Below are positions 1 through 64,000 of a DNA stretch of 64,000 bases, piece by piece (position 1 is the stretch's first letter; each line of letters opens with the position of its first letter). This DNA is from Diplonema papillatum (taxonomy: Eukaryota > Euglenozoa > Diplonemea > Diplonemida > Diplonemidae). The notes beneath the pieces are model-generated. The model saw only the letters and a program-made list of their open reading frames with translations, was not told the DNA's origin and did not search any database. Both the position numbers and the translations under genes were made by a program. The DNA is taken from NCBI GenBank assembly GCA_030068145.1, contig JAPJBO010000094.1, forward strand, positions 248,001 to 312,000, given 5' to 3'.

Positions 1-1660
1 TTTGCACACACACTGACCAGCAGATATGCAAGGGCGGGCTTCGCAGTGCTTGGTGATCGGAAGTGGGGGGCATTCTTGAATCCTTAACTGCGATCCACCT
101 GCTGTTGGTCCGAATTGCAATCAAGCACTGCGTGAACAATGCCGGTGTGCCCTTTCCCTCAGTGAAACCGCAAAGCTCTCTTTCCCACCTTAGAATGAAC
201 CCCCCCGGGCACACGAACCAGGGAAGCAAAGGTGAACTTCGTTGTCGGGAGAGGCAGTGCTTGGTGCTCTGCACGAGGACTTCTTTCTGTGATAGAGCCG
301 TCTCGCCCGGCCCGGCTAAGAATGAGTCTTTGCTGATCAGTAAGACATCCTCCTTCTGTTGGAACGGCGTCGCTGAAATGGGCTGACACGCACGACAACT
401 AGATACGCAAACATGGACCTTATCACCACCTCCGAACAAACCCGAAACCCACCGCGTTTCTTCCTTTTTTGTCTGTTGATTCTAGATTTTTTTTGCACCC
501 AAAAGGAAAAGAAATGCAACATCCTCTTTTTTTTAAAAGATTATATCCACTCAATTGAGAACCGGTCTCACACACACACACACACAACAAACGAGGCGGA
601 AAAGGAGGGGGTCTCAATCGTATTGGTGGTTCAGGCAACCGTTTCTAGACGAAGAAAAAGGGCGGGAGGGGGGGCGGGGATGCCTCTTCTTTTGACGTTT
701 TCGCATAGACACAAAGATAGCTCAAAGCATCTGCAGAATAACACGAAAAGCCTCTTGGCAAACCCCCGTTTTCACATTTCTTCCTTTGGATGGGCAGCGC
801 CGGGTTCCCTCTCGTTTCTTATCCGTGGGCTTGTGCAACTCGAACGGCACCTGAGAACGCGGAACACCTCCTTACTTGAGGGCCGGGGCAGGGCTATAGG
901 CTCTCGTGGCAATCGGGAAAGCCTTGTGCAAGAAAATGACCTTTTTTCTTGCCGAATCCACAGCGATTCCATTTTTCTTACTAATGGCCCGTTCAATCCA
1001 TTAAAGAAGGCCGCCCGGATACTTCAGAATCGCATCCGGAATCTCAAGCGAACTTCAACACTGAAAACTCTAAAACACCCGACTTTATGATAAACCTCGA
1101 GAAGCGCTAAAACTACTCCGAACCTGACCCCTGGCCCAAAACCGAGGGCACGGCGCGCGTCCTCCGTTGTCATTCTGTAGCAGTACGAAGAGAAGCACTC
1201 GAAAGAGTCTAGCAGTGAGGAGACTGGAAACTCCCCGGAGGGATGACCCCCGCACTCTAACTCGCCTCTCTCTCATTCTGGTTGAATACCTGTCCCATTC
1301 TGCGGGCTGCTTAGTATCCGAGTGATATGTGTTGTATCTCCGAGATTTCTGGGGTGTCGGCCAATATGAGAAAATGACCAGTCTCTACGGTAGGATGGCG
1401 GAGCCCAGCCTCAGAAGTTGGAGTTAAAATCTGGGGCTTCACACCCGCAAAGCGAATGTGCTGCAACCAAAACTCGTGTACACGTACACCCGAAAAGCAG
1501 GGGAGAGGCGCACCCTTTTTAGCTCCAGTTCCTGAGGCTGGACCCCACCGTGTAGGATGCCAAACGGGAGGGAGAGGAGAGCCTCGAGGATACCCGCCTC
1601 TGTGTCTCTGTGTAGCTTCCCGAGTCCTACGGTTCTTTTCAGTGCCAACGCTACTCTTTC
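1..1660. other. Intergenic, no gene recognised
   Basis: Open frames here are low in complexity, overlap on both strands and show no family signature, so I call no gene. There is a short CA run near 572-590, a G-rich run near 662-680, and copies of dispersed repeats. Around 1005-1085 is a motif (CCGGA, then CTCAAGCGAACTT, then CACTCTAAA) seen again near 28575, 48870 and 51600. At 1438-1560 is a copy of the family best seen at 39930-40040. Confidence 0.5.
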
Positions 1661-1680
1661 TATAACCTACATATAAAAGG
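1661..1680 (+). promoter_or_regulatory. TATA-like sequence upstream of element A1
   Basis: Two AT-rich boxes (TATAACC and ATATAAAAGG) sit 22-40 bases before the first ATG of the upstream reading frame of element A1, in an otherwise GC-rich stretch. A similar box (CTATATAAAAG) precedes the cytochrome b5 reductase region. Promoter function is inferred from composition and position only; it could be chance. Confidence 0.2.
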
Positions 1681-1701
1681 TGTCCCGGGAAAAGCCGGCG
1701 G

Positions 1702-2001
1702 ATGCGGCTGCCGACGGCGGAGGTGGACGAGCTACCGCAGCCGGCGGCCCCGCCAGCGGACGCGGCCGGACAGAAGAAGAGGAAGACGCCGGAGCCGGCA
1801 GCGGACGAGCCGGAACCCGCTGGGGACGATGTCCCAATGGACGGTGCAGAGGCGGGCGGGCACGTCCACGCCTTCGGGAGCCCGGCGAAGGCCACCACCG
1901 GCTTCTCCTGCGCCCTATGCGGGAAGAAGAAAGCGAAGGGCCAGATCCGCACGACATGCGAGGGCTGCAACGTCGGCGCGTGCAAGGCGTGTGCGGGTTG
2001 A
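1702..2001 (+). CDS. Small zinc-ribbon protein, in frame with the downstream polyprotein
   Basis: The 99-residue product has an acidic, Pro/Ala-rich first half with a basic patch (KKRK) and a C-terminal six-cysteine ribbon: C70-x2-C73-x12-C86-x2-C89-x4-C94-x2-C97. This spacing, with a preceding HVHAFGSP and an RTT before the third Cys, resembles the C-terminal cysteine-rich domain of piggyBac-type (DDE_Tnp_1_7) transposases; no transposase core is present. It ends at TGA (1999-2001). The same frame stays open for 16 codons after the stop and reaches the polyprotein ATG at 2050, so readthrough would join the two. It could be an N-terminal part of the retroelement protein, a separate small ORF1, or a captured transposase tail. 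Confidence 0.5.
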   Translation: MRLPTAEVDELPQPAAPPADAAGQKKRKTPEPAADEPEPAGDDVPMDGAEAGGHVHAFGSPAKATTGFSCALCGKKKAKGQIRTTCEGCNVGACKACAG

Positions 2002-2049
2002 CTGCCACCGCGACCCGTCCCCGGCGCCAGTTGTGGCCCCGCCAGGCCG

Positions 2050-5000
2050 ATGCAGGCCGCCCAGCGCGTGAGTCCCAGCACGCAGTTCGACGATGGAGCA
2101 GGCGAAGGTGGTGGCGATCCCTCTTCTTCTTCTTCTTCTTTTTGCCCCCCTCTCTCCCACAACGCGCCAGGCCTCATTAGCCCGGGAAATTTACCCGCAG
2201 CGCACAAACAATCCCCCCACAAAGGCCAGCGTGCCTGCGGGGGGGGCCCTGTCAGGGTGGAGGGAGCAATCCCCGGACTAAGCTTCCAGACGATCCCTCG
2301 GGATCTTCTGGACAGACTGAGCCGAGTACCCGAGCTCGGGCCGAAAGCCACTTGGAGGAGGCTGGGGGGAGAACAAAGCAGAGAGACCCAGCAGTGGGGA
2401 CACGCCTACCGACAGGGCGGACCCCCGGTCAGACTGGAACGGGGTATCCCCGAGGGGCCCCTGAAAGAAGCGGCGGATCTCATACGTGACCGCCTCGGGT
2501 GGGAACCGGACCAGTTGCTGGCCAACTGGTACCGGAGGGGAGTGGGGATCAACCCCCACAAAGACCAGAGAGAACTGGGTCCGAGGGTAGCGACCATATC
2601 GCTCTTGAGCGACACGGTCATGGAGTGGGAGAGGGGGAGCCGGAGAGTGAGAACCCCCCTGCCGGTCGGCACACTGTGCCACATGGAAGGCGAGGCCAGG
2701 AGCCTGTGGACACACGGGATTCGTCCCGATGATGTCGCACGCGACCGGGTCTCGCTCACCTACAGGGCCGTGCGCGAGGCCGCCTCCCAACGTTTGCAAG
2801 GCCGGGACACCCCGCAAGAAACTCCCCCCATGCCCCCCCCGCCCCGCCCTCAGGCGTCCTCCCCACCCCCCCAGCAACAGTTCAGCCCCGCGCCACGTAC
2901 TGACTTGTGTAATCGCCAAAGAACTCTTATATCTATTAAGGAAACTACTAGACAGCAGCTGTTAAGCGCTGGAGACATCGAACAGAACCCGGGCCCCGGC
3001 CGCACGGAGATGAAGTTCGCGACGTTGAACGTAACTAGCTTACTTCAATATCTCCCAGCGGCCGACGCGGTGGAAGCGGATCTTCTCTGCTGCCAGGAGG
3101 TGACACTCCTTCCGTGCAAACGGGCGCAGGTGGAGGAATACCTGCGGAAATGGTGCTGCCACTGGGGCCTGCCGCCTCCCGGAAGACTCTGTAGGAACTC
3201 CGGTAGTCGCTCGACGGTGAACGCCGCGAACGGAGGGCTCTCCACTCTAGTACTGAGACCGATACCGGCGTACGATACGATGACGGCGCTCTCGCACGCA
3301 GCAATACGGTCCCCGGACCGAGTGAGCCATACGGTAGTAGCAACAGGGGCAGGCAACACGTTCGTGCACGTGTTCAATGTCTACTGCCCTTCCGGAAACG
3401 GGAGGGCGGAGAGCGAGGAGCGTGAGGACATGCTGGAGAAGATCCTCTTCGCAGCGGCAGATAGCCTCGGTGACGTCCCCATAATGGTGATGGGTGACCT
3501 GAACACAGAAGAAGACCGGTCCCCTGTGCTGCGGAAGGCACTAAGGAACGGATGGTCCGACGCAGCGGAACTGCACCATGCGCGTACCGGTGACACACCA
3601 CCACCACCGACCTTTACCAGCGCCCGGACGACAGGCACGAGGATCGACCGCATACTCCTCAACCGAATAACGACGGGGGCTTTTCGTCAATGCGTCACCA
3701 CCGCGGTGAACGTGCCGGGACACCGGCTCGTGACAATGACCCTGGACATTGCGGCGCTGCGCCAAATCGTGTGGCGATTTAAAGTACCGCGGGAAATCCC
3801 TACCGAGGGGGGACCCAAGTGGGGCCTCTCGGACACAGAAGCTAACAGGGAAGCCGTACAGAGACTGACCAACTCCGATTTCGCAGAACGGCTGGCAGCA
3901 CAGCGAGTGGAAGAGGCCTGGCTCGAGTGGTCACGAGTCAGTGAGCAGTACTTGCAGGATGCCTTCGGAATCCCTGCGGAAGAAAGGGGAAGGAGTACCG
4001 GCCGGGGGATAAAGACGTCGCCTAAGAGAGTCTGTATCACGGCAAGCACTGCGAGCGACGGGTCGGGGGCGGCGAACAGCAGGCAGCTACGGCTCCGGAA
4101 AGCCATCCACAGGATGGAACGCATCTGCAGCTACCTTGCGCAGCGACGCGGGCCGGAGGCAGTTCCGCATGAAGTATCCCGTTGCTGGCAGAACAGCAGA
4201 CGGCTGGCACAGGCGTGCATGAAAGATGGCCAAGGGACAGAAGGATTCCCGGATCATGAGGAGGCGAAGCAGCTTCTCACGGCATTGCGGGAAGAGACGA
4301 GTAGACTCGGAAGGGAAGGATCGGCGGCCAGGTTTACGAAGTACCGAGACAAGCTGAACGAGAGGGCCGATGCGAGCAGACGATGTCTGACAACCATCTG
4401 CGCCGGACGCGCTGAGCCGTCGGGGGTGTTGCGAACGGGGGCGGGAGTGACTGCAAATGTTGACGAGATGGACGAGGCGCTGAACACTGCGTGGGACCCT
4501 ATCCTGCGTAAGTACAAGGACGGGCCAGAGCCGGAGTACGAGCCGTTTCGGGATCGGTTCCAGGATCACATCGGCCCACACTTGATGGAAGCCGGAACAA
4601 TCACGGGGGAGGAGCTGCGAATTCTGCTGAGGAAGAAGCCGAAGAAAAGCGCGTCAGGGGTGGATGGCTGGCGCATGGCTGAACTGCGGGAGTTGCCGCT
4701 CCCCCTGCTGAATGCACTTGCAGACGTCATGAACCTGGTCGAAGCGACTGGGGACTGGCCGGCAAGCATGACAACTGCGCTGGTGTCGATGGTGCCGAAA
4801 GATGAGAGCCAAGACCCGCTGCACACGAGGCCGATAACCGTCACATCCGCCGTGTACCGCTTGTGGGCCTGCCGCAGGCTTGCGGACATTGTCCTGTGGC
4901 AGGAGGGGTGGATCGAAGAAGGACAGAAAGGCTTTCGGCCGGGCCACCGGATCGAGGACGTCTTGATGGAGATAGGGCTCGAGGTGGAGGACGCCTTGCT

Positions 5001-7983
5001 GGACGGAGAGCCGCTCTACGGAGTGGCGCTGGACTTCCGGAAGTGTTTCGACATGGTCCCGCGAGAGGTAGTGCTACGCCTGGCTGAGGACTTAGGACTG
5101 CACGGTCGGGTTCTCAAGCCGCTGAGGGCGATTTACAGTCTGCTCGCAAGACGCTTCAAGTTGCCGCTAGGGGTGGGCAGGGAGTTTAGTGTGACCAACG
5201 GTATCCTTCAAGGGTGCCCTGTGTCCGTCATACTCATCAATGCCCTGCTGTCGGTAGTGATGAAAGCGGTCAAAAAAGAAGCTGAGGGTGTGAGTCCTAA
5301 GTCGTACGCGGATGATGCCACACTACTGTCCAGGCTGTCGGAGGCCGCACTGCAAAAGGGAGTCGACATTGTTGACGAGTTCTGCACACTCACCGGAATG
5401 CAGCTAAACCTCGAGAAGACCATCGCATTCTCGACGAGGCAGAGGCACCAGTCGACGCTCAGACTCCGAAGCGGAAATGCGCTGCTGCGATTTAGCAAGT
5501 CCGTCACGTGTCTGGGGGCCCTAGTCTCAACGGCGAAGAACAGAAAGGAGAGGTCCGACTCTAAGAGGGTAGAGAGGGCGGCGGCCCTAGCGGAAGGCCT
5601 CCGCCACGCGCCATTCCGGTACGAAAAGCGGGTCCGTATTGTGCAGTCGAATGTGTTGCCGGCAGCGCTATCAGGCTGCTCCTTCGCGCCGGTGTCGAAG
5701 GTGGCGATGAAGCGGTTGACGACGTCGGTGATGGGTCTGATCTGGGGTGGAGCAAACCCGAAGCGCGCGAGAGAAATGGTCCTGAACTTCCAGGAGAAGG
5801 GCCACCTGACGGACCCCGGTACGTGTTTAGCGTACCGGGTGACGACGGCGTTCTACGCGGCGTGCGAGAGGCTGCCGCGACTGCTACCTCTGATGGAGAG
5901 TATCCGGGGGCGGTACGCCGAGGGGGACCAACCCCTCGGCCCAGTCGGGCTGGCGATGAGGAGCATGGAGGAGTGTGGACACATATGGGAGCCTGGGCCC
6001 CTATCTCGCACGCTACGACGGAATGGTGCAGTGTTCGACCCGCTGGCCTCGTCGCCCTCGAAGAGGGGGCACGAAGTGAGGGCGGACCTGAGAACGAGGA
6101 CGTGGGCCCGACTGATGGCGAGAAGGCCAGGATATCAGGGGCTGGAAAGAGCCGACTTGGAGCGCACGAATGCGTTCTGGAAGACGAGGGAATGTTCCGC
6201 GCACACGGCGAAGCTAATTCGAGTTGCGATTGCGGGGGGTGTGAACACGGCGGAGTTCACGTCGCGGATGAGGCAGGCCGGAGCTGAGCCGCAGGCGCCC
6301 AGCTGCAAGCACTGTGGGAGCGGCGTGACGGAGAACGAACAGCATATCTACTGGGACTGCGACGCATACTCACACATTCGCCGGCGGGAAGCACACGCCG
6401 GGCTGATGGCGGCCAACCGAACCGAGTGGCCCCGATGCACGCTGGAACATGGTGTGGTTGTACCGGGGAACGCCCACTTATCGAGGCGGCTCCAGGAGAT
6501 GATGGCTGAAATCCTTGCGGAACGTGCAGGGCTCGAAGCACGTGGCTGGGTAGCCAGGAACCCCACGACCCCCTGGTCGAGAGCGGATGCGATGCCTGCC
6601 GAGAAATTTGACCACCCCTTTGCGCGGATTGCCCCGGCATGGACGTGGGAGCGAAACAAGACCTGGGGACTACCGACGTTTTATGCGTTGGTAGCGTGGC
6701 TGTCTGACATGCAGTGGACCGAGAGCGGGCAGGCGTCAATGCTAGAGCTTGCGATCGACTTTGAACTCTTCTCGGGCCTCAGCATGCCGCTGCACGGGAA
6801 TGCGCCGAAGGGGGTGAGAGAACGGGGAAACGTCCTGCGCTGCATGATGAGCGCGTTGGACAAGCTGGCGGCACAGCAAGGGCTGGGAAGCTGCATGAGA
6901 GGGGAGAGGGTGTGCCCGACGACGTCGCTGTCGTTCATGGGCATCTCGGGGATATCGGGTGTACGGCCCAGGCCACGCTTTCGCGAGGCACACACGGGGA
7001 CGATACTTGAGGAACAAGTGAAAGGAAGCGATGTAGGGACGCAGTGCCCGGCGTACCCTGACTGGACGATCGGGAGAGCGGCGAGGTGGGCCCTGCCTGC
7101 CCCACCACAACTGCACCCAGACCCCGTGCATATGCCGGGTGTCGGAGTAGAGAAGGCACTCGTCACGTGCGCGACCCATCACAAAGGGAAGTGTGAGGCG
7201 TGCAGAGCACTCGTCCGAAGGGACGTGCCCACGGTAGAGATGTGCTGCCGGCACCATCACCACGCGAACGATGGGCAGCCGATCGCGGTGTGCACAGAGC
7301 ACAGCACGACGAAATGCGGCGAGTGCAAGACGGCGGCGGCGTGTTGCCGCAGCGGGCATCATGCCTGCCGCACGCATGGCAGAGGAACCTGCCAAGAGTG
7401 CAGGAGGCTCCCTACGCTGACGCAGAGGAGACCGGCGGCATGCTGCCGCCGCGGCCACCACCAGTCCAACGAACCGAACGCCCCGGCAACCCCCGGACAC
7501 AGCAAAAAGAAGAAGAGGCCCTCCTCACCCACCCAGGTGGGCGTACAACGAGAAACACCGGCGGGAAAGCGCGCGGCGCAGGCACCGCCCGCCGTGGTGA
7601 AGCAGAAGACGGCGACGACCGGACGGGCGGCCAAGAGGCCGCCACCAACGCCAGGGACCGGCGAACGACCAGCGTTGAAGAAGAGGGTGCTCGGCACCCC
7701 GAAGGAGAGCCCGATCGCCGGCCGCAAGCGGAAGAAGGCGAAGGCGACCACACCCGAGTCAGGGGTGCAACGAAAAAAGAAGAAGGCCCTTAAAGCAAGC
7801 GGCTACCAGAAACGTCCGACGTCCCCAAGCACTCCAGTGCCCTCGAGAGTGAAAAACGTGCAAGCCTGTCCGCACCTGTGCCCCCCCACGCAATCTCCAG
7901 AACCGCAAGAAAGCCCAGCGCCCCTGGCGCCACAAGTACTCGACCTTGACGACGCAATGACAGGTGACGACGTCATAAAGTAA
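2050..7983 (+). CDS. Retrotransposon A1 polyprotein: AlkB-like dioxygenase, 2A, APE endonuclease, reverse transcriptase
   Basis: The 1977-residue product reads in order as follows. Residues ~75-240 are an AlkB-like 2OG-Fe(II) oxygenase with iron ligands H170-x-D172 and H222 (WTHGI) and arginines R233/R239 in the RVSLTYR segment. A 2A motif follows (GDIEQNPGP, NPGP at 313-316), expected to release the dioxygenase from the rest during translation. An APE endonuclease spans ~321-565 (GDLN at 482-485, GHR near 557). The reverse transcriptase spans ~870-1120 (catalytic D995 in ALDFRKCFD, YADD at 1086-1089). A CCHC finger is C1419-x2-C1422-x9-H1432-x4-C1437. A Cys/His-rich array occupies ~1707-1805 and a Lys/Arg-rich tail suggests nuclear localisation. 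Target-primed reverse transcription is the expected mechanism. The AlkB substrate is unknown; it might repair alkylated element RNA or DNA (inference). Confidence 0.9.
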   Translation: MQAAQRVSPSTQFDDGAGEGGGDPSSSSSSFCPPLSHNAPGLISPGNLPAAHKQSPHKGQRACGGGPVRVEGAIPGLSFQTIPRDLLDRLSRVPELGPKATWRRLGGEQSRETQQWGHAYRQGGPPVRLERGIPEGPLKEAADLIRDRLGWEPDQLLANWYRRGVGINPHKDQRELGPRVATISLLSDTVMEWERGSRRVRTPLPVGTLCHMEGEARSLWTHGIRPDDVARDRVSLTYRAVREAASQRLQGRDTPQETPPMPPPPRPQASSPPPQQQFSPAPRTDLCNRQRTLISIKETTRQQLLSAGDIEQNPGPGRTEMKFATLNVTSLLQYLPAADAVEADLLCCQEVTLLPCKRAQVEEYLRKWCCHWGLPPPGRLCRNSGSRSTVNAANGGLSTLVLRPIPAYDTMTALSHAAIRSPDRVSHTVVATGAGNTFVHVFNVYCPSGNGRAESEEREDMLEKILFAAADSLGDVPIMVMGDLNTEEDRSPVLRKALRNGWSDAAELHHARTGDTPPPPTFTSARTTGTRIDRILLNRITTGAFRQCVTTAVNVPGHRLVTMTLDIAALRQIVWRFKVPREIPTEGGPKWGLSDTEANREAVQRLTNSDFAERLAAQRVEEAWLEWSRVSEQYLQDAFGIPAEERGRSTGRGIKTSPKRVCITASTASDGSGAANSRQLRLRKAIHRMERICSYLAQRRGPEAVPHEVSRCWQNSRRLAQACMKDGQGTEGFPDHEEAKQLLTALREETSRLGREGSAARFTKYRDKLNERADASRRCLTTICAGRAEPSGVLRTGAGVTANVDEMDEALNTAWDPILRKYKDGPEPEYEPFRDRFQDHIGPHLMEAGTITGEELRILLRKKPKKSASGVDGWRMAELRELPLPLLNALADVMNLVEATGDWPASMTTALVSMVPKDESQDPLHTRPITVTSAVYRLWACRRLADIVLWQEGWIEEGQKGFRPGHRIEDVLMEIGLEVEDALLDGEPLYGVALDFRKCFDMVPREVVLRLAEDLGLHGRVLKPLRAIYSLLARRFKLPLGVGREFSVTNGILQGCPVSVILINALLSVVMKAVKKEAEGVSPKSYADDATLLSRLSEAALQKGVDIVDEFCTLTGMQLNLEKTIAFSTRQRHQSTLRLRSGNALLRFSKSVTCLGALVSTAKNRKERSDSKRVERAAALAEGLRHAPFRYEKRVRIVQSNVLPAALSGCSFAPVSKVAMKRLTTSVMGLIWGGANPKRAREMVLNFQEKGHLTDPGTCLAYRVTTAFYAACERLPRLLPLMESIRGRYAEGDQPLGPVGLAMRSMEECGHIWEPGPLSRTLRRNGAVFDPLASSPSKRGHEVRADLRTRTWARLMARRPGYQGLERADLERTNAFWKTRECSAHTAKLIRVAIAGGVNTAEFTSRMRQAGAEPQAPSCKHCGSGVTENEQHIYWDCDAYSHIRRREAHAGLMAANRTEWPRCTLEHGVVVPGNAHLSRRLQEMMAEILAERAGLEARGWVARNPTTPWSRADAMPAEKFDHPFARIAPAWTWERNKTWGLPTFYALVAWLSDMQWTESGQASMLELAIDFELFSGLSMPLHGNAPKGVRERGNVLRCMMSALDKLAAQQGLGSCMRGERVCPTTSLSFMGISGISGVRPRPRFREAHTGTILEEQVKGSDVGTQCPAYPDWTIGRAARWALPAPPQLHPDPVHMPGVGVEKALVTCATHHKGKCEACRALVRRDVPTVEMCCRHHHHANDGQPIAVCTEHSTTKCGECKTAAACCRSGHHACRTHGRGTCQECRRLPTLTQRRPAACCRRGHHQSNEPNAPATPGHSKKKKRPSSPTQVGVQRETPAGKRAAQAPPAVVKQKTATTGRAAKRPPPTPGTGERPALKKRVLGTPKESPIAGRKRKKAKATTPESGVQRKKKKALKASGYQKRPTSPSTPVPSRVKNVQACPHLCPPTQSPEPQESPAPLAPQVLDLDDAMTGDDVIK
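2935..3000 (+). other. 2A ribosome-skipping motif in element A1
   Basis: The frame encodes GDIEQNPGP, matching the 2A core D-[VI]-E-x-N-P-G-P. Skipping between the last Gly and Pro would split the AlkB part from the endonuclease/reverse transcriptase part. The motif is conserved in copy A2 (GDVEQNPGP), although the flanking 30 codons differ more than the rest of the protein. 2A motifs near the N-terminus are known in trypanosome L1Tc/ingi retrotransposons, which fits a euglenozoan host. Confidence 0.9.
7168..7470 (+). other. Three-unit Cys/His array in polyprotein A1
   Basis: Within A1 residues ~1707-1805 the pattern C-x2-H-x4-C-x2-C-x(4-13)-C-C-x3-H occurs three times, often ending HH. The same array is in A2 (12790-13080), and one unit closes the family B polyprotein (48558-48640). 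Metal binding is inferred from the regular Cys/His spacing. I do not recognise a named family. Confidence 0.6.
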
Positions 7984-8001
7984 CCTTAAGCGGCGACACA
8001 A

Positions 8002-8053
8002 TGCATGCTAATCCATGTGGTTCATGTACTTAAAAGAACTCAATGCTTAACGG
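8002..8053 (+). repeat. 3' terminal tail of element A, copy 1
   Basis: This 52-base segment starts TGCATGCTAATCC and ends CTTAACGG. It recurs nearly unchanged at 13626-13677, after the stop codon of A2. Sequence after the two copies differs, so it marks the 3' end of the element. In this copy the next base starts the 5'-truncated A2. Confidence 0.85.
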
Positions 8054-11000
8054 ACAGACTGGAACGGGGTATCCCCGAGGGGCCCCTGAAAGAAGCGGCG
8101 GATCTCATACGTGACCGCCTTGGGTGGGAACCGGACCAGTTGCTGGCCAACTGGTACCGGAGGGGAGTGGGGATCAACCCCCACAGAGACCAGAGAGAAC
8201 TGGGTCCGAGGGTAGCGACCATATCGCTCTTGAGCGACACGGTCATGGAATGGGAGAGGGGGAGCCGGAGACTGAGAACCCCTCTGCCGGTCGGCACACT
8301 GTGCCACATGGAAGGCGAGGCCAGGAACCTGTGGACGCACGGGATTCGTCCCGATGATGTCGCACGCGACCGGGTCTCGCTGACCTACAGGGCCGTGCGC
8401 GAGGCCGCCTCCCAAAGTTTGCAAGGCCGGGACACCCCGCAAGAAGCTCCCATACCCCCCCCGCCCAGCCCTCAGGCATCCACTGCACCCCCCCAACATC
8501 AGTCCAGCCCCGCGCCACGGACACTTTTGCTTCATCACCAAAGAACTCTACAATCAATCAAAGAATCAGCAAGACAGCGGCTGATAACCGCGGGGGACGT
8601 CGAACAAAACCCTGGTCCCGGCCGCGCGGAGATGAGGTTCGCGACGTTAAACGTAACCAACCTACTACAGTATCTCCCAGCGGCCGACGCGGTGGAAGCG
8701 GATCTTCTCTGCTGCCAGGAGGTGACACTCCTTCCGTGCAAACGGGTGCAGGCAGAGGAATACCTGCGGAAATGGTGCTGCCACTGGGGTCTGCCACCAC
8801 CCGGAAGACTCTGTAGGAACTCCGGTAGTCGCTCGACGATGAACGCCGCGAACGGAGGGCTCTCCACTCTAGTACTGAGACCGATACCGGCGTACGATAC
8901 GATGACGGCGCTCGCGCACGCAGCAGTACGGTCCCCGGACCGAGTGAGCCATACGGTAGTAGCAACAGGGGCCGGCAACACGTTCGTGCACGTGTTCAAT
9001 GTCTACTGCCCTTCCGGAAACGGGAGGGCGGAGAGCGAGGAGCGTGAGGACATGCTGGAGAAGATCCTCTTCGCAGCGGCGGATAGCCTCGGTGACGTCC
9101 CCATAATGGTGATGGGTGACCTGAACACGGAAGAAGACCGGTCCCCTGTACTGCGGAAGGCACTAAGGAATGGATGGTCCGACGCAGCGGAACTGCACCA
9201 TGCGCGTACCGGTGACACACCACCACCACCGACCTTTACCAGCGCCCGGACATCGGGCACGAGGATCGACCGCATACTCCTCAACCGAATAACGACGGGA
9301 GCTTTCCGCCAATGCGTCACCACCGCGGTGAACGTGCCGGGACACCGGCTCGTGACAATGACCCTGGACATTGCGGCGCTGCGCCAAATCGTGTGGCGAT
9401 TTAAAGTACCGCGGGAAATCTCTACGGAGGGGGGACCCAAGTGGGGCCTCTCGGACACAGAAGCTTACAGGGAAGCCGTACAGAGACTGGCCAACTCCGA
9501 TTTCGCAGAACGGCTGGCAGCACAGCGAGTGGAAGAGGCCTGGCTCGAGTGGTCACGAGTCAGTGAGCAGTACTTGCAGGATGCCTTCGGAATCCCTGCG
9601 GAAGAAAGGGGAAGAAGTACCGGCCGGGGGATAAAGACGTCACCTAAAAGAGTCTGCATCACGGCAAGCACTGCGAGCGACGGGTCGGGGGCGGCGAACA
9701 GCAGACAGCTACGGCTCCGGAAGGCCATCCACAGGATGGAACGCATCTGCAGCTACCTTGCGCAACGGCGCGGGCCGGAGGCAGTTCCGCATGAGGTATC
9801 CCGTTGCTGGCAGAACAGCAGGCGGCTGGCACAGGCGTGCATGAAAGATGGCCAAGGGACAGAAGGATTCCCGGATCATGAGGAGGCGAAGCAGCTTCTC
9901 ACGGCATTGCGGGAAGAGACGAGCAGGCTCGGAAAGGAAGGATCGGCGGCCAGGTTTACGAAATACCGAGACAAGCTGAACGAGAGGGCCGATGCGAGCA
10001 GACGATGTCTGACAACCATCTGCGCCGGACGCGCTGAGCCGTCGGGGGTGTTGCGAAAGGGGGCGGGAGTGACTGCAAATGTTGACGAGATGGACGAGGT
10101 GCTGAACACTGCGTGGGACCCTATCCTGCGTAAGTACAAGGACGGGCCAGAGCCGGAGTACGAGCCGTTTCGGGATCGGTTCCGGGATCACATCGGCCCA
10201 CATATGATGGAAGCCGGAACAATCACGGGGGAGGAGCTGCGAATTCTGCTGAGGAAGAAGCCGAAGAAAAGCGCGTCAGGGGTGGATGGCTGGCGTATGG
10301 CTGAACTGCGGGAGTTGCCGCTCCCCCTGCTGAATGCACTTGCAGACGTCATGAACCTGGTCGAAGCAACTGGAGACTGGCCGGCAAGCATGACAACTGC
10401 GCTGGTGTCGATGGTGCCGAAGGATGAGAGTCAAGACCCGCTGCACACAAGACCGATAACCGTCACATCCGCCGTGTACCGCTTATGGGCCTGCCGCAGG
10501 CTGGCGGACATAGTTCTGTGGCAAGAGGAATGGATCGAAGAAGGACAGAAAGGCTTTCGACCGGGTCACCGGATCGAGGACGTCTTGATGGAAATTGGGC
10601 TCGAGATGGAGGACGCCTTGTTAGACGGGGAGCCGCTCTACGGTGTGGCGCTGGACTTCCGGAAATGCTTCGACATGGTCCCGCGAGAGATAGTACTGCG
10701 CTTAGCCGAGGACTTAGGATTGCACAATCGGGTTCTCAAGCCGCTGAGGGCTATCTACAGACTGCTCGCGAGACGCTTCAAGCTACCATTAGGGGTGGGC
10801 AGGGAGTTCAGTGTGACCAACGGTATCCTTCAAGGGTGCCCTGTATCCGTCATACTCATCAATGCCCTGCTGTCGGTAGTGATGAAAGCGGTCAAGAAAG
10901 AAGCGGAGGGTGTGAGTCCAAAGTCATACGCGGACGACGCCACACTGCTGTCCAGGCTGTCGGAGGCCGCCCTGCAAAAGGGAGTGGACGTAGTAGACGA

Positions 11001-13608
11001 GTTCTGCACACTCACCGGGATGGAGCTAAACCTCCAGAAGACGGTCGCGTTCTCGACGAGACGTAGGCATCAGTCGACTCTCAAACTCCGCAGCGTGGAT
11101 GCGCTGCTGCGGTTTAGCAAATCCGTCAAGTGCCTCGGGGTCCTAGTCTCGACGGCGAAGAATAGGACGGAAAGGTCCGACTCGGAGAGGGTGGAGAAGG
11201 CGGCTGCCCTGGCGGAAGGCCTCCGCCATGCGCCGTTCCGGTACGAAAAGCGGGTCCGGATTGTGCAGTCGAATGTGCTACCGGCGGCGCTGTCAGGCTG
11301 CTCTTTCGCGCCGGTATCGAAGGTGGCGATGAAACGGCTGACGACGTCGGTGATGGGACTGATCTGGGGTGGATCCAACCCGAAGCGCGCGAGGGAGATG
11401 GTCCTAAACTTTCAGGAGAAGGGCCACCTGACGGATCCCGGTACATGCCTAGCATATAGGGTGACGACAGCGTTTTACGCGGCGTGCGAGAGGTTGCCAC
11501 GACTGCTGCCTCTGATGGAGAGCATCCGGGGAAGATACGCCGAGGGGGACCTACCCCTGGGGCCAGTTGGACTGGCGATGAGGAGCATGGAGGAGTGTGG
11601 ACACGTATGGGGACCCGGGCCCCTGTCTCGCACGCTGAGGAATGGTGCAACATATGACCCGTTAACCTCGGCACCTTCGAAGAGGGGACATGAAGTTAGG
11701 GCGGACTTGAGGGCGAAGACGTGGTCCCGACTGGTGGCGAGGCGGCCGGGATTTGAGGGCATACAGAGAGCCGACCTGGAGCGGACGAACTCCTTCTGGA
11801 GGATGCGTGAATGTCCCGCGCACACCGCGAGGCTTATACGTGTAGCGTTGGCGGGGGGGGTGAACACGGCTGAGTACACGTCGCGGATGAGGCAGGCCGG
11901 AGCTGAGCCGCAGGCGCCCAGCTGCAAGCACTGTGGAAGCGGCGACACCGAGGACGAGAAACACGTATTCTGGGACTGCGGAGCGTACTCGCACATACGG
12001 CGACGAGAGGCACATGCCGAGCTGATGGCAGCCAACCGGGCCGACTGGCCCAGATGCACGCTGGAACACGGTGTGGTAGTACCCGAGAATGCCCAATTCT
12101 CGAGGCGGCTCCAGGAGATGATGGCTGAAATCCTTGCGGAACGGGCTGGGCTCGAAGCACGTGGCTGGGTGGCCAGGAACCCCACGACCCCCTGGTCGAG
12201 AGCGAATGCGATGCCTGCCGAGAAATTTGACCACCCCTTCGCGCGGATTGCCCCGGCATGGACGTGGGAGCGGAACAAGACCTGGGGACTACCGACGTTT
12301 TATGCGTTGGTAGCGTGGCTGTCGGACATGCAATGGACCGAGAACGGGCAGGCGTCAATGCTGGAGCTTGCGATCGACTTTGAACTCTTCTCGGGCCTCA
12401 GCATGCCGCTGCACGGGAATGCGCCGAAGGGGGTGAGAGAACGGGGAAACGTCCTGCGCTGCATGATGAGCGCGTTGGACAAGCTGGCGGCACAGCAAGG
12501 GCTGGGAAGCTGCATGAGAGGAGAGAGGGTGTGCCCGACGACGTCGCTGTCGTTCATGGGCATCACGGGGATATCGGGTATACGGCCCAGGCCACGCTTT
12601 CGCGAGGCACACACGGGGACGATACTTGAGGAACAAGTGAAAGGAAGCGATGTAGGGACGCAGTGCCCGACGTACCCTGACTGGACGATCGGGAGAGCGG
12701 CGAGGTGGGCCCTGCCTGCCCCACCACAACTGCACCCAGACCCCGTGCATATGCCGGGTGTCGGTATAGAGAAGGCACTCGTCACGTGCGCGACCCATCA
12801 CAAAGGGAAGTGTGAGGCGTGCAGAGCACTCGTCCGAAGGGACGTTCCCACGGTAGAGATGTGCTGCCGGCACCATCACCACGCGAACGATGGGCAGCCG
12901 ATCGCGGTGTGCACAGAGCACAGCACGACGAAGTGCGGCGAGTGCAAGACGGCGGCGGCGTGTTGCCGCAGCGGGCATCATGCCTGCCGCACGCATGGCA
13001 GAGGAACCTGCCAAGAGTGCAAAAGGCTCCCTACGCTGACGCAGAGGCGACCGGCGGCATGTTGCAGCCGCGGCCACCACCAGTCCAACAAGCCGAACGT
13101 CCAGTCAACCCCCGGACGCAACAAGAAGAAGAGGCCCTCCTCACCCACCCAGGTGGGTGTACAGCGGGAAACGCCAGTAGGAAAGCGAGCGGCGCGAGCG
13201 GCGCGAGCGCCGCTCGCGGCAACGAAAAAGGAGACGGCGACGACCGGACGGGCGACCAAGAGGCCGCCACCAACGCCAGGAACCAGCGAACGACCAGCGC
13301 TGAAGAAGAGGGTGCTCGGCACCCCGAAGGAAGGCCCGATCGCCGGCCGCAAGCGGAAGAAGACGAAGGCGACCACCCCCGACTCAGGGGTGCAACGAAG
13401 GAAGAAGAAGGTACCGAGGGCAAGCAGCTCTCAGAAACGACCGGGGACCACGGGCACACCAATGCCCTCGAAAGTGAAAAACGGACACACGTGCCCGCCC
13501 TCGTACTCGCCGACTCAGTCTCTGGAATCGCAAGAAAGCCAAACCCCGCTAGCTCCACAAATGCTCGACCTTGACGACGCAATGGCAGGTGACGACGTCA
13601 TCCGATAA
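8005..13608 (+). CDS. Retrotransposon A2 polyprotein, 5'-truncated AlkB, intact 2A-APE-RT
   Basis: The 1867-residue product matches A1 almost throughout from A1 residue ~129. The ATG lies in the 3' tail of A1, so about 17 N-terminal residues are tail-derived and fused by chance. The front of the AlkB domain, including the segment before the jelly-roll that holds substrate in AlkB proteins, is missing. The iron ligands (H60-x-D62, H112) and arginines (R123, R129) remain. The 2A motif NPGP is at 202-205. Endonuclease, reverse transcriptase (YADD), CCHC finger, the three-unit Cys/His array and the basic tail are all present and in frame. Differences from A1 are mostly silent or conservative, with small indels near the 2A motif and in the C-terminal linker, which implies selection or recent copying. 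Confidence 0.85.
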   Translation: MLIHVVHVLKRTQCLTDRLERGIPEGPLKEAADLIRDRLGWEPDQLLANWYRRGVGINPHRDQRELGPRVATISLLSDTVMEWERGSRRLRTPLPVGTLCHMEGEARNLWTHGIRPDDVARDRVSLTYRAVREAASQSLQGRDTPQEAPIPPPPSPQASTAPPQHQSSPAPRTLLLHHQRTLQSIKESARQRLITAGDVEQNPGPGRAEMRFATLNVTNLLQYLPAADAVEADLLCCQEVTLLPCKRVQAEEYLRKWCCHWGLPPPGRLCRNSGSRSTMNAANGGLSTLVLRPIPAYDTMTALAHAAVRSPDRVSHTVVATGAGNTFVHVFNVYCPSGNGRAESEEREDMLEKILFAAADSLGDVPIMVMGDLNTEEDRSPVLRKALRNGWSDAAELHHARTGDTPPPPTFTSARTSGTRIDRILLNRITTGAFRQCVTTAVNVPGHRLVTMTLDIAALRQIVWRFKVPREISTEGGPKWGLSDTEAYREAVQRLANSDFAERLAAQRVEEAWLEWSRVSEQYLQDAFGIPAEERGRSTGRGIKTSPKRVCITASTASDGSGAANSRQLRLRKAIHRMERICSYLAQRRGPEAVPHEVSRCWQNSRRLAQACMKDGQGTEGFPDHEEAKQLLTALREETSRLGKEGSAARFTKYRDKLNERADASRRCLTTICAGRAEPSGVLRKGAGVTANVDEMDEVLNTAWDPILRKYKDGPEPEYEPFRDRFRDHIGPHMMEAGTITGEELRILLRKKPKKSASGVDGWRMAELRELPLPLLNALADVMNLVEATGDWPASMTTALVSMVPKDESQDPLHTRPITVTSAVYRLWACRRLADIVLWQEEWIEEGQKGFRPGHRIEDVLMEIGLEMEDALLDGEPLYGVALDFRKCFDMVPREIVLRLAEDLGLHNRVLKPLRAIYRLLARRFKLPLGVGREFSVTNGILQGCPVSVILINALLSVVMKAVKKEAEGVSPKSYADDATLLSRLSEAALQKGVDVVDEFCTLTGMELNLQKTVAFSTRRRHQSTLKLRSVDALLRFSKSVKCLGVLVSTAKNRTERSDSERVEKAAALAEGLRHAPFRYEKRVRIVQSNVLPAALSGCSFAPVSKVAMKRLTTSVMGLIWGGSNPKRAREMVLNFQEKGHLTDPGTCLAYRVTTAFYAACERLPRLLPLMESIRGRYAEGDLPLGPVGLAMRSMEECGHVWGPGPLSRTLRNGATYDPLTSAPSKRGHEVRADLRAKTWSRLVARRPGFEGIQRADLERTNSFWRMRECPAHTARLIRVALAGGVNTAEYTSRMRQAGAEPQAPSCKHCGSGDTEDEKHVFWDCGAYSHIRRREAHAELMAANRADWPRCTLEHGVVVPENAQFSRRLQEMMAEILAERAGLEARGWVARNPTTPWSRANAMPAEKFDHPFARIAPAWTWERNKTWGLPTFYALVAWLSDMQWTENGQASMLELAIDFELFSGLSMPLHGNAPKGVRERGNVLRCMMSALDKLAAQQGLGSCMRGERVCPTTSLSFMGITGISGIRPRPRFREAHTGTILEEQVKGSDVGTQCPTYPDWTIGRAARWALPAPPQLHPDPVHMPGVGIEKALVTCATHHKGKCEACRALVRRDVPTVEMCCRHHHHANDGQPIAVCTEHSTTKCGECKTAAACCRSGHHACRTHGRGTCQECKRLPTLTQRRPAACCSRGHHQSNKPNVQSTPGRNKKKRPSSPTQVGVQRETPVGKRAARAARAPLAATKKETATTGRATKRPPPTPGTSERPALKKRVLGTPKEGPIAGRKRKKTKATTPDSGVQRRKKKVPRASSSQKRPGTTGTPMPSKVKNGHTCPPSYSPTQSLESQESQTPLAPQMLDLDDAMAGDDVIR

Positions 13609-13677
13609 CCTGACTTTCAAGGCAGTGCATGCTAATCCATGTGGTTCATGTACTTAAAAGAACTCAATGCTTAACGG
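8054..13677 (+). mobile_element. Non-LTR retrotransposon A2, 5'-truncated, joined head-to-tail to A1
   Basis: Similarity to A1 starts at CAGACTGGAAC (A1 position ~2430), directly after the A1 tail ending CTTAACGG, and continues to a second copy of that tail at 13677. Truncation at the 5' end is typical of non-LTR insertion. The exact abutment shows A2 inserted at or was templated onto the 3' end of A1. Confidence 0.85.
13626..13677 (+). repeat. 3' terminal tail of element A, copy 2
   Basis: This is the second copy of the family A tail, 17 bases after the A2 stop codon. Beyond CTTAACGG the sequence (CTTATCACG) is unrelated to that after copy 1, giving the element's right boundary. Confidence 0.85.
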
Positions 13678-16150
13678 CTTATCACGTGGGCGGCCCTGAG
13701 ATTACCCCCTCAGGTGACACCACTTTATCTTTAGCCATCCTTCAACTTTCTTGGCTCGCTCCGTTCGGTTGAGCCAGAAGAAATCCGGGATGTGGATTTG
13801 TGGGGAGAAAAGAAGGCAACAGCTTTTCCTCAATATATCTTGCCCCTCGAAACGGTAGGCAAGAAGTGGTTGGGGCTGGTCTCGCAAGACTCTCGTGCGC
13901 TCGCTCTCCTCTCTCCTCTACACACATCAAGTGGGCGGCGTATACCGTACCGCGCCGCTAAAGCGGCGCCGCCAAAAAGAAGTTAATTCACTAATCCACA
14001 AAGAGTGGGCGCCGAAAATAATAATGAAGGATTTCCAAAATTGGCAAAGCGGCCGATAAATTATAAACCGCGCATATTATTTGGCCTATGAATTAGAGGC
14101 TGGACGGTACCTCCTTTGAGCTTGGAATAAGCTCCTTGCGGAAATCCGCAGCGACCTCGAGAGGCGCCTGGGCACATGCGTCGTAGGGACAATCCTGGGA
14201 CCACACTTGCTCACACTGATACGACCCACGAAGGCTGTACCGCCCGATGGCGGCACCGAGGCCCCGGAATAAGGAAGTTCCCCCATATGATTGGAGCAAG
14301 GGGGGGGGTCCAATTCTTGTGCTAACAATGCATTGTTGGTACTAAGAAATAGTAGTTGGCAGCGCACTACATGAAACTCACCAAAGCAGGTGAGTTCCGC
14401 TTGTGCGCACAAACAAAAAAGTGCCTGCCACGCAAAGAGCAGGGGCCAGCCGCCTGACAGCCCGAGCAGAGAAAACGGCGAGCATTTTCCCCCCGCGGGC
14501 GGAGCTAAAAGAAAAGAAGGGGAAAGAAGAAGAAGAAAAGAAAAAGGCCGCTCCAGGTCCAGGAACGTGACGGTCAACCATAGCTTGCAAAGCTTGAGTC
14601 GGAGGCAGCACAGTGCCACAACCCCGTCCGCTCTGCCCTGCGGCTGACCGTCTCGACGAGCTTGTGTTCAGCGCGAGCACCAAGCCCCAAGGTGCGCCAA
14701 GCCTCGATGCTTTAGTTTGGGAAATCGGTAGCCAATTGACCCGTACCGGGCCCGTGGCTGCAGTACCGCCGAACACGTGAAGCTTGGCTCCCGTGTAGCA
14801 GGCTTTCCCTGGTACCAAAAAGAAGGGGAAACAAAAAAAGAAATACAGTGGGTATACAACCGGGGCTGCTCTGTGCGTTGCGCTCGTTCCCCCCATCACA
14901 ATGCCTTCCGTCCGCCCACCCCTGTTTGGCTGCCACCTACGTTTCCGACGCATCTGTCTGTTCATCTCCATATTACTCCAGAAGGAAACTGAACCGAACC
15001 CGAAAGAACAAGACACGCGACCGGGTTGCTATCCTTTTTGCCCCTCTCGTACGACTGGCGTCGAGGTAAGTCTTCTGGAATGGGATATCCACAGAGGGTG
15101 AGAGTCCCGTATTTCCTCGACGAGCCATGTTGGTTAACTCCTTGCTAGCACGAGTCGCTCAGTTTGGGAATGCAGCTAATCGGCACCCTCTTTTCAAAGT
15201 TCTTTGCATCTTTCCATCACTGTACTTGCTCGCTATCGGCCTCCGGGAGATATTTAGCCTTAGCAGAGGGATACCTGGCGAAAACGGCAACGCGGCTCTC
15301 AAAAAAGCTGGTGCGCGATTGAAGTCTCAACCCGTCAGCGAAGGGTAAGTGTCGGCGTCTTCGGACAACGTCCTTGCTCCCGCTAGCCCGACGTGGTTAA
15401 ACGCTAAGGCTCATGTCAGACACAGCGATCTTCTACTATCCGTCTTGAAACACGGACCAAGGAGTGTGCGAGGCTTAGGGTGTCAAACCCACAAGCCGGA
15501 GATGTGCCCAATCCTTGTTTGAGAGGTGGGCTTTTTGGCTGGTATCCCTTCTGCTAAAGCAACCTAAAGCACCCTTCCCCCAGGCAGTGCTCTGCCTAAA
15601 CATTAAACTAAGATTCTCCCCCAGGGGGAAGCATGCAACGAACCTTAGCAAAAGAAAAAGCGATGGTGCCATCCCATCGCCCTCCAACTCAAGGTCCTCC
15701 ACGTGCCTATTGCGGGTTTGCGCTTTTCCTGCGTCCCGGGCTGTGGATTTTTGAGTTCTCTACGGTAGGTGTCAGCGGTGTGCGCTCGCCGTCGTCGGTT
15801 CCGGCTGTTGTTTTTTGCATGTATGTGCAAGTCCAGGGCATTAGCTTGGTCGCCGGTCCATTTTCCAAATTTGGACCGCTAACGGCTTTCTGCGTCCTTC
15901 CCTCAGGAATGGGCTCAACACACATTTCAGGTCTGCCACCGTCTGGAGGCCCGGGTTCGAACCCGGCCGAGGACACTTTTCCGGTCGAAAATGGGTTTGG
16001 AATTTGTTGGTTTTCGGGGTCGTATGTGCCCGAAATTTGCGTTTTTTGCAGAGTTTCTCAATGTCTCACGGTTATTGGTCACCCCGGGGAATTTGAGTCA
16101 GTCTACCAGAACTAAGGACACGCTTCGATAAAGCAGAAGCCATACCGACA
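13678..16150. other. Intergenic, dispersed repeats only
   Basis: No credible gene. A small hairpin (GCGCCGCT-AA-AGCGGCGC) lies near 13951. A repeat at 14335-14408 recurs at 25197-25271. Around 15585-15625 is a copy of the CAGTG-TCTGCC-TAAACA repeat also seen near 28240, 28690, 40340, 50135 and 52510. A stretch at 15460-15520 resembles 50380-50460. Confidence 0.5.
14335..14408 (+). repeat. Dispersed repeat, copy 1 (pair with 25197-25271)
   Basis: The copies share TACTAAGAA, an A/T-rich core, then GCAGGTGAGTTCCGCT and GTGCGCAC, with a few substitutions and small indels. GCAGGTGAGT resembles a 5' splice donor, but no coding sequence adjoins either copy. Confidence 0.55.
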
Positions 16151-16155
16151 GTGGA

Positions 16156-16284
16156 CTTTGACGAGCGATTTGCACGTCAACACCGCAACGGACCTCCACC
16201 AGGGTTTCCCCCGGCTTCGTCCTATCCAGGCATAGTTCACCATCTTTCGGGTCCCAACAAGCGTACTTAACTTCAAATCCCTTA
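16156..16284 (-). rRNA. 28S rRNA fragment (pseudogene), antisense
   Basis: Read on the - strand, the segment contains the conserved large-subunit stretch GACCCGAAAGATGGTGAAC, followed by GGACGAAGCC and GACGTGCAAATCG. About 129 bases match the fragment at 50491-50619 with few differences; both start and stop at the same rRNA positions and the flanks are unrelated. It is a dispersed partial copy, not a working rRNA gene. Confidence 0.85.
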
Positions 16285-16312
16285 AATCAGGATCGGGCTG
16301 TGCTGCAAGCTA

Positions 16313-16327
16313 ATATTTCCCCCCCAG
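16313..16327 (+). promoter_or_regulatory. Putative trans-splice acceptor before cytochrome b5
   Basis: A pyrimidine tract (ATATTTCCCCCCCAG) ends in AG 42 bases before the ATG at 16370, with no intervening ATG. The same arrangement precedes the genes at 21991 and 27069. This fits SL trans-splicing; an ordinary 3' splice site would look the same. Confidence 0.45.
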
Positions 16328-16369
16328 GAAAGAACGAAGGGGGGCGGGGCGCGGCGGCGGGGGCTGACG

Positions 16370-17035
16370 ATGCGGGACATTCCGGTGTCGGAAGTCGCTG
16401 AGCACAACCGGAGCCGGGACTGCTGGCTGATATTGGACGGGAAAGTGTACGATGTCAGCAGCTTTGCGATGGAGCACCCGGGGGGAGAGGGCCTGCTGGT
16501 CGGCCTCGGGGGCGGCGACGCCAGCGACGAGTTCCACGGCATGCACCCCGACAAGTACCTGAACCTCATCTCCGCCGACCTGCTGGGCAACGCGGTAACG
16601 GCCAACGGGGCCTCCCCACCGGCCCCGCCCCACGCGCAAGCCGCCGCCCAGCCGGCACCCGCGGCCCCAGCGAACGGCAGAGACGGAGTGTCAGGCTCGT
16701 CGTCGTCAGCTGGCCCCGAAGCAGCAGCAGCAGCAGCAGCGGCAGCAGCGTCCGGCGGGAGCAGCGGCGGCGGCCCCGAGACCGCCCCGCTGTACCCGCC
16801 GCTGCCCGCCGCGGCGGCGGCGGCGAAGTTCGCGCCCGCGCGCATGGCAGGCAAGGCGGGCGTGCCGCGGGCATCGCCGATGGAGAAGCGGAAGGGCGCC
16901 CGCCGGTGCAGAGGGTACATAAGCCCCGGCATGGCCGGCGTCCCCCGACACTTCCCTAGGTACGTACGAGTTTCCTTTATCACTCGTTCCGCGAAAAAAG
17001 ACAGGCGCTTCGTTTTGTGTGGGCGTGCCGGGTGA
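16370..17035 (+). CDS. Cytochrome b5 domain protein (probable first exon)
   Basis: Residues 1-75 form a cytochrome b5 heme-binding domain: HNRSRDCW, the HPGG box with heme ligand H36, and a second ligand at H59 in the FHGMHPDK segment. The latter resembles the b5 domain of nitrate reductase-type flavoproteins. Residues ~76-165 are a low-complexity Ala/Pro/Ser linker with a poly-Ala run. As read, the frame stops at 17035, but a strong donor (CCCTAG/GTACGTACG) lies at 16958/16959 and the coding sequence after it looks non-coding. The last ~20 codons before the donor lie in a repeat recurring at 17316-17405. A b5 reductase domain follows on the same strand at 21991, so this may be exon 1 of a b5-b5 reductase fusion, or a separate small b5 protein. 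Confidence 0.75.
   Translation: MRDIPVSEVAEHNRSRDCWLILDGKVYDVSSFAMEHPGGEGLLVGLGGGDASDEFHGMHPDKYLNLISADLLGNAVTANGASPPAPPHAQAAAQPAPAAPANGRDGVSGSSSSAGPEAAAAAAAAAASGGSSGGGPETAPLYPPLPAAAAAAKFAPARMAGKAGVPRASPMEKRKGARRCRGYISPGMAGVPRHFPRYVRVSFITRSAKKDRRFVLCGRAG
16904..16992 (+). repeat. Exon-end/donor repeat, copy 1
   Basis: This segment covers the end of the cytochrome b5 reading frame, the donor-like AG/GTACGTACG and the first ~30 intronic bases. A near copy is at 17316-17405, where one base is lost in the coding part. Either the exon end was duplicated into the intron, or the exon end was recruited from a repeat. Confidence 0.65.
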
Positions 17036-17694
17036 TCGTGTTCCCACTTGTATTTACCCGTGTGTATATTCAGGTTAGGAATTCTGATCAACCACCAAAA
17101 CACGCTGCCTACGTCTTTTTAGCCTGCACAATACATTTTAGGGCAACCCGCAAGATTGGTAGTCTAGAAAAAGGACGGATATTCAACCCAGCGCAAACCG
17201 TAAGCAGCACCAAAAAATCCCGAAAAAGAGACGGTCATCTGCTACGGCACCATACCGAGGAGGTACGTACGGATTCCTTCATCACGGGGGTTCATGCACC
17301 CATAGTGAACTGTGGTCGGCCCGCCGGTGCAGAGGGACATAAGCCCCTGCATGGCCGGCGTCCCGGCACCTCCCTAGGTACGTACGAGTTTCCTTTATCA
17401 CTCGTTCCCAGTATTCGCGCTAAGGAAAAAAGGCGGCTGATTTCAGCCGGAAAAACAGTTCTTGCAAAACTGACCGGCTGATAATCAGCCGGCTGATTTT
17501 TGGAAGGTCTGCTGACCAGACGGGTTTTGCGACAGCATCTTTGATTCACACCTTACCCGCTTGTAGTGCGTCAAGCTGATTCCGCTCCAAGCCAAAGCTT
17601 AGACTGTTGAATCTGCTGATTTTGTGCGAGTCTGCCAGTAAAAAAAGGGACTCAACATTTAATCAGCCGGCAAACCGGCTGATCGCGCACACAC

Positions 17695-17935
17695 TGCTCG
17701 TTCCGCGAAAAAAAAAGGACGGGTATTCAACCCTGCGCAAACCATACGCATCATCAAAAAAATCCCGAAAAATCACTCGTTCCGCGAAAAAAAAAAGGAC
17801 GGGTATTCAACACTGTGCAAACCATACGCATCATCAAAAAAATCCCGAAAAATCACTCGTTCCGCGAAAAAAAAAAGGACGGGTATTCAACACTGTGCAA
17901 ACCATAAGCAGCACCAAAGGCCCGAAAAAGAGACG
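17695..17935 (+). repeat. 80-bp tandem repeat, three units
   Basis: Three consecutive units start with CTCGTTCCGCGAAAAA and contain GGACGGGTATTCAAC and CAAACCATACGCATCATC. The third diverges at its end into a block also seen near 17190. Unit spacing is ~80 bases. Confidence 0.75.
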
Positions 17936-18233
17936 GTCATACGGCACCAAGAAGACAGACAGTCACCTACTGCGGCACCATACTGAGGAGGTACGTACGG
18001 GTTCCTTCATCACAGGGGCTTATGCACCCATAATGAACTGTGGTCGGCCGGCCAGGTTCCAATACAGCGCCGAAAAAACTGGGTCGCCCAGTAACATTAT
18101 TGGTACGCCTGTTCAGGACGAACTTGCTAAAGCGGTCTGAGTGCTACGTGGAAGCGAACGCGGGCTCAACGACTGTGCGCCCCGACTGCACCAACCCACG
18201 AAGGTTCCCTCCCCCGACGGAATTCGCATCATC

Positions 18234-18315
18234 GACTCACACCGCTGTCCTGTCTGCAGACACTCAGGTTCCGCGCTGATGATGGTCCGCCTTACGTGTC
18301 CGTGGCTTCAAGGAC
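18234..18315 (+). repeat. Dispersed repeat with CGCTGATGATGGTCC core
   Basis: The core (CACACCGC..GTCCTGTCTGCAGAC, then CGCTGATGATGGTCCGCC and GTGTCCGTGGCTT) recurs at 30613-30690, at 32690-32770 (diverged), near 52427-52470 (diverged), and inverted near 32545-32600. Function unknown. Confidence 0.6.
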
Positions 18316-18470
18316 CGAAACACGGCGCAGACGGGACCAGTGCGGTGTTGAGCACGTACCCATTCCAAGCACGTTCTTGCAATCCCCCGACGGGACTCAA
18401 TGAATGCAGCTCAACGAATGCAGCCGAGCGCTAAGGCGAAAACGGTGCTGACTAACTGGGAGAAGATAGG

Positions 18471-20245
18471 CTAGAATTGCGGCGAGCGCCACCTCGGCCC
18501 ACTCTCAGTGTGCATCTGCACCGATCCAAGTGCAAGAAGCACCGCGTCCGGAAAAAGTATCCGGTCGACTAACAATAACAAAGGACCCCGTCGTAAGCGC
18601 AACCTCAGGCTGGAATCGGCCTTCTCCGCGTGTGCAGCTGCACCGGCCCACGGCAAAAGGAAGTACAGAAGGGTACATGCGACCAAGTTTCAAGCGGAGT
18701 TCTGAAAACCTACAAACTTTACTAATCTTTGCTTCATGACTCGTTCCACGCAAAAAGTGTCACGCGGGTTTAGGCCGCTTTGCTAGCATGAAGGCGAGCA
18801 TCTTCAGCTGCCCCGGAGATTTTTCAAACTTGCGTTTTTTTTTTGGAGGTATCATAAGTTCCACCCGACCCTTCAATTTTTAATGGGGGATGTTTCTTTC
18901 CGGGGGAGTTCGGTACCGCTATTCTCACCGAGGGAGACTTCTTCCGCGCGCCATTCTTCTTTTTTTTTTTGTCGTATAAGATCGAAGATCTTAGAAGATT
19001 AATACTATTCCGACGAGAACTAACACTTGTACAAAGGTTATTGCCCCGTCGCTCCCGAGAAAACCACTAATTTTACGTTCGTGGCGTACACACGAGAATC
19101 TCTGCATGACCTTTCTACGTTTGTTACGCACCATCAATCTGGCATCACGCAGCAGCAAGGACGAGAGCAGCGAGACGGGCGAGGAGGAGAGTATTATGTC
19201 GGCGAGAAAAAAAAGCACGCAGTCTTTTTTCGCTTGGTCTTATTCTCCCAACGATATAGGTGAACACCCAAACACCCTCCTTCTCCCTTTCCGGGGTTTC
19301 GCGCGACTCTCGTTTTTGGCGATCGAAGAAGGATCCAGGGAAAGAGGAGGAAAAGATGGCCGAGGACGATGCAGGCAGTACCTTTCAGCAAGTACTTGCA
19401 CTGCTACAGTGTTGTGGTGTGGCGGAAACTACACCCAGGACGGCATTGTTCAAAAGTCTCACTGCAGTGCCCCAAAGGCTACGGAGGGTACGTCCGTTTT
19501 CGGTTGACTCTCACCCTTGTTAAGCTTCGCAATGCACCCCTTCTGGCGTTTCCTTCCAAAAGAATGTGTCTCGAGCGAATGTGCAATAAGATTCCGACAC
19601 CGCAACCACCAGACTGTGGAGGGCCACCCGGGTGCCTGGTTTCCGGTTTTGGGTTTACGACGCCCGTTTCTTCCGGCAAAAGAGGGTTCTTTATGGGCCC
19701 TGCTGGACCGCCGGGTTGTCCATCTTGAAGAAGAACGTGGACGGAACGTCCACGTTCTCTCTGCACCATCAGTTCGTTCGAACGACGTGTTAGGCGTTGG
19801 CCGCACTACCCTGCGGACGATATTTACTCTTCGGGCATGTATCAGCAATGGAGTTACCATTGGTATCCGCATTTGAAAATCCTCGCTCCTCCGGTCGGAT
19901 TTCCTTCCGCGTGATTGGCACACGGAAGACGGTGCCACGCAGAAGTGTTTCTCTCCTGCGAGTCAACGGGCCCTCTTTTTCCGTAGCGGGAAGAACTCAA
20001 TCGACCGGCCCCTAGCAAGGTGGTCCGGTGTTTCTCCACGGGACCCACGAAGAATAGTCTCTTCTTCCTCCTCTCGAAAGTCTTCCTCCAACGTCTCATT
20101 GTACTCGGCCGGCGCAAACCCCAAAGGGATGGGAAATAAGACCATATGAAACGTGTAACGAGACTGACCCGCCCGAGTAGGACCTTCTGATCATGATCGT
20201 AGACTCGTCATATTTTCTCGGTCCAGTCTTGGTTGAGTGACAAGA
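18471..20245. other. Intergenic, one conserved peptide fragment
   Basis: No full gene. At 19320-19425 the + strand reads KKDPGKEEEKMAEDDAGSTF; a related peptide is read on the - strand at 20470-20560. A 12-bp stem, 3-base loop hairpin (AGAACGTGGACG / CGTCCACGTTCT) lies at 19732-19758. Confidence 0.4.
19320..19425 (+). pseudogene. Short coding fragment, KMADE-DAG-TFQ-VLAL type
   Basis: The frame gives a charged stretch, KMAEDDAGSTFQQVLAL, closely matching KMADEVDAGLTFQRVLAL on the opposite strand at 20470-20560. Conservation at protein level between inverted, diverged copies suggests a former exon or transposon coding segment. Neither copy is in a longer convincing frame. Family not recognised. 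Confidence 0.35.
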
Positions 20246-20350
20246 AACCTGGTTGATCCTGCAAGTAGTCATATGCTTGTTTCAAGGACTAAGCCATGCA
20301 AGTCTCAGAGTAAATGGATTAACAGGGGGTCTGCAGACGGCTAACTAAAT
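20246..20350 (+). rRNA. 18S rRNA 5'-end fragment (pseudogene)
   Basis: It begins AACCTGGTTGATCCTGC, the universal 18S 5' end, and continues through AGTCATATGCTTG and AAGCCATGCAAGTC. After ~100 bases the match fades. The TTTCAAGGACTAAGCC stretch is closer to euglenozoan 18S than to the TCTCAAAGATTAAGCC of most eukaryotes. The rest of 18S is absent, so this is a truncated dispersed copy. Confidence 0.85.
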
Positions 20351-21820
20351 CGGTGGCAATCTACGCGGGGAAGGTGCCTTTTGGGCCCAGTCAAACTTGT
20401 GCAAATCCCCTCTTCAAGGGGCGGGTGGGAGGAAACTTTGAAATTTCTTCTGGCCTTCGGTCAGTGCGCAGTGCAAGTACTCGCTGAAAGGTAAGGCCTG
20501 CATCGACCTCGTCGGCCATCTTTCCCTCCTCTTTCTCTGCATCCTTCTGGATGGTTGGGCAAGCCGGAAACAATTTGCGCCCGTAACAGCTGGAATGACG
20601 TATCTTTTGTTCAGTGGGAGCTAGCCGCCGCCATAGGGTGGGCTATTGCCAAAAGGAGGAGAGTCCGTGACACAACGAGGGGTAGGCGGTCTCACCCGTC
20701 AGTCAGAACGCCCCCGGCTGCGCCACCATCGGTGCAATCATCAATCATCCTCTATGACAGGGCCGCGGTTCGCACCGCGCCTACGACGTAACGACTTACG
20801 CCCGCCGTTGTTAGTACTACGGGGCAGTAGTGGGGCGACCGGATACTCCCCGGAGAGATGGTCCCTGCACTCTAAATCGTCTCTCTCTCTCTCTCTCCTT
20901 CTTCTCCCGTGCCTGCGTGACCCACAACTTCACGCCGGCCTTCCTGCCTTCGTGTGCAGTTGACGCGTCAAACTTCACCCAATGTAAACTTTGCGTTCAA
21001 CTCCTCAAGCTTTGCGAGGCTTGCATTCATGACTGAGGCTTGGGAGTGAAATGAAATGCGAGGTTCTCCACTTTGGCTGAGATCCCAAACAAGCTCTGCT
21101 CTGTTCTTACCTTACCTCGAAGGGTCACTTCTTCGTCGTCATGTTCTTCTTCACTGCATCAGTGCGAGGAGTTTCGCCTGGGTCTTATCATTCTTTTTCC
21201 AACGAGCCTCCTCTCCAAGGTACCTCGTACCCTTGCACAGCGGAGGTGTTCCCCCGTGTGAGGAATTCTTCTGGAATTTGCCTCAGCGGGAGCACTGAGT
21301 TGGGTTGTTCTGCATCATGTTCAACGTTCCCGCTGGCTCCCGAAATTTTGCAGCCGATAAAAGCTGCTCAGGGTCCCCCGCTCGATAGCGTGCAACACCA
21401 CTTAAAGACAGTGCTAGTCGCTACCCTAGAAGCGGGTTCGCCACAACCAAAACGCTTGTAATTGTGCACCCGAAAAAAAGCGGGCGTACCCCCGCTTTTT
21501 AACTCCAGCCGTAGCTCCAGCTTCTGAGGCTGGGACGCCGCCGGGTATAGTGGCAACCGCACCACACTAACGCCTGTCGGTGTGTCTGTTGTTGTGTGCC
21601 CGTGCAGTGTCACGACAGATTAACGGAGATCCGCGCACTGCACCCATCAATGTAGCATTGCATCGTGGCTCGACCACAAGCCGGGCAGCAATTTATGAAA
21701 GAGATCGTCAGATTGGTGCATGCCCAAGTGCTCTACCAGTTTCAAGTGCCAAAGACCCGTTGCACCACCTTTTAGTGCCGAAAGCCAGTTCTACCACTTT
21801 TAAGTGCCAACCCCCAGTTC
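20351..21820. other. Intergenic, no gene recognised
   Basis: Apart from the - strand fragment at 20470-20560, no coding region is supported. A CT-rich microsatellite-like run lies near 20878-20900. At 21434-21545 is a copy of the repeat family with a CCGCTTTTT core (see 39930-40040). Confidence 0.45.
20470..20560 (-). pseudogene. Short coding fragment, inverted partner of 19320-19425
   Basis: On the - strand this reads QKDAEKEEGKMADEVDAG then LTFQRVLAL, paralogous to the + strand fragment ~1.1 kb upstream. The 18S fragment lies between the two inverted copies. Confidence 0.35.
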
Positions 21821-21822
21821 TA

Positions 21823-21832
21823 TATAAAAGTA
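21823..21832 (+). promoter_or_regulatory. TATA-like box upstream of cytochrome b5 reductase
   Basis: TATATAAAAG lies ~95 bases before the putative acceptor and ~160 before the ATG at 21991. It argues mildly for an independent gene rather than a second exon. Not proven. Confidence 0.2.
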
Positions 21833-21900
21833 TGTGCCTACAAGAAGGGTCAAACCGTTATGCAAACCCGTTCATGTTTTCACCTGCAAAACGAGTCGAC

Positions 21901-21924
21901 CCGCCCCCCCCTTTTCCCTCTTAG
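21901..21924 (+). promoter_or_regulatory. Putative splice acceptor before cytochrome b5 reductase
   Basis: A C/T tract (CCCCCCCCTTTTCCCTCTTAG) ends in AG at 21924. Joined to the donor at 16959, this AG gives a stop at once; a second AG (21974) would keep a b5-b5R fusion in frame. If the first AG is a trans-splice site, the 5' UTR holds an out-of-frame ATG at 21948. Confidence 0.45.
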
Positions 21925-21990
21925 CTGGAGCACGTAGCAGCGTGCAAATGTTATTCGACCATCCCCGACCGCAGGAAGCTTCGATTCGAC

Positions 21991-22830
21991 ATGGAGCGCA
22001 CCGCGGCCGTGCAGGAGGCGAACAGCAGCGGGGGCGCGGAGCCCCGGTCGTTGGACCTGCTGCTGCTCGCTAAGCGCGACCTCACCCACAATACGCGCGA
22101 GTTCGTGTTCTCGGTCCAGCCGCCGCCCCCCGGCGCGCGCGGGCCGGCCCCGCTGGCCCTGGCCCCCGGCCAGCACGTGTACCTCGAAAAGGGCGGGATC
22201 ACGCGTCCGTACACACCGGTCGAACACGCCGTCCCCAACCGGTCTGCTGGGGAGGACGAAGAACGCCTCCGGTTCGTGATCAAAATATACGAAAACGGCG
22301 CGCTGACGCGCGCGCTCGACACGCAGCTGCAGCCGGGGGATTCGCTTTCCGCCGAAGTGCGGCCGTTCACCAAGTTCGTGTACCAGGGTGCCGGCTGGTA
22401 CAAGGCCGCGGCCAACGAGTCGGGCGGCCTGGCGTGGTGCTCCGACATCGGGTTGGTGGCCGGGGGCACCGGGATCACCCCCGTGTACAGCATCATCCGC
22501 AAGGTCCTGTCGGATTCCGCTGACAAAACCAGGCTGTGGCTCCTGTACGCGAACGTCACCCCCGACGACATCCTGCTGCTTCCGGAGATCTCGAGACTCG
22601 CGGCGGCGCACCCGAACCAGCTCCGCGTGTGGTTCACCGTGGACAGCGTCCCGGGGGGCTCGCCCCCGTGGCCTTACAGCACGGGTTACATCAACCACGA
22701 CATGCTCGGGTTCCTGCCGCCGTCGTCCGCCGAGCCGTCGGCCGTGACCCTGCTGTGCGGCCCGCCGCCGATGGTCGGCAGCGTGAAGAAGCTGCTTGCT
22801 GCCTCGCATCGGAACATCGTCGTTCTGTAG
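21991..22830 (+). CDS. NADH-cytochrome b5 reductase-like flavoprotein domain
   Basis: The 279-residue product has the full ferredoxin-reductase-type layout. The FAD-binding part has HNTREFVF and RPYTPV (72-77), which binds the flavin phosphate. The NAD(P)H-binding part has GGTGITP (158-164) and the C-terminal CGPPPMV (256-262). Length matches soluble cytochrome b5 reductases without a membrane anchor. It would pass electrons from NADH through FAD to a b5 heme, and a b5 domain is encoded 5 kb upstream on the same strand. The frame is open upstream of the ATG to 21925 and can be spliced in frame to the b5 exon through AG at 21974. A single fused gene with a ~5 kb repeat-filled intron is therefore possible, but so is an independent gene. 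Confidence 0.85.
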   Translation: MERTAAVQEANSSGGAEPRSLDLLLLAKRDLTHNTREFVFSVQPPPPGARGPAPLALAPGQHVYLEKGGITRPYTPVEHAVPNRSAGEDEERLRFVIKIYENGALTRALDTQLQPGDSLSAEVRPFTKFVYQGAGWYKAAANESGGLAWCSDIGLVAGGTGITPVYSIIRKVLSDSADKTRLWLLYANVTPDDILLLPEISRLAAAHPNQLRVWFTVDSVPGGSPPWPYSTGYINHDMLGFLPPSSAEPSAVTLLCGPPPMVGSVKKLLAASHRNIVVL

Positions 22831-23047
22831 TAAAGAGGCGAACGCATGCCACATCACGTGCGAAGAGACGTAACCGCGACGCCGGCGATGCAGATTATCT
22901 TGCATTCTAACCCAAACGTTCTGTAGCCATAGCAGCACATCCGACATCTACCCTGCATCTCTCGGTTTCCGCTCCGCCTGTGGCCATCTGAACCGCCATC
23001 CACTAGCACCTGGATATATGCAAGACGTGTCCACGATATAGATGCAC

Positions 23048-23215
23048 CTAAGCCGGCCCACCCCTGTCCCCTGGGCCTGCATCAAACTGCCTGTCGTCGA
23101 TCACAGTGCACCACGGTACATCATCGTGGTCTATCAGGTCCAACCCCTATCCCCTGGAGCTGCACAGAAATGCTTGGAGCTGTCTATCGCGGGTCTACCA
23201 GAAGGGAATGGGCCG
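23048..23215 (+). repeat. Diverged MITE-like copy
   Basis: It starts TAAGCCGGCCCACCCC and ends GGGAATGGGCCGGCTTT, keeping the CCGGCC terminal inversions. It shares internal GATCACAGTG and GGTCTATCAGGTCCA with the clearer copies at 34875 and 52912, but has many changes. Confidence 0.5.
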
Positions 23216-23464
23216 GCTTTGGTACACCAATCCACCATGGTGAGCGGAAGCTGCCTGCGCACCGGCTGTTTGTCTGCCAGCCGATCGGCTGTGGCGTGCA
23301 CCCCATCCTGCACGGTGGAGTCCAGCCTCACACAAGCTGGAGTTAAAAAGCGGGTGTCACACCCACTTTTTCGACTGTGGATTTCCACGCGTTTTGGTTG
23401 TCGCACGCCCGTTTTTTTTTTTTTTTTTATTTGTATAAGCACCTGCTTTGTAGGAAATGCTTGA

Positions 23465-23648
23465 GGAGACTGCCAGTTGCGATAGATCAAAGGAGGTAAA
23501 TGTGCTGTAGCCCGCACGAAACACAGGTAAATCTGGGTGTAGTGGCGGGCGTAAGCGTTCAACAAAAAAGCCCCACGGTTGTAGTTGTATTGTTTTCTCC
23601 CCCTCTAGCCTCTTCGAAATGAGCACAAGGCAGTCACTCGAGTATTTT
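23465..23648 (+). repeat. 184-bp dispersed repeat, copy 1
   Basis: It begins GGAGACTGCCAGTTGCGA and ends CTCGAGTATTTT. A copy of the same length lies at 33859-34042 with few differences. Both are preceded by T-rich sequence and TATAAGCA. No coding potential; identity unknown. Confidence 0.8.
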
Positions 23649-25196
23649 GGGTGTCACTCAGCGGGGGGAGTGCTTGACTTCTCCTTCTGCTGAGTGCGAG
23701 CCCATCGGAGGTCTGTGTTGCCCCTCCATGTCGTCCGGAATACGAGTTTAGACGAGAATACGACTCGTGTGCACTGCGGGGTCAAATGGGTGCCCGCGGG
23801 GGTCAATTTTCACCATGCCAACCTATGAGCATTTTGGAACCCATTCGGCCCGAAATCGGCTGCAAACCATGCCAAAAAAGTGGTTATGAGTGTTTATGAG
23901 TGTTTATGACTTGCACGCGCGCCTCACTGACGCATTGCACGAATTTGAGAGCCCTCCGGCCGACCTTGAAGAGAATGGGGGATCTTCTTTGTACTCGCGA
24001 TGCGGTGAGGATTGCCATTCTATACAGATGCTCTCCCCAAATGACCAGTAGTATAGGCGGACCATCACCTCCTGATAGACCATGGTGTACCGTAGAACGC
24101 CGTGATCGGTTGCGGTTAGAATGCAGAATTCTTGTAGCGATGACCTACATTAGTCACTAGGTGACGACCACTTCGATCGCACCGTGTCGTGATAATCAGC
24201 GGCAGGCAATTTGATGCTATCTATGGATCTATGATAGGGATCAGGGTCGACCGGCTTAGTAGTGACCGCAAGTCACCAACGTGGGCTGTTTCCGTCCCGT
24301 GTCCAGGCATCGATATTTCCTACCCCCCAAGTGCCTCCGACGAAACCAGGCTGCGCCGACGTCAACCAAAAAAAAGACTAGGCGGCAGGAACGGGCTTGG
24401 AATGGAACGCTGAACCATCGAATCGAACGCTGGGAGGGGGGCGTCGTATCCTGTGCGGCAGGCAGCCCTCAAGCACCCCACGGCCATCTTACCACGAACG
24501 CTGCTCCTGCACTACCTCCCTTCACCCATCCCCGCCCGTCTACCCACTTCTTGTTTAAATTCGCGCACCATCGGGGGCTTCTGTTTCATTCTTTCGCAAA
24601 CGGCGAGTCATCGTCCAGTCTCGTACGTTCGGCTTCGTGCCGTCGTCGAGGGTGATAAGATACGATGCCAATCTGGCAAAGTACGATGCTGTGCACGCAC
24701 GTGGGGTAGACGGTTTAGGTAACGAACAGGACCCCTAAACCTAGAGAAACGGGGTTCTATGCTCAGACGAAGGCTTCCCGGATGACTTTGGGCCCCCTTT
24801 CGGGATACGGATTCCCGAGGGCACAGGTCGCGCATCCCACGTGCACAGCATCGTACTTTGCCAGCATCTCTCGCCCAAACCCCATTCGGCATCCTTCCAC
24901 ACACCCACATCTCCACAGGGCCATCCAGCGACTCCCACGCATAGACCGAACCCTGCTATCAACCGAGGTGGGATACATTCTTTGCTGGCCTAAACAGCAG
25001 GCTGGTCAGGGGTGGTCTGGGCCACGCTTCCTCCCTTCCCGGAGCTCTCGTTCACCGGTTCTGACAGTGATAGCCCATCCACGTGCATGTCTGGCCTACT
25101 GCGACTATGGGTGGATCGCTTGAGCACCTTTGCATTACCACCGCCCTGCTGTCAAGATTGTACCGACACCCCTTTCTTCAGTTAGCAGCGCACTGT

Positions 25197-25271
25197 TTGT
25201 ACTAAGAATTATTAGCAGCGTGCTACTACACATGGAACTTACCAAAAGCAGGTGAGTTCCGCTGGTGCGCA
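25197..25271 (+). repeat. Dispersed repeat, copy 2 (pair with 14335-14408)
   Basis: It shares TACTAAGAA and GCAGGTGAGTTCCGCT with copy 1, in the same orientation. Confidence 0.55.
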
Positions 25272-26460
25272 CTGGCAGTTCCGCGTCACTGTCCGACGCC
25301 CGCTTCAACTTGGCAAGCACAAGGGGGAGTTGGATCCGTTCGGATTCCGCGGTTCATCGCATCGGTTGAACACGACTTTCCCGATTTGGGATGACACGGT
25401 GCGCTTTAAGAGGCAGTCAAAAGATTTGGATTCGATTGGGCTCGAGAGAAGGTGAGCTTGTCGGCCGCACCTGTTGTTTGTCGCCAGATATGCCTCCTCA
25501 TTTGAAGCAAGGTGCGGAATGGGCTCAGGCACCCGTAGTTGGGTCGTACGAGTCACTGTGTGACCGAGGAAAAGGCCGCGCTGGCAGAAACGGTGAAGAT
25601 AATAACTGTCGCAGGGGGTTGATGAAATGAAAGCGAGTATTTGGGGTAGGCCCTGCTTATTAGATTCGCACGGTTAAACGAAGCTAGCGTACAAGGTTTG
25701 CCTGATCTCGCACCTACTTCCCGATACCAAATAGATGCTCTATTCTAACTCGCACCGTCGACTGATGTGGTGCGTGCAGCCGCTGTGACAGCGGGACGCG
25801 CCGGTAAGGGGTCGAACGCGTCGAGCGCCCGGCGGGAAAACGGGTCGACGATGGAGGGGCTCGTTTCTGATCGAAAAATGCTGGCATATTGGCACAGGTT
25901 GATCTTGCTGACTGGCTCGACAGGTACTCCCGCGTTGCAAAGTGCAGCTTCCTTTCAAGCACACACACAAGAGACAACCAATAGCCATTTTCCCCAGGTT
26001 GAACCTTGGGCGGGAATTCGAAGTGGTTCTTCCTGTGCACCGGGCACCGATCCGAGCGGAGACGCCGGCGGCCGCGTGCGGGCCCACGGGCACCGAGAGA
26101 GTGCGGGGACTCATTGCGACCGCACCGCCCCTATCCTTCCAGCCTCAATTCGCGACCACTGCACTCCCTGCCGCTGCGGGCACTTCGCATCTTCCACTGT
26201 GCAATCAAACGACTCTGGGCCGGCACGTTTTCTTCTGCTTTTTCTTATTAACGGGGATCCTCTTTTCCTCCTTTTGTTTCGTCTACCTAAGTCCGAGGGA
26301 GTCTCCCTGCTTCGTTACCCAGTTTCGGCTTTCAGTGATTGCCCTTTCTGCAAATGACCGTCAACATCCGAAGTCGCTTCAATACAAGACTGTGAGCAAC
26401 GTTGAGGACACTCGGACTTGGAACATGAAGTGGGAAGGGGGCGAAGTGACGCTTCGAATC

Positions 26461-26960
26461 ATCCGCAAACCAAACCACAGCACACGACACTTATCACATC
26501 ACGCGCCCCACCTCATAACTCTCACATGCCGTAATGTTGCGTTAGGGAGTCATCGGTGTGCTGATGTACGTACCACACGTAGCACACTATCACATCACGC
26601 ATACACAAATCACGCATCATACACAAATCACGCATCACACATCACGTCACGTATTCGGACATGACACATCACCCATCACACATCACGCATCATGCAGCAC
26701 AAATCACGCATCTCACACACACACAAATTGCACCACGTTTCCCAGACACACACCACATCACACATGACACATGGCACATCACGCATCATGCAGCACAATC
26801 ACGCACCACACATCACGTCACGTATTAGTACATGACACATCACACGTCACGCATCGTGCAGCACAAATCACGCATCACACACACACACACACACAAATTG
26901 CACCACGTTTCCCAGACACACAGCGCATCACACATGACATATCACACCTCACACATTCAT
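26461..26960 (+). repeat. CACATCACGC-type low-complexity tract with internal duplication
   Basis: The tract is degenerate repetition of CACATCACGCATCACACA-like units. Within it a ~130-base block (from CACGTATT to CACATGACA) occurs twice, at ~26645-26770 and ~26817-26940. It lies immediately upstream of the gene at 27069. Confidence 0.8.
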
Positions 26961-26984
26961 TCCACATCACACGCCTCCAGGTAA

Positions 26985-27002
26985 TTGCCCCCCCCTCCTC
27001 AG
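26985..27002 (+). promoter_or_regulatory. Putative trans-splice acceptor before the NTF2-like/CCCH gene
   Basis: The tract ATTGCCCCCCCCTCCTCAG ends in AG at 27002, leaving a 66-base leader without ATG before the start codon. It matches the arrangement at the other two host genes. Confidence 0.5.
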
Positions 27003-27068
27003 AAGTTAGAACTACCAAGAGCAACAGCACAACAGCAAAGCCCCCACACAAAGCGACGACACAAGAAA

Positions 27069-28178
27069 ATGGAACACTCCGCAGCGATGGCCCGGCTGCT
27101 GCGCCAAGGCACCGGCGCGCTCGACGAGGCCTCGCTGGACCTGTACGGGCACGCGTTCGTGCGCGACTGGCTGGCCGCGCTCGAAACGGGCCGCGCCGCC
27201 GATTTTTTCGCGGAGTGGCTCTCCGAGGACGCGCGGTGGGAGATCCACCCGGACTGGGAGCTCGCTGCCGGGAAGGCCACCGGCCCGCAGGGGCTGGTGG
27301 GCAGGCATGATGAGATGGTGGAGAGCGTGCTGCTCGGGCCCGGCAGCAGCGTCGCTGTGGTCGAGGCGGAGAGAACGGTGGCGCCGGCGGCGCAGAAGGT
27401 GTCCATCGAGCTTGCCCTAACGGTCAGCCACGCAGCTCACGACCCGTTCAAGGCGTTCCACCGCTGGGACATCACGTTGGACCCGGCAAACCGCCGCATC
27501 GCCAGCGCCCTGCACTCACCCCTTCGAGCGCCTATGCAGAAGCCGCTGACAGCCCCGGGGCTGCCGCTTTTTGCGTACCCGCATGACCACGAGGTCACGC
27601 CGTTGTCGAGCCTCGACAACCCGCTTACCCGCACATTCACCCCGCTGCCTTCGACGTCGAAAGTAGCGTGTTCCGCGGGGGAGGTCAACCGGGGCCCGTC
27701 GTTCGTGTTATTGTCGTTCGCGCCGCACCCGGTGCCGGCGGCGGACGGCAGCCACCCGGTGCGCAAAACGCTGCAGAGCGTCCACCGCTGGCTCAAGAGG
27801 ACCCCCGCGCAGGCGAGGACCGAGCCGCCGCGGGCCCCGGCGAACCGGAAGGAGCAGCAGCAGCAGTGCGGCGGCAAGGCCCCGTGCCAGCCTGCGCGGT
27901 GGCGGCCGTGCGAGCACAACGACTGGGATTCGGTCCGCCTGAAAAACGTGTACACCCTCCTTCGCTGCCGCGCGTGCTCCGCGCAGTGGAAAGTACGCAG
28001 TCAGGCGCTTCTGCGGTGTCAGACCTTCCACCAAACGTCCGCGTGCCCAGCCGGAGAAGCCTGCAAGCTAGTGCACGTCCACGCCAGGAAGCAGAGCAAG
28101 GCCCTCCGGCAGAAGAACCTGCTCGCCAAAATCCTGCAGGAAGAAGTCGGCGAGAGCGACTACGGCGAGTCTGATTGA
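27069..28178 (+). CDS. NTF2-like domain plus CCCH zinc-finger protein, function unknown
   Basis: The start is the first ATG after the acceptor, in an AAAATGG context, giving 369 residues. Residues ~20-150 look like an NTF2/SnoaL-like fold: a helical start, then WEIHPDW, a G-x2-GLVGRHDEM stretch, and strands ending in FHRWDITLD. This fold assignment is from pattern only. Residues ~281-338 are Cys/His rich: C281-x-H283, C300-x2-C303, then a canonical CCCH finger C317-x8-C326-x5-C332-x3-H336. CCCH fingers usually bind single-stranded RNA, so an RNA-related role is plausible. A Gln run (264-267) and charged tail are present. It reads as one intact exon; codons are strongly GC-biased, like the b5 genes and unlike the AT-richer surroundings. 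Confidence 0.75.
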   Translation: MEHSAAMARLLRQGTGALDEASLDLYGHAFVRDWLAALETGRAADFFAEWLSEDARWEIHPDWELAAGKATGPQGLVGRHDEMVESVLLGPGSSVAVVEAERTVAPAAQKVSIELALTVSHAAHDPFKAFHRWDITLDPANRRIASALHSPLRAPMQKPLTAPGLPLFAYPHDHEVTPLSSLDNPLTRTFTPLPSTSKVACSAGEVNRGPSFVLLSFAPHPVPAADGSHPVRKTLQSVHRWLKRTPAQARTEPPRAPANRKEQQQQCGGKAPCQPARWRPCEHNDWDSVRLKNVYTLLRCRACSAQWKVRSQALLRCQTFHQTSACPAGEACKLVHVHARKQSKALRQKNLLAKILQEEVGESDYGESD

Positions 28179-28890
28179 TTGGGTTTGCGGGCCTTCGATC
28201 CCCACACGTTCTTCGAAGAAGATTTGATGCTTCAAAACATGCATGAGAGGCAGTGTCCTGCCTGGCCGTTAAACAAAAATTCCTCCCTCCTGCGTGCATG
28301 AGGGGCAGTACGATTTACCCCCCGAGTGATAAATCCAAAGTGTACCCACGACTCGCGCAGCACGAGTACGTAAGAAAGTAAAAATCAAACAGAGGTAGAG
28401 TGTACACTACCAACCGACGCAGATCACCGCAAGCACATTTTTGACGGAAGGAGTCCCACCCCCCCGGACTAGCTCCAACCTTGAACTTGAAAATGATCTG
28501 CGTTCACGAGCGAAGCTCAAAACAAGGAGCGAAGTGCGCATGAACACCACGGCGCACAAAGCTTTACGACAGTGGTCACCCGGAGACCTTAAACCCCCGG
28601 ATCTCGAAGCGAACTTACTCTAAATGAAGAGAACTTGATGCTCGCAAAGGGGCAGTGTCCCGCCCAACCAGTAAACCAAGAATTTTCCTCCCTCCTGCTT
28701 CGAAGAAGTCTTGATGCTTGCATCAATCGTGCATGAGGGGCAGTGTTCTGTCTAAACAACAACCTACGATTTTTCCCCCCGGCGTGATCGTGACGTCGGC
28801 CGTATGTGATAAATCCAAAGTGTACGCACGACTCGCGCGAACACGAGTATGCAAGACAAGAAACATAAAGAACAATATAGGTGTGATTAC
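28179..28890. other. Intergenic, dispersed repeats
   Basis: No gene. Three copies of a repeat (CTTGATGCTT.., then GGGGCAGTGT.CTGCC, then CCTCC) start near 28210, 28640 and 28715; others are near 40310 and 50130. A GTCACCCGGAGACCTTAAA block near 28575 recurs near 51600. Confidence 0.5.
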
Positions 28891-30403
28891 CTTGTATCCC
28901 TAGGGTTGAAAAAGTTTTCCCTTACATCCCTACTATTAGGGATATAAGGGAATGGCATTTGGGATATAAGAGAAACTCTTTAGGGATATAGCACGCAGGG
29001 TCAAAACGTTGTGTCTTTTTGGAAAACGCTGCCGCAGGGCCGATGGCCCCCAAGAAAAAAAAAAATCGGAATTTCTTTTGCTCAACTTCATCAAAAATCA
29101 CCGCAGTTTTTGTTCCAAATTTGTTTTTGAAAAAAAATCCTATTTTTTTCAAAAATAAGCTAAAACCCCATTTTTTTCCCAGGGAAAATGGGTGGCCATT
29201 TTTTTTGAGTCTAAATCCCTCTTACCAAAAAGACACAAGGTTTTGACCCTGCATGATAGGAGAAAAGAAGTCCTGAGTAAAATTGAGTACAATTGGGCTA
29301 GAATTTGGGTCAAAAGCTCTACGCCACAGGGATACTCTTCTGTTCTGCGTCCACTGTCATTGCGGTGAACAAGATGCCCTGTGTTCCATCAACAGACACG
29401 AGAGGGACTTTTTTGCAGCATGCACCAGAGCTGCGAATGACACAAAAGCAAACTCGAATACGCCATCAGTTTTCTTCACACCAACAACACCGCCTTCGTC
29501 ATGCTCTAGCACATGGGCTGTGTATGAGCGGAGCTTTGAGAGAGCCGTTCCTGCGTCAGGACCTAACTCGTCGAAGACCCTGCCAAGCAATCTTCTTTGT
29601 GACTCTCATTGCACTGGGTGCGAAGAAGGGAGACCAGAGCCTTCGTTGTGGTCTGTGGGCTTGCCGCCACATGGGATCGAATCTGGCCAGACACAACCTC
29701 AGTTTGCATCAAGTCCGCCGAATTCGTTTGGGTTAAAATGCAAAGAATCTGTGGCGATTTGATGGCGCGATTTTCTCTTCAGCCCCAAAGCCTGTTCCAG
29801 GCACGACACCCACACGTTTGACACGGCGGATGACACGCCAGATGCGTGTTCTTGAAGACACGCGTGAGACGGAGTGTGGCAGGCTTCTTTCGGCAGGCAG
29901 TGGATGCAAATATGTTGCGCAGTGTCGCCAGTAGCACTCCTGGTACTTCCTTTAGTGCAGAAACGACGCTGGACACATCTGTCGCTGCCGCATGTGCCAA
30001 CAAGGTTCCCAGGGCATTGTCAGAATCAACTAGGGCACCAGGTGGCTGATTGCAACTAGTATATCCAGTGCAGACATGTTTTCTTCGTTTGTGTTCTTCC
30101 TATAATGTGTTCATGCGTGGTTCCGTGGGTAGGTCTCCCTTGAAACCCATTGCCGCCATGCCATTCCTTTATAGCTGAAACTCCGGCTACTTGACGATGC
30201 CAGGGGTGCGGTATGGCTTCTTCCCATTCGCAGCCGCCTTCCTGCAGTTTCAAAAAAATGGGCCAAAAAAACACGAAGGACACGTGGACAGAACAGTGAG
30301 ACAAAACATTCTCTTATATCCCTAATGGTTTCTCTTACATCCCTTGCTATTTTCCCTTACATCCCTAGTTAGGGATAAATGGGAAAATAGCTAAGGATAT
30401 AAG
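28891..30403. mobile_element. DNA-transposon-like element with ~95-bp terminal inverted repeats
   Basis: The left end (from CTTGTATCCCTAG) and the reversed right end (CTTATATCCTTAG) align over ~95 bases. They share TCCCTTACATCCCTA, AGGGATATAAGGGAA, GGGATATAAGAGAAAC and TTAGGGATATA at matching positions. The ends contain a repeated AGGGATATAAG subunit. The ~1.3 kb interior has no intact transposase; it holds overlapping short frames on both strands. I find no clear target-site duplication. The superfamily is not recognised; subterminal repeats and long inverted ends fit a non-autonomous DNA transposon. Confidence 0.65.
29357..29590 (-). CDS. Hypothetical fragment inside the inverted-repeat element
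   Basis: The ~77-codon frame encodes a mixed-composition peptide (LGRVFDELGPDAG, HVLEHDEGG) that looks more protein-like than the overlapping + strand frame. A further - strand frame (29779-30003) lies upstream of it. They may be remnants of one transposon gene. Low confidence; no family recognised. Confidence 0.2.
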   Translation of the reverse strand: MLGRVFDELGPDAGTALSKLRSYTAHVLEHDEGGVVGVKKTDGVFEFAFVSFAALVHAAKKSLSCLLMEHRASCSPQ

Positions 30404-30612
30404 ATGCAGTCGACAATACAATAGGCAAAAGAAGACGTCTGCCAAAAATATAACAGAGGTAGAGTGCACTACCCCAACCGGCGCACGCAAGCACCTTTTT
30501 GACCATTCCTTTCATGATGGGCCCGCCACCCCTCCCCGTGACGGATTCGCCTGTGCTCTAGTAGCACAGGTGGTCCTGGCTGTGACGAGCTACGAACAGC
30601 CGCCTGACAAAC

Positions 30613-30690
30613 CAGACTCACACCGCAGTCCTGTCTGCAGACACTCAGGTTCCGCGCTGATGATGGTCCGCCTTATGTGTCCGTGGCTTA
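30613..30690 (+). repeat. Dispersed repeat with CGCTGATGATGGTCC core, copy 2
   Basis: It matches 18234-18315 closely through CAGACACTCAGGTTCCGC and GTGTCCGTGGCTT. Confidence 0.6.
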
Positions 30691-30797
30691 ACGTGCTTTT
30701 CTGCGCGACGGCTGCTCTGTACTCGTTGCCTTATCCGCGATTGCCGCTTCTCGTACCGACCGCGCCTGCCTTTCCTGTTCTGCCTTTCGCCTCCGTG

Positions 30798-31830
30798 CGC
30801 GCGCCGTGCGGCCGTGCGCAACCTTAAAAACCCGCGCACGGCCGCACAGCGTGCGCACAGGGAGTGAAGACGAGGTGATGCAAGACGAAGGGGAAGCGCG
30901 AAGCGACCAGCCCGGACGGGCCAACAAGACGCAAGACCAGGCGACCAAGAGAAGGAGGGGCGACGCGACCCAGAGACCCGGGCTATGTAGCTTGGAACTA
31001 GTGTGATGGACCTTTCTTTGGAGGGGCTCACGCACTCAAAGATCGACTTATACGCACGGCGTGCGCACAGGGAGTGAAGACGAGGTGATGCAAGACGAAG
31101 GGGAAGCGCGAAGCGACCAGCCCGGACGGGCCAACAAGACGCAAGACCAGGTGACCAGGAGAAGGAGGGGCGACGCGACCCAGAGACCCGGGCTAAGTAG
31201 CTTGGAACTAGTGTGATGGACCTTTCTTCGAAGGGGCTCACGCACTCAAAGATCGACTTATACGCATGGCGTGCGGACGCGCACGGCATGCCGTGCGCGC
31301 GCCGTGCGGCCGTGCGCAACCTTAAAAACCCGCGCACGGCCGCACGGCGTGCGCACAGCAGAAAGCGACCCGCGTCGCAGGTGGCACAAAACGTAGAAGC
31401 CCGTGAGGCAGGGAGTGGAGACGAGGTGATGCAAGACGAAGGGGAAGCGCGAAGCCCCCAGCCCGGACAGATCAACAAGCCGCAAGACCAGGCGACCAAG
31501 AGAAGGAGGGGGACGCGACCCAGAGACCCGGGCTAAGTAGCTTGGAACTAGTGTGATGGACCTTTCTTCGGAGGGGCTCACGCACTCAAATATCGACTTA
31601 TACGCACGGCGTGCGCACAGGGAGTGAAGACGAGGTGATGCAAGACGAAGGGGAAGCGCGAAGCGACCAGCCCGGACGGGCCAACAAGACGCAAGACCAG
31701 GCGACCAAGAGAAGGAGGGGCGACGCGACCCAGAGACCCGGGCTAAGTAGCTTGGAACTAGTGTGATGGACCTGTCTTCGAAGGGGCTCACGCACTCAAA
31801 GATCGACTTATACGCACGGCGTGCGCACGC
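30798..31830 (+). repeat. 210-bp tandem repeat with GC-rich hairpin insertions
   Basis: Four units contain GGAGTGAAGACGAGGTG, CCCGGACGGGCCAACAAG, GACCCAGAGACCCGGGCTA and CACGCACTCAAAGATCGAC, starting near 30851, 31061, 31408 and 31611. The first two are spaced exactly 210 bases. Between units two and three, and before unit one, lies a hairpin block: GTGCGGCCGTGCGC, a 14-base AT-rich loop, and its perfect complement. Frames read through on both strands only because of the repetition. Confidence 0.85.
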
Positions 31831-33159
31831 GCACGGTATGCCGTGCGCGCGCATCACAGCCCTAGGGGGCTCAGGGTCACATTCATTGCGAATGTGTTCG
31901 AGGTGTCGGCCGCAGGAGTCTTTTTTGGCTAGTCAAAGAGAGTAAAAGAGTGAAAGCGTACGTACAGTAGTGAGTAGAGAAGAGAACGAGTGTAAAAGAA
32001 CGGAGGTAGCACAAACTACCAGACCAGCGGAGGCCACCGCAAAAAGATTTCTTACCTTTTCCTTATCCCTCAAAACCAGCACCGATAACAACGACCCCTC
32101 CCTAGAATGGACCCCACAGGTAAACTCCCCACCCGGTGCTGGAGCACACGGTATCAGGGATTATCCTGAAAAAAAAAGGGGGTTTGACCACTGTGAACAT
32201 CTTCGTGCTTGCAAGGCCAGAGACACGGAGGCTACAGGTGCTCCCGACCTGCAGGACCCACAGGTGTCTACAGCAAAGTGGCGAAGCAGCAACGCGCCCA
32301 CGAAGGTCGCATGTCAGGATCACAGGCCATTAAAGAAAGCTCGCGCAACGTGGAAACAAAATCTTTCCGGCCATTGTCACAGATTTCTTAACCGTGTTTC
32401 TCGAATTTCGGGGATTAGAATAACCGCTGCACCACCGTGTGCGTGGGTGGTTCGCTGGCTGTGGCGAGTGCACGAAACGCCTCCTGACAAATCAGGCTCG
32501 TGCCGCTGTCCTGTCCGCAGAGAGTGCTGAGTGTTTCGCCGTGGTTCAGTCCTTTAAGCCACGGACACATGAGGCGGACCATCATCAGCGCGCAGACGGG
32601 ACCAGTGCGGCGTTGAGCACATACCCATTCCAATCACGTTCTTGCAATCCCCCGCCCCATCCCCCTACGAACAGCCGCCTGGCAAACCAGACTCACACCG
32701 CTGTCCTGTCCGCAGACACTCAGCACTCTCCGCGCTGATGATGGTCCATCTTCCGTCCGTAGCTTACAGAGCCGAACCACGGCGCAGATAGGACCAGTTC
32801 GGTGTTGGCACACATCCACCCCAGACCCCCCCCAGTGCACGTTCTCACAACACCCACCTCCCCCCGCAAAGTACCAAGCAACTTCCTCCCTCTTTACCAT
32901 CTCTTCCCCGTTCCCCTGAATAGCCTCAATTTCGTGGTTGTTGCGGTGTCGCCTGTATTTCCCGTGTCCCCGCCTGGCGTCGCCTGAAAGCAAGATTGTG
33001 AAGTGAAGCACGAACATACGCGAAAGTATTGACGCAGAACGCACAGACATGCACAGAGATGCATACATCTATCGGGCCAAAGGTTGGCCGGAGCTCACGC
33101 CGAGTTGGGACTCGTATCTTGTGACCGTGCCAAATGTGTTGTGCTCGTCATAGGACAAT
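31831..33159. other. Intergenic, dispersed repeats
   Basis: No gene supported. It contains inverted (32545-32600) and direct (32690-32770) copies of the CGCTGATGATGGTCC repeat. Confidence 0.45.
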
Positions 33160-33257
33160 TGGCGCCAACTACAGTATTTCGCTTCATCATAGCGGTGGCG
33201 AGTGGTGGAATGTGACTTCTGCCCAGTGCCCTGAATGTCAACGCTGAGAGATCAGGT

Positions 33258-33317
<60 letters not shown>

Positions 33318-33500
33318 TTCTAATTAAAGACGCGCATGAATGGACCAATGAGATTCCTTCTGTCCCTACCTACTATCTGGCGAAACAGCAGTCAAGGGAA
33401 CGGACTTGAAACTGTCAGCGGGGAAAGAAGACCCTGTTGAGTTTGACTCTAGTCTGACTTTGTGCAGTGACACGAGAGGTGTAGAGTAGGTGGGAGGCCG
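33160..33500 (+). rRNA. 28S rRNA core fragment including the R2 target motif (pseudogene)
   Basis: The segment contains conserved large-subunit blocks in order: TGACTTCTGCCCAGTGC, CAAGCGCGGGTAAACGG, GGGAGTAACTATGACTCTC, AAGGTAGCCAAATGCCTCG, GACGCGCATGAATGGA, and GGGGAAAGAAGACCCTGTTG. The region around the universal R2 insertion site is intact and uninterrupted. About 340 bases are recognisable; flanks are unrelated, so it is a displaced piece of rDNA. Confidence 0.9.
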
Positions 33501-33858
33501 CAACTGGACATTGGCTTACACATCACTGGGCAGAAAGCTTTGCACACGCGGCTTCAGACATCGCCAGGCGCGTGTTTGCGCACGCAAACAGCGGCATAGG
33601 AGAAAGACACAGGCCCGGCACCCGACGAGAGACAGCGAACAAACCCCTTCTCCTTTTCTTGAAACAACCTCACGGGCCTCAACATTCGCCTCCACAGAGT
33701 GCAGTACTATCGCATATATACCACCGGGTATGTGATCCGATACGGCACTGCATACCCCCACAAAGAAGGCGCGGCCAGCGTGACGACTTCAGCCCAGGCA
33801 ACCAACAAAGAAACAGCAATGATGGGAGTGATCCACCTTTTTTCTTTTTGTATAAGCA

Positions 33859-34042
33859 GGAGACTGCCAGTTGCGACAGATCAAAGGAGGTAAAAGTGCT
33901 GTAGCCCACACGAAACACAGGTAAATCTGGGTTTAGTGGCGGGCGTAAGCGTTCAACAAAAAAGACCCACGTTGTAGTTGTATTGTTTTCTCCCCCTCTA
34001 GCCTCCTTCGAAATGAGCACAAGGCAGTCCCTCGAGTATTTT
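33859..34042 (+). repeat. 184-bp dispersed repeat, copy 2
   Basis: It matches 23465-23648 along its full length. Confidence 0.8.
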
Positions 34043-34132
34043 TTAACCAGCAATCTTCACAGAATTTCAGATCAATACGTCTTCTTGTTGCGGTAGATCA
34101 ATGCACAATTTCTCACAACTTGTTGCAACTTT

Positions 34133-34560
34133 TCAGGACTTGTTCCAACTTGGGCACCCTCCTCCATATGCTCCGGTCACCCCCTCGGGGTGCTGCCATG
34201 GCAGCCCGTAAGCTACAATGCAGCACATGCAGAGTATATAAGCCATGTATAAGACAAGGAAAGCCACCAGCCACCAAATCCAGCCGAAGCTACTTGCTTT
34301 CTCGGCCATCGCTGCCAAGACTTGCGCATTGCACGCATCCGGCTCGCCTCCCTCCTGTTCCCCACTGTATGGTGGCAGGCAGGTGCACACGAAGTTGCCT
34401 CGCGTACGGTAATCCGAGTCTACGCAATCTTGCAGCTCGGCGTCTCACGGCGGGTTGGTGGCTGCTGTGCACTCGTCCATCGGAGGTGCTGCGGTTGCAG
34501 GTGATTCTGTTGGAGGTGCTGCTGTCGGGGGGTGCTCCGGTGGGTGGGGCTTCTGATGGA
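34133..34560 (-). pseudogene. EGF-like, single-pass membrane protein C-terminus with in-frame TGA
   Basis: Reading the - strand, a Pro/Thr-rich stalk (PPTAAPPTESPATAAPP) leads into MDEC, starting a calcium-binding-type EGF domain. Five of six cysteines are present with normal spacing (C1 in DEC, C3 in LQDC, C4/C5 in NFVCTC, C6 in EPDAC). The codon where C2 should be (after NPP) is TGA, at 34445-34447. Then comes one membrane span (WIWWLVAFLVLYMAYILC) and a ~25-residue tail. This is the layout of the end of a type I surface protein. TGT/TGC to TGA is a single change, so a nonsense mutation is simplest; selenocysteine or readthrough is possible. The upstream frame stays open but is not recognisable. 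Confidence 0.5.
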
Positions 34561-34874
34561 GGTGCCCTGACCGTTCAACACGTGGTTCGGTAGCTACGGC
34601 ACTTGGGATCCCTTCGTTCTTTTGTCTGGCAGCTGTTGTCGAGCATTTCCTTCCAAGCTGGCGCTTATGTAAAAAAGGTTGTGAAGATTTCTGCTAAACA
34701 GTAGATGGATCACCCCGTCGACAAAAAGCAACAGCAAGTACACAAATAGAGCGGTCAGCGTGTCGAGTTGGAGTCCCTTCGTTTCTGAGCGAACTCCTCG
34801 CATCTTCTCGTCCCAGGCGAGGTCGGAAAAGCCGTGAATTCGTTCGGGGCAAGGGAAAGGGTGAGAGCTCCCCA

Positions 34875-35031
34875 TGAGCCGGTCCGTCCCTATCTCTTGA
34901 AACTGCATCGAAGTGCCTGCCGCTGTTTATCACAGTGAATAACGGTCCACCACGGTTAGTTCCTAGACTGCATCGAATTGCCCGGTGCTGTATTCTTCGG
35001 TCTATCTATCAAGAGGGGATGGACCGGCTCA
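34875..35031 (+). mobile_element. MITE-like element with 8-bp target duplication
   Basis: The 157-bp element starts TGAGCCGGTCCGTCCC and ends GGGATGGACCGGCTCA, near-perfect terminal inverted repeats. It is flanked on both sides by GCTCCCCA, an 8-bp target-site duplication. Related copies are at 52912-53067 and ~23048-23215. No coding capacity. Confidence 0.75.
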
Positions 35032-35441
35032 GCTCCCCATGCCAGTCGCAAGGTGCGCGCCAGGCTCTGCGGCACCGGTAAAACACGTGACGCTTGACTC
35101 CCCTCCCCGTGCAGCAGGTTCCCCCCTCCTTCACCCGACTCAAGCTTCGCACACCGGCACGCTCCGGCTCCGGGGCAGGCGGGGTGCCGAGATAAACAAG
35201 GCAAAAACAACAGAGGAACTCCCCCCCCTCCCCAATCCTTTTCCGCCAGGAACCGTGTGGGGATTCGCGGTCGCAACCTTGTCTTCTTCTTTGCGTGTCT
35301 AAACAATTGCAATTTGTGCATCGTGTGTGCAGTGCTTTGAGAGTGGTAGTGAGTAGTTTGTGCGCACAACGCTTGTGTATCTACGTGTACCGCGCCGTTA
35401 GGCCTTGAGAGTGGTAGTGAGTGGCTTGTGCGCACAGCGCT
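35032..35441. other. Intergenic, no gene recognised
   Basis: It is mixed sequence with a duplicated GAGAGTGGTAGTGAGT block (near 35340 and 35408) immediately before the GT microsatellite. Confidence 0.4.
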
Positions 35442-35610
<169 letters not shown>

Positions 35611-35885
35611 TGTTCAGGGGGTTATGCACTGCAGCGGTTGGGTGAGGTAACCCACTCAAAAAAAAAATCGAAAATCGGGTGGGAGGTTGGGTTGGTTTAC
35701 ACTACCTCGGATTGGGTTGGGCAGGAGTTTGGAGTCTGTAATCTTGGGTTGGGCAGAGGTTTTGGGTGTCTGTAGTGGTAATTATTTCTCCTTTTCTGGC
35801 TGTGCTACAGAAGAAGGGTGAGACCTTTCATCAGAACAATCATCAGTAGGCTAGGTGTTTTCTGGAGGAGAACACTGGCTTAGCC

Positions 35886-36113
35886 AGGACATCAGATTCT
35901 GAGGCACCATGTACCATACCGTCTCGCAGGGGGCGGTGCCCCCTGGACCCCCCATTTATATACCGGTATATAAACTATCTACAAGATTTCGAATTTTCGC
36001 CAGAGGCCTGTAACCAGGTATCAGTTTCCTGTTACAGGTTCCGAACAAGACAGAATCTGAAGTTCCATGTACCGTACCGTCTCCCGGGGGCGGTGCCCCC
36101 CGGACCCCCCCTG
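35886..36113 (+). repeat. Direct repeat with GGGGGCGGTGCCCCC hairpin, two copies
   Basis: Copies at ~35893-35953 and ~36053-36113 share CATGTACC.TACCGTCTC, GGGGGCGGTGCCCCC and GGACCCCCC. Between them is a perfect palindrome, TTTATATACC/GGTATATAAA, at 35955-35974. Confidence 0.7.
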
Positions 36114-37433
36114 CATCAAGACTCACCAGAGAAAATGGGCTTGGTGTCTAGTCTGAAGGTGAAAATGGGCTGCGTAAGGTCCTGTGTGTGTAACACAGTG
36201 TGTTGGAAAAAGAAAAAAAAACGAACAACCGGAGTTTTGTCCACGAAGACATGCAATCAAAAATTGAGCAGGCTTTGGCACAGAGAGACTCTCTGAGACA
36301 GGGCATTAGCTTCCCATTCCAAATTCCGTCACCTGACGGAATTTGGAAATCCGGGCGGCTCAAAAAATGAAAAAAAAAAGTGCAAAAAACGACCTTCGAT
36401 GAAAAAAGTCGTGGGGGTCCAGTGGAGGCGTGGGTTAGGCCGCTGTGCCAGGAAGCTGGCTGGCGGTCAGGGGCTTCGGTGGGTCGCCGCTGGGCATGGT
36501 GGGCTGGCTGGCAGAAGTTTGGGGCTGCCGTGGGGGTTGAGCCGAGTGAGAGAGTCGAGTCCCCCTGAATCCCCCTGAACAAGAGGCAAAGCGCAAGCTG
36601 CCATTACTTTGAAAATAAACATACCTTCCCTTCTAGATTTACATTTATCTGACACCTCAAATTCAATAATAATACGTTGACAATAACGAACAATAAGAAG
36701 AATACGCCAACACCACGGACTTCTTCTCCTCCTCTCAAAAATAGAACTAGGATATTTTCCCCCAAGCACGGCGAACTGAAGACGTTGTGAGAGATGTTGG
36801 TCTTCTAAACCTCAAAACAATGTAAGAAATCTTGCCACCATCGAATATTCCTCCACAACCTTTCACAAGAGACGCAGTCTAGAATCCAACACATGAAACA
36901 GTCTAGAAAATGCCGGTTCTCTACACCTCGAAATAGTGCAAAAAAGAAAGAAAAAGAAAAAAATGATTCTGGCCGTACGAGTATTTACGCATTTTCAGCC
37001 GTAAATGCTCACGAAGACGAGTCAGACCATGGTCGTATGAGTCGTACAAGCCTATTCATTACAAAGAGTAATTCAAAATACTGAAAGAACCGATATTGAG
37101 ACGGGCATTCAATTCCCCGGAGTCTCGAGTGAACTTTCTCTGGAAATATAAGCTACAGTAAGGTAGGCATGAGAAGCTGTGGACTGCCTGAACTCGTCAT
37201 GTCTGAACCCCCCCCGGCCGATGAAAGATATGACAACTGACAGGGGAACATAGTTCGAGCAACCATTCAACTCACTTCGGGAACAGAACAGGGAACCGCC
37301 ACGCGTTCACAGCATGCCCACGTGGCTACCCCATCAGGCGTTGAGCATGCCATTCCAAGCATATTCTTACATCCTCCATGCACGGTGGTGTCCAGCCTCA
37401 GAGGCCGAGGTCGAAGAGGGTGTGTCTGCACCT
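36114..37433. other. Intergenic, AT-richer, no gene recognised
   Basis: No supported gene. Near 37105-37145 is a copy of the CCCGGAG..CTCGAGTGAACTTT repeat. The end (37330-37420) carries a CAGCCTCAGAGGCCGAG block that leads into the minisatellite. Confidence 0.4.
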
Positions 37434-39912
37434 TTACAGTGTCTGCACCTTTACAGGCAAGAGGGTGTGTCTGCACCCTTCCAGGCAAGAGGGTGTGTCT
37501 GCACCTTTACAGGCAAGAGGGTGTGTCTGCACCCTTCCAGGCAAGAGGGTGTGTCTGCACCTTTCCAGGCAAGAGGGTGTGTCTGCACCCTTCCAGACAA
37601 GAGGGTGTGTCTGCACCTTTACAGGCAAGAGGGTGTGTCTGCACCCTTCCAGGCAAGAGGGTGTGTCTGCACCTTTACAGGCAAGAGGGTGTGTCTGCAC
37701 CCTTCCAGGCAAGAGGGTGTGTCTGCACCTTTACAGGCAAGAGGGTGTGTCTGCACCCTTCCAGGCAAGAGGGTGTGTCTGCACCTTTACAGGCAAGAGG
37801 GTGTGTCTGCACCCTTCCAGACAAGAGGGTGTGTCTGCACCTTTACAGACAAGAGGGTGTGTCTGCACCTTTACAGACAAGAGGGTGTGTCTGCACCTTT
37901 ACAGACAAGAGGGTGTGTCTGCACCTTTACAGACAAGAGGGTGTGTCTGCACCTTTACAGACAAGAGGGTGTGTCTGCACCTTTACAGACAAGAGGGTGT
38001 GTCTGCACCTTTACAGACAAGAGGGTGTGTCTGCACCTTTACAGGCAAGAGGGTGTGTCTGCACCTTTACAGACAAGAGGGTGTGTCTGCACCTTTACAG
38101 ACAAGAGGGTGTGTCTGCACCCTTCCAGACAAGAGGGTGTGTCTGCACCCTTCCAGACAAGAGGGTGTGTCTGCACCCTTCCAGGCAAGAGGGTGTGTCT
38201 GCACCCTTCCAGGCAAGAGGGTGTGTCTGCACCTTTACAGGCAAGAGGGTGTGTCTGCACCCTTCCAGGCAAGAGGGTGTGTCTGCACCTTTACAGGCAA
38301 GAGGGTGTGTCTGCACCTTTACAGACAAGAGGGTGTGTCTGCACCTTTACAGACAAGAGGGTGTGTCTGCACCCTTCCAGACAAGAGGGTGTGTCTGCAC
38401 CCTTCCAGACAAGAGGGTGTGTCTGCACCCTTCCAGGCAAGAGGGTGTGTCTGCACCCTTCCAGGCAAGAGGGTGTGTCTGCACCTTTACAGGCAAGAGG
38501 GTGTGTCTGCACCCTTCCAGGCAAGAGGGTGTGTCTGCACCTTTACAGGCAAGAGGGTGTGTCTGCACCCTTCCAGGCAAGAGGGTGTGTCTGCACCTTT
38601 ACAGGCAAGAGGGTGTGTCTGCACCCTTCCAGGCAAGAGGGTGTGTCTGCACCTTTACAGGCAAGAGGGTGTGTCTGCACCCTTCCAGGCAAGAGGGTGT
38701 GTCTGCACCTTTACAGGCAAGAGGGTGTGTCTGCACCCTTCCAGGCAAGAGGGTGTGTCTGCACCTTTACAGGCAAGAGGGTGTGTCTGCACCCTTCCAG
38801 ACAAGAGGGTGTGTCTGCACCTTTACAGACAAGAGGGTGTGTCTGCACCTTTACAGACAAGAGGGTGTGTCTGCACCTTTACAGACAAGAGGGTGTGTCT
38901 GCACCTTTACAGACAAGAGGGTGTGTCTGCACCTTTACAGACAAGAGGGTGTGTCTGCACCTTTACAGACAAGAGGGTGTGTCTGCACCTTTACAGACAA
39001 GAGGGTGTGTCTGCACCTTTACAGACAAGAGGGTGTGTCTGCACCTTTACAGACAAGAGGGTGTGTCTGCACCTTTACAGACAAGAGGGTGTGTCTGCAC
39101 CCTTCCAGACAAGAGGGTGTGTCTGCACCCTTCCAGACAAGAGGGTGTGTCTGCACCCTTCCAGGCAAGAGGGTGTGTCTGCACCCTTCCAGGCAAGAGG
39201 GTGTGTCTGCACCTTTACAGGCAAGAGGGTGTGTCTGCACCCTTCCAGGCAAGAGGGTGTGTCTGCACCTTTACAGGCAAGAGGGTGTGTCTGCACCCTT
39301 CCAGACAAGAGGGTGTGTCTGCACCTTTACAGGCAAGAGGGTGTGTCTGCACCCTTCCAGGCAAGAGGGTGTGTCTGCACCTTTACAGGCAAGAGGGTGT
39401 GTCTGCACCCTTCCAGGCAAGAGGGTGTGTCTGCACCTTTACAGGCAAGAGGGTGTGTCTGCACCTTTCCAGGCAAGAGGGTGTGTCTGCACCTTTACAG
39501 GCAAGAGGGTGTGTCTGCACCCTTCCAGACAAGAGGGTGTGTCTGCACCTTTACAGACAAGAGGGTGTGTCTGCACCTTTACAGACAAGAGGGTGTGTCT
39601 GCACCTTTACAGACAAGAGGGTGTGTCTGCACCTTTACAGACAAGAGGGTGTGTCTGCACCTTTACAGACAAGAGGGTGTGTCTGCACCTTTACAGACAA
39701 GAGGGTGTGTCTGCACCTTTACAGACAAGAGGGTGTGTCTGCACCTTTACAGACAAGAGGGTGTGTCTGCACCTTTACAGACAAGAGGGTGTGTCTGCAC
39801 CTTTACAGACAAGAGGGTGTGTCTGCACCCTTCCAGACAAGAGGGTGTGTCTGCACCCTTCCAGACAAGAGGGTGTGTCTGCACCCTTCCAGACAAGAGG
39901 GTGTGTCTGCAT
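37434..39912 (+). repeat. 28-bp minisatellite, about 88 units
   Basis: The unit is GAGGGTGTGTCTGCACC plus an 11-base variable part (CTTTACAGGCAA, CTTTACAGACAA, CCTTCCAGGCAA or CCTTCCAGACAA type). Variants form blocks: alternating TTTACAGGC/CCTTCCAGGC units, then long runs of TTTACAGAC, then CCTTCCAGAC. This block order repeats, giving a higher-order period of hundreds of bases. Because 28 is not a multiple of 3 and the 84-bp frame cycle lacks stops, all three + frames are open for ~2.6 kb with the same Cys-rich peptide. I regard these as non-coding. Confidence 0.95.
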
Positions 39913-39929
39913 GAGATAATCCCGAAACG

Positions 39930-40040
39930 TGGGTGTGCCACAACCAGAACGCGTGCAGATATGCACCCGCAAAGCGGGGGCGACACCCGCGCTTTTTATC
40001 TCCAGCTTGGGCCAGCTTCTGAGGCCGAGCTACGCCGTGT
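39930..40040 (+). repeat. Dispersed repeat with CGC-AAAGCG hairpin and CCGCTTTTT core
   Basis: It contains CCACAACCAGAACGC, GCACCCGCAAAGCGGGGGCG, CGCTTTTT..CTCCAGCTT and CTTCTGAGGC. Copies are at 1438-1560, 21434-21545 and, inverted, 23333-23415; a partial one (37375-37420) borders the minisatellite's other side, so the minisatellite may have expanded inside one copy. Confidence 0.6.
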
Positions 40041-41010
40041 TTAAAGGACCCACTGATAACGTCCAGTTTTTGATTGGCCTCCCGCGAAGCGCGCGGAGGA
40101 TCCAGTCCCTCATGGGTCGTTTATTTTTCTCCTCTTCCTTCACAACACCAAACAACGCACTTTCACTTCTTTTTGCAAGTTCTTCGAAGAAGACTTTACC
40201 ATAATCGAAAGTAAGAACGAAAATCTACGCCCCCAAATAGTTGTCGCCGACTTTTGGAAACATGGAAATCGAAAAGGAGAAACACACCTCTCTTCATTCC
40301 CTCGAAGAAGACTTGATGCTGACATCAAATATGCTGTGAAAGGCAGGCTTCTGCCCACCCACTAAGCTAAGACCTTTCCTCCTCTGGTGCCTAGATTCCT
40401 CATGTTTTGAGTCCCAACCCTATTGATTTAGACCCACGGCTTCCAGTAGTCACCCGGAGAACCCCCTGCCTGTATGGGTTAATCCAACCGGTAAGTCAGA
40501 CACAAGCTGGCGAGCCGGTCGATAACATGGTTGCCTCAGCTCGAGGGGCTTAGCAAAGGGCACCGTCCGCACCTGTAGAATTTGCCAGCCGTCAAGAAAC
40601 GAAAGAACGTTCACCCTAGAAAAGAAAACACCTGAGGGGCGAAAACCACCAATCTGAGCACCCACACACTGGGGGGCTGTCGAAAGTACGAATGCATACT
40701 GGTACCCCCGAAAAACCGAAGTAACGAAGTACGCAACAACTCCGCACAAACTACAAACTACGCAGGAACTACGCAATACGGGGTAGGGCTTCATTTTGAT
40801 ACTCCACAGACAGCTGGTGTCTACTAACTGAGTGTCTAAACGGTCCCGACTGGGCTTGTGTAACTTGCTGCTACCTGCGGCAAAATAACGTCCCGTACAC
40901 TTATAGAACGTAGCCCTGGCCGTTTCACAAACCCCGCACGAACTACGCTGGAACTGCGCAATGCAGGGGTTTCGGGGGTACCAAATACGCAACAACGACA
41001 CACACACACT
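40041..41010. other. Intergenic upstream of element B
   Basis: No gene supported. A repeat of the CTTGATGCT..GGCAG..CTGCC family is near 40310-40380. Two GGAACTxCGCAATxCxGGG segments (near 40765 and 40950) form a direct repeat. Confidence 0.4.
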
Positions 41011-41066
41011 GGGCTAGACTCCGCTCAGGGGTTACCCATTACTGAGATCACACACACACACACACA
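41011..41066 (+). repeat. Element B terminal motif and CA run, 5' copy
   Basis: GGGCTAGACTCCGCT, CAGGGGTTACCC and then a (CA)n run lie just before element B. The same motif and CA run follow ORF2 at 48753-48812. This could be the 3' end of a preceding tandem copy, or terminal repeats belonging to the element. Confidence 0.7.
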
Positions 41067-41108
41067 GGGGCTGGAAGAAGATCAAATTATTAAAATATAC
41101 AAAACATC

Positions 41109-42920
41109 ATGCCTGCACCTCCACGTGGTGGCCCCGGGCAACGCGGCGACTCTGCTGGGCCGCCGCGGCCGACGCAGGCCAACGACGCGAAAGCACCTGG
41201 CACTGGCTGGGTGCTGGCGGGAAAACGGCGAGGCCAGCTGGCACAGCTCAGGCCAGAGGACTGGCCCGTAGCGGTCGTAACGGCCAACGACATCAGGAAG
41301 CCGGAGACGACACAGGGCGTAGCCCTGGTCACATGGGCGGACGCCACTGAGTTGGCGAAGAAGAGCCGGAAGGGACAACTGGCCGTGGTCGTCCTCGGGG
41401 CCAAAAGGCGGGAAGGCGAGGGGGTGGAGACGACGGTGGTGACGCGCAGAGGTCCGCGAACTGAAGTCCGCCCGGCCGTCCTGCTGCAGCTTGGCGACGA
41501 GCTGGTTGGGACGCTGCTCCGAAGGACAAGCGCACCCCTGCCGCCCGCGGACGAACACAGGGTGTCCGTGGTAGTCGCGCGCCGGTACGCGACGGTGGAA
41601 GGGTGGACGGGCTGTGGGGCGGACGCCAGGGCCTGGCTTACGGGCCATTTCGTGGGGGAGGGCGTACCCCGGGAGGACATCAAGTCGCTTACGGGGATCG
41701 AGACGCGCGGCACCCCCGGCCCCACGGCCCAGATCCGCGCACTACTGCGAGTCGCTGGACGCAGCAAGGAGGGCGCCTTGGCGGCTTCGGGGAAAGGGGG
41801 CGTCTTCACAACGCTGAAAGGGGACGGAAGAGGCGCGCTATGGCTGAGGGACGACCTTACCCTGGACGAAGCGAGGAAAGCCGCTGCGCGCGCGAAGACG
41901 AGCCTCATCGTCAGTGTGCGCGGCATGGGCGTACTAAAAGGGGAGGGGGAACAGGCCGAGGCGGCTATGAGAGCGTTGCTGGGGACGGCGGCTGCGCAGG
42001 AGGAGGAGCAGCCGGGACAGCCGGGCCAGATCTGGGACGTAGCCGGGTTTCCGCGGACGATCTCGCCGGTGCAGGTGGCAGCGTTTCTCCACGCGGCCGG
42101 ATGGACGGGCGTCGAGGTGATCCGCGTGATCCCGAAGCGCAGCAAGCGCCTCGCCGTCGTCCGCGGCCCGGAGCCACCGGCCTGGATTTTCCAGGTCGAG
42201 ACGACTGGGGAACTGGTCACCGTGTCGACGGTCAGGGAGAAGGACGAGGCGCAACCGAGATGGGTGCAGACAAAGGGGACGGAAGAGACCCGGACAGACC
42301 CGGCCGAAGACGGAACAGAGCGTCAGGGAATGACCTACGCCAAGGCCGCTTTCATCGGCCTGTACGGAAGGAAGCAGGGCTTGAAGGCCTGGAGTGACGG
42401 CAGACCGCAGACGACCCAAGCGGCGCCAGCAGAAACAGGACAGCAGAGCGGGCCCCCGGGGAACCCCGGCGCCGACATCCCGCAAACCTCGGACGCACCA
42501 CCGCCGAACGCCGGAAAGGGGGGCAAGAAAGGAAAGAAAGGGGGGAAAGCAGGAAAGCACCAGCCGCAGCCAGCCGAACAGGACGCGCAGCGACCCGACG
42601 AGGTGAGGGCAAAGCTCGAGAGGGAGGTGTCCGAGCTGCGCGCCCAGAACGCTGACATGTGTCGGAAGATGGAGGAGCTGGGGACGCTGGTGCAGGCCTT
42701 GCGTGCGCAGCTCCAGGCACGGACAGGCGACCCCCAGAAGACGACGTCACCCTCGCCGAAGCGGCAGTCGCTGGCGGAGCCGGACAAGGTCAAGAAGCGG
42801 CCGAGGTCGCTGACCAAGTCCAAGTCGCGGTCACCGGAGCCCCCGAAGCAGCCACCGTCAAAGGCGACGAGGACCCTGAAGCAGATGGGCTTCGGGAGCA
42901 CGGCGCCGGCCCGTAAATGA
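41109..42920 (+). CDS. Retrotransposon B ORF1 protein (gag-like)
   Basis: The 603-residue, basic product has no zinc knuckles. Residues ~306-345 (WDVAGFPRTISPVQVAAFL, HAAGWTGVEVIRVIP) resemble the strand-helix start of an RRM-like nucleic-acid binding fold; this is pattern-based. Residues ~471-486 are Gly/Lys rich, ~497-537 form a heptad-type coiled coil (KLEREVSELRAQ, MEELGTLVQALRAQL), and ~563-590 are a basic tail. Such proteins coat element RNA and trimerise or multimerise. It ends at TGA (42918-42920), and the frame stays open from there into ORF2 without another stop. Confidence 0.75.
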   Translation: MPAPPRGGPGQRGDSAGPPRPTQANDAKAPGTGWVLAGKRRGQLAQLRPEDWPVAVVTANDIRKPETTQGVALVTWADATELAKKSRKGQLAVVVLGAKRREGEGVETTVVTRRGPRTEVRPAVLLQLGDELVGTLLRRTSAPLPPADEHRVSVVVARRYATVEGWTGCGADARAWLTGHFVGEGVPREDIKSLTGIETRGTPGPTAQIRALLRVAGRSKEGALAASGKGGVFTTLKGDGRGALWLRDDLTLDEARKAAARAKTSLIVSVRGMGVLKGEGEQAEAAMRALLGTAAAQEEEQPGQPGQIWDVAGFPRTISPVQVAAFLHAAGWTGVEVIRVIPKRSKRLAVVRGPEPPAWIFQVETTGELVTVSTVREKDEAQPRWVQTKGTEETRTDPAEDGTERQGMTYAKAAFIGLYGRKQGLKAWSDGRPQTTQAAPAETGQQSGPPGNPGADIPQTSDAPPPNAGKGGKKGKKGGKAGKHQPQPAEQDAQRPDEVRAKLEREVSELRAQNADMCRKMEELGTLVQALRAQLQARTGDPQKTTSPSPKRQSLAEPDKVKKRPRSLTKSKSRSPEPPKQPPSKATRTLKQMGFGSTAPARK

Positions 42921-43055
42921 AGGCAGAGCCCCCTTGGCGGGGCGGGGGAGGAACACGGACATGCCGGCTACGACACGACGGGAAGGAAGCTCGTTGGGGG
43001 GGGACCTGTAACTATCCTCGCCGACGAGCGGTGGGTACGAGCTGCGACCCGCGAG

Positions 43056-46000
43056 ATGCTTGGCCGCGCATGCCCGGTGCCGGGAGACGGGAACTGCCAG
43101 TTCTCAGCCATCGCACAACGGCACGGGACAGTGGATGCAGAGCGACTGCGACAAATGGTAGTTGATGAGATGGAGGCGCGCCCGGCTGACTACCGTCCGT
43201 ACATGGTGATGGAACCGGGGCCGGACAGTCGAGGGCTCACGGTGGCGGAAGAGTTGGCCAAGTGGCAGGCTTACCTGGCGGCCATGCGGAGGAACGCCAC
43301 GTACGGCGATGAGCTGACACTACGGGCAGCGTCGCGAGTGCTGCGCTGCGACATCTGGGTGCTGAACGCGACGAGCCGGGAGGCCCTACGTGGATGCAGA
43401 CAACCGTCGCCGACCGCGACCATTGTTCTTACGTACCGGCCGGAGCACTACGACACCGTGATTCTACCGCTGCCGAGCCAGCGCCTGCTGGAGGCGACGA
43501 CAGGCGACACGGTACCCTTGGCGCGGCTCGCTCTGATTAATGCTGGCCCGGTTGCTGGCACAGACGCACCGACCCACCACCTACCAACCGGCGTGCCCGC
43601 CGCTGCGCGGACCCGGCAACGGAACACGCGCCCCCGCGCGCCCGAACCAAGGTTACCCAGCATCGCCGAGGCGAAGCAGGATCGATCATGGAGCCCGCAC
43701 GACGACGATATAGTGATCGTCACCATAAACGTGACATCCTTGGACACGGAGAAGCTGTTGGTGGTGGCCCTGCTCAAAGCAGATATAGTCGTACTGCAAG
43801 AGACCCGGGTAACCAAGGCAGAAAAGGCGTACATGGGTTCATTTCTCGCGGCGTACGGATGGAACGTGCACTGGGGCGACGACGTAACGATGGTGGAAGG
43901 TGGAGACGGGAGAAGCCAAAGAAGACCTGGTGGAGTGGCAGTGCTAACCCGTCAGCACCTCACAGCGCAACTAGTGGCAGCGGTTGAAGACTCAGAGAAG
44001 AGAGTGGTGGCATCGACGCGCGTTGTGCATGTTGTCGTAGCCCTGGGGGACGGCAGAACAGCATTACACATATTCTCGTTGTACGGGCAGAGCGGGAACA
44101 GCGTGCAGGTGCAGGGGGAAAGGGAGCAGTTGATAACAGAGGTGTTGGGTATAGCGGCAGGCCTGGGGCAAGTGCCGACCCTTGTAGTGGGTGACTTCAA
44201 TTGTTCGACAGAGACCAGTTCAGTACTAGCCGCAGCATGCCGGTCGGGAAGATGGGCAGATGCGGCAGCCGCTTACGCGGTAGGCCAAGGCGAAGAACCA
44301 CCGTGCACGTGCTGGGCGCCGAATGCGACAGGAGGGAGCAGGATAGACTTGTGCCTCGCCAATGCCTGTGCGGCACCAGCCATCAGCAAGGTCTGCACAG
44401 TGGAAAGGAAAAACAGCGAGTTCCACACGCATGCACCAATGTACGTGACGATGCGCCAGCAAGTGTTCCGAGAGCGCCACAGGCGCGCAATACTCCCGAC
44501 AGCATTTCCTCGGGCATATCCGTTGCTCAACCTGAGTGAGAAGAGTCTTTTAGAAGTGTTCGCCAACGAGGCAAAAGAGGCCATGACGGGAGCTATGAGT
44601 CTGAAACAGCTATCGCAACACGCAGAAAGCTATCTGCTCATGTTGCACAGGCGCGAGCTCGCATTGCCGTCCAGGGCGTACAAGGGACGCGGGAACCAAG
44701 TGGTCAGCGACTCGCGACTAGCCACCAAATTCCAGCACTCGTCAACAAGGGGTGCCTCCACGAAGCAAACTCGAGCACGAGACGAGCTGTTGGGGCACCT
44801 GCGGACATTGGTACAAGCAGCCCGGGAGCGACTGAGATCTGACATACCGTATCCGCTTACAAGACGAGAGGAAAAAGCGAGAGAAGCCGCACGGAAGAGG
44901 GTAGGAAGAGGCCACATCCCGGAGGCAGTCGCCAACATCGTGATGTCAGGCGATCTCTCCGAGTTACAAGCGCTTCAAAGCGCCTTGACGAGCCTGGAGG
45001 GATCCCAGAGGGCAGCATTCTCCGCGCTCAGACGGCACAGAAAGGCGCAGTGGACGCATAAGATGCAGGAAGCATGGGCGCATGGAAGGGGCTTAGTGTT
45101 CAATTTCATCGCCGATAAATATGCCTCGCCGTTGACGTTCCTGCGACGGGACGACGGAACCCTGACGGCGAACGCGGCGGAAATTGACGAGATCTTGAGG
45201 GGCGAGAAGGCGTGGGGTGGAATCTTTCAGCGATACACGACGCGGGAGGAACCGTGCTGGGGGCGGTTTCTGCGGATGTACAGCCCCGTCCTGCCAGACA
45301 GGGCCGAAATGGAGTGCGAGGCGATAACGGTGGGTGACGTGAAAGCAGCGCTTGCGAAGATGAAGAAGTCAGCCTCAGCTGGGATGCACGGGTGGAGGAT
45401 CCACGAGCTGCAACAGCTGCCGAACTCGCTTCTGGAAGGGTTCGCACGAGTACTAAATGAGGTGGAGGAAAGCGGAGAATGGCCGGAAGAACTGATGCAC
45501 GCTCTCGTCTCGCTGATACCGAAACCGAAGAGCACAGGAGATCCCTTGTCCCAACGACCGATCTCAGTGGCACCGGTGCTGTACAGGATATGGGCTGCTG
45601 TCAGGGCTAAAGACGCGCAACGCTGGATGGACGAACTGGCTCCAGAGGGGCTCCACGGCTGCCGGCCTAAGCACAGCACGGAAGACCTTTTCTGGCATCT
45701 GGCAGCCGAGATCGAAGAGGCGCACCTCATGGGGCGCCCGCTGTATGGCATCGCGTTCGACTTTAAAAAGTGCTTCGATTCGGTGCCCATCAACGTCACC
45801 CTGCAACTCGCAAAGAAGCTGGGATTCAACCGAAAGGTACTTCGGGCATTAGAAGCCGCATACCGACAAATGCAACGGCATTTCAAGGTAAACGGGACGG
45901 TCGGAGGTGGGTTTATCCCAACAAACGGGATCATGCAGGGCTGCGCAATCAGTGTGATACTGATTGGGCTGTTGATCAGCGTGTGGATGAGGCACGTAGC

Positions 46001-48737
46001 GCAAGAAGGACGTCCACGATCATACGTGGATGACATAACAGCCACGGCCAGAGAAGCAAGTCACCTGCAGACGATAGCGAACAAGACGGTACAATTCGAA
46101 GAAATGACCGGCTTATGGATTTGCCTAGCGAAATCCCACTCGTTTGGAACGACGTTGCGCCAACCAGCGGTCGAAATCATGAGCTGGCAAGAAGACACTG
46201 ATGTTTTCGTCTCGGAAGACCCCCCGCGATTCTACAAACGGACGGACAGCTTCGATTGCCTTGGGGTCATGGTGCACGCACGTGGGCATGGACGCCAGCT
46301 GTCGAGCAGGATCCGACAACGCAGAGAAGGAGCAGTACTAAATTTGCAACGAATAAAAAGAATACCAGTACCGGCAACGGCACGTGAGACGCTGGTTTCA
46401 ATGACCGCGTGCGCAAAAATGTACTACGGCATATCGGTCATGCCGTTAGACAACAGGACGTCGAACACCATGCGCCAGGCCGTCATGACAGCCCTATGGA
46501 CCGGTCCCAGCAGACGTGCAGTTGAAGTGGTGATGCAGGTGCTTCACCACGGGCACCGGCTGGACCCTTACACTGCCCCGGCTTACATACGGATCCGGAC
46601 ATGGGTGCGACAAATGCGGAAGTGGCGGCACATCAGGACACTGGCGGGTGTGGCTTGGGCGCACAAAGAGACGTTACCGGATGGTTCTCCGCACAGGTTG
46701 ATGTGGGATGCTCTAAGCCAGGCGGAGTGGGCGTGGACAACCCCTGACACCATCGGGTATACCAATGAGATCGGAGAGCAGGTCGTTTTTAACACGGACG
46801 ATGCGAACGAGAAGCAAACGACAATCATGCTGCACGACTTGCGCCAGGCGCTACGACGCCAACAATTGGCAAAGATGTGCAACAGAAGGGAAGACTTGCG
46901 AGGATGTGCGCACGGGGTGGATGGAAGCGTAACCCGACATCTCCTCGAAGCTCTCGATAATGGATTGACAGGATACCAACAGGGGATGTTACGATCAATA
47001 ATAGCTGGGGCCGTGGCAACTACAGGCAGAACGGGGAAAAACGAGACTTGCCCATATTGCAACCAGGACGAAAGGGAAACTGTGGCGCACTTGTGGTGGG
47101 AGTGTGAGGCTTGGAGGGGTATACGGCAGGAGCACGGCATGGGCACCGTGGACAGGACAACATGGCCGAATTGCCTGAGCATGTGCGGAGTCGCACCCAT
47201 GCACAGACACGGCACGGACCCCGCCCTGCAGCCAGTACCACTCGACCATGGTGAAGCCTGCCAATTTGTAAGCAGGCTACAGCGATACTACCTGGCTGTA
47301 CTGCGTGCAAGGCAGATAAGGGATGAGAGAGAGCAGGAGACAAGTCGCCACCATCGACTGACCCAATACCCGTGGGGGTGGAGAACAACGAGTCCAAGGC
47401 GGGTCTGCATTCCAAAGATTGAGGCCGAAACAATCACGCAGCAGTGGAAGCACGGCGGCGAATTGTGGAACGCCATGCACTGGTGGCTAAACAGACTTCG
47501 ATGGGCGCACGTTGGATCGGAACACGCAGTGACTTTCTTGGAGTTGGCCATAGACTTCGAAGTCACAACGGGCGTGCGGCTGCCGATAGTGGCAAATCGG
47601 CGAATCCAACCGCCGGCAGCCTCGAAAGCCAAGGCGACGTCGGCCCGAGCCGTACTCCCCCCCAGAGAAACCACCGAGGGCCTATGCATGTACTTCGATG
47701 GCGGCTCAAGGCAGAACGGAACTGCACTGGCGGTGGCTGGGGCCGGAGCAGTCATCTACAAGGATGGGCTGAAGCTGGCGGAGACAACAGTTCCCTTGGG
47801 TCGGACCACCAACAACGTGGCCGAGTACAACGGCCTGATAGCGGGGATACGACTGCTCGGGGAACAGCCGGGCGACGTTGAAGGGCCGGTAAAAGTCAGG
47901 GGCGACTCACAAGTTGTAATAGGACCAGTAAACGGGACGGCCATGTGCAAACCCAACTTACGACCGTATTTTCTGCAGGCGAGGGCGAGCATGGCCGACC
48001 TGACACCGCGGTTTGAGTTCAGTCTGGAACACGTACCGCGGAGTAGGAACGTCGATGCGGACGCGTTAAGTAACGCGGCCATGGACAGGGTGCAAGCAGA
48101 GACGGGCGCGCAAGTAGGATTGATACGGGCGCAGTATGAGGAGTACAAGAGCAGTGCACTGGCGAAAGGTCAGTCTTTCCGAGCGGTCACCAGCGCGGTA
48201 GCACGAATCTGTGGCGTAGCGTGGCACTGTGGGCACGTCTCCAATGTCACCAGCGTCACAGCGCTAGGCGGAGGGGTAATGCTAGGCCTCTCGTGCCGAG
48301 CCGAGCTAGCCCCGCAGACCGAAGCAGTGTTGCAGGAAATGAGTCAGCCGCGCCCTGGCACACACACAGCTGCGACGGCACCCGCGAGCCCATTCGTCAA
48401 GGCACATGAGGCATGGGCAGCGAGCAGGCACCCGGAACACTTTTACAGTACAACATGGAAGGAGGAGGCGGAGTGGAAGGGAAGAGAGCAGGAGAGGGGC
48501 GCAAGCAGCCAGCGATCCCGACCAACAGCAAGGAAAGCGAGGAATGCGACGGCACGATGCGCGAAACATGATGAACCCCGCTGCACCGCGTGTAAGAAGA
48601 GGCGATTGCCCCCAGATACGTGTTGCGACCAGCAGCACATGGGACATGGAGCAGGGAGCCTAAACCAAACGAGGCTGCAGTTTAGATCAGAGCGTGGCCA
48701 CCACGAGCAGCCGGCAGGACCATCAGCTGTGACGTGA
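43056..48737 (+). CDS. Retrotransposon B ORF2: OTU protease, APE endonuclease, reverse transcriptase, RNase H
   Basis: The 1893-residue product starts with an OTU cysteine protease (deubiquitinase fold): D11-G-N-C14-Q-F with C14 nucleophile, TYGDELTLRAAS, and H131 in EHYDTV. An APE endonuclease follows at ~225-470 (VGDFN, RIDLCLAN). The reverse transcriptase spans ~770-1010 (D902 in FDFKKCFD; YVDD 990-993). A CCHC finger is C1332-x2-C1335-x9-H1345-x4-C1350. RNase H spans ~1543-1680 (D1548 in YFDGGS, then NNVAEYNG, RGDSQVV, NVDADALS). One Cys/His unit starts at C1835. The first ATG is at 43056, but the frame is open upstream to the ORF1 stop and the extra residues look like the front of an OTU domain. 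The true start may lie upstream or come from readthrough. OTU proteases occur in Dualen/RandI-type elements (established); role unknown. Confidence 0.9.
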   Translation: MLGRACPVPGDGNCQFSAIAQRHGTVDAERLRQMVVDEMEARPADYRPYMVMEPGPDSRGLTVAEELAKWQAYLAAMRRNATYGDELTLRAASRVLRCDIWVLNATSREALRGCRQPSPTATIVLTYRPEHYDTVILPLPSQRLLEATTGDTVPLARLALINAGPVAGTDAPTHHLPTGVPAAARTRQRNTRPRAPEPRLPSIAEAKQDRSWSPHDDDIVIVTINVTSLDTEKLLVVALLKADIVVLQETRVTKAEKAYMGSFLAAYGWNVHWGDDVTMVEGGDGRSQRRPGGVAVLTRQHLTAQLVAAVEDSEKRVVASTRVVHVVVALGDGRTALHIFSLYGQSGNSVQVQGEREQLITEVLGIAAGLGQVPTLVVGDFNCSTETSSVLAAACRSGRWADAAAAYAVGQGEEPPCTCWAPNATGGSRIDLCLANACAAPAISKVCTVERKNSEFHTHAPMYVTMRQQVFRERHRRAILPTAFPRAYPLLNLSEKSLLEVFANEAKEAMTGAMSLKQLSQHAESYLLMLHRRELALPSRAYKGRGNQVVSDSRLATKFQHSSTRGASTKQTRARDELLGHLRTLVQAARERLRSDIPYPLTRREEKAREAARKRVGRGHIPEAVANIVMSGDLSELQALQSALTSLEGSQRAAFSALRRHRKAQWTHKMQEAWAHGRGLVFNFIADKYASPLTFLRRDDGTLTANAAEIDEILRGEKAWGGIFQRYTTREEPCWGRFLRMYSPVLPDRAEMECEAITVGDVKAALAKMKKSASAGMHGWRIHELQQLPNSLLEGFARVLNEVEESGEWPEELMHALVSLIPKPKSTGDPLSQRPISVAPVLYRIWAAVRAKDAQRWMDELAPEGLHGCRPKHSTEDLFWHLAAEIEEAHLMGRPLYGIAFDFKKCFDSVPINVTLQLAKKLGFNRKVLRALEAAYRQMQRHFKVNGTVGGGFIPTNGIMQGCAISVILIGLLISVWMRHVAQEGRPRSYVDDITATAREASHLQTIANKTVQFEEMTGLWICLAKSHSFGTTLRQPAVEIMSWQEDTDVFVSEDPPRFYKRTDSFDCLGVMVHARGHGRQLSSRIRQRREGAVLNLQRIKRIPVPATARETLVSMTACAKMYYGISVMPLDNRTSNTMRQAVMTALWTGPSRRAVEVVMQVLHHGHRLDPYTAPAYIRIRTWVRQMRKWRHIRTLAGVAWAHKETLPDGSPHRLMWDALSQAEWAWTTPDTIGYTNEIGEQVVFNTDDANEKQTTIMLHDLRQALRRQQLAKMCNRREDLRGCAHGVDGSVTRHLLEALDNGLTGYQQGMLRSIIAGAVATTGRTGKNETCPYCNQDERETVAHLWWECEAWRGIRQEHGMGTVDRTTWPNCLSMCGVAPMHRHGTDPALQPVPLDHGEACQFVSRLQRYYLAVLRARQIRDEREQETSRHHRLTQYPWGWRTTSPRRVCIPKIEAETITQQWKHGGELWNAMHWWLNRLRWAHVGSEHAVTFLELAIDFEVTTGVRLPIVANRRIQPPAASKAKATSARAVLPPRETTEGLCMYFDGGSRQNGTALAVAGAGAVIYKDGLKLAETTVPLGRTTNNVAEYNGLIAGIRLLGEQPGDVEGPVKVRGDSQVVIGPVNGTAMCKPNLRPYFLQARASMADLTPRFEFSLEHVPRSRNVDADALSNAAMDRVQAETGAQVGLIRAQYEEYKSSALAKGQSFRAVTSAVARICGVAWHCGHVSNVTSVTALGGGVMLGLSCRAELAPQTEAVLQEMSQPRPGTHTAATAPASPFVKAHEAWAASRHPEHFYSTTWKEEAEWKGREQERGASSQRSRPTARKARNATARCAKHDEPRCTACKKRRLPPDTCCDQQHMGHGAGSLNQTRLQFRSERGHHEQPAGPSAVT

Positions 48738-48752
48738 GGATGTTGACAACGT

Positions 48753-48812
48753 GGGCTATACTCCGCTTCAGGGGTTACCCGAAATTGAATTCCCACACAC
48801 ACACACACACAC
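48753..48812 (+). repeat. Element B terminal motif and CA run, 3' copy
   Basis: GGGCTATACTCCGCTTCAGG, GGTTACCC and a (CA)n run follow the ORF2 stop, matching 41011-41066. It marks the 3' end of element B. Confidence 0.7.
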
Positions 48813-50490
48813 GCACCGGTACTGCCACTTAAACGATATACATACCAGTATACGTTACCATGAAGGAACGGAGACCTTAAACTCCCGGATCCTCAAGCAG
48901 ACTTTCTCGCTCTGAATGTAGCACCCAGTAAAAAAAGAGCGAGCCAAAGTGGCGAGTTGAAGTGAAGCGCGGCTTCAGTCTTGCGTTTTCCTTGCAGAAC
49001 CAAACAAGCAAACAAAGGGTTGCAATCTGGCCGTCCCTCGCGATCGGCGGCAACACACAAAATCGAATCGAAACTCGCCGAGGGCTGGCTGCTGGCTGCC
49101 CTGGGACAGGAAGGACAACGCTCGAAGAATCGGAGGATCATTAGAGTTGGGTCGAAAGAGTCCGATGCTATGTTCCCCCTAAGCACAACATGGGATGACA
49201 GTATCGAGTGCTCCGCCGGTGCCAAGACTGAACGCACACACATGACCTCGTCAGCTGATCACTTGGCACACTGGCCCACACACCCACTTGTCTGTGCAAT
49301 GTGTGCGCGCTTCCACCTTGATTGGAATTGTGTCATTGCTTCTCGATCCTATTTCGACCGGCATGGTGACAGAGGCCCTCGTAGACTGTAGATTGATTCA
49401 ACAAGCTCAAACAGGGGCAGTCGCCAGGCCTGCAAGCCGTAGCCATTCTTCCAAGGAAACTGTCCCGGGGAGAAAGATTGAACCTAAGCCAGCAGCTATC
49501 CCAAGCAGCGCACGCACAGCTCCTGCAGGCGCTGAACCCTGACACGCAACTTCTCGCCGGAGTCCGACACGTACTTCCTCGACCACGCCTCCCGCAACCT
49601 TGCAGGGAATCGAGCTTCGTACCTTTCCGCGGTTGGGAGAGGCGAGTGCCTGGCATCGTGAAACTTGAATTTTTCTTTGAACCCAACCACACCCTGAAGG
49701 CTGTGTGAAGTTCTCTAGTCGACTTTCGTGGTGCATCAACTCCCTCAGTGAAACTGTGACTCCGTCGAAATACGCACCCCCCAGAAAAATCTGCTTCGGG
49801 TGCTACAAACCGTGCGTTTCGGCGGAGCAGAACCCATCTGCCTTCGATACCCTCTGGAAGTTGCAAAATTCGGGCAACGTGCCGACCACGACTGCGGCGA
49901 GAACACTGCCACACGCATTCTCTTTGCCGTCGCTGTTTGGAACCTTGCACCTTGCAGTCGTAGTTGTTGCCGCTGCAGTCGTAGTCGTGTGTGCTTTGTC
50001 CACTGGGCAGCCTCTCGAGCATTTTTCCGTCTCGGACACGCGCACCAGAAGCGTTTTCCCTCTGGAAAATAACAGAGATAAGTTTCAATTCTTCCTCGGG
50101 CGCTCTCACCCCTAACGAGCATCAACCATGCGTTGAGTGTCAGTGTTCTGCCTAAACATTAAGACCTGCTACTGCTACCAAGATTTCCTCCCCCAAGCCT
50201 CGTCTTCCTCGTTTGGGGGAATCCTATCAAGACGCCATCTCCCGAACGACTTGGCTACATGTCCCTAACAGGCGAATCAGCGGTTCAATACTACCAAGCA
50301 GCGGAGAAGAGCCCGTGGGTTTAAAAGCTGATCTCATCCACTCGGGGCTTGTAAAAGTTGCAGCACTCCCCAACGACAGAGTCGTTCAGGAAGCCTGCTC
50401 TGTGCGCAGGGCGTCAAACCCAAAAGCCGCACTGGAAGGGAGATGTGCCAATCCTTGAGGACGCAGCACAGCCCGTTCCCAATTTACTGG
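48813..50490. other. Intergenic, possible gene remnants
   Basis: Near 48866-48915 is a copy of the GGAGACCTTAAACTCCCGGAT repeat family. On the - strand at 49490-49690 a stretch encodes a protein-like amphipathic peptide (FKEKFKFHDARHSP, RYEARFPARLREAWS), continuing after a frame change near 49500; it could be an old pseudogene. Nothing else is supported. Confidence 0.3.
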
Positions 50491-50619
50491 AAAGGGATTT
50501 GAAGTTAAGTACACTTGTTGGGACCCGAAAGATGGTGAACTATGCCTGGATAGGACGAAGCCGGGGGAAACCCTGGTGAAGGTCCGTTGCGGTGTTGACG
50601 TGCAAATCGCTCGTCAAAG
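50491..50619 (+). rRNA. 28S rRNA fragment (pseudogene)
   Basis: It is the same large-subunit piece as at 16156-16284, here on the + strand: AAAGGGATTTGAAGTTAAG, GACCCGAAAGATGGTGAAC, GGACGAAGCCGGGGGAAACC, GACGTGCAAATCG. The two copies have the same end points but different flanks. Confidence 0.85.
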
Positions 50620-51685
50620 CTGGGTACTGTTTCTTTGCCGCCAGATGTTCCCTGTTCGGTGCAGTTCCCTTCCGGGAACCCCGTCTGCTGTGAGTTATGA
50701 CAAGCATTCGTCCTCGAACATTTACGAAGGTGTATCCATCACCCATTGGTGTTCCTTATGCCGAAGGCATCACCGAAGAAGGCAGCCAAAGTGTTCTAAC
50801 AAGTCGTAGTGTCAGACCACTCCGCGCTGCACTTTCTCCTCTTTTTTTGTCAGCAGCGCAGCATTTCTCTTGCGCACCGACTCACCTTCGATTGCGCGTT
50901 AGCCACCCGCTCGATTAACGACCGTTTTCTTTTTCTTCTTTTCCCATTCAAATTTTGTCCCATTCATCAGCATCGCAGGTCCTCATTTATTTTTGACGCC
51001 GACCCATTTTTTTGGGGCCGTGACATGAAACGCGTTTGAGTGGCTGAGAACCCATGCAAAAAAGTAGGGACTTTCCCCGCCGAGCCAGCCAGCCCCGAAG
51101 AGTCCGTGGTAGGTGTTTTGTTGATGCCGGGGCGGAATTCCCTGCGGCGCATAGCGACTGCACAATGTTGGTGGAAACTTGTCGAAGCCCTCCACGCGTT
51201 CGTGGAGGAATGCAGAGCATCCAGATTTCCATGTAATTCCCGGCTGTCGTTCGCAAGCAAAGTCGCCAGACAGGCAGCACAAGACAGAAGACCGCGGCGG
51301 AGACGAGCAGCTTCCAGAACGGTAGAACCTACCCAGAAGGAGTTAACCACCCTTGAGTGGGCTAGTCTGAAGCGGTCGTCGCCACAACCCACAAAAAATG
51401 GTCAGACGGTACCAAGAAGACAGACAGTCACCTACTGCGGCACCATACTGAGGAGGGCCTACCGTAAGTAAGGTATGTGGACAATGGCCGAAACCACCAA
51501 TGACCAACGACCAAGGTACCCACCGATCCTCTTACCTCGTGTAACCACCACTCTTACGACACTCAGAGCACAAAAAATATCTTCCCTTAACGACGGAGGT
51601 CACCCGGAGACTTTAAAACCCCGGAGTTTCAAGCGAACTTTCACTCTAAAAAACGTCGAAAGCCACCAATCCCGGTCGATTGTCG

Positions 51686-51723
<38 letters not shown>

Positions 51724-52911
51724 GCTAACCCAAACAACTTCCGCCGGTAGAGAAACCTTGCCTAAAGAAATCAACTGCCTTCGGGTAGGCTAGTCTGACA
51801 CTAGTTGTCGTCGGGGGGGGAAAAAAAAAACGAAAAGAAGGCGCACCGATAAAGAGATACAATACAAATAAGCAAGCAAACCAGCGAAAAAGCAAAGTCG
51901 CCACATCAGGGTGCCGTAAATCGCCAGGAGAAGAAGAATAGCAAAGAAATGAATCCAAACCAGGCGATGCATCTTATCGCCGCAGACTCTTTGCGTTTTT
52001 TTTAATTCAAGACGATACTCTGAGAAGATGTCTGTCAGCCAGGTACCCATATTTCATTCAGCAAGCTATCCGACCGCTTCCCTACTACAAATATGGTCGG
52101 AAACTCCATCTATCGTTTGCAAATCCCATTGGGCAGACTTGCCACTGCAGCTTACACGGAAGGAAAGCGAATATCCCACAATACTACAACTGGCTTTGGT
52201 ATCTGGCAACGGCCCAATTTTCCAATAAGACGGTCTTTGAGTGACCTGGGGAATTTCTGACAACCTTTAAAAAAGCTGGTGGTCATTTATGACGATTTCA
52301 TGAAATCTGGTGGTCATTTTGACAATTTGTGGGAGGTTGGTTATCATTTCAACGAATACCCCCAAAGTTGGCGTGGTGTCGTCTTGACAAATTTGCCTGT
52401 GATAAAGAAGTCTTCTTCGGATATCAGGTTCCGCGCTAACAATGGTCCGCCTTATGTGATTCGTGGTTTAACCGAAACACGTGTCGAGCATTGCAATCCT
52501 CCCCCAGGTAAAAGTACTGCTTAACCAGTAAACCAAAACATTCCTCCGCACATTCGCGCTGCCAACGATTTCAAAAACGACACTTTCCGTATTGGCACCG
52601 TCACACCAGGTGTCAAAAAACCCTGCTTCGAATAAGCACAACCCCAAGTTTGCGGTTGCCTTCACTCACCACAAAGCAAGTATTATAATATTAAGACGGG
52701 GCCGAAGAAAAAAGCCGCCCGACACGAGCAACACCCTCCTCTCCCTTTTTCTTCGCACAAGACTGCGCATTTCTTCCTCCCTCGCACCTCACCCCCACTT
52801 CTACGGTGCAACCGGATGCTCTACAGTATCGGCCCTTCGAATATCATGCTACTCTACATTCACAGGGGGTAGGTAAAAGCACGAATATTTATGATGCCCT
52901 CCATCCATACG
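50620..52911. other. Intergenic, repeats and a poly(A) tract
   Basis: No gene. A block at 51410-51458 (GGTACCAAGAAGACAGACAG, CGGCACCATACTGAGGAGG) recurs at 17940-17993. Near 51598-51655 is a GTCACCCGGAGACTTTAAAA copy, followed closely by a 34-base A run (51688-51721), which suggests a retroposed or SINE-like sequence. Near 52427-52470 is a diverged CGCTGATGATGGTCC repeat. Confidence 0.45.
51688..51721 (+). repeat. Poly(A) tract after a dispersed repeat
   Basis: About 34 consecutive A bases follow a copy of the CCCGGAG..CAAGCGAACTT repeat family. This is consistent with a retroposed 3' end, though not decisive. Confidence 0.5.
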
Positions 52912-53067
52912 TGAGCCGGTCCGTCCCTATCTTGAAACTGCATCACAGTGAATCACGGTCCACCACGGTCTATCAGGTCCATCTCTAGTCCCTAGAGCTG
53001 CATCGAATTGCCCGGTGCTATATTCTTCGGTCTATCACGGTCTATCAAGAGGGGATGGACCGGCTCA
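52912..53067 (+). mobile_element. MITE-like element, second clear copy
   Basis: The 156-bp copy has ends TGAGCCGGTCCGTCCC and GGGATGGACCGGCTCA and an interior matching 34875-35031. Flanks share only ATACG (5 bases), so its duplication is shorter or partly mutated. Confidence 0.7.
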
Positions 53068-54614
53068 ATACGATAGGGGCGGGCCAATGTTGGTAGAATG
53101 CTGGTTTGCTTATTTGCGCATTTAGTTGCCTTCATTTCCATTATTAGGTCATTTCGTCGTCAGTTGGCTCGATTTGGCTGAAGCCCCACGTTTATACACA
53201 TACAAGTCAGGCACAGGGGCTCTCCTCCTGAGGAGTAAAAGAGAACTTTATACGACCGGCATTCCGAGGTTCCAAACCAGTGGGATTTTGGAATCAAAAA
53301 GTTGTCGGGAACTCCAGATGTGTTTTTGACGGTTTCCGAAAAGTCAAGAAAGGGTTTGATGGAAGAAGAGGACCTTGAGTATTTCATAGTTAGTTGATTC
53401 AGGGGTCTGCGCGGGACGGAACCACACGAGAAGTCCGGCACTGGTCCCTAAATGTAAAAGGAGGGTGAACACGTGCAGTGCACAGCCGTTGTGCCCATAC
53501 ATGCCCAAGACAGAGATACTAGACTGCCGAGTCGGCTACTTGTTGCGTTAGTGGGGAGTCATTTGCATGCAAATGAGTACCACACCATGCCAGCTTTTCG
53601 CTACGTGACTCCAGAAGGGTTACTTTTTCCGCGCTTTCGTCGCGGTGCAACCCTTGTCGGTTGCAACTGTTGCTCCCCCGTGAAGGGTGGTCGTGCTTTC
53701 ACGTCGATTCTTGCACGAAGCCCATCAATCGAATCATAAGCAATCGCAAGCTACCTGCGCACGTCGATTCTTGCACGAAGCATCAATCGAATCATAAGCA
53801 ATCGCAAGCTACCTGCGCGGCGTTTGACCACATCCAAGGTTCTCGCACCCCCCCTTCCCATCCTCTATCTCCTTGTGTTGCATGCCTTCCTTGCCTTCCT
53901 TCTCCCCCTGCCGCTCATCTCCGAATCGAAGGCGAACTGAAGTGACTTTCGTTCTTGCTTCGAAACCTATCCGCACCTTTCTTTCGTATTCTGCACCTTT
54001 CCTCAAACAGCGGGCGCGCCGTGGGGTTCGGCGAACGGGGGAGAGTCTGCCACTCAGGGTCAATGGGGCACGGCCAAAAAAAAGCAACGGCGTCGCGTAA
54101 CTTTGGGCTAGGCGTTTGCGTGTGTACTTGGCGCAGTGTTCTTTTCGTACGAGCAATCCCGCGGGTTGCCCTGCACTGTATCGTATTTGAAGACGTAGAC
54201 AGGTACCTCCGTATGGGTTTCCGTGTGCGCGAACGGGGAGGGTCTGCGCTCTCTCAGGGTCAATGGGGCACGGCCAAAAAGCAACGGCGTCGCGTAACTT
54301 TGGGCTTGGCGTTCGCGCGTGTCCTTGGTGCAGGGCTCTTTTCGAACGAGCAATCCGGGTTGCCCTGCACTGTATCGTAGTTGAACGTTGACAAAGACGT
54401 ATGCAGGGAAAGTCTGCCACCACACGAACGAATCACTCCCCGTGGTGGGGTTGGGATGGGAGTAGCTGTTGTGCTCCTGCGGTCTTTGTGTGTTTGTACT
54501 TCACCAACAGGTCCACCCCCCCGCACGCCAAGTCAGCCTTCGGCATAAGTTTGTCCAGAGCTTCTCTGGCTTCCTTCACGAACCAGGCATACAGCGCATA
54601 CGAGTCGTATTCTC
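53068..54614. other. Intergenic with local tandem duplications
   Basis: A ~60-bp unit (CACGTCGATTCTTGCACGAA, ATCGAATCATAAGCAATCGC) occurs twice in tandem at 53699-53819. A ~190-bp unit (CAGGGTCAATGGGGCACGGC, GCGTCGCGTAACTTTGGGC, GGTTGCCCTGCACTGTATCG) occurs twice at ~54036-54400. No gene supported. Confidence 0.6.
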
Positions 54615-55022
54615 ATGTACGAGTCGTATTCTCGTATCAGATTCTCGTCTAAACTCGAGTTTAGACGAGAATTCTTTGAAGGTGGTTATACTGGGGGTAT
54701 TTGGCCACAAGGTCATTTTTGGGACATATTCTTTGGTGCAAAGAAATGTTGTGTCCGGAGGAAAACCTTTCCTGGGCTGGTTCTGGTGCGTAAAAGACGC
54801 AACGCGACCAAAGAGGAAGTGATGGCAGCTGCAGAAGCGTTTTACCGTGATAAAGTTGATGTCGATGCTGCCGGCATCAATAATGCCGCCTCACCCAAGC
54901 AACTTCAACATTCTGACCGTCACGCTTGTTGGTGCAGTTCGTTAGTCAGGAGCTCGCGAGGCCAAAAAAGCTTGAAACTCTCCGGGCCTGGCGTCCCTGA
55001 TCGACGGAACATACGTGGGTGA
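54615..55022 (+). CDS. Hypothetical protein fragment
   Basis: A ~135-codon frame whose first third overlaps the palindromic repeats. The middle (VRKRRNATKEEVMAAAEAFY, RDKVDVDAAGINNA) looks protein-like. No family recognised and no acceptor-like signal upstream; it may be a remnant of a mobile element gene. Confidence 0.2.
   Translation: MYESYSRIRFSSKLEFRREFFEGGYTGGIWPQGHFWDIFFGAKKCCVRRKTFPGLVLVRKRRNATKEEVMAAAEAFYRDKVDVDAAGINNAASPKQLQHSDRHACWCSSLVRSSRGQKSLKLSGPGVPDRRNIRG
54641..54672. repeat. 32-bp perfect palindrome, TTTAGACGAG family
   Basis: ATTCTCGTCTAAACTC is followed directly by its exact complement. The half-site ACGAGTTTAGACGAGAATAC also occurs at 23744-23775 and several times at 55550-55700, there next to ACGACTCGTATGCA. 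A protein-binding site or a mobile element end are possible; no evidence decides. Confidence 0.75.
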
Positions 55023-56363
55023 CTGGGGAAACATGGTGGCCGAGCGTGCTTGCTTATGGGCTATCATGGGACCAATCATGTGGCCCATCATCCGTCTCGT
55101 GCTAAACCCTCGTTAACATTTCCCTGCTCTCATCTCTCGGTGCAAAGAAGTCACGGCGAGCACCAAGTATCCTGCTGAGAATCGCTCCCTTCTCAACGAG
55201 GTGGTCGTCGCGGCCTCCATATGCTTGACCTGAAGTCGTGATGGGGTACTTTGCTGGTTTGTAGACATTCAAGTGTACCGGACCCCCGTCTTGCCTATTT
55301 TGCCGATGCTGTTGCGAATCTTCTTGGTCTTCAACAACAAAACTACGCACTTCTTCGTGCGGTTGGTCATCCTCAAATACCGTAGCCCTGAACCGTAGGC
55401 TGAAAAGCGACAGTTAGGGAGCAGGAATTCTTAGAATACCGGAGCTGAAGGATTTGAGGAACAGCGGGTCGCAGGATACCAGTCTTGTGGTGAAGGAAAG
55501 TAGCACAGAAGGCCAAATACCGTGTTCCACAGTGAAAATAGCCTGTACTCGTCTAAACTCGTCAATACGAGTTTAGACGAGTTTTGACGAGAATGATACG
55601 AGTTTAGACGAGTTTGGTACGAGAATACGAGTCGTTTGGCGAGAATTTGCTCCGAAAACCGAAATACGAGTTTAGACGAGAATACGACTCGTATGCACAG
55701 TATGCGCCCCCCCCCCCCCTGGACGGAATGTGAGTGCAATGCTTGTTGTGTCCTTCTCCCATCAACGACAGGGGGGCCCGGTTCGTTCCGGGACCTAGGT
55801 GGATGGAGCGGCCATACCCACCCAGTCACCCTAATCGCCACGGGGTGACCTCTCGAAAAAATAACCCGCTCGCCTTCTGAGGGCTCTGACGCGATGGACG
55901 TACAGAGTCCGCAAAACAACCGCCTTGTGCACAACCGACGAGAGAAGAAAGCAACCGGTACAGGTAGGGAGACGGTCCACCCAAACGACTTCGCCCCGCT
56001 GTACCACCAACCACGGCATCGAGACCGGGCAGAGTCTAGGAGTATTCCATCCTGCCCCCGTACGGCCTCGTTACTTCCAACCGGGATTGTACCATTGTTC
56101 GACAACCGAAAACCCAGAACACCGACAAAGACGCGCTGGGCCCTGAGCCTAGCAAAAAAACCAACAGCAGTAGTTTAGAAGCGTGAATCCCCTGCCCCTT
56201 GTGAATTGCACTACACCGACTGCCCAGCCGAGCAAACCACCCCGTCCGCCCGCCCCTCCCCAACACCCCTTCCGTTACGTTACGTACCATCAGCTCTCCT
56301 CCGTCCATCATTAGACCTCCCTCTACGACGATTCTTCTTCCACCACTAGACCTCCCTTCGCCA
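55023..56363. other. Intergenic upstream of element C1
   Basis: It contains the dense CGAGTTTAGACGAG cluster (55550-55700) followed by a 13-base C run (55710-55720). No gene supported. The element C reading frame is open without ATG for at least 120 bases before 56484. Confidence 0.4.
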
Positions 56364-56483
56364 CCCCCCTACAACACCCTAGCCCGACACCCTGACCCCC
56401 CACAAATCCCCCTCCGTTCTACACGTCCGGTTTTGCGACAACCCGACCCACAAACGCACGGGACCCTGCCGGAACGTGCCGAG

Positions 56484-59400
56484 ATGCGTGTGCCACCAGC
56501 CGACGCGGATATGCGACGACGCCCGGAGTTTGCGAAGCCGTTCCTCGCGCCTTTCTTCCAAACCGACTGTGTTCGTGCAAAGACGGAGAAGACGACACAG
56601 ATCGACTGGCTGAAGTGGAAGGAGCAGGGCTCGGAGTTTACGAGCCGATTCCTGAGGAGATACGAGAGGAGGCTCGCACACACATACGCGACACTCAAGC
56701 TCCAGCAGCCGACGAATCCGAGCAACTACAGGGCTTCGGGGCTTATCTATGGGCTCGTGGATTCACATGCTAACCTGTTGTATGTCGGCAAGACGGCAAA
56801 GACGATGCAGGAAAGGGTCGCCAAACACTGGTCTGCCAGGAACACCAAACAAGACCAGTTCAAACGTCACCTGCAGAACCTCCCCTCCCCGCCGTACTCG
56901 TTCGTGCTCTACGACATCCCTGGTGCGTTCTATGCCGACGGGAGATCGTTCGACAGGGTGTCGGAGCCGATAGAGATGGCGTTCATCGCGATGCTGCAGC
57001 CGAGGTTCAACACGGTGAGGACGACCAGCGGCTTGAACAACCGAAGGAAAAAGCCCCGCGCTGCTCCGTCGTTCACAAAGGCGTCGGGCAACGAACCGGA
57101 CACCCCAGGGGCCTCTCGTGAACGTGGGGAACCGTGGGTTCACGTGGATGGTGAGCAGATACGGATCGACCAAGGTCGGGGGAGGTACTTCGGCATCCGT
57201 AGACAACTGCAGCACCTCTTCGGGCTTGAGGAAGACGTACTACAGAAGTATGACGTGAACCCGTGGATGAAGAGCCGGGTGTACAGGGTCCGGACATGGG
57301 TTCGGCGGTTCATGGCCGAGCACCTGCAGCTTCCGAAAGTGGGGATCCTGGACGAGCTGCTCACGGCACGGCTCGGTGAAATAAACCACCTCGCGAAGAA
57401 GAAGAAAAGTGCGGCGCGAACTCCGTGGTTCTGTATCCAACAAGTCAGTAAGTTGCTCGACGAACGCAAACTGGCCGCCATCTTTCGTCACGATGCGCAA
57501 CTCCGTGCTCTCCTCGCCGACCCCACGGAATTCATCAATACAAGGGTCTCTACATCACTCAACCCCCCCCTTGGTGTCCTCCTTTCCAACTTCACGGAGG
57601 TATCAAGGCAGACGACCCCGGAGCCGGCCCCTCCGCCCGAGGAATGCCCGTGTCAGAGATATCTACTACAAGGATACCACATCCAGGGCCATGCGTGTGG
57701 GCAGGCACACCTCCTCGACACCAGCAGCGAGCTCGTTACACTCTTCGACAAAGGTCGCAAGTTCCGACCGGACGGCGGCGACGAGGCCATTTGTACTGAG
57801 GTTGATAAGGCGGTGGCTTTGTTCATCGAAGGGTATTTCAGCGATTCCCCGCCTAGTTTCGCCAGGCTACTGCGGGAGAAGATACTGTCGACTGTCGGCG
57901 TGGCGAGAATCGGGGCCGAACCGGAGGTGACGACCACGACGCGACGACGCCTGCGGGAACTGTACAAGGACGTCGTGATTCTCCCGGTCGACAAGAGCTC
58001 ACATGACTTCGGGTTCGTATGCAGACGATTCTACAACCAGGATCTATACACGAAGGTCAACCACAGCGTAAACTACGCCCCGAGCGAAAAGACACCGGAG
58101 GAAGTCGTTGCAGACCACAAGACATACCTGGACGACAGAGGGCTGAGCCCCACGAACACCCTCCCCTATTTGTATGGTACCTTGAAACTACATAAGGAGG
58201 TGATAACCATGAGGTACATAGCGGGGGTCTCCCGCAAGAACACTGTGGGCCCGGAGGAGACGTTCCCTGAACGCGAAACACGCCGCCCGGATGCGACATT
58301 CTCATCAACGACAGATGCGCAGCTAGATCTGACGGGGTTGTTGAAATCGGTCATGGAGATCTTACGGAGGGAGGACAACGACCGTTTCAATGCGACCGGG
58401 TTCAGGTTCTTCTGGATCACGGAGTCCAGCGACGACACGGCCTTCTTCCTGAAGACTCATGTTGATGAGCTCTCGGGTCTAGTTGCTGGTACGTTTGACT
58501 TCACAACCATGTACGACCAGCTGGGGCTCGAGGAGCTGTCGGAAGAGATTTCTAATACCATCGACGAGGCTTTTGCGGCGGAAGCCGAACGGCTTGGCAT
58601 ACGGGTTGAAGACCTAGTCCTGGTACGACCGAAGAGCCAGCACGGGCCGCAAAGGAAGAAACGCTGTTTTACTTTCAAGCTATCGACGGAGCTAAGTTCG
58701 CAGCAGGCAGCGTATTCCGCGCAGGACCTCAAAGCTCTCCTTGCCTTCTGCCTAGCGAACACGTATGTACTGGTGAATGGCACCCTCATGCGGCAAATAC
58801 TGGGCATCCCGATGGGTGCTAACGCCTCCCCGGACATTGCAAATCTCTTCTGCTACGCAAAGGAGAAAAGGTACATGCTGAAGCTCCTGGCTGAAAAGGA
58901 AATCCGACGGGCTACACTCCTCAGCATGACGCGCCGTTTCATCGATGACCTACTGTGCTTCGGGACGAAACCCCCGCCCGAATCCATCTACAGCATGCGA
59001 TACAAGCAGACGAACACATGCGTAGGGGATTCCACCTTCCTTGGCATACGAATAAGACACGAAGTCTCCGACGCGTCTGGAAGGAGGTACATGCGACTGT
59101 CGGTTCTGGACAAAGCGAAAGCCTACCCATACCGCCCCCTCGCGTACACGTCGGTCCTCTCGACGGCCCCGTCCAACTTCGGTTCGAGTATCCTCATTGG
59201 GGCCCTCGTTCGTAACGGTAGGATCGCCAACAACCTGTATGACTTCAAAACTGAGATGAACAACACGGTTTTGAAACTCATGCGACGCGGTTACCGTAAG
59301 AGCGTACTAAAGAGCGGTTTCCGCAAGTGGCTACTAGATACGTATCCGGAGGCTAAGTTTGGCGAGCATTGCGGGAAAGTGCGTGCACATTTCTTTTGGC

Positions 59401-60977
59401 TGATCCACGAGGTGGAACGTGTCCTGTTGATGCCAGAACCGGCCGCGATGGACCAGGCGATTGAGCGCCTTCTGGCTGAGAAGCCCTTTGTGAAGTACAG
59501 AGGCCACCCCCAACCCGTTCCAGAAGCCGACTCCCCCCCACCGCCATCCCCCGAGACGTCGGCCCGACAGGCAGACTCGACCACCCCCCCTGAGTCCACA
59601 CGGAAGGGCCACAAACGAAAGGCTGAAGGGGACGAGCAACGTGACTCGAAGCGACGCCGGGCGAATGCCTGTAAACCAGCTCATGCAGTTCCCCCGACAT
59701 CCACACGCTGCCAATCGGTCATCTGTGCAAGTCCGCCTTTCGTGAAGCATGATCCGGCACTGTTTGGTCCTGCCGGCCTCCCAAATCTGGGGAATACGTG
59801 CTTCCTTGGTGCTGTGCTGCAACTCCTCATACGGGTTGAACCGATCAGGGAGATGTACTGGAGCCTTGCTCAGGACCGCCTCAACTGCTGTGGGTTCCTC
59901 CGGGACTTCCTGGCTTACTTTGCCGTATTAGCAAGCTCGCGCGACAGCGGGGACCAGCGCAGCCAGGACTGTCGAAGAATGGGTGTGCAGGCCGTCTTAA
60001 ACATGTTCCCAAACTTCTGCGATGCGCTGCAGCACGATGCACACGAAGCATTGGTAGCGATCCTGAACGCGACTGAGACGACGCTGGGACCGGACGAAAC
60101 CGAGGCCCCCTGCCCGGGCTACCAGCTCTTCTTAGCATGCGTGGAGAACCGTTGGACCAACACGACACGATGTGAGGCATGTGGACGAACTAGTTCCAGC
60201 CCTCAGGCGGTACAATGTCTGCAGATCCCCTGCGGAAAAAGGCTGGAAGATTCTCTCTGCGTACGCGGGTTTGTAAATCCGAAGAGAGGGTGCGACTGCG
60301 AAGCTGTAGGGACTGTGGCAGAGGATACGAACCTCCGGCTAACGGCTGATTGTGTACTGATGCAATTTGGCATCTACACGAGAAATGGCGCTAGACGCCG
60401 GAATGACGTTGGGTTACCTCTCCTCTTAGAGCTACCGGGCCACCTACTGCGCCTCGCTGCAGTCGTGGTGCACTTGGGGGAGAGTACGGCTAGTGGGCAC
60501 TTCGTCACGTACGTTGCGCAAGACTCAGGTTGGATCCTCTTCGACGATCTACGGGTCAGCCTCGTCGAGGACATTCCTTGGGACAATGTTTACCTCGCGG
60601 CCTTTGTCCGGGTCCCCCAGATTGCCCACAGCGTGACTGTCCGTGCGCCGTCACCCTCCATGATACTTCCTGCTCAAGATCAGCTACGCGGCTCGTCTAC
60701 GCCCCCAAATTCTGCCGGTGTTGTGGTGAACCGACAGTCGGAAGAATCACCTAACCTGCTCTACCCTTCTGGTAGTCCATTGCCCTGCCCGCCCTTGCCG
60801 GACTCCTTATGCCCGACCCCGCATGGTCAGCTGTTGGAGCAGCAGTGGGCGGGATCCCCTGCGCTGCGGTGTCAACACTGCGCCATCGAGTGTACCAAAG
60901 ATGGGCAGAAGTTTCAGGGTTTGAAGGGACTCCGTGCACATGAGAGACGTTGCCGCCTCGCGAGTGAAAGACTCTGA
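56484..60977 (+). CDS. Penelope-like element protein: GIY-YIG endonuclease, reverse transcriptase, USP deubiquitinase
   Basis: From the first ATG the product has 1497 residues. A GIY-YIG endonuclease lies at ~80-175: GLIYG (Y89), YVGKT (100-104), R111, and E164 in PIEMAF. The reverse transcriptase spans ~560-860, with D672 in TFDFTTMYDQL, GIPMGANASPD from 774, and FIDD 819-822. The MGA-SPD form of motif B is typical of Penelope-like RTs. A ubiquitin-specific protease follows (~1095-1395): Cys box GNTCF (C1106), QHDAHE (from 1183), zinc cysteines C1230, C1233, C1270, C1272, His box GHFVTYV (H1339), D1354/D1355. The protein ends with a C2HC-type finger. N-terminal GIY-YIG matches the permuted Chlamys-type Penelope elements (established); the USP fusion is not something I know from them. 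All catalytic residues are present. Confidence 0.9.
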   Translation: MRVPPADADMRRRPEFAKPFLAPFFQTDCVRAKTEKTTQIDWLKWKEQGSEFTSRFLRRYERRLAHTYATLKLQQPTNPSNYRASGLIYGLVDSHANLLYVGKTAKTMQERVAKHWSARNTKQDQFKRHLQNLPSPPYSFVLYDIPGAFYADGRSFDRVSEPIEMAFIAMLQPRFNTVRTTSGLNNRRKKPRAAPSFTKASGNEPDTPGASRERGEPWVHVDGEQIRIDQGRGRYFGIRRQLQHLFGLEEDVLQKYDVNPWMKSRVYRVRTWVRRFMAEHLQLPKVGILDELLTARLGEINHLAKKKKSAARTPWFCIQQVSKLLDERKLAAIFRHDAQLRALLADPTEFINTRVSTSLNPPLGVLLSNFTEVSRQTTPEPAPPPEECPCQRYLLQGYHIQGHACGQAHLLDTSSELVTLFDKGRKFRPDGGDEAICTEVDKAVALFIEGYFSDSPPSFARLLREKILSTVGVARIGAEPEVTTTTRRRLRELYKDVVILPVDKSSHDFGFVCRRFYNQDLYTKVNHSVNYAPSEKTPEEVVADHKTYLDDRGLSPTNTLPYLYGTLKLHKEVITMRYIAGVSRKNTVGPEETFPERETRRPDATFSSTTDAQLDLTGLLKSVMEILRREDNDRFNATGFRFFWITESSDDTAFFLKTHVDELSGLVAGTFDFTTMYDQLGLEELSEEISNTIDEAFAAEAERLGIRVEDLVLVRPKSQHGPQRKKRCFTFKLSTELSSQQAAYSAQDLKALLAFCLANTYVLVNGTLMRQILGIPMGANASPDIANLFCYAKEKRYMLKLLAEKEIRRATLLSMTRRFIDDLLCFGTKPPPESIYSMRYKQTNTCVGDSTFLGIRIRHEVSDASGRRYMRLSVLDKAKAYPYRPLAYTSVLSTAPSNFGSSILIGALVRNGRIANNLYDFKTEMNNTVLKLMRRGYRKSVLKSGFRKWLLDTYPEAKFGEHCGKVRAHFFWLIHEVERVLLMPEPAAMDQAIERLLAEKPFVKYRGHPQPVPEADSPPPPSPETSARQADSTTPPESTRKGHKRKAEGDEQRDSKRRRANACKPAHAVPPTSTRCQSVICASPPFVKHDPALFGPAGLPNLGNTCFLGAVLQLLIRVEPIREMYWSLAQDRLNCCGFLRDFLAYFAVLASSRDSGDQRSQDCRRMGVQAVLNMFPNFCDALQHDAHEALVAILNATETTLGPDETEAPCPGYQLFLACVENRWTNTTRCEACGRTSSSPQAVQCLQIPCGKRLEDSLCVRGFVNPKRGCDCEAVGTVAEDTNLRLTADCVLMQFGIYTRNGARRRNDVGLPLLLELPGHLLRLAAVVVHLGESTASGHFVTYVAQDSGWILFDDLRVSLVEDIPWDNVYLAAFVRVPQIAHSVTVRAPSPSMILPAQDQLRGSSTPPNSAGVVVNRQSEESPNLLYPSGSPLPCPPLPDSLCPTPHGQLLEQQWAGSPALRCQHCAIECTKDGQKFQGLKGLRAHERRCRLASERL

Positions 60978-61575
60978 ACCGTCGTTTGGGCCTCATCGAA
61001 TTCCTGACTGTTGGCTGGTCTATTTTACGCTCTGCACCCGTTCACCCTGACTAACGGGAAACAACTCGAAGTGTTCTATACGGGTGAATGCGCACTATCA
61101 TGAGAGGATGAAGGCACGCATATCCCGCCTGGCCCTGTGCTAGGCGTAGTTTTAGGTTGTACTTATTTCCGAACAACCTACCACGAGCTTATCCACCCAC
61201 ACACCCAACTTTTTCCCCTTTCTTCTAAATTCTTTTTTTTTTTTTTTTCCCCCGCTGATGACTAACGGACCGTCGGACCCGTCCCAACGGGGATACTTAT
61301 GGAAGTTACAATGAAGGCTTAGACCGGTACGGGCTACATGGCAACTCCTGCTCAACATGTAGAACGTGGGGAGCCCTTGGTCACATTCAATACGGGTGTG
61401 ATCGTGGTGTCGGTCGCAACAGTCGTTTGGTAGCCAAAGAGAGAGATAGAGAGAAAAAGAGCGCCAGAGAGAAAAGAAAAGATAACGTTATCTTCCGGAA
61501 AAGAAGGGTTACGCGAACCCCCGAAAAAAAAAAAAAACAAAAAAACAAAAACCGAAAAAAAAAAAAAAAAAAAAT
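56484..61575 (+). mobile_element. Penelope-like retroelement C1 with USP domain
   Basis: The coding region is followed by a ~600-base 3' UTR ending in A-rich sequence (61524-61575). The 3' UTR is shared with copy C2. Within it CGCCT..AGGCG can pair around 61130, and a purine-rich stretch (AGAGAGAGATAGAGAGA) precedes the A tract. The 5' boundary is not defined. Confidence 0.8.
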
Positions 61576-61671
61576 ACAAACCGACGAAGACCCCAAAAAC
61601 CTTTTTCAACCTCTCCAATTCCCTTCAAGCTAGACCATTATACAACGACCCCCCCCCCCCCCCCCCCCCGC
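61576..61671. other. Spacer between C1 and C2, with poly(C)
   Basis: About 75 bases of unassigned sequence are followed by a ~20-base C run that directly abuts the truncated copy C2. Confidence 0.5.
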
Positions 61672-63264
61672 AACAGTGGTGACCAGCGCAGCCGGGATTG
61701 CCGGAGAATGGGTGTCGAAGCCATCCTGAGCATGTTCGCAAACTTCTGCGATGCACAACAACACGATGCACACGAAGCTTTGGTAGCGATCCTCAACGCG
61801 ACCAATACGACGCTGGGGCCGGACGAAACAGGGACCCCCTGCCCGGGCTACCAGCTCTTCCTAGCATGCCTGGAGAACCACTGGACCAACTCGGCACAAT
61901 GTAATGCATGTGGACGCGCTTCTTCCGACAGTCAGGCGGTACAATGTCTGCAAATCCCTTGCGGGAGGAGACTGGAAGATTCTCTCTACGTGCACGAGTT
62001 CATAAATCCGGAGAGAGTGTGCGACTGCAAGGCTGTAGGCACGGTGGTTGAGAATATGGACCTCCGTCTGACAGCTGACTGTGTTCTGATGCAATTTGGC
62101 ATCTACACGAGAAACGGTGCCCGGCGCCAGAATGACGTGGAATTGCCCCCTTTCTTCGGACCACCGGACCATCTGCTACGCCTCGCAGCCGTCGTGGTGC
62201 ACATGGGGGAGGATACGGGTAGTGGACATTTCGTCACATACGTTGCACAAGATACGGGATGGATCCTCTTCGACGACCTGCGAGTTACTTTCGTCGACGA
62301 CATTCCGTGGGGTGACGTTTACCTCGCGGCTTTTGTCCGGATCTCCCGGAGTGCCCACAACATGACAGTCCGTGCCCCGTCACCCTCCATGGTGCTTCCT
62401 ACTCAAGATCGACTGCCCGACTCGTCTGCACCCCCAAATTCAGCTGGTAATTTGATGGGCCGACAGTCGGAAGGATCACCTGACTTACTCTACCCCCTTG
62501 GTAGTTCACCATCCTGCCCGCCCTTACCGAACTCCCAATGTCTGACACCGCATGGTCAGTTGTTTGAGCAGTTGGCGGAGTCCCCGGTGCTGCGATGTCA
62601 ACACTGCTCCATCGAGTCTACGAAGGATGGCCAGAAGTTTCAAGGTCTGAGGGGACTCCGGGCGCATGAGAGACGTTGCCGACTCGCGGATGTGAGGTTC
62701 TGATCCACGTCGTTTCAGCCTCATCGGATTCTTGATTGTTGGCTGGTCTGTTTTACACTCCGCACCCGTTTACCCTGACGAACGGGAGAACTCGAAGTGT
62801 CTGTACGGGTGAACGCACACTAACATGAGAGGATGGAGGCACGCATATACCGCCTGGCCCTGTGCTAGGCGTAGTTTGAGGTTGTACTTATTTCCGAACA
62901 ACCTACCACGAGCTTATCCACCCACACACCCACCTTTTACCCCTTTCTTTTTGTTTTCTTTTTCCCGCCCGATGTCGCTGATGACTAACGGACCGTCGGA
63001 CCCGTCCCAACGGGGTTACTTATGGAAGTTACAATGAAGGCTTAGACCGGTACGGGCTACATGGCAACCCCTGCTCAACATGTAGAACGTGGGGGGCCCT
63101 TGATCACATTCATTACGGGTGTGGTCGTGGTGTCGGTCGCAATAGTCGCTTTGCTAGCCAAAGAGAGAGATAGAGAGAAAAAGGGCGCCAGAAAGAAACG
63201 AAAAGATAACGTTATCTTCCGGAAAAGAAGGGTTACGCGAACCCCCGAAAAAATAATTACCCCC

Positions 63265-63295
<31 letters not shown>
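61672..63295 (+). mobile_element. Penelope-like retroelement C2, 5'-truncated
   Basis: Similarity to C1 starts inside the USP region (C1 position ~59943) and continues through the stop codon and the whole 3' UTR to a ~30-base poly(A) at 63266-63295. It is in the same orientation as C1, forming a head-to-tail pair. Confidence 0.85.
61683..62703 (+). pseudogene. Truncated USP domain of element C2
   Basis: The open frame (first ATG 61708, 331 residues) keeps the QHDAHE block, zinc cysteines, His box (GHFVTYVA) and the C2HC finger, but lacks the Cys box with the nucleophile and everything upstream. The frame is intact and differs from C1 mainly by conservative changes, so the parent copies were under protein-level constraint. 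It cannot be an active protease on its own. Confidence 0.8.
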
Positions 63296-63296
<1 letters not shown>

Positions 63297-64000
63297 GCAG
63301 CCTAAAAAAAGCAACCTCGTCGCTGGACCGGGCGTTCGTACCTCCGAATTCTCGCTGGAGCTTATCGGCAGTCAAGTTTACTGGAAGCAGCGATCACGCC
63401 GCCGTTGTTCTGGTTCACGACAGAACCCTAAGTGGGGCCCCCAGGATGGTCTACCCGTGCAGGGGACAACGGCTTCGCCAGACGACCTACGCTCAGCTGA
63501 TTGAAGGCATCAATCGGGCTGCTGATCAACCGCCTCCGCGCCCGAGAAACACGAAGGTTGCGCGTCTCCAGACCGCCCTCCACGAACGTCTCATCCGGCG
63601 ACACTTAGCCAGGCCAGAGCAACGGGCCTCCGTGAATGCCGAGATTCGTTCGATACGTCGCAAGCTTGACCTACTAACCGCAACTAAGGGGTCCGCGCAC
63701 CTCGCGCGACATCGAGCACCCTACCAGCCCCCTGTAATTGAACATCCGGAGATCTTCTCCCAGTTCCTGCAAGCGAAGTACGACTCGGAATCCGACGCTG
63801 TGCAACGCCCGTTACGTCCGTATCGTGGAGTGACACTCCGACCCGAAGAGGTAGAAGATGCAATAAGCTGCATGCGACCGACAGCTAGAACGGCCGATTA
63901 CTCGCCAAAATTTCTGAGAGTAATGGAAAAAGAAGCAATCGAAGCGACGACGGCTGAGTTGAACCTGTGGTTGCAGGAGGGCCTCCCTCTGCGGCAGCGT
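63296..64000 (+). CDS. Retrotransposon D polyprotein, partial (end of APE endonuclease, start of reverse transcriptase)
   Basis: One frame is open from inside the poly(A) of C2 to the window edge (235 codons). It begins with the end of an APE endonuclease (SSLDRAFVP, then GSSDHAAVVLV with the SDH catalytic His). After a basic linker it reaches the start of a non-LTR reverse transcriptase (TLRPEEVEDAI, SPKFLRVMEK, NLWLQEGLPLRQR). No start codon is expected because the element is 5'-truncated at the C2 tail; the first ATG is at 63446. It continues past the window. Confidence 0.75.
63296..64000 (+). mobile_element. Non-LTR retrotransposon D, 5'-truncated, continues beyond window
   Basis: Coding similarity to APE-type elements starts directly after the C2 poly(A). 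It is not a close copy of A or B, judged by its protein sequence, so it is a fourth family. Confidence 0.7.

Follow-up and report, generated by a model that had tools for sequence, protein, structure and literature searches.

The 64,000-nucleotide stretch of the Diplonema papillatum genome analyzed here (the window) almost certainly carries an N-terminal-endonuclease-type Penelope-like retrotransposon (PLE) with a ubiquitin-specific protease (USP) in its single protein. One open reading frame of 1497 amino acids on the forward strand (56484..60977) encodes, in this order, a GIY-YIG nuclease, a CxC motif, a reverse transcriptase (RT), the USP and a C2HC zinc finger, as read from the open reading frame list, the translation and Pfam. 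The fuller account, in which an active or very recently active family of such elements would use the USP to deubiquitinate its own protein or its ribonucleoprotein (RNP) partners, is given about an even chance. To our knowledge, it is rare for a retroelement to encode a ubiquitin-pathway enzyme within its polymerase polypeptide. With an apparently intact USP in a recently active PLE, it becomes testable whether mobile elements can evolve ways to counter the control of their proteins by the proteasome.

The open frame spans 56433-60977 from a TTG codon, and translation from the ATG at position 56484 yields precisely the 1497 residues that a preliminary description of this DNA had assigned to 56484..60977. 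The same description had proposed that nuclease, RT and USP are fused in one frame with the GIY-YIG domain N-terminal to the RT, which is borne out by Pfam, by the motifs, by the domain order in the window frame and by the same fusion in other copies. Its expectation for profile searches held in part for the window protein: UCH/USP scored above the cut-off (E 4.3e-20, 72.8 bits versus 23.9), whereas GIY-YIG remained just below it and RVT_1 was not returned. The nuclease core (56739..57011, forward strand) comprises GLIYGLV (aa 86), YVGKT (aa 100), R111, E164 and N176, some of them presumed to be catalytic. The match to PF01541 had an E value of 8e-4 and 20.1 bits against a cut-off of 22.6, and relatives exceeded the cut-off, namely a subfamily C copy read from L032 (23.0 bits) and two frames of a second lineage, L045 and L046 (26.6 and 27.1 bits). 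No cysteine occurs within aa 81-180 of the window protein, so that its GIY-YIG domain lacks the CCHH motif, as in the Chlamys subgroup of PLEs, which has a GIY-YIG domain without CCHH.

Between nuclease and RT, a CxC motif (CPC, aa 388-390; 57645..57653, forward strand) was recognized by eye in alignments and translations, and likewise by eye in P0008, P0012, P0016, P0017, L045 and L046. The RT of the Penelope/TERT type (about aa 502-960; 57987..59363, forward strand) was delimited by alignment, trees and motif positions (DKS in 502-508, DFTTMY within 671-680, GIPMGANASP at 774, FIDD at 819 and FLGIRI within 851-857). Identification by Pfam alone was dropped because of the missing RVT_1 match, and motifs and relatives were used instead; two relatives aligned to the window RT, P0026 and P0029, do pass RVT_1. 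The Penelope-like affinity suggested earlier is likely on the same basis, since motifs and relatives, including P0017 with its N-terminal GIY-YIG, fit an RT of the PLE/telomerase branch, in a tree built without named Penelope, Naiad or Chlamys sequences. A C-terminal C2HC zinc finger (CxxC...HxxxC, aa 1463-1490; 60870..60953, forward strand) was found by eye, and similar fingers were seen by eye in P0008, P0018, P0022 and P0024.

The USP catalytic domain (about aa 1093-1380; 59760..60623, forward strand) was defined by Pfam UCH, by a profile match to USP12/USP46 and by motif positions. The window protein has the boxes of the Cys/His/Asp-Asn triad, QxDAHE and a zinc ribbon within a whole peptidase C19 domain (C1106 in GNTCF, QHDAHE 1183-1188, CEAC 1230, CDC 1270, H1339 and D1354). 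In the alignment of five element USPs (window, P0003, P0012, P0015 and P0018), the catalytic Cys, the His of the His box and one further cysteine are invariant, as are D and E in the QxDAxE column; by eye, P0018 has a degenerate QxDAHE box and N at the third triad position. A profile of five element USPs matched USP12/USP46 most closely among solved structures (E about 2e-27, nearly the whole domain), while the window protein alone ranked USP14 first. The element USP is catalytic-looking. It resembles USP deubiquitinases in its Cys box, His box, QxDAHE and zinc ribbon, and differs from them in being fused to a retroelement polymerase and in its length of about 280 aa.

The window protein had at least 33 matches in its own genome (31 of 1436 candidates scored). 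Twenty copies were compared with the window copy, and since all 21 were picked as full-length, their intactness is biased upwards; every one has a stop-free frame with the USP Cys, QHDAHE, His and Asp together with the RT and GIY-YIG boxes. The fusion, for which a search of the genome had been suggested earlier, recurs there, with the USP kept in the one frame in 21/21 full-length copies. Over about 4.49 kb, differences from the subfamily reference numbered 1-4 in subfamily A (5 comparisons) and 0-4 in subfamily B (14 comparisons). Such near-identity within subfamilies points to very recent spread and to an element family that is presumably active or was so very recently. Shorter matches were also among those listed in the genome search, one of them with a stop codon. 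At least two pairs of copies (L011/L012 and L016/L028) have common 3' flanks, so that not all copies represent independent insertions.

A search of the genome with UCH (149 of 935 candidates scored) gave 112 matches that agree with the element USP and 37 that do not, counted by USP size and score and not by the presence of an RT. Among database proteins of D. papillatum, P0002, whose cluster counts 7 member sequences, is 100% identical to the window protein over 75% of the query, and P0001 (86%) and P0003 (67%) are filed as 'putative ubiquitin carboxyl-terminal hydrolase 16'. For annotators this is a caution: a retroelement of high copy number goes under the name of a host deubiquitinase, which inflates the number of USPs that the genome seems to have. 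For P0002, a spliced USP-less form was considered and rejected, because the deletion is present in the DNA: most of the USP is missing at two genomic places, L030 (contig C4) and L031 (contig C1875). Within about 3 kb, these sites differ at only 4 bases, of which 1 lies upstream and 3 lie downstream of the junction, and on account of the nearly identical flanks the two deletions look like one event. Judged by eye, P0005 and P0006, in which other parts are missing or foreign, look like gene-model chimaeras, and P0004 (RRP12), P0009 (Mg/proton exchanger) and P0014 (dynein intermediate chain) contain pieces of the element and are probably gene-model fusions. The D. papillatum genome paper warns that repeats in the assembly may be artificially duplicated or collapsed (PMC10161547); neither 'Penelope' nor 'ubiquitin' occurs in the main text of the article.

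The element copy in the window belongs to subfamily A and extends over 55716..61648 on the forward strand; by comparison of the 21 copies, its 5' truncation point lies 768 bp ahead of the ATG, and its other end is the terminal motif CATTATACAACGA. Copy comparison placed a run of 13 C at its 5' junction (55707..55719, forward strand), the last 4 of which may belong to the element. The 3' untranslated region (60978..61648, forward strand) has a fixed end common to the copies, ACCATTATACAACGA, and is followed by a run of 21 C at the 3' junction (61649..61669, forward strand). Directly behind it, a second, 5'-truncated copy lies head-to-tail with the first (61670..63296, forward strand; 84% to A and 91% to B) and retains a C-terminal USP-finger frame (61708-62703, forward strand); head-to-tail neighbors were also found on contig C230.

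Across the copies, one common 3' end, CATTATACAACG, lies 662-679 bases past the last sense codon in 20/21; the exception, L014, carries an internal deletion and has a distance of 504 bases. The resolved 5' ends are ragged, with distances to the ATG that vary from 76 to 2363 bp, and the remaining copies are alike for at least 2500 bp, to the edge of the sequence compared. A run of 5-29 C directly follows the 3' end in 21/21 copies, compared with 149 of 36,732 flank positions. At the 5' side, among the 14 of 21 copies whose junction was taken as resolved, a run of at least 6 C was present at 8 and absent at 6, against 80 of 2,354 background windows. The bias toward simple repeats and the tandem copies agree with those of N-terminal-endonuclease PLEs. 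A fixed 3' end, ragged 5' ends, C-runs and head-to-tail copies are as expected of a target-primed insertion at poly-C (C/G homopolymers), which would be the probable mode here; the C-run could instead have been appended to the RNA as a tail. No hammerhead ribozyme was detected within the window by Rfam at the gathering threshold.

Selection was estimated between subfamilies A and B as dN/dS by the Nei-Gojobori method with 2000 codon bootstraps. The ratio was lowest in the RT (0.052, 0.033-0.076), followed by the finger (0.077, 0.012-0.256), GIY-YIG (0.126, 0.050-0.283) and the USP (0.206, 0.138-0.296), and higher in linker 1011-1090 (0.334, 0.174-0.610) and in the post-USP linker 1381-1455 (0.591, 0.312-1.174). 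Both disordered linkers pooled gave 0.432 (0.280-0.673), an interval with which that of the USP overlaps slightly. In a separate calculation, aa 961-1080, a stretch that takes in the last portion of the RT, reached 0.214 compared with 0.213 for the USP. The evolutionary rate of the USP is about four times that of the RT, and since the linkers range from 0.21 to 0.59 by stretch, it appears constrained, but not clearly more than all its neighbors. By these estimates the USP is under purifying selection that is weaker than on the RT and not clearly stronger than on all surroundings; this reading is kept despite the equal adjoining stretch because the ratio of the USP is well below 1. Comparisons with subfamily C and within lineage II were not used, being saturated for the most part, with pS at about 0.6-0.8 in the majority of stretches.

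The join of RT and USP recurs in more distant relatives. For the RT-USP protein P0015, the Diplonema genome gave 1019 candidates, of which 58 were scored, so that it has at least 58 matches, with identities of 51-54%; most of the scored matches span nearly the whole protein including the USP, many frames are near 1450-1510 aa, and stops lie inside one of the 58. The lineage II frames L045 (1503 aa) and L046 (1429 aa, from GTG) contain GIY-YIG, CxC, RT and a C-terminal USP (E 3e-15 and 4e-18, respectively), with no finger after either. P0012 combines an RT 33% identical to that of the window with UCH (E 2.5e-21); it is a transcript of Rhynchopus humris, the species behind the transcriptome label Rhum in the relevant part of PMC7052976. 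Coming from a transcriptome, it indicates that the RT-USP join is transcribed in a second diplonemid; GIY-YIG was not found in the P0012 record. In P0018, the RT is followed by several fingers (by eye) and then by the USP. P0008, P0022 and P0024 have an RT and a finger with no USP by Pfam, and the more distant P0016, P0017 and P0019 likewise gave no USP by Pfam.

In the RT tree, the USP-bearers form one branch together with P0008 and P0022 (support 99/99 in the first tree and 91/95 in the second). Twelve named fragmentary Diplonema proteins and rows with insufficient coverage of the RT profile were left out of the first tree, and P0023 and P0028 additionally out of the second. The USP-bearers as a single RT clade were rejected (AU p 1.4e-20), P0008 and P0022 nesting inside. 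Mapped on the tree, USP presence takes 3 changes, either one gain and two losses or several gains. The USP may be dispensable in some elements (P0008 and P0022), and both of these models may be incomplete. That so many copies are intact and that remote relatives have RT and USP joined in the same way suggests that the USP is retained for its use.

A tree of the USPs themselves separated the element USPs and one further sequence, L043, from 11 host USPs of the same genome, though not decisively (support 77/85); without three long rows (P0018, L042 and P0012), the split from 10 host USPs was supported by 89/92. A single origin of the element USPs is allowed by these trees. The element USPs as one clade without L043 were rejected (AU p 0.0006). 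L043 is the USP of a 694-aa protein on contig C9 (L047:2226-4307) that consists of an N-terminal metallo-beta-lactamase domain and the USP; the lactamase part was present in 1 of 64 scored matches, and the USP of this protein is 55% identical to the subfamily C USP over the matched stretch. Past the stop codon of the metallo-beta-lactamase/USP gene, weak homology continues into the post-USP linker of the element, which hints at a transfer of the USP from element to gene. The gene may have been made from an element USP, the reverse direction being possible. The two deep USP-bearing lineages, the USP-less relatives, the poly-C junctions and this gene, whose USP sits next to those of the elements in the tree, go beyond what the preliminary description foresaw.

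N-terminal-endonuclease PLEs of the Chlamys/Naiad group were reportedly described by Craig et al. in 2021. Elements of this type have a CxC motif between nuclease and RT, an insertion-in-fingers domain, a simple-repeat bias and tandem copies. By these features, the window element resembles Chlamys/Naiad PLEs in the N-terminal GIY-YIG followed by CxC and RT, the single open reading frame, the simple-repeat bias and the tandem copies, and differs from them in the USP and the C-terminal C2HC finger, the poly-C junctions and the diplonemid host. In comparison to canonical Penelope/Poseidon elements, as portrayed in part of PMC11167929, it shares GIY-YIG and a telomerase-like RT in one open reading frame and tandem copies, but their nuclease is C-terminal and that of the window element N-terminal; the portion of that source on these elements mentions no USP, and no Rfam hammerhead at the gathering threshold occurs in the window. 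Helentrons, according to sections of PMC4067079, are likewise mobile elements with a deubiquitinase-type protease whose catalytic residues are conserved, but they are rolling-circle DNA transposons and carry an OTU domain, not a USP, in an additional open reading frame. The Burro giant Gypsy-like elements and Terminons are retroelements with extra domains, some ubiquitination-linked (MATH/TRAF), or PLEs with extra enzymes, and the sections on them in PMC6431247 mention no USP; Penelope, ubiquitin, GIY-YIG and reverse transcriptase occur together in that source about other elements. No report of a USP in a PLE was found among the titles listed in a search largely without subscription literature. 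The USP-bearing PLE is apparently new, with a priority that cannot be certified.

In the favored mechanism, GIY-YIG would nick C/G homopolymer tracts, the G-run 3' end would prime reverse transcription of the 3' end of the RNA, and the USP would strip ubiquitin from the element's own protein or from bound RNP partners, by which clearance through host E3/proteasome would be prevented before and during integration. Since a single molecule combines the RT, the nuclease and the USP, the latter would act in cis. Nicking and copying by the EN/RT pair has a precedent in PLEs (PMC11167929), and a host that restricts a retroelement in this manner is exemplified by human L1 ORF2p, to which TRIM41 attaches ubiquitin and which is then degraded (PMC10716122); by analogy with this, a USP in cis would shield the element protein. 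Self-deubiquitination taken by itself falls slightly short of an even chance. Protection of the element from the proteasome is the most likely of the explanations and is favored over action on chromatin ubiquitin; both had been raised in the preliminary description, and both are reasonable.

The main rival is that the USP takes ubiquitin off host proteins at the integration site, histones H2A/H2B or repair clamps, where chromatin would be opened or repair steered and second-strand synthesis completed. The solved structures nearest to the profile of element USPs point this way, USP12/USP46 belonging to a WDR48-dependent group that acts on histones and repair factors, and a nuclease-RT entering chromatin would carry the USP to the site. 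However, this closeness may reflect the shared core only, given that the window protein alone is nearest to USP14, and the fusion to an RT requires no chromatin substrate; even with the chromatin role proposed for the Helentron OTU protease in part of PMC4067079, we consider this explanation rather unlikely. That the USP fold serves as a ubiquitin-binding tether, with catalysis secondary or lost, and directs the RNP towards chromatin rich in ubiquitin or towards the proteasome/DNA-repair machinery would agree with a constraint weaker than on the RT and with the degenerate QxDAHE of P0018, but it is improbable in view of the catalytic boxes in 21/21 copies and of the Cys and His in all five aligned USPs.

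Processing of the element's own polyprotein in the style of a retroviral protease is very improbable: the USP does lie between RT and finger with fast-evolving linkers around it, and cleavage of its own protein is one proposal for the Helentron OTU in part of PMC4067079, but in the window open reading frame Pfam detected no ubiquitin-like domain of the sort that USPs usually take as substrate. Least probable is that the USP is an unused chance passenger or that it arose as an artefact in the assembly or in gene models. The genome paper's warning about repeats in the assembly (PMC10161547), the several chimaeric-looking database models of this element family and the equal dN/dS of the adjoining stretch would speak for it; it is largely refuted by a frame read from the DNA of many contigs, most with different flanks, by a USP dN/dS of 0.21 with an upper bound of 0.30, and by the occurrence of RT joined to USP in a second lineage as well as in the transcriptome of another species.

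Elsewhere in the window, a LINE-type frame of 1893 aa (43056-48737, forward strand) encodes an N-terminal OTU cysteine protease, an EEP endonuclease, an RT and RNase H, and its OTU domain has kept DGNC and a His. By its domain make-up, this OTU in an unrelated LINE is a putative independent gain of a deubiquitinase-type domain. A wider scenario, in which diplonemid PLEs gained a deubiquitinase once and early and kept it as a cis-acting anti-restriction function against the proteasome, the same pressure brought the OTU into the unrelated LINE, and one USP later passed to a host gene, is speculative and doubtful as a whole. If true, it would mean ubiquitin-based control of retroelements in an early-branching eukaryote.

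Two adjacent LINE-type frames (2050-7983 and 8005-13608, forward strand) encode an N-terminal AlkB-like 2OG-Fe(II) oxygenase, an EEP endonuclease and an RT. The genome paper reads a dozen AlkB-type genes as host demethylases (PMC10161547); some AlkB-type genes of D. papillatum may be element-borne. Three fragments of 28S rRNA were located at 16106-16253 (reverse strand), 33165-33352 (forward strand) and 50543-50626 (forward strand), and 28S rRNA fragments of D. papillatum are described in part of the same paper (PMC10161547). A tandem array of a 28-bp unit in about 88 copies occupies 37439-39911, and the overlapping long open frames there are probably its by-product.
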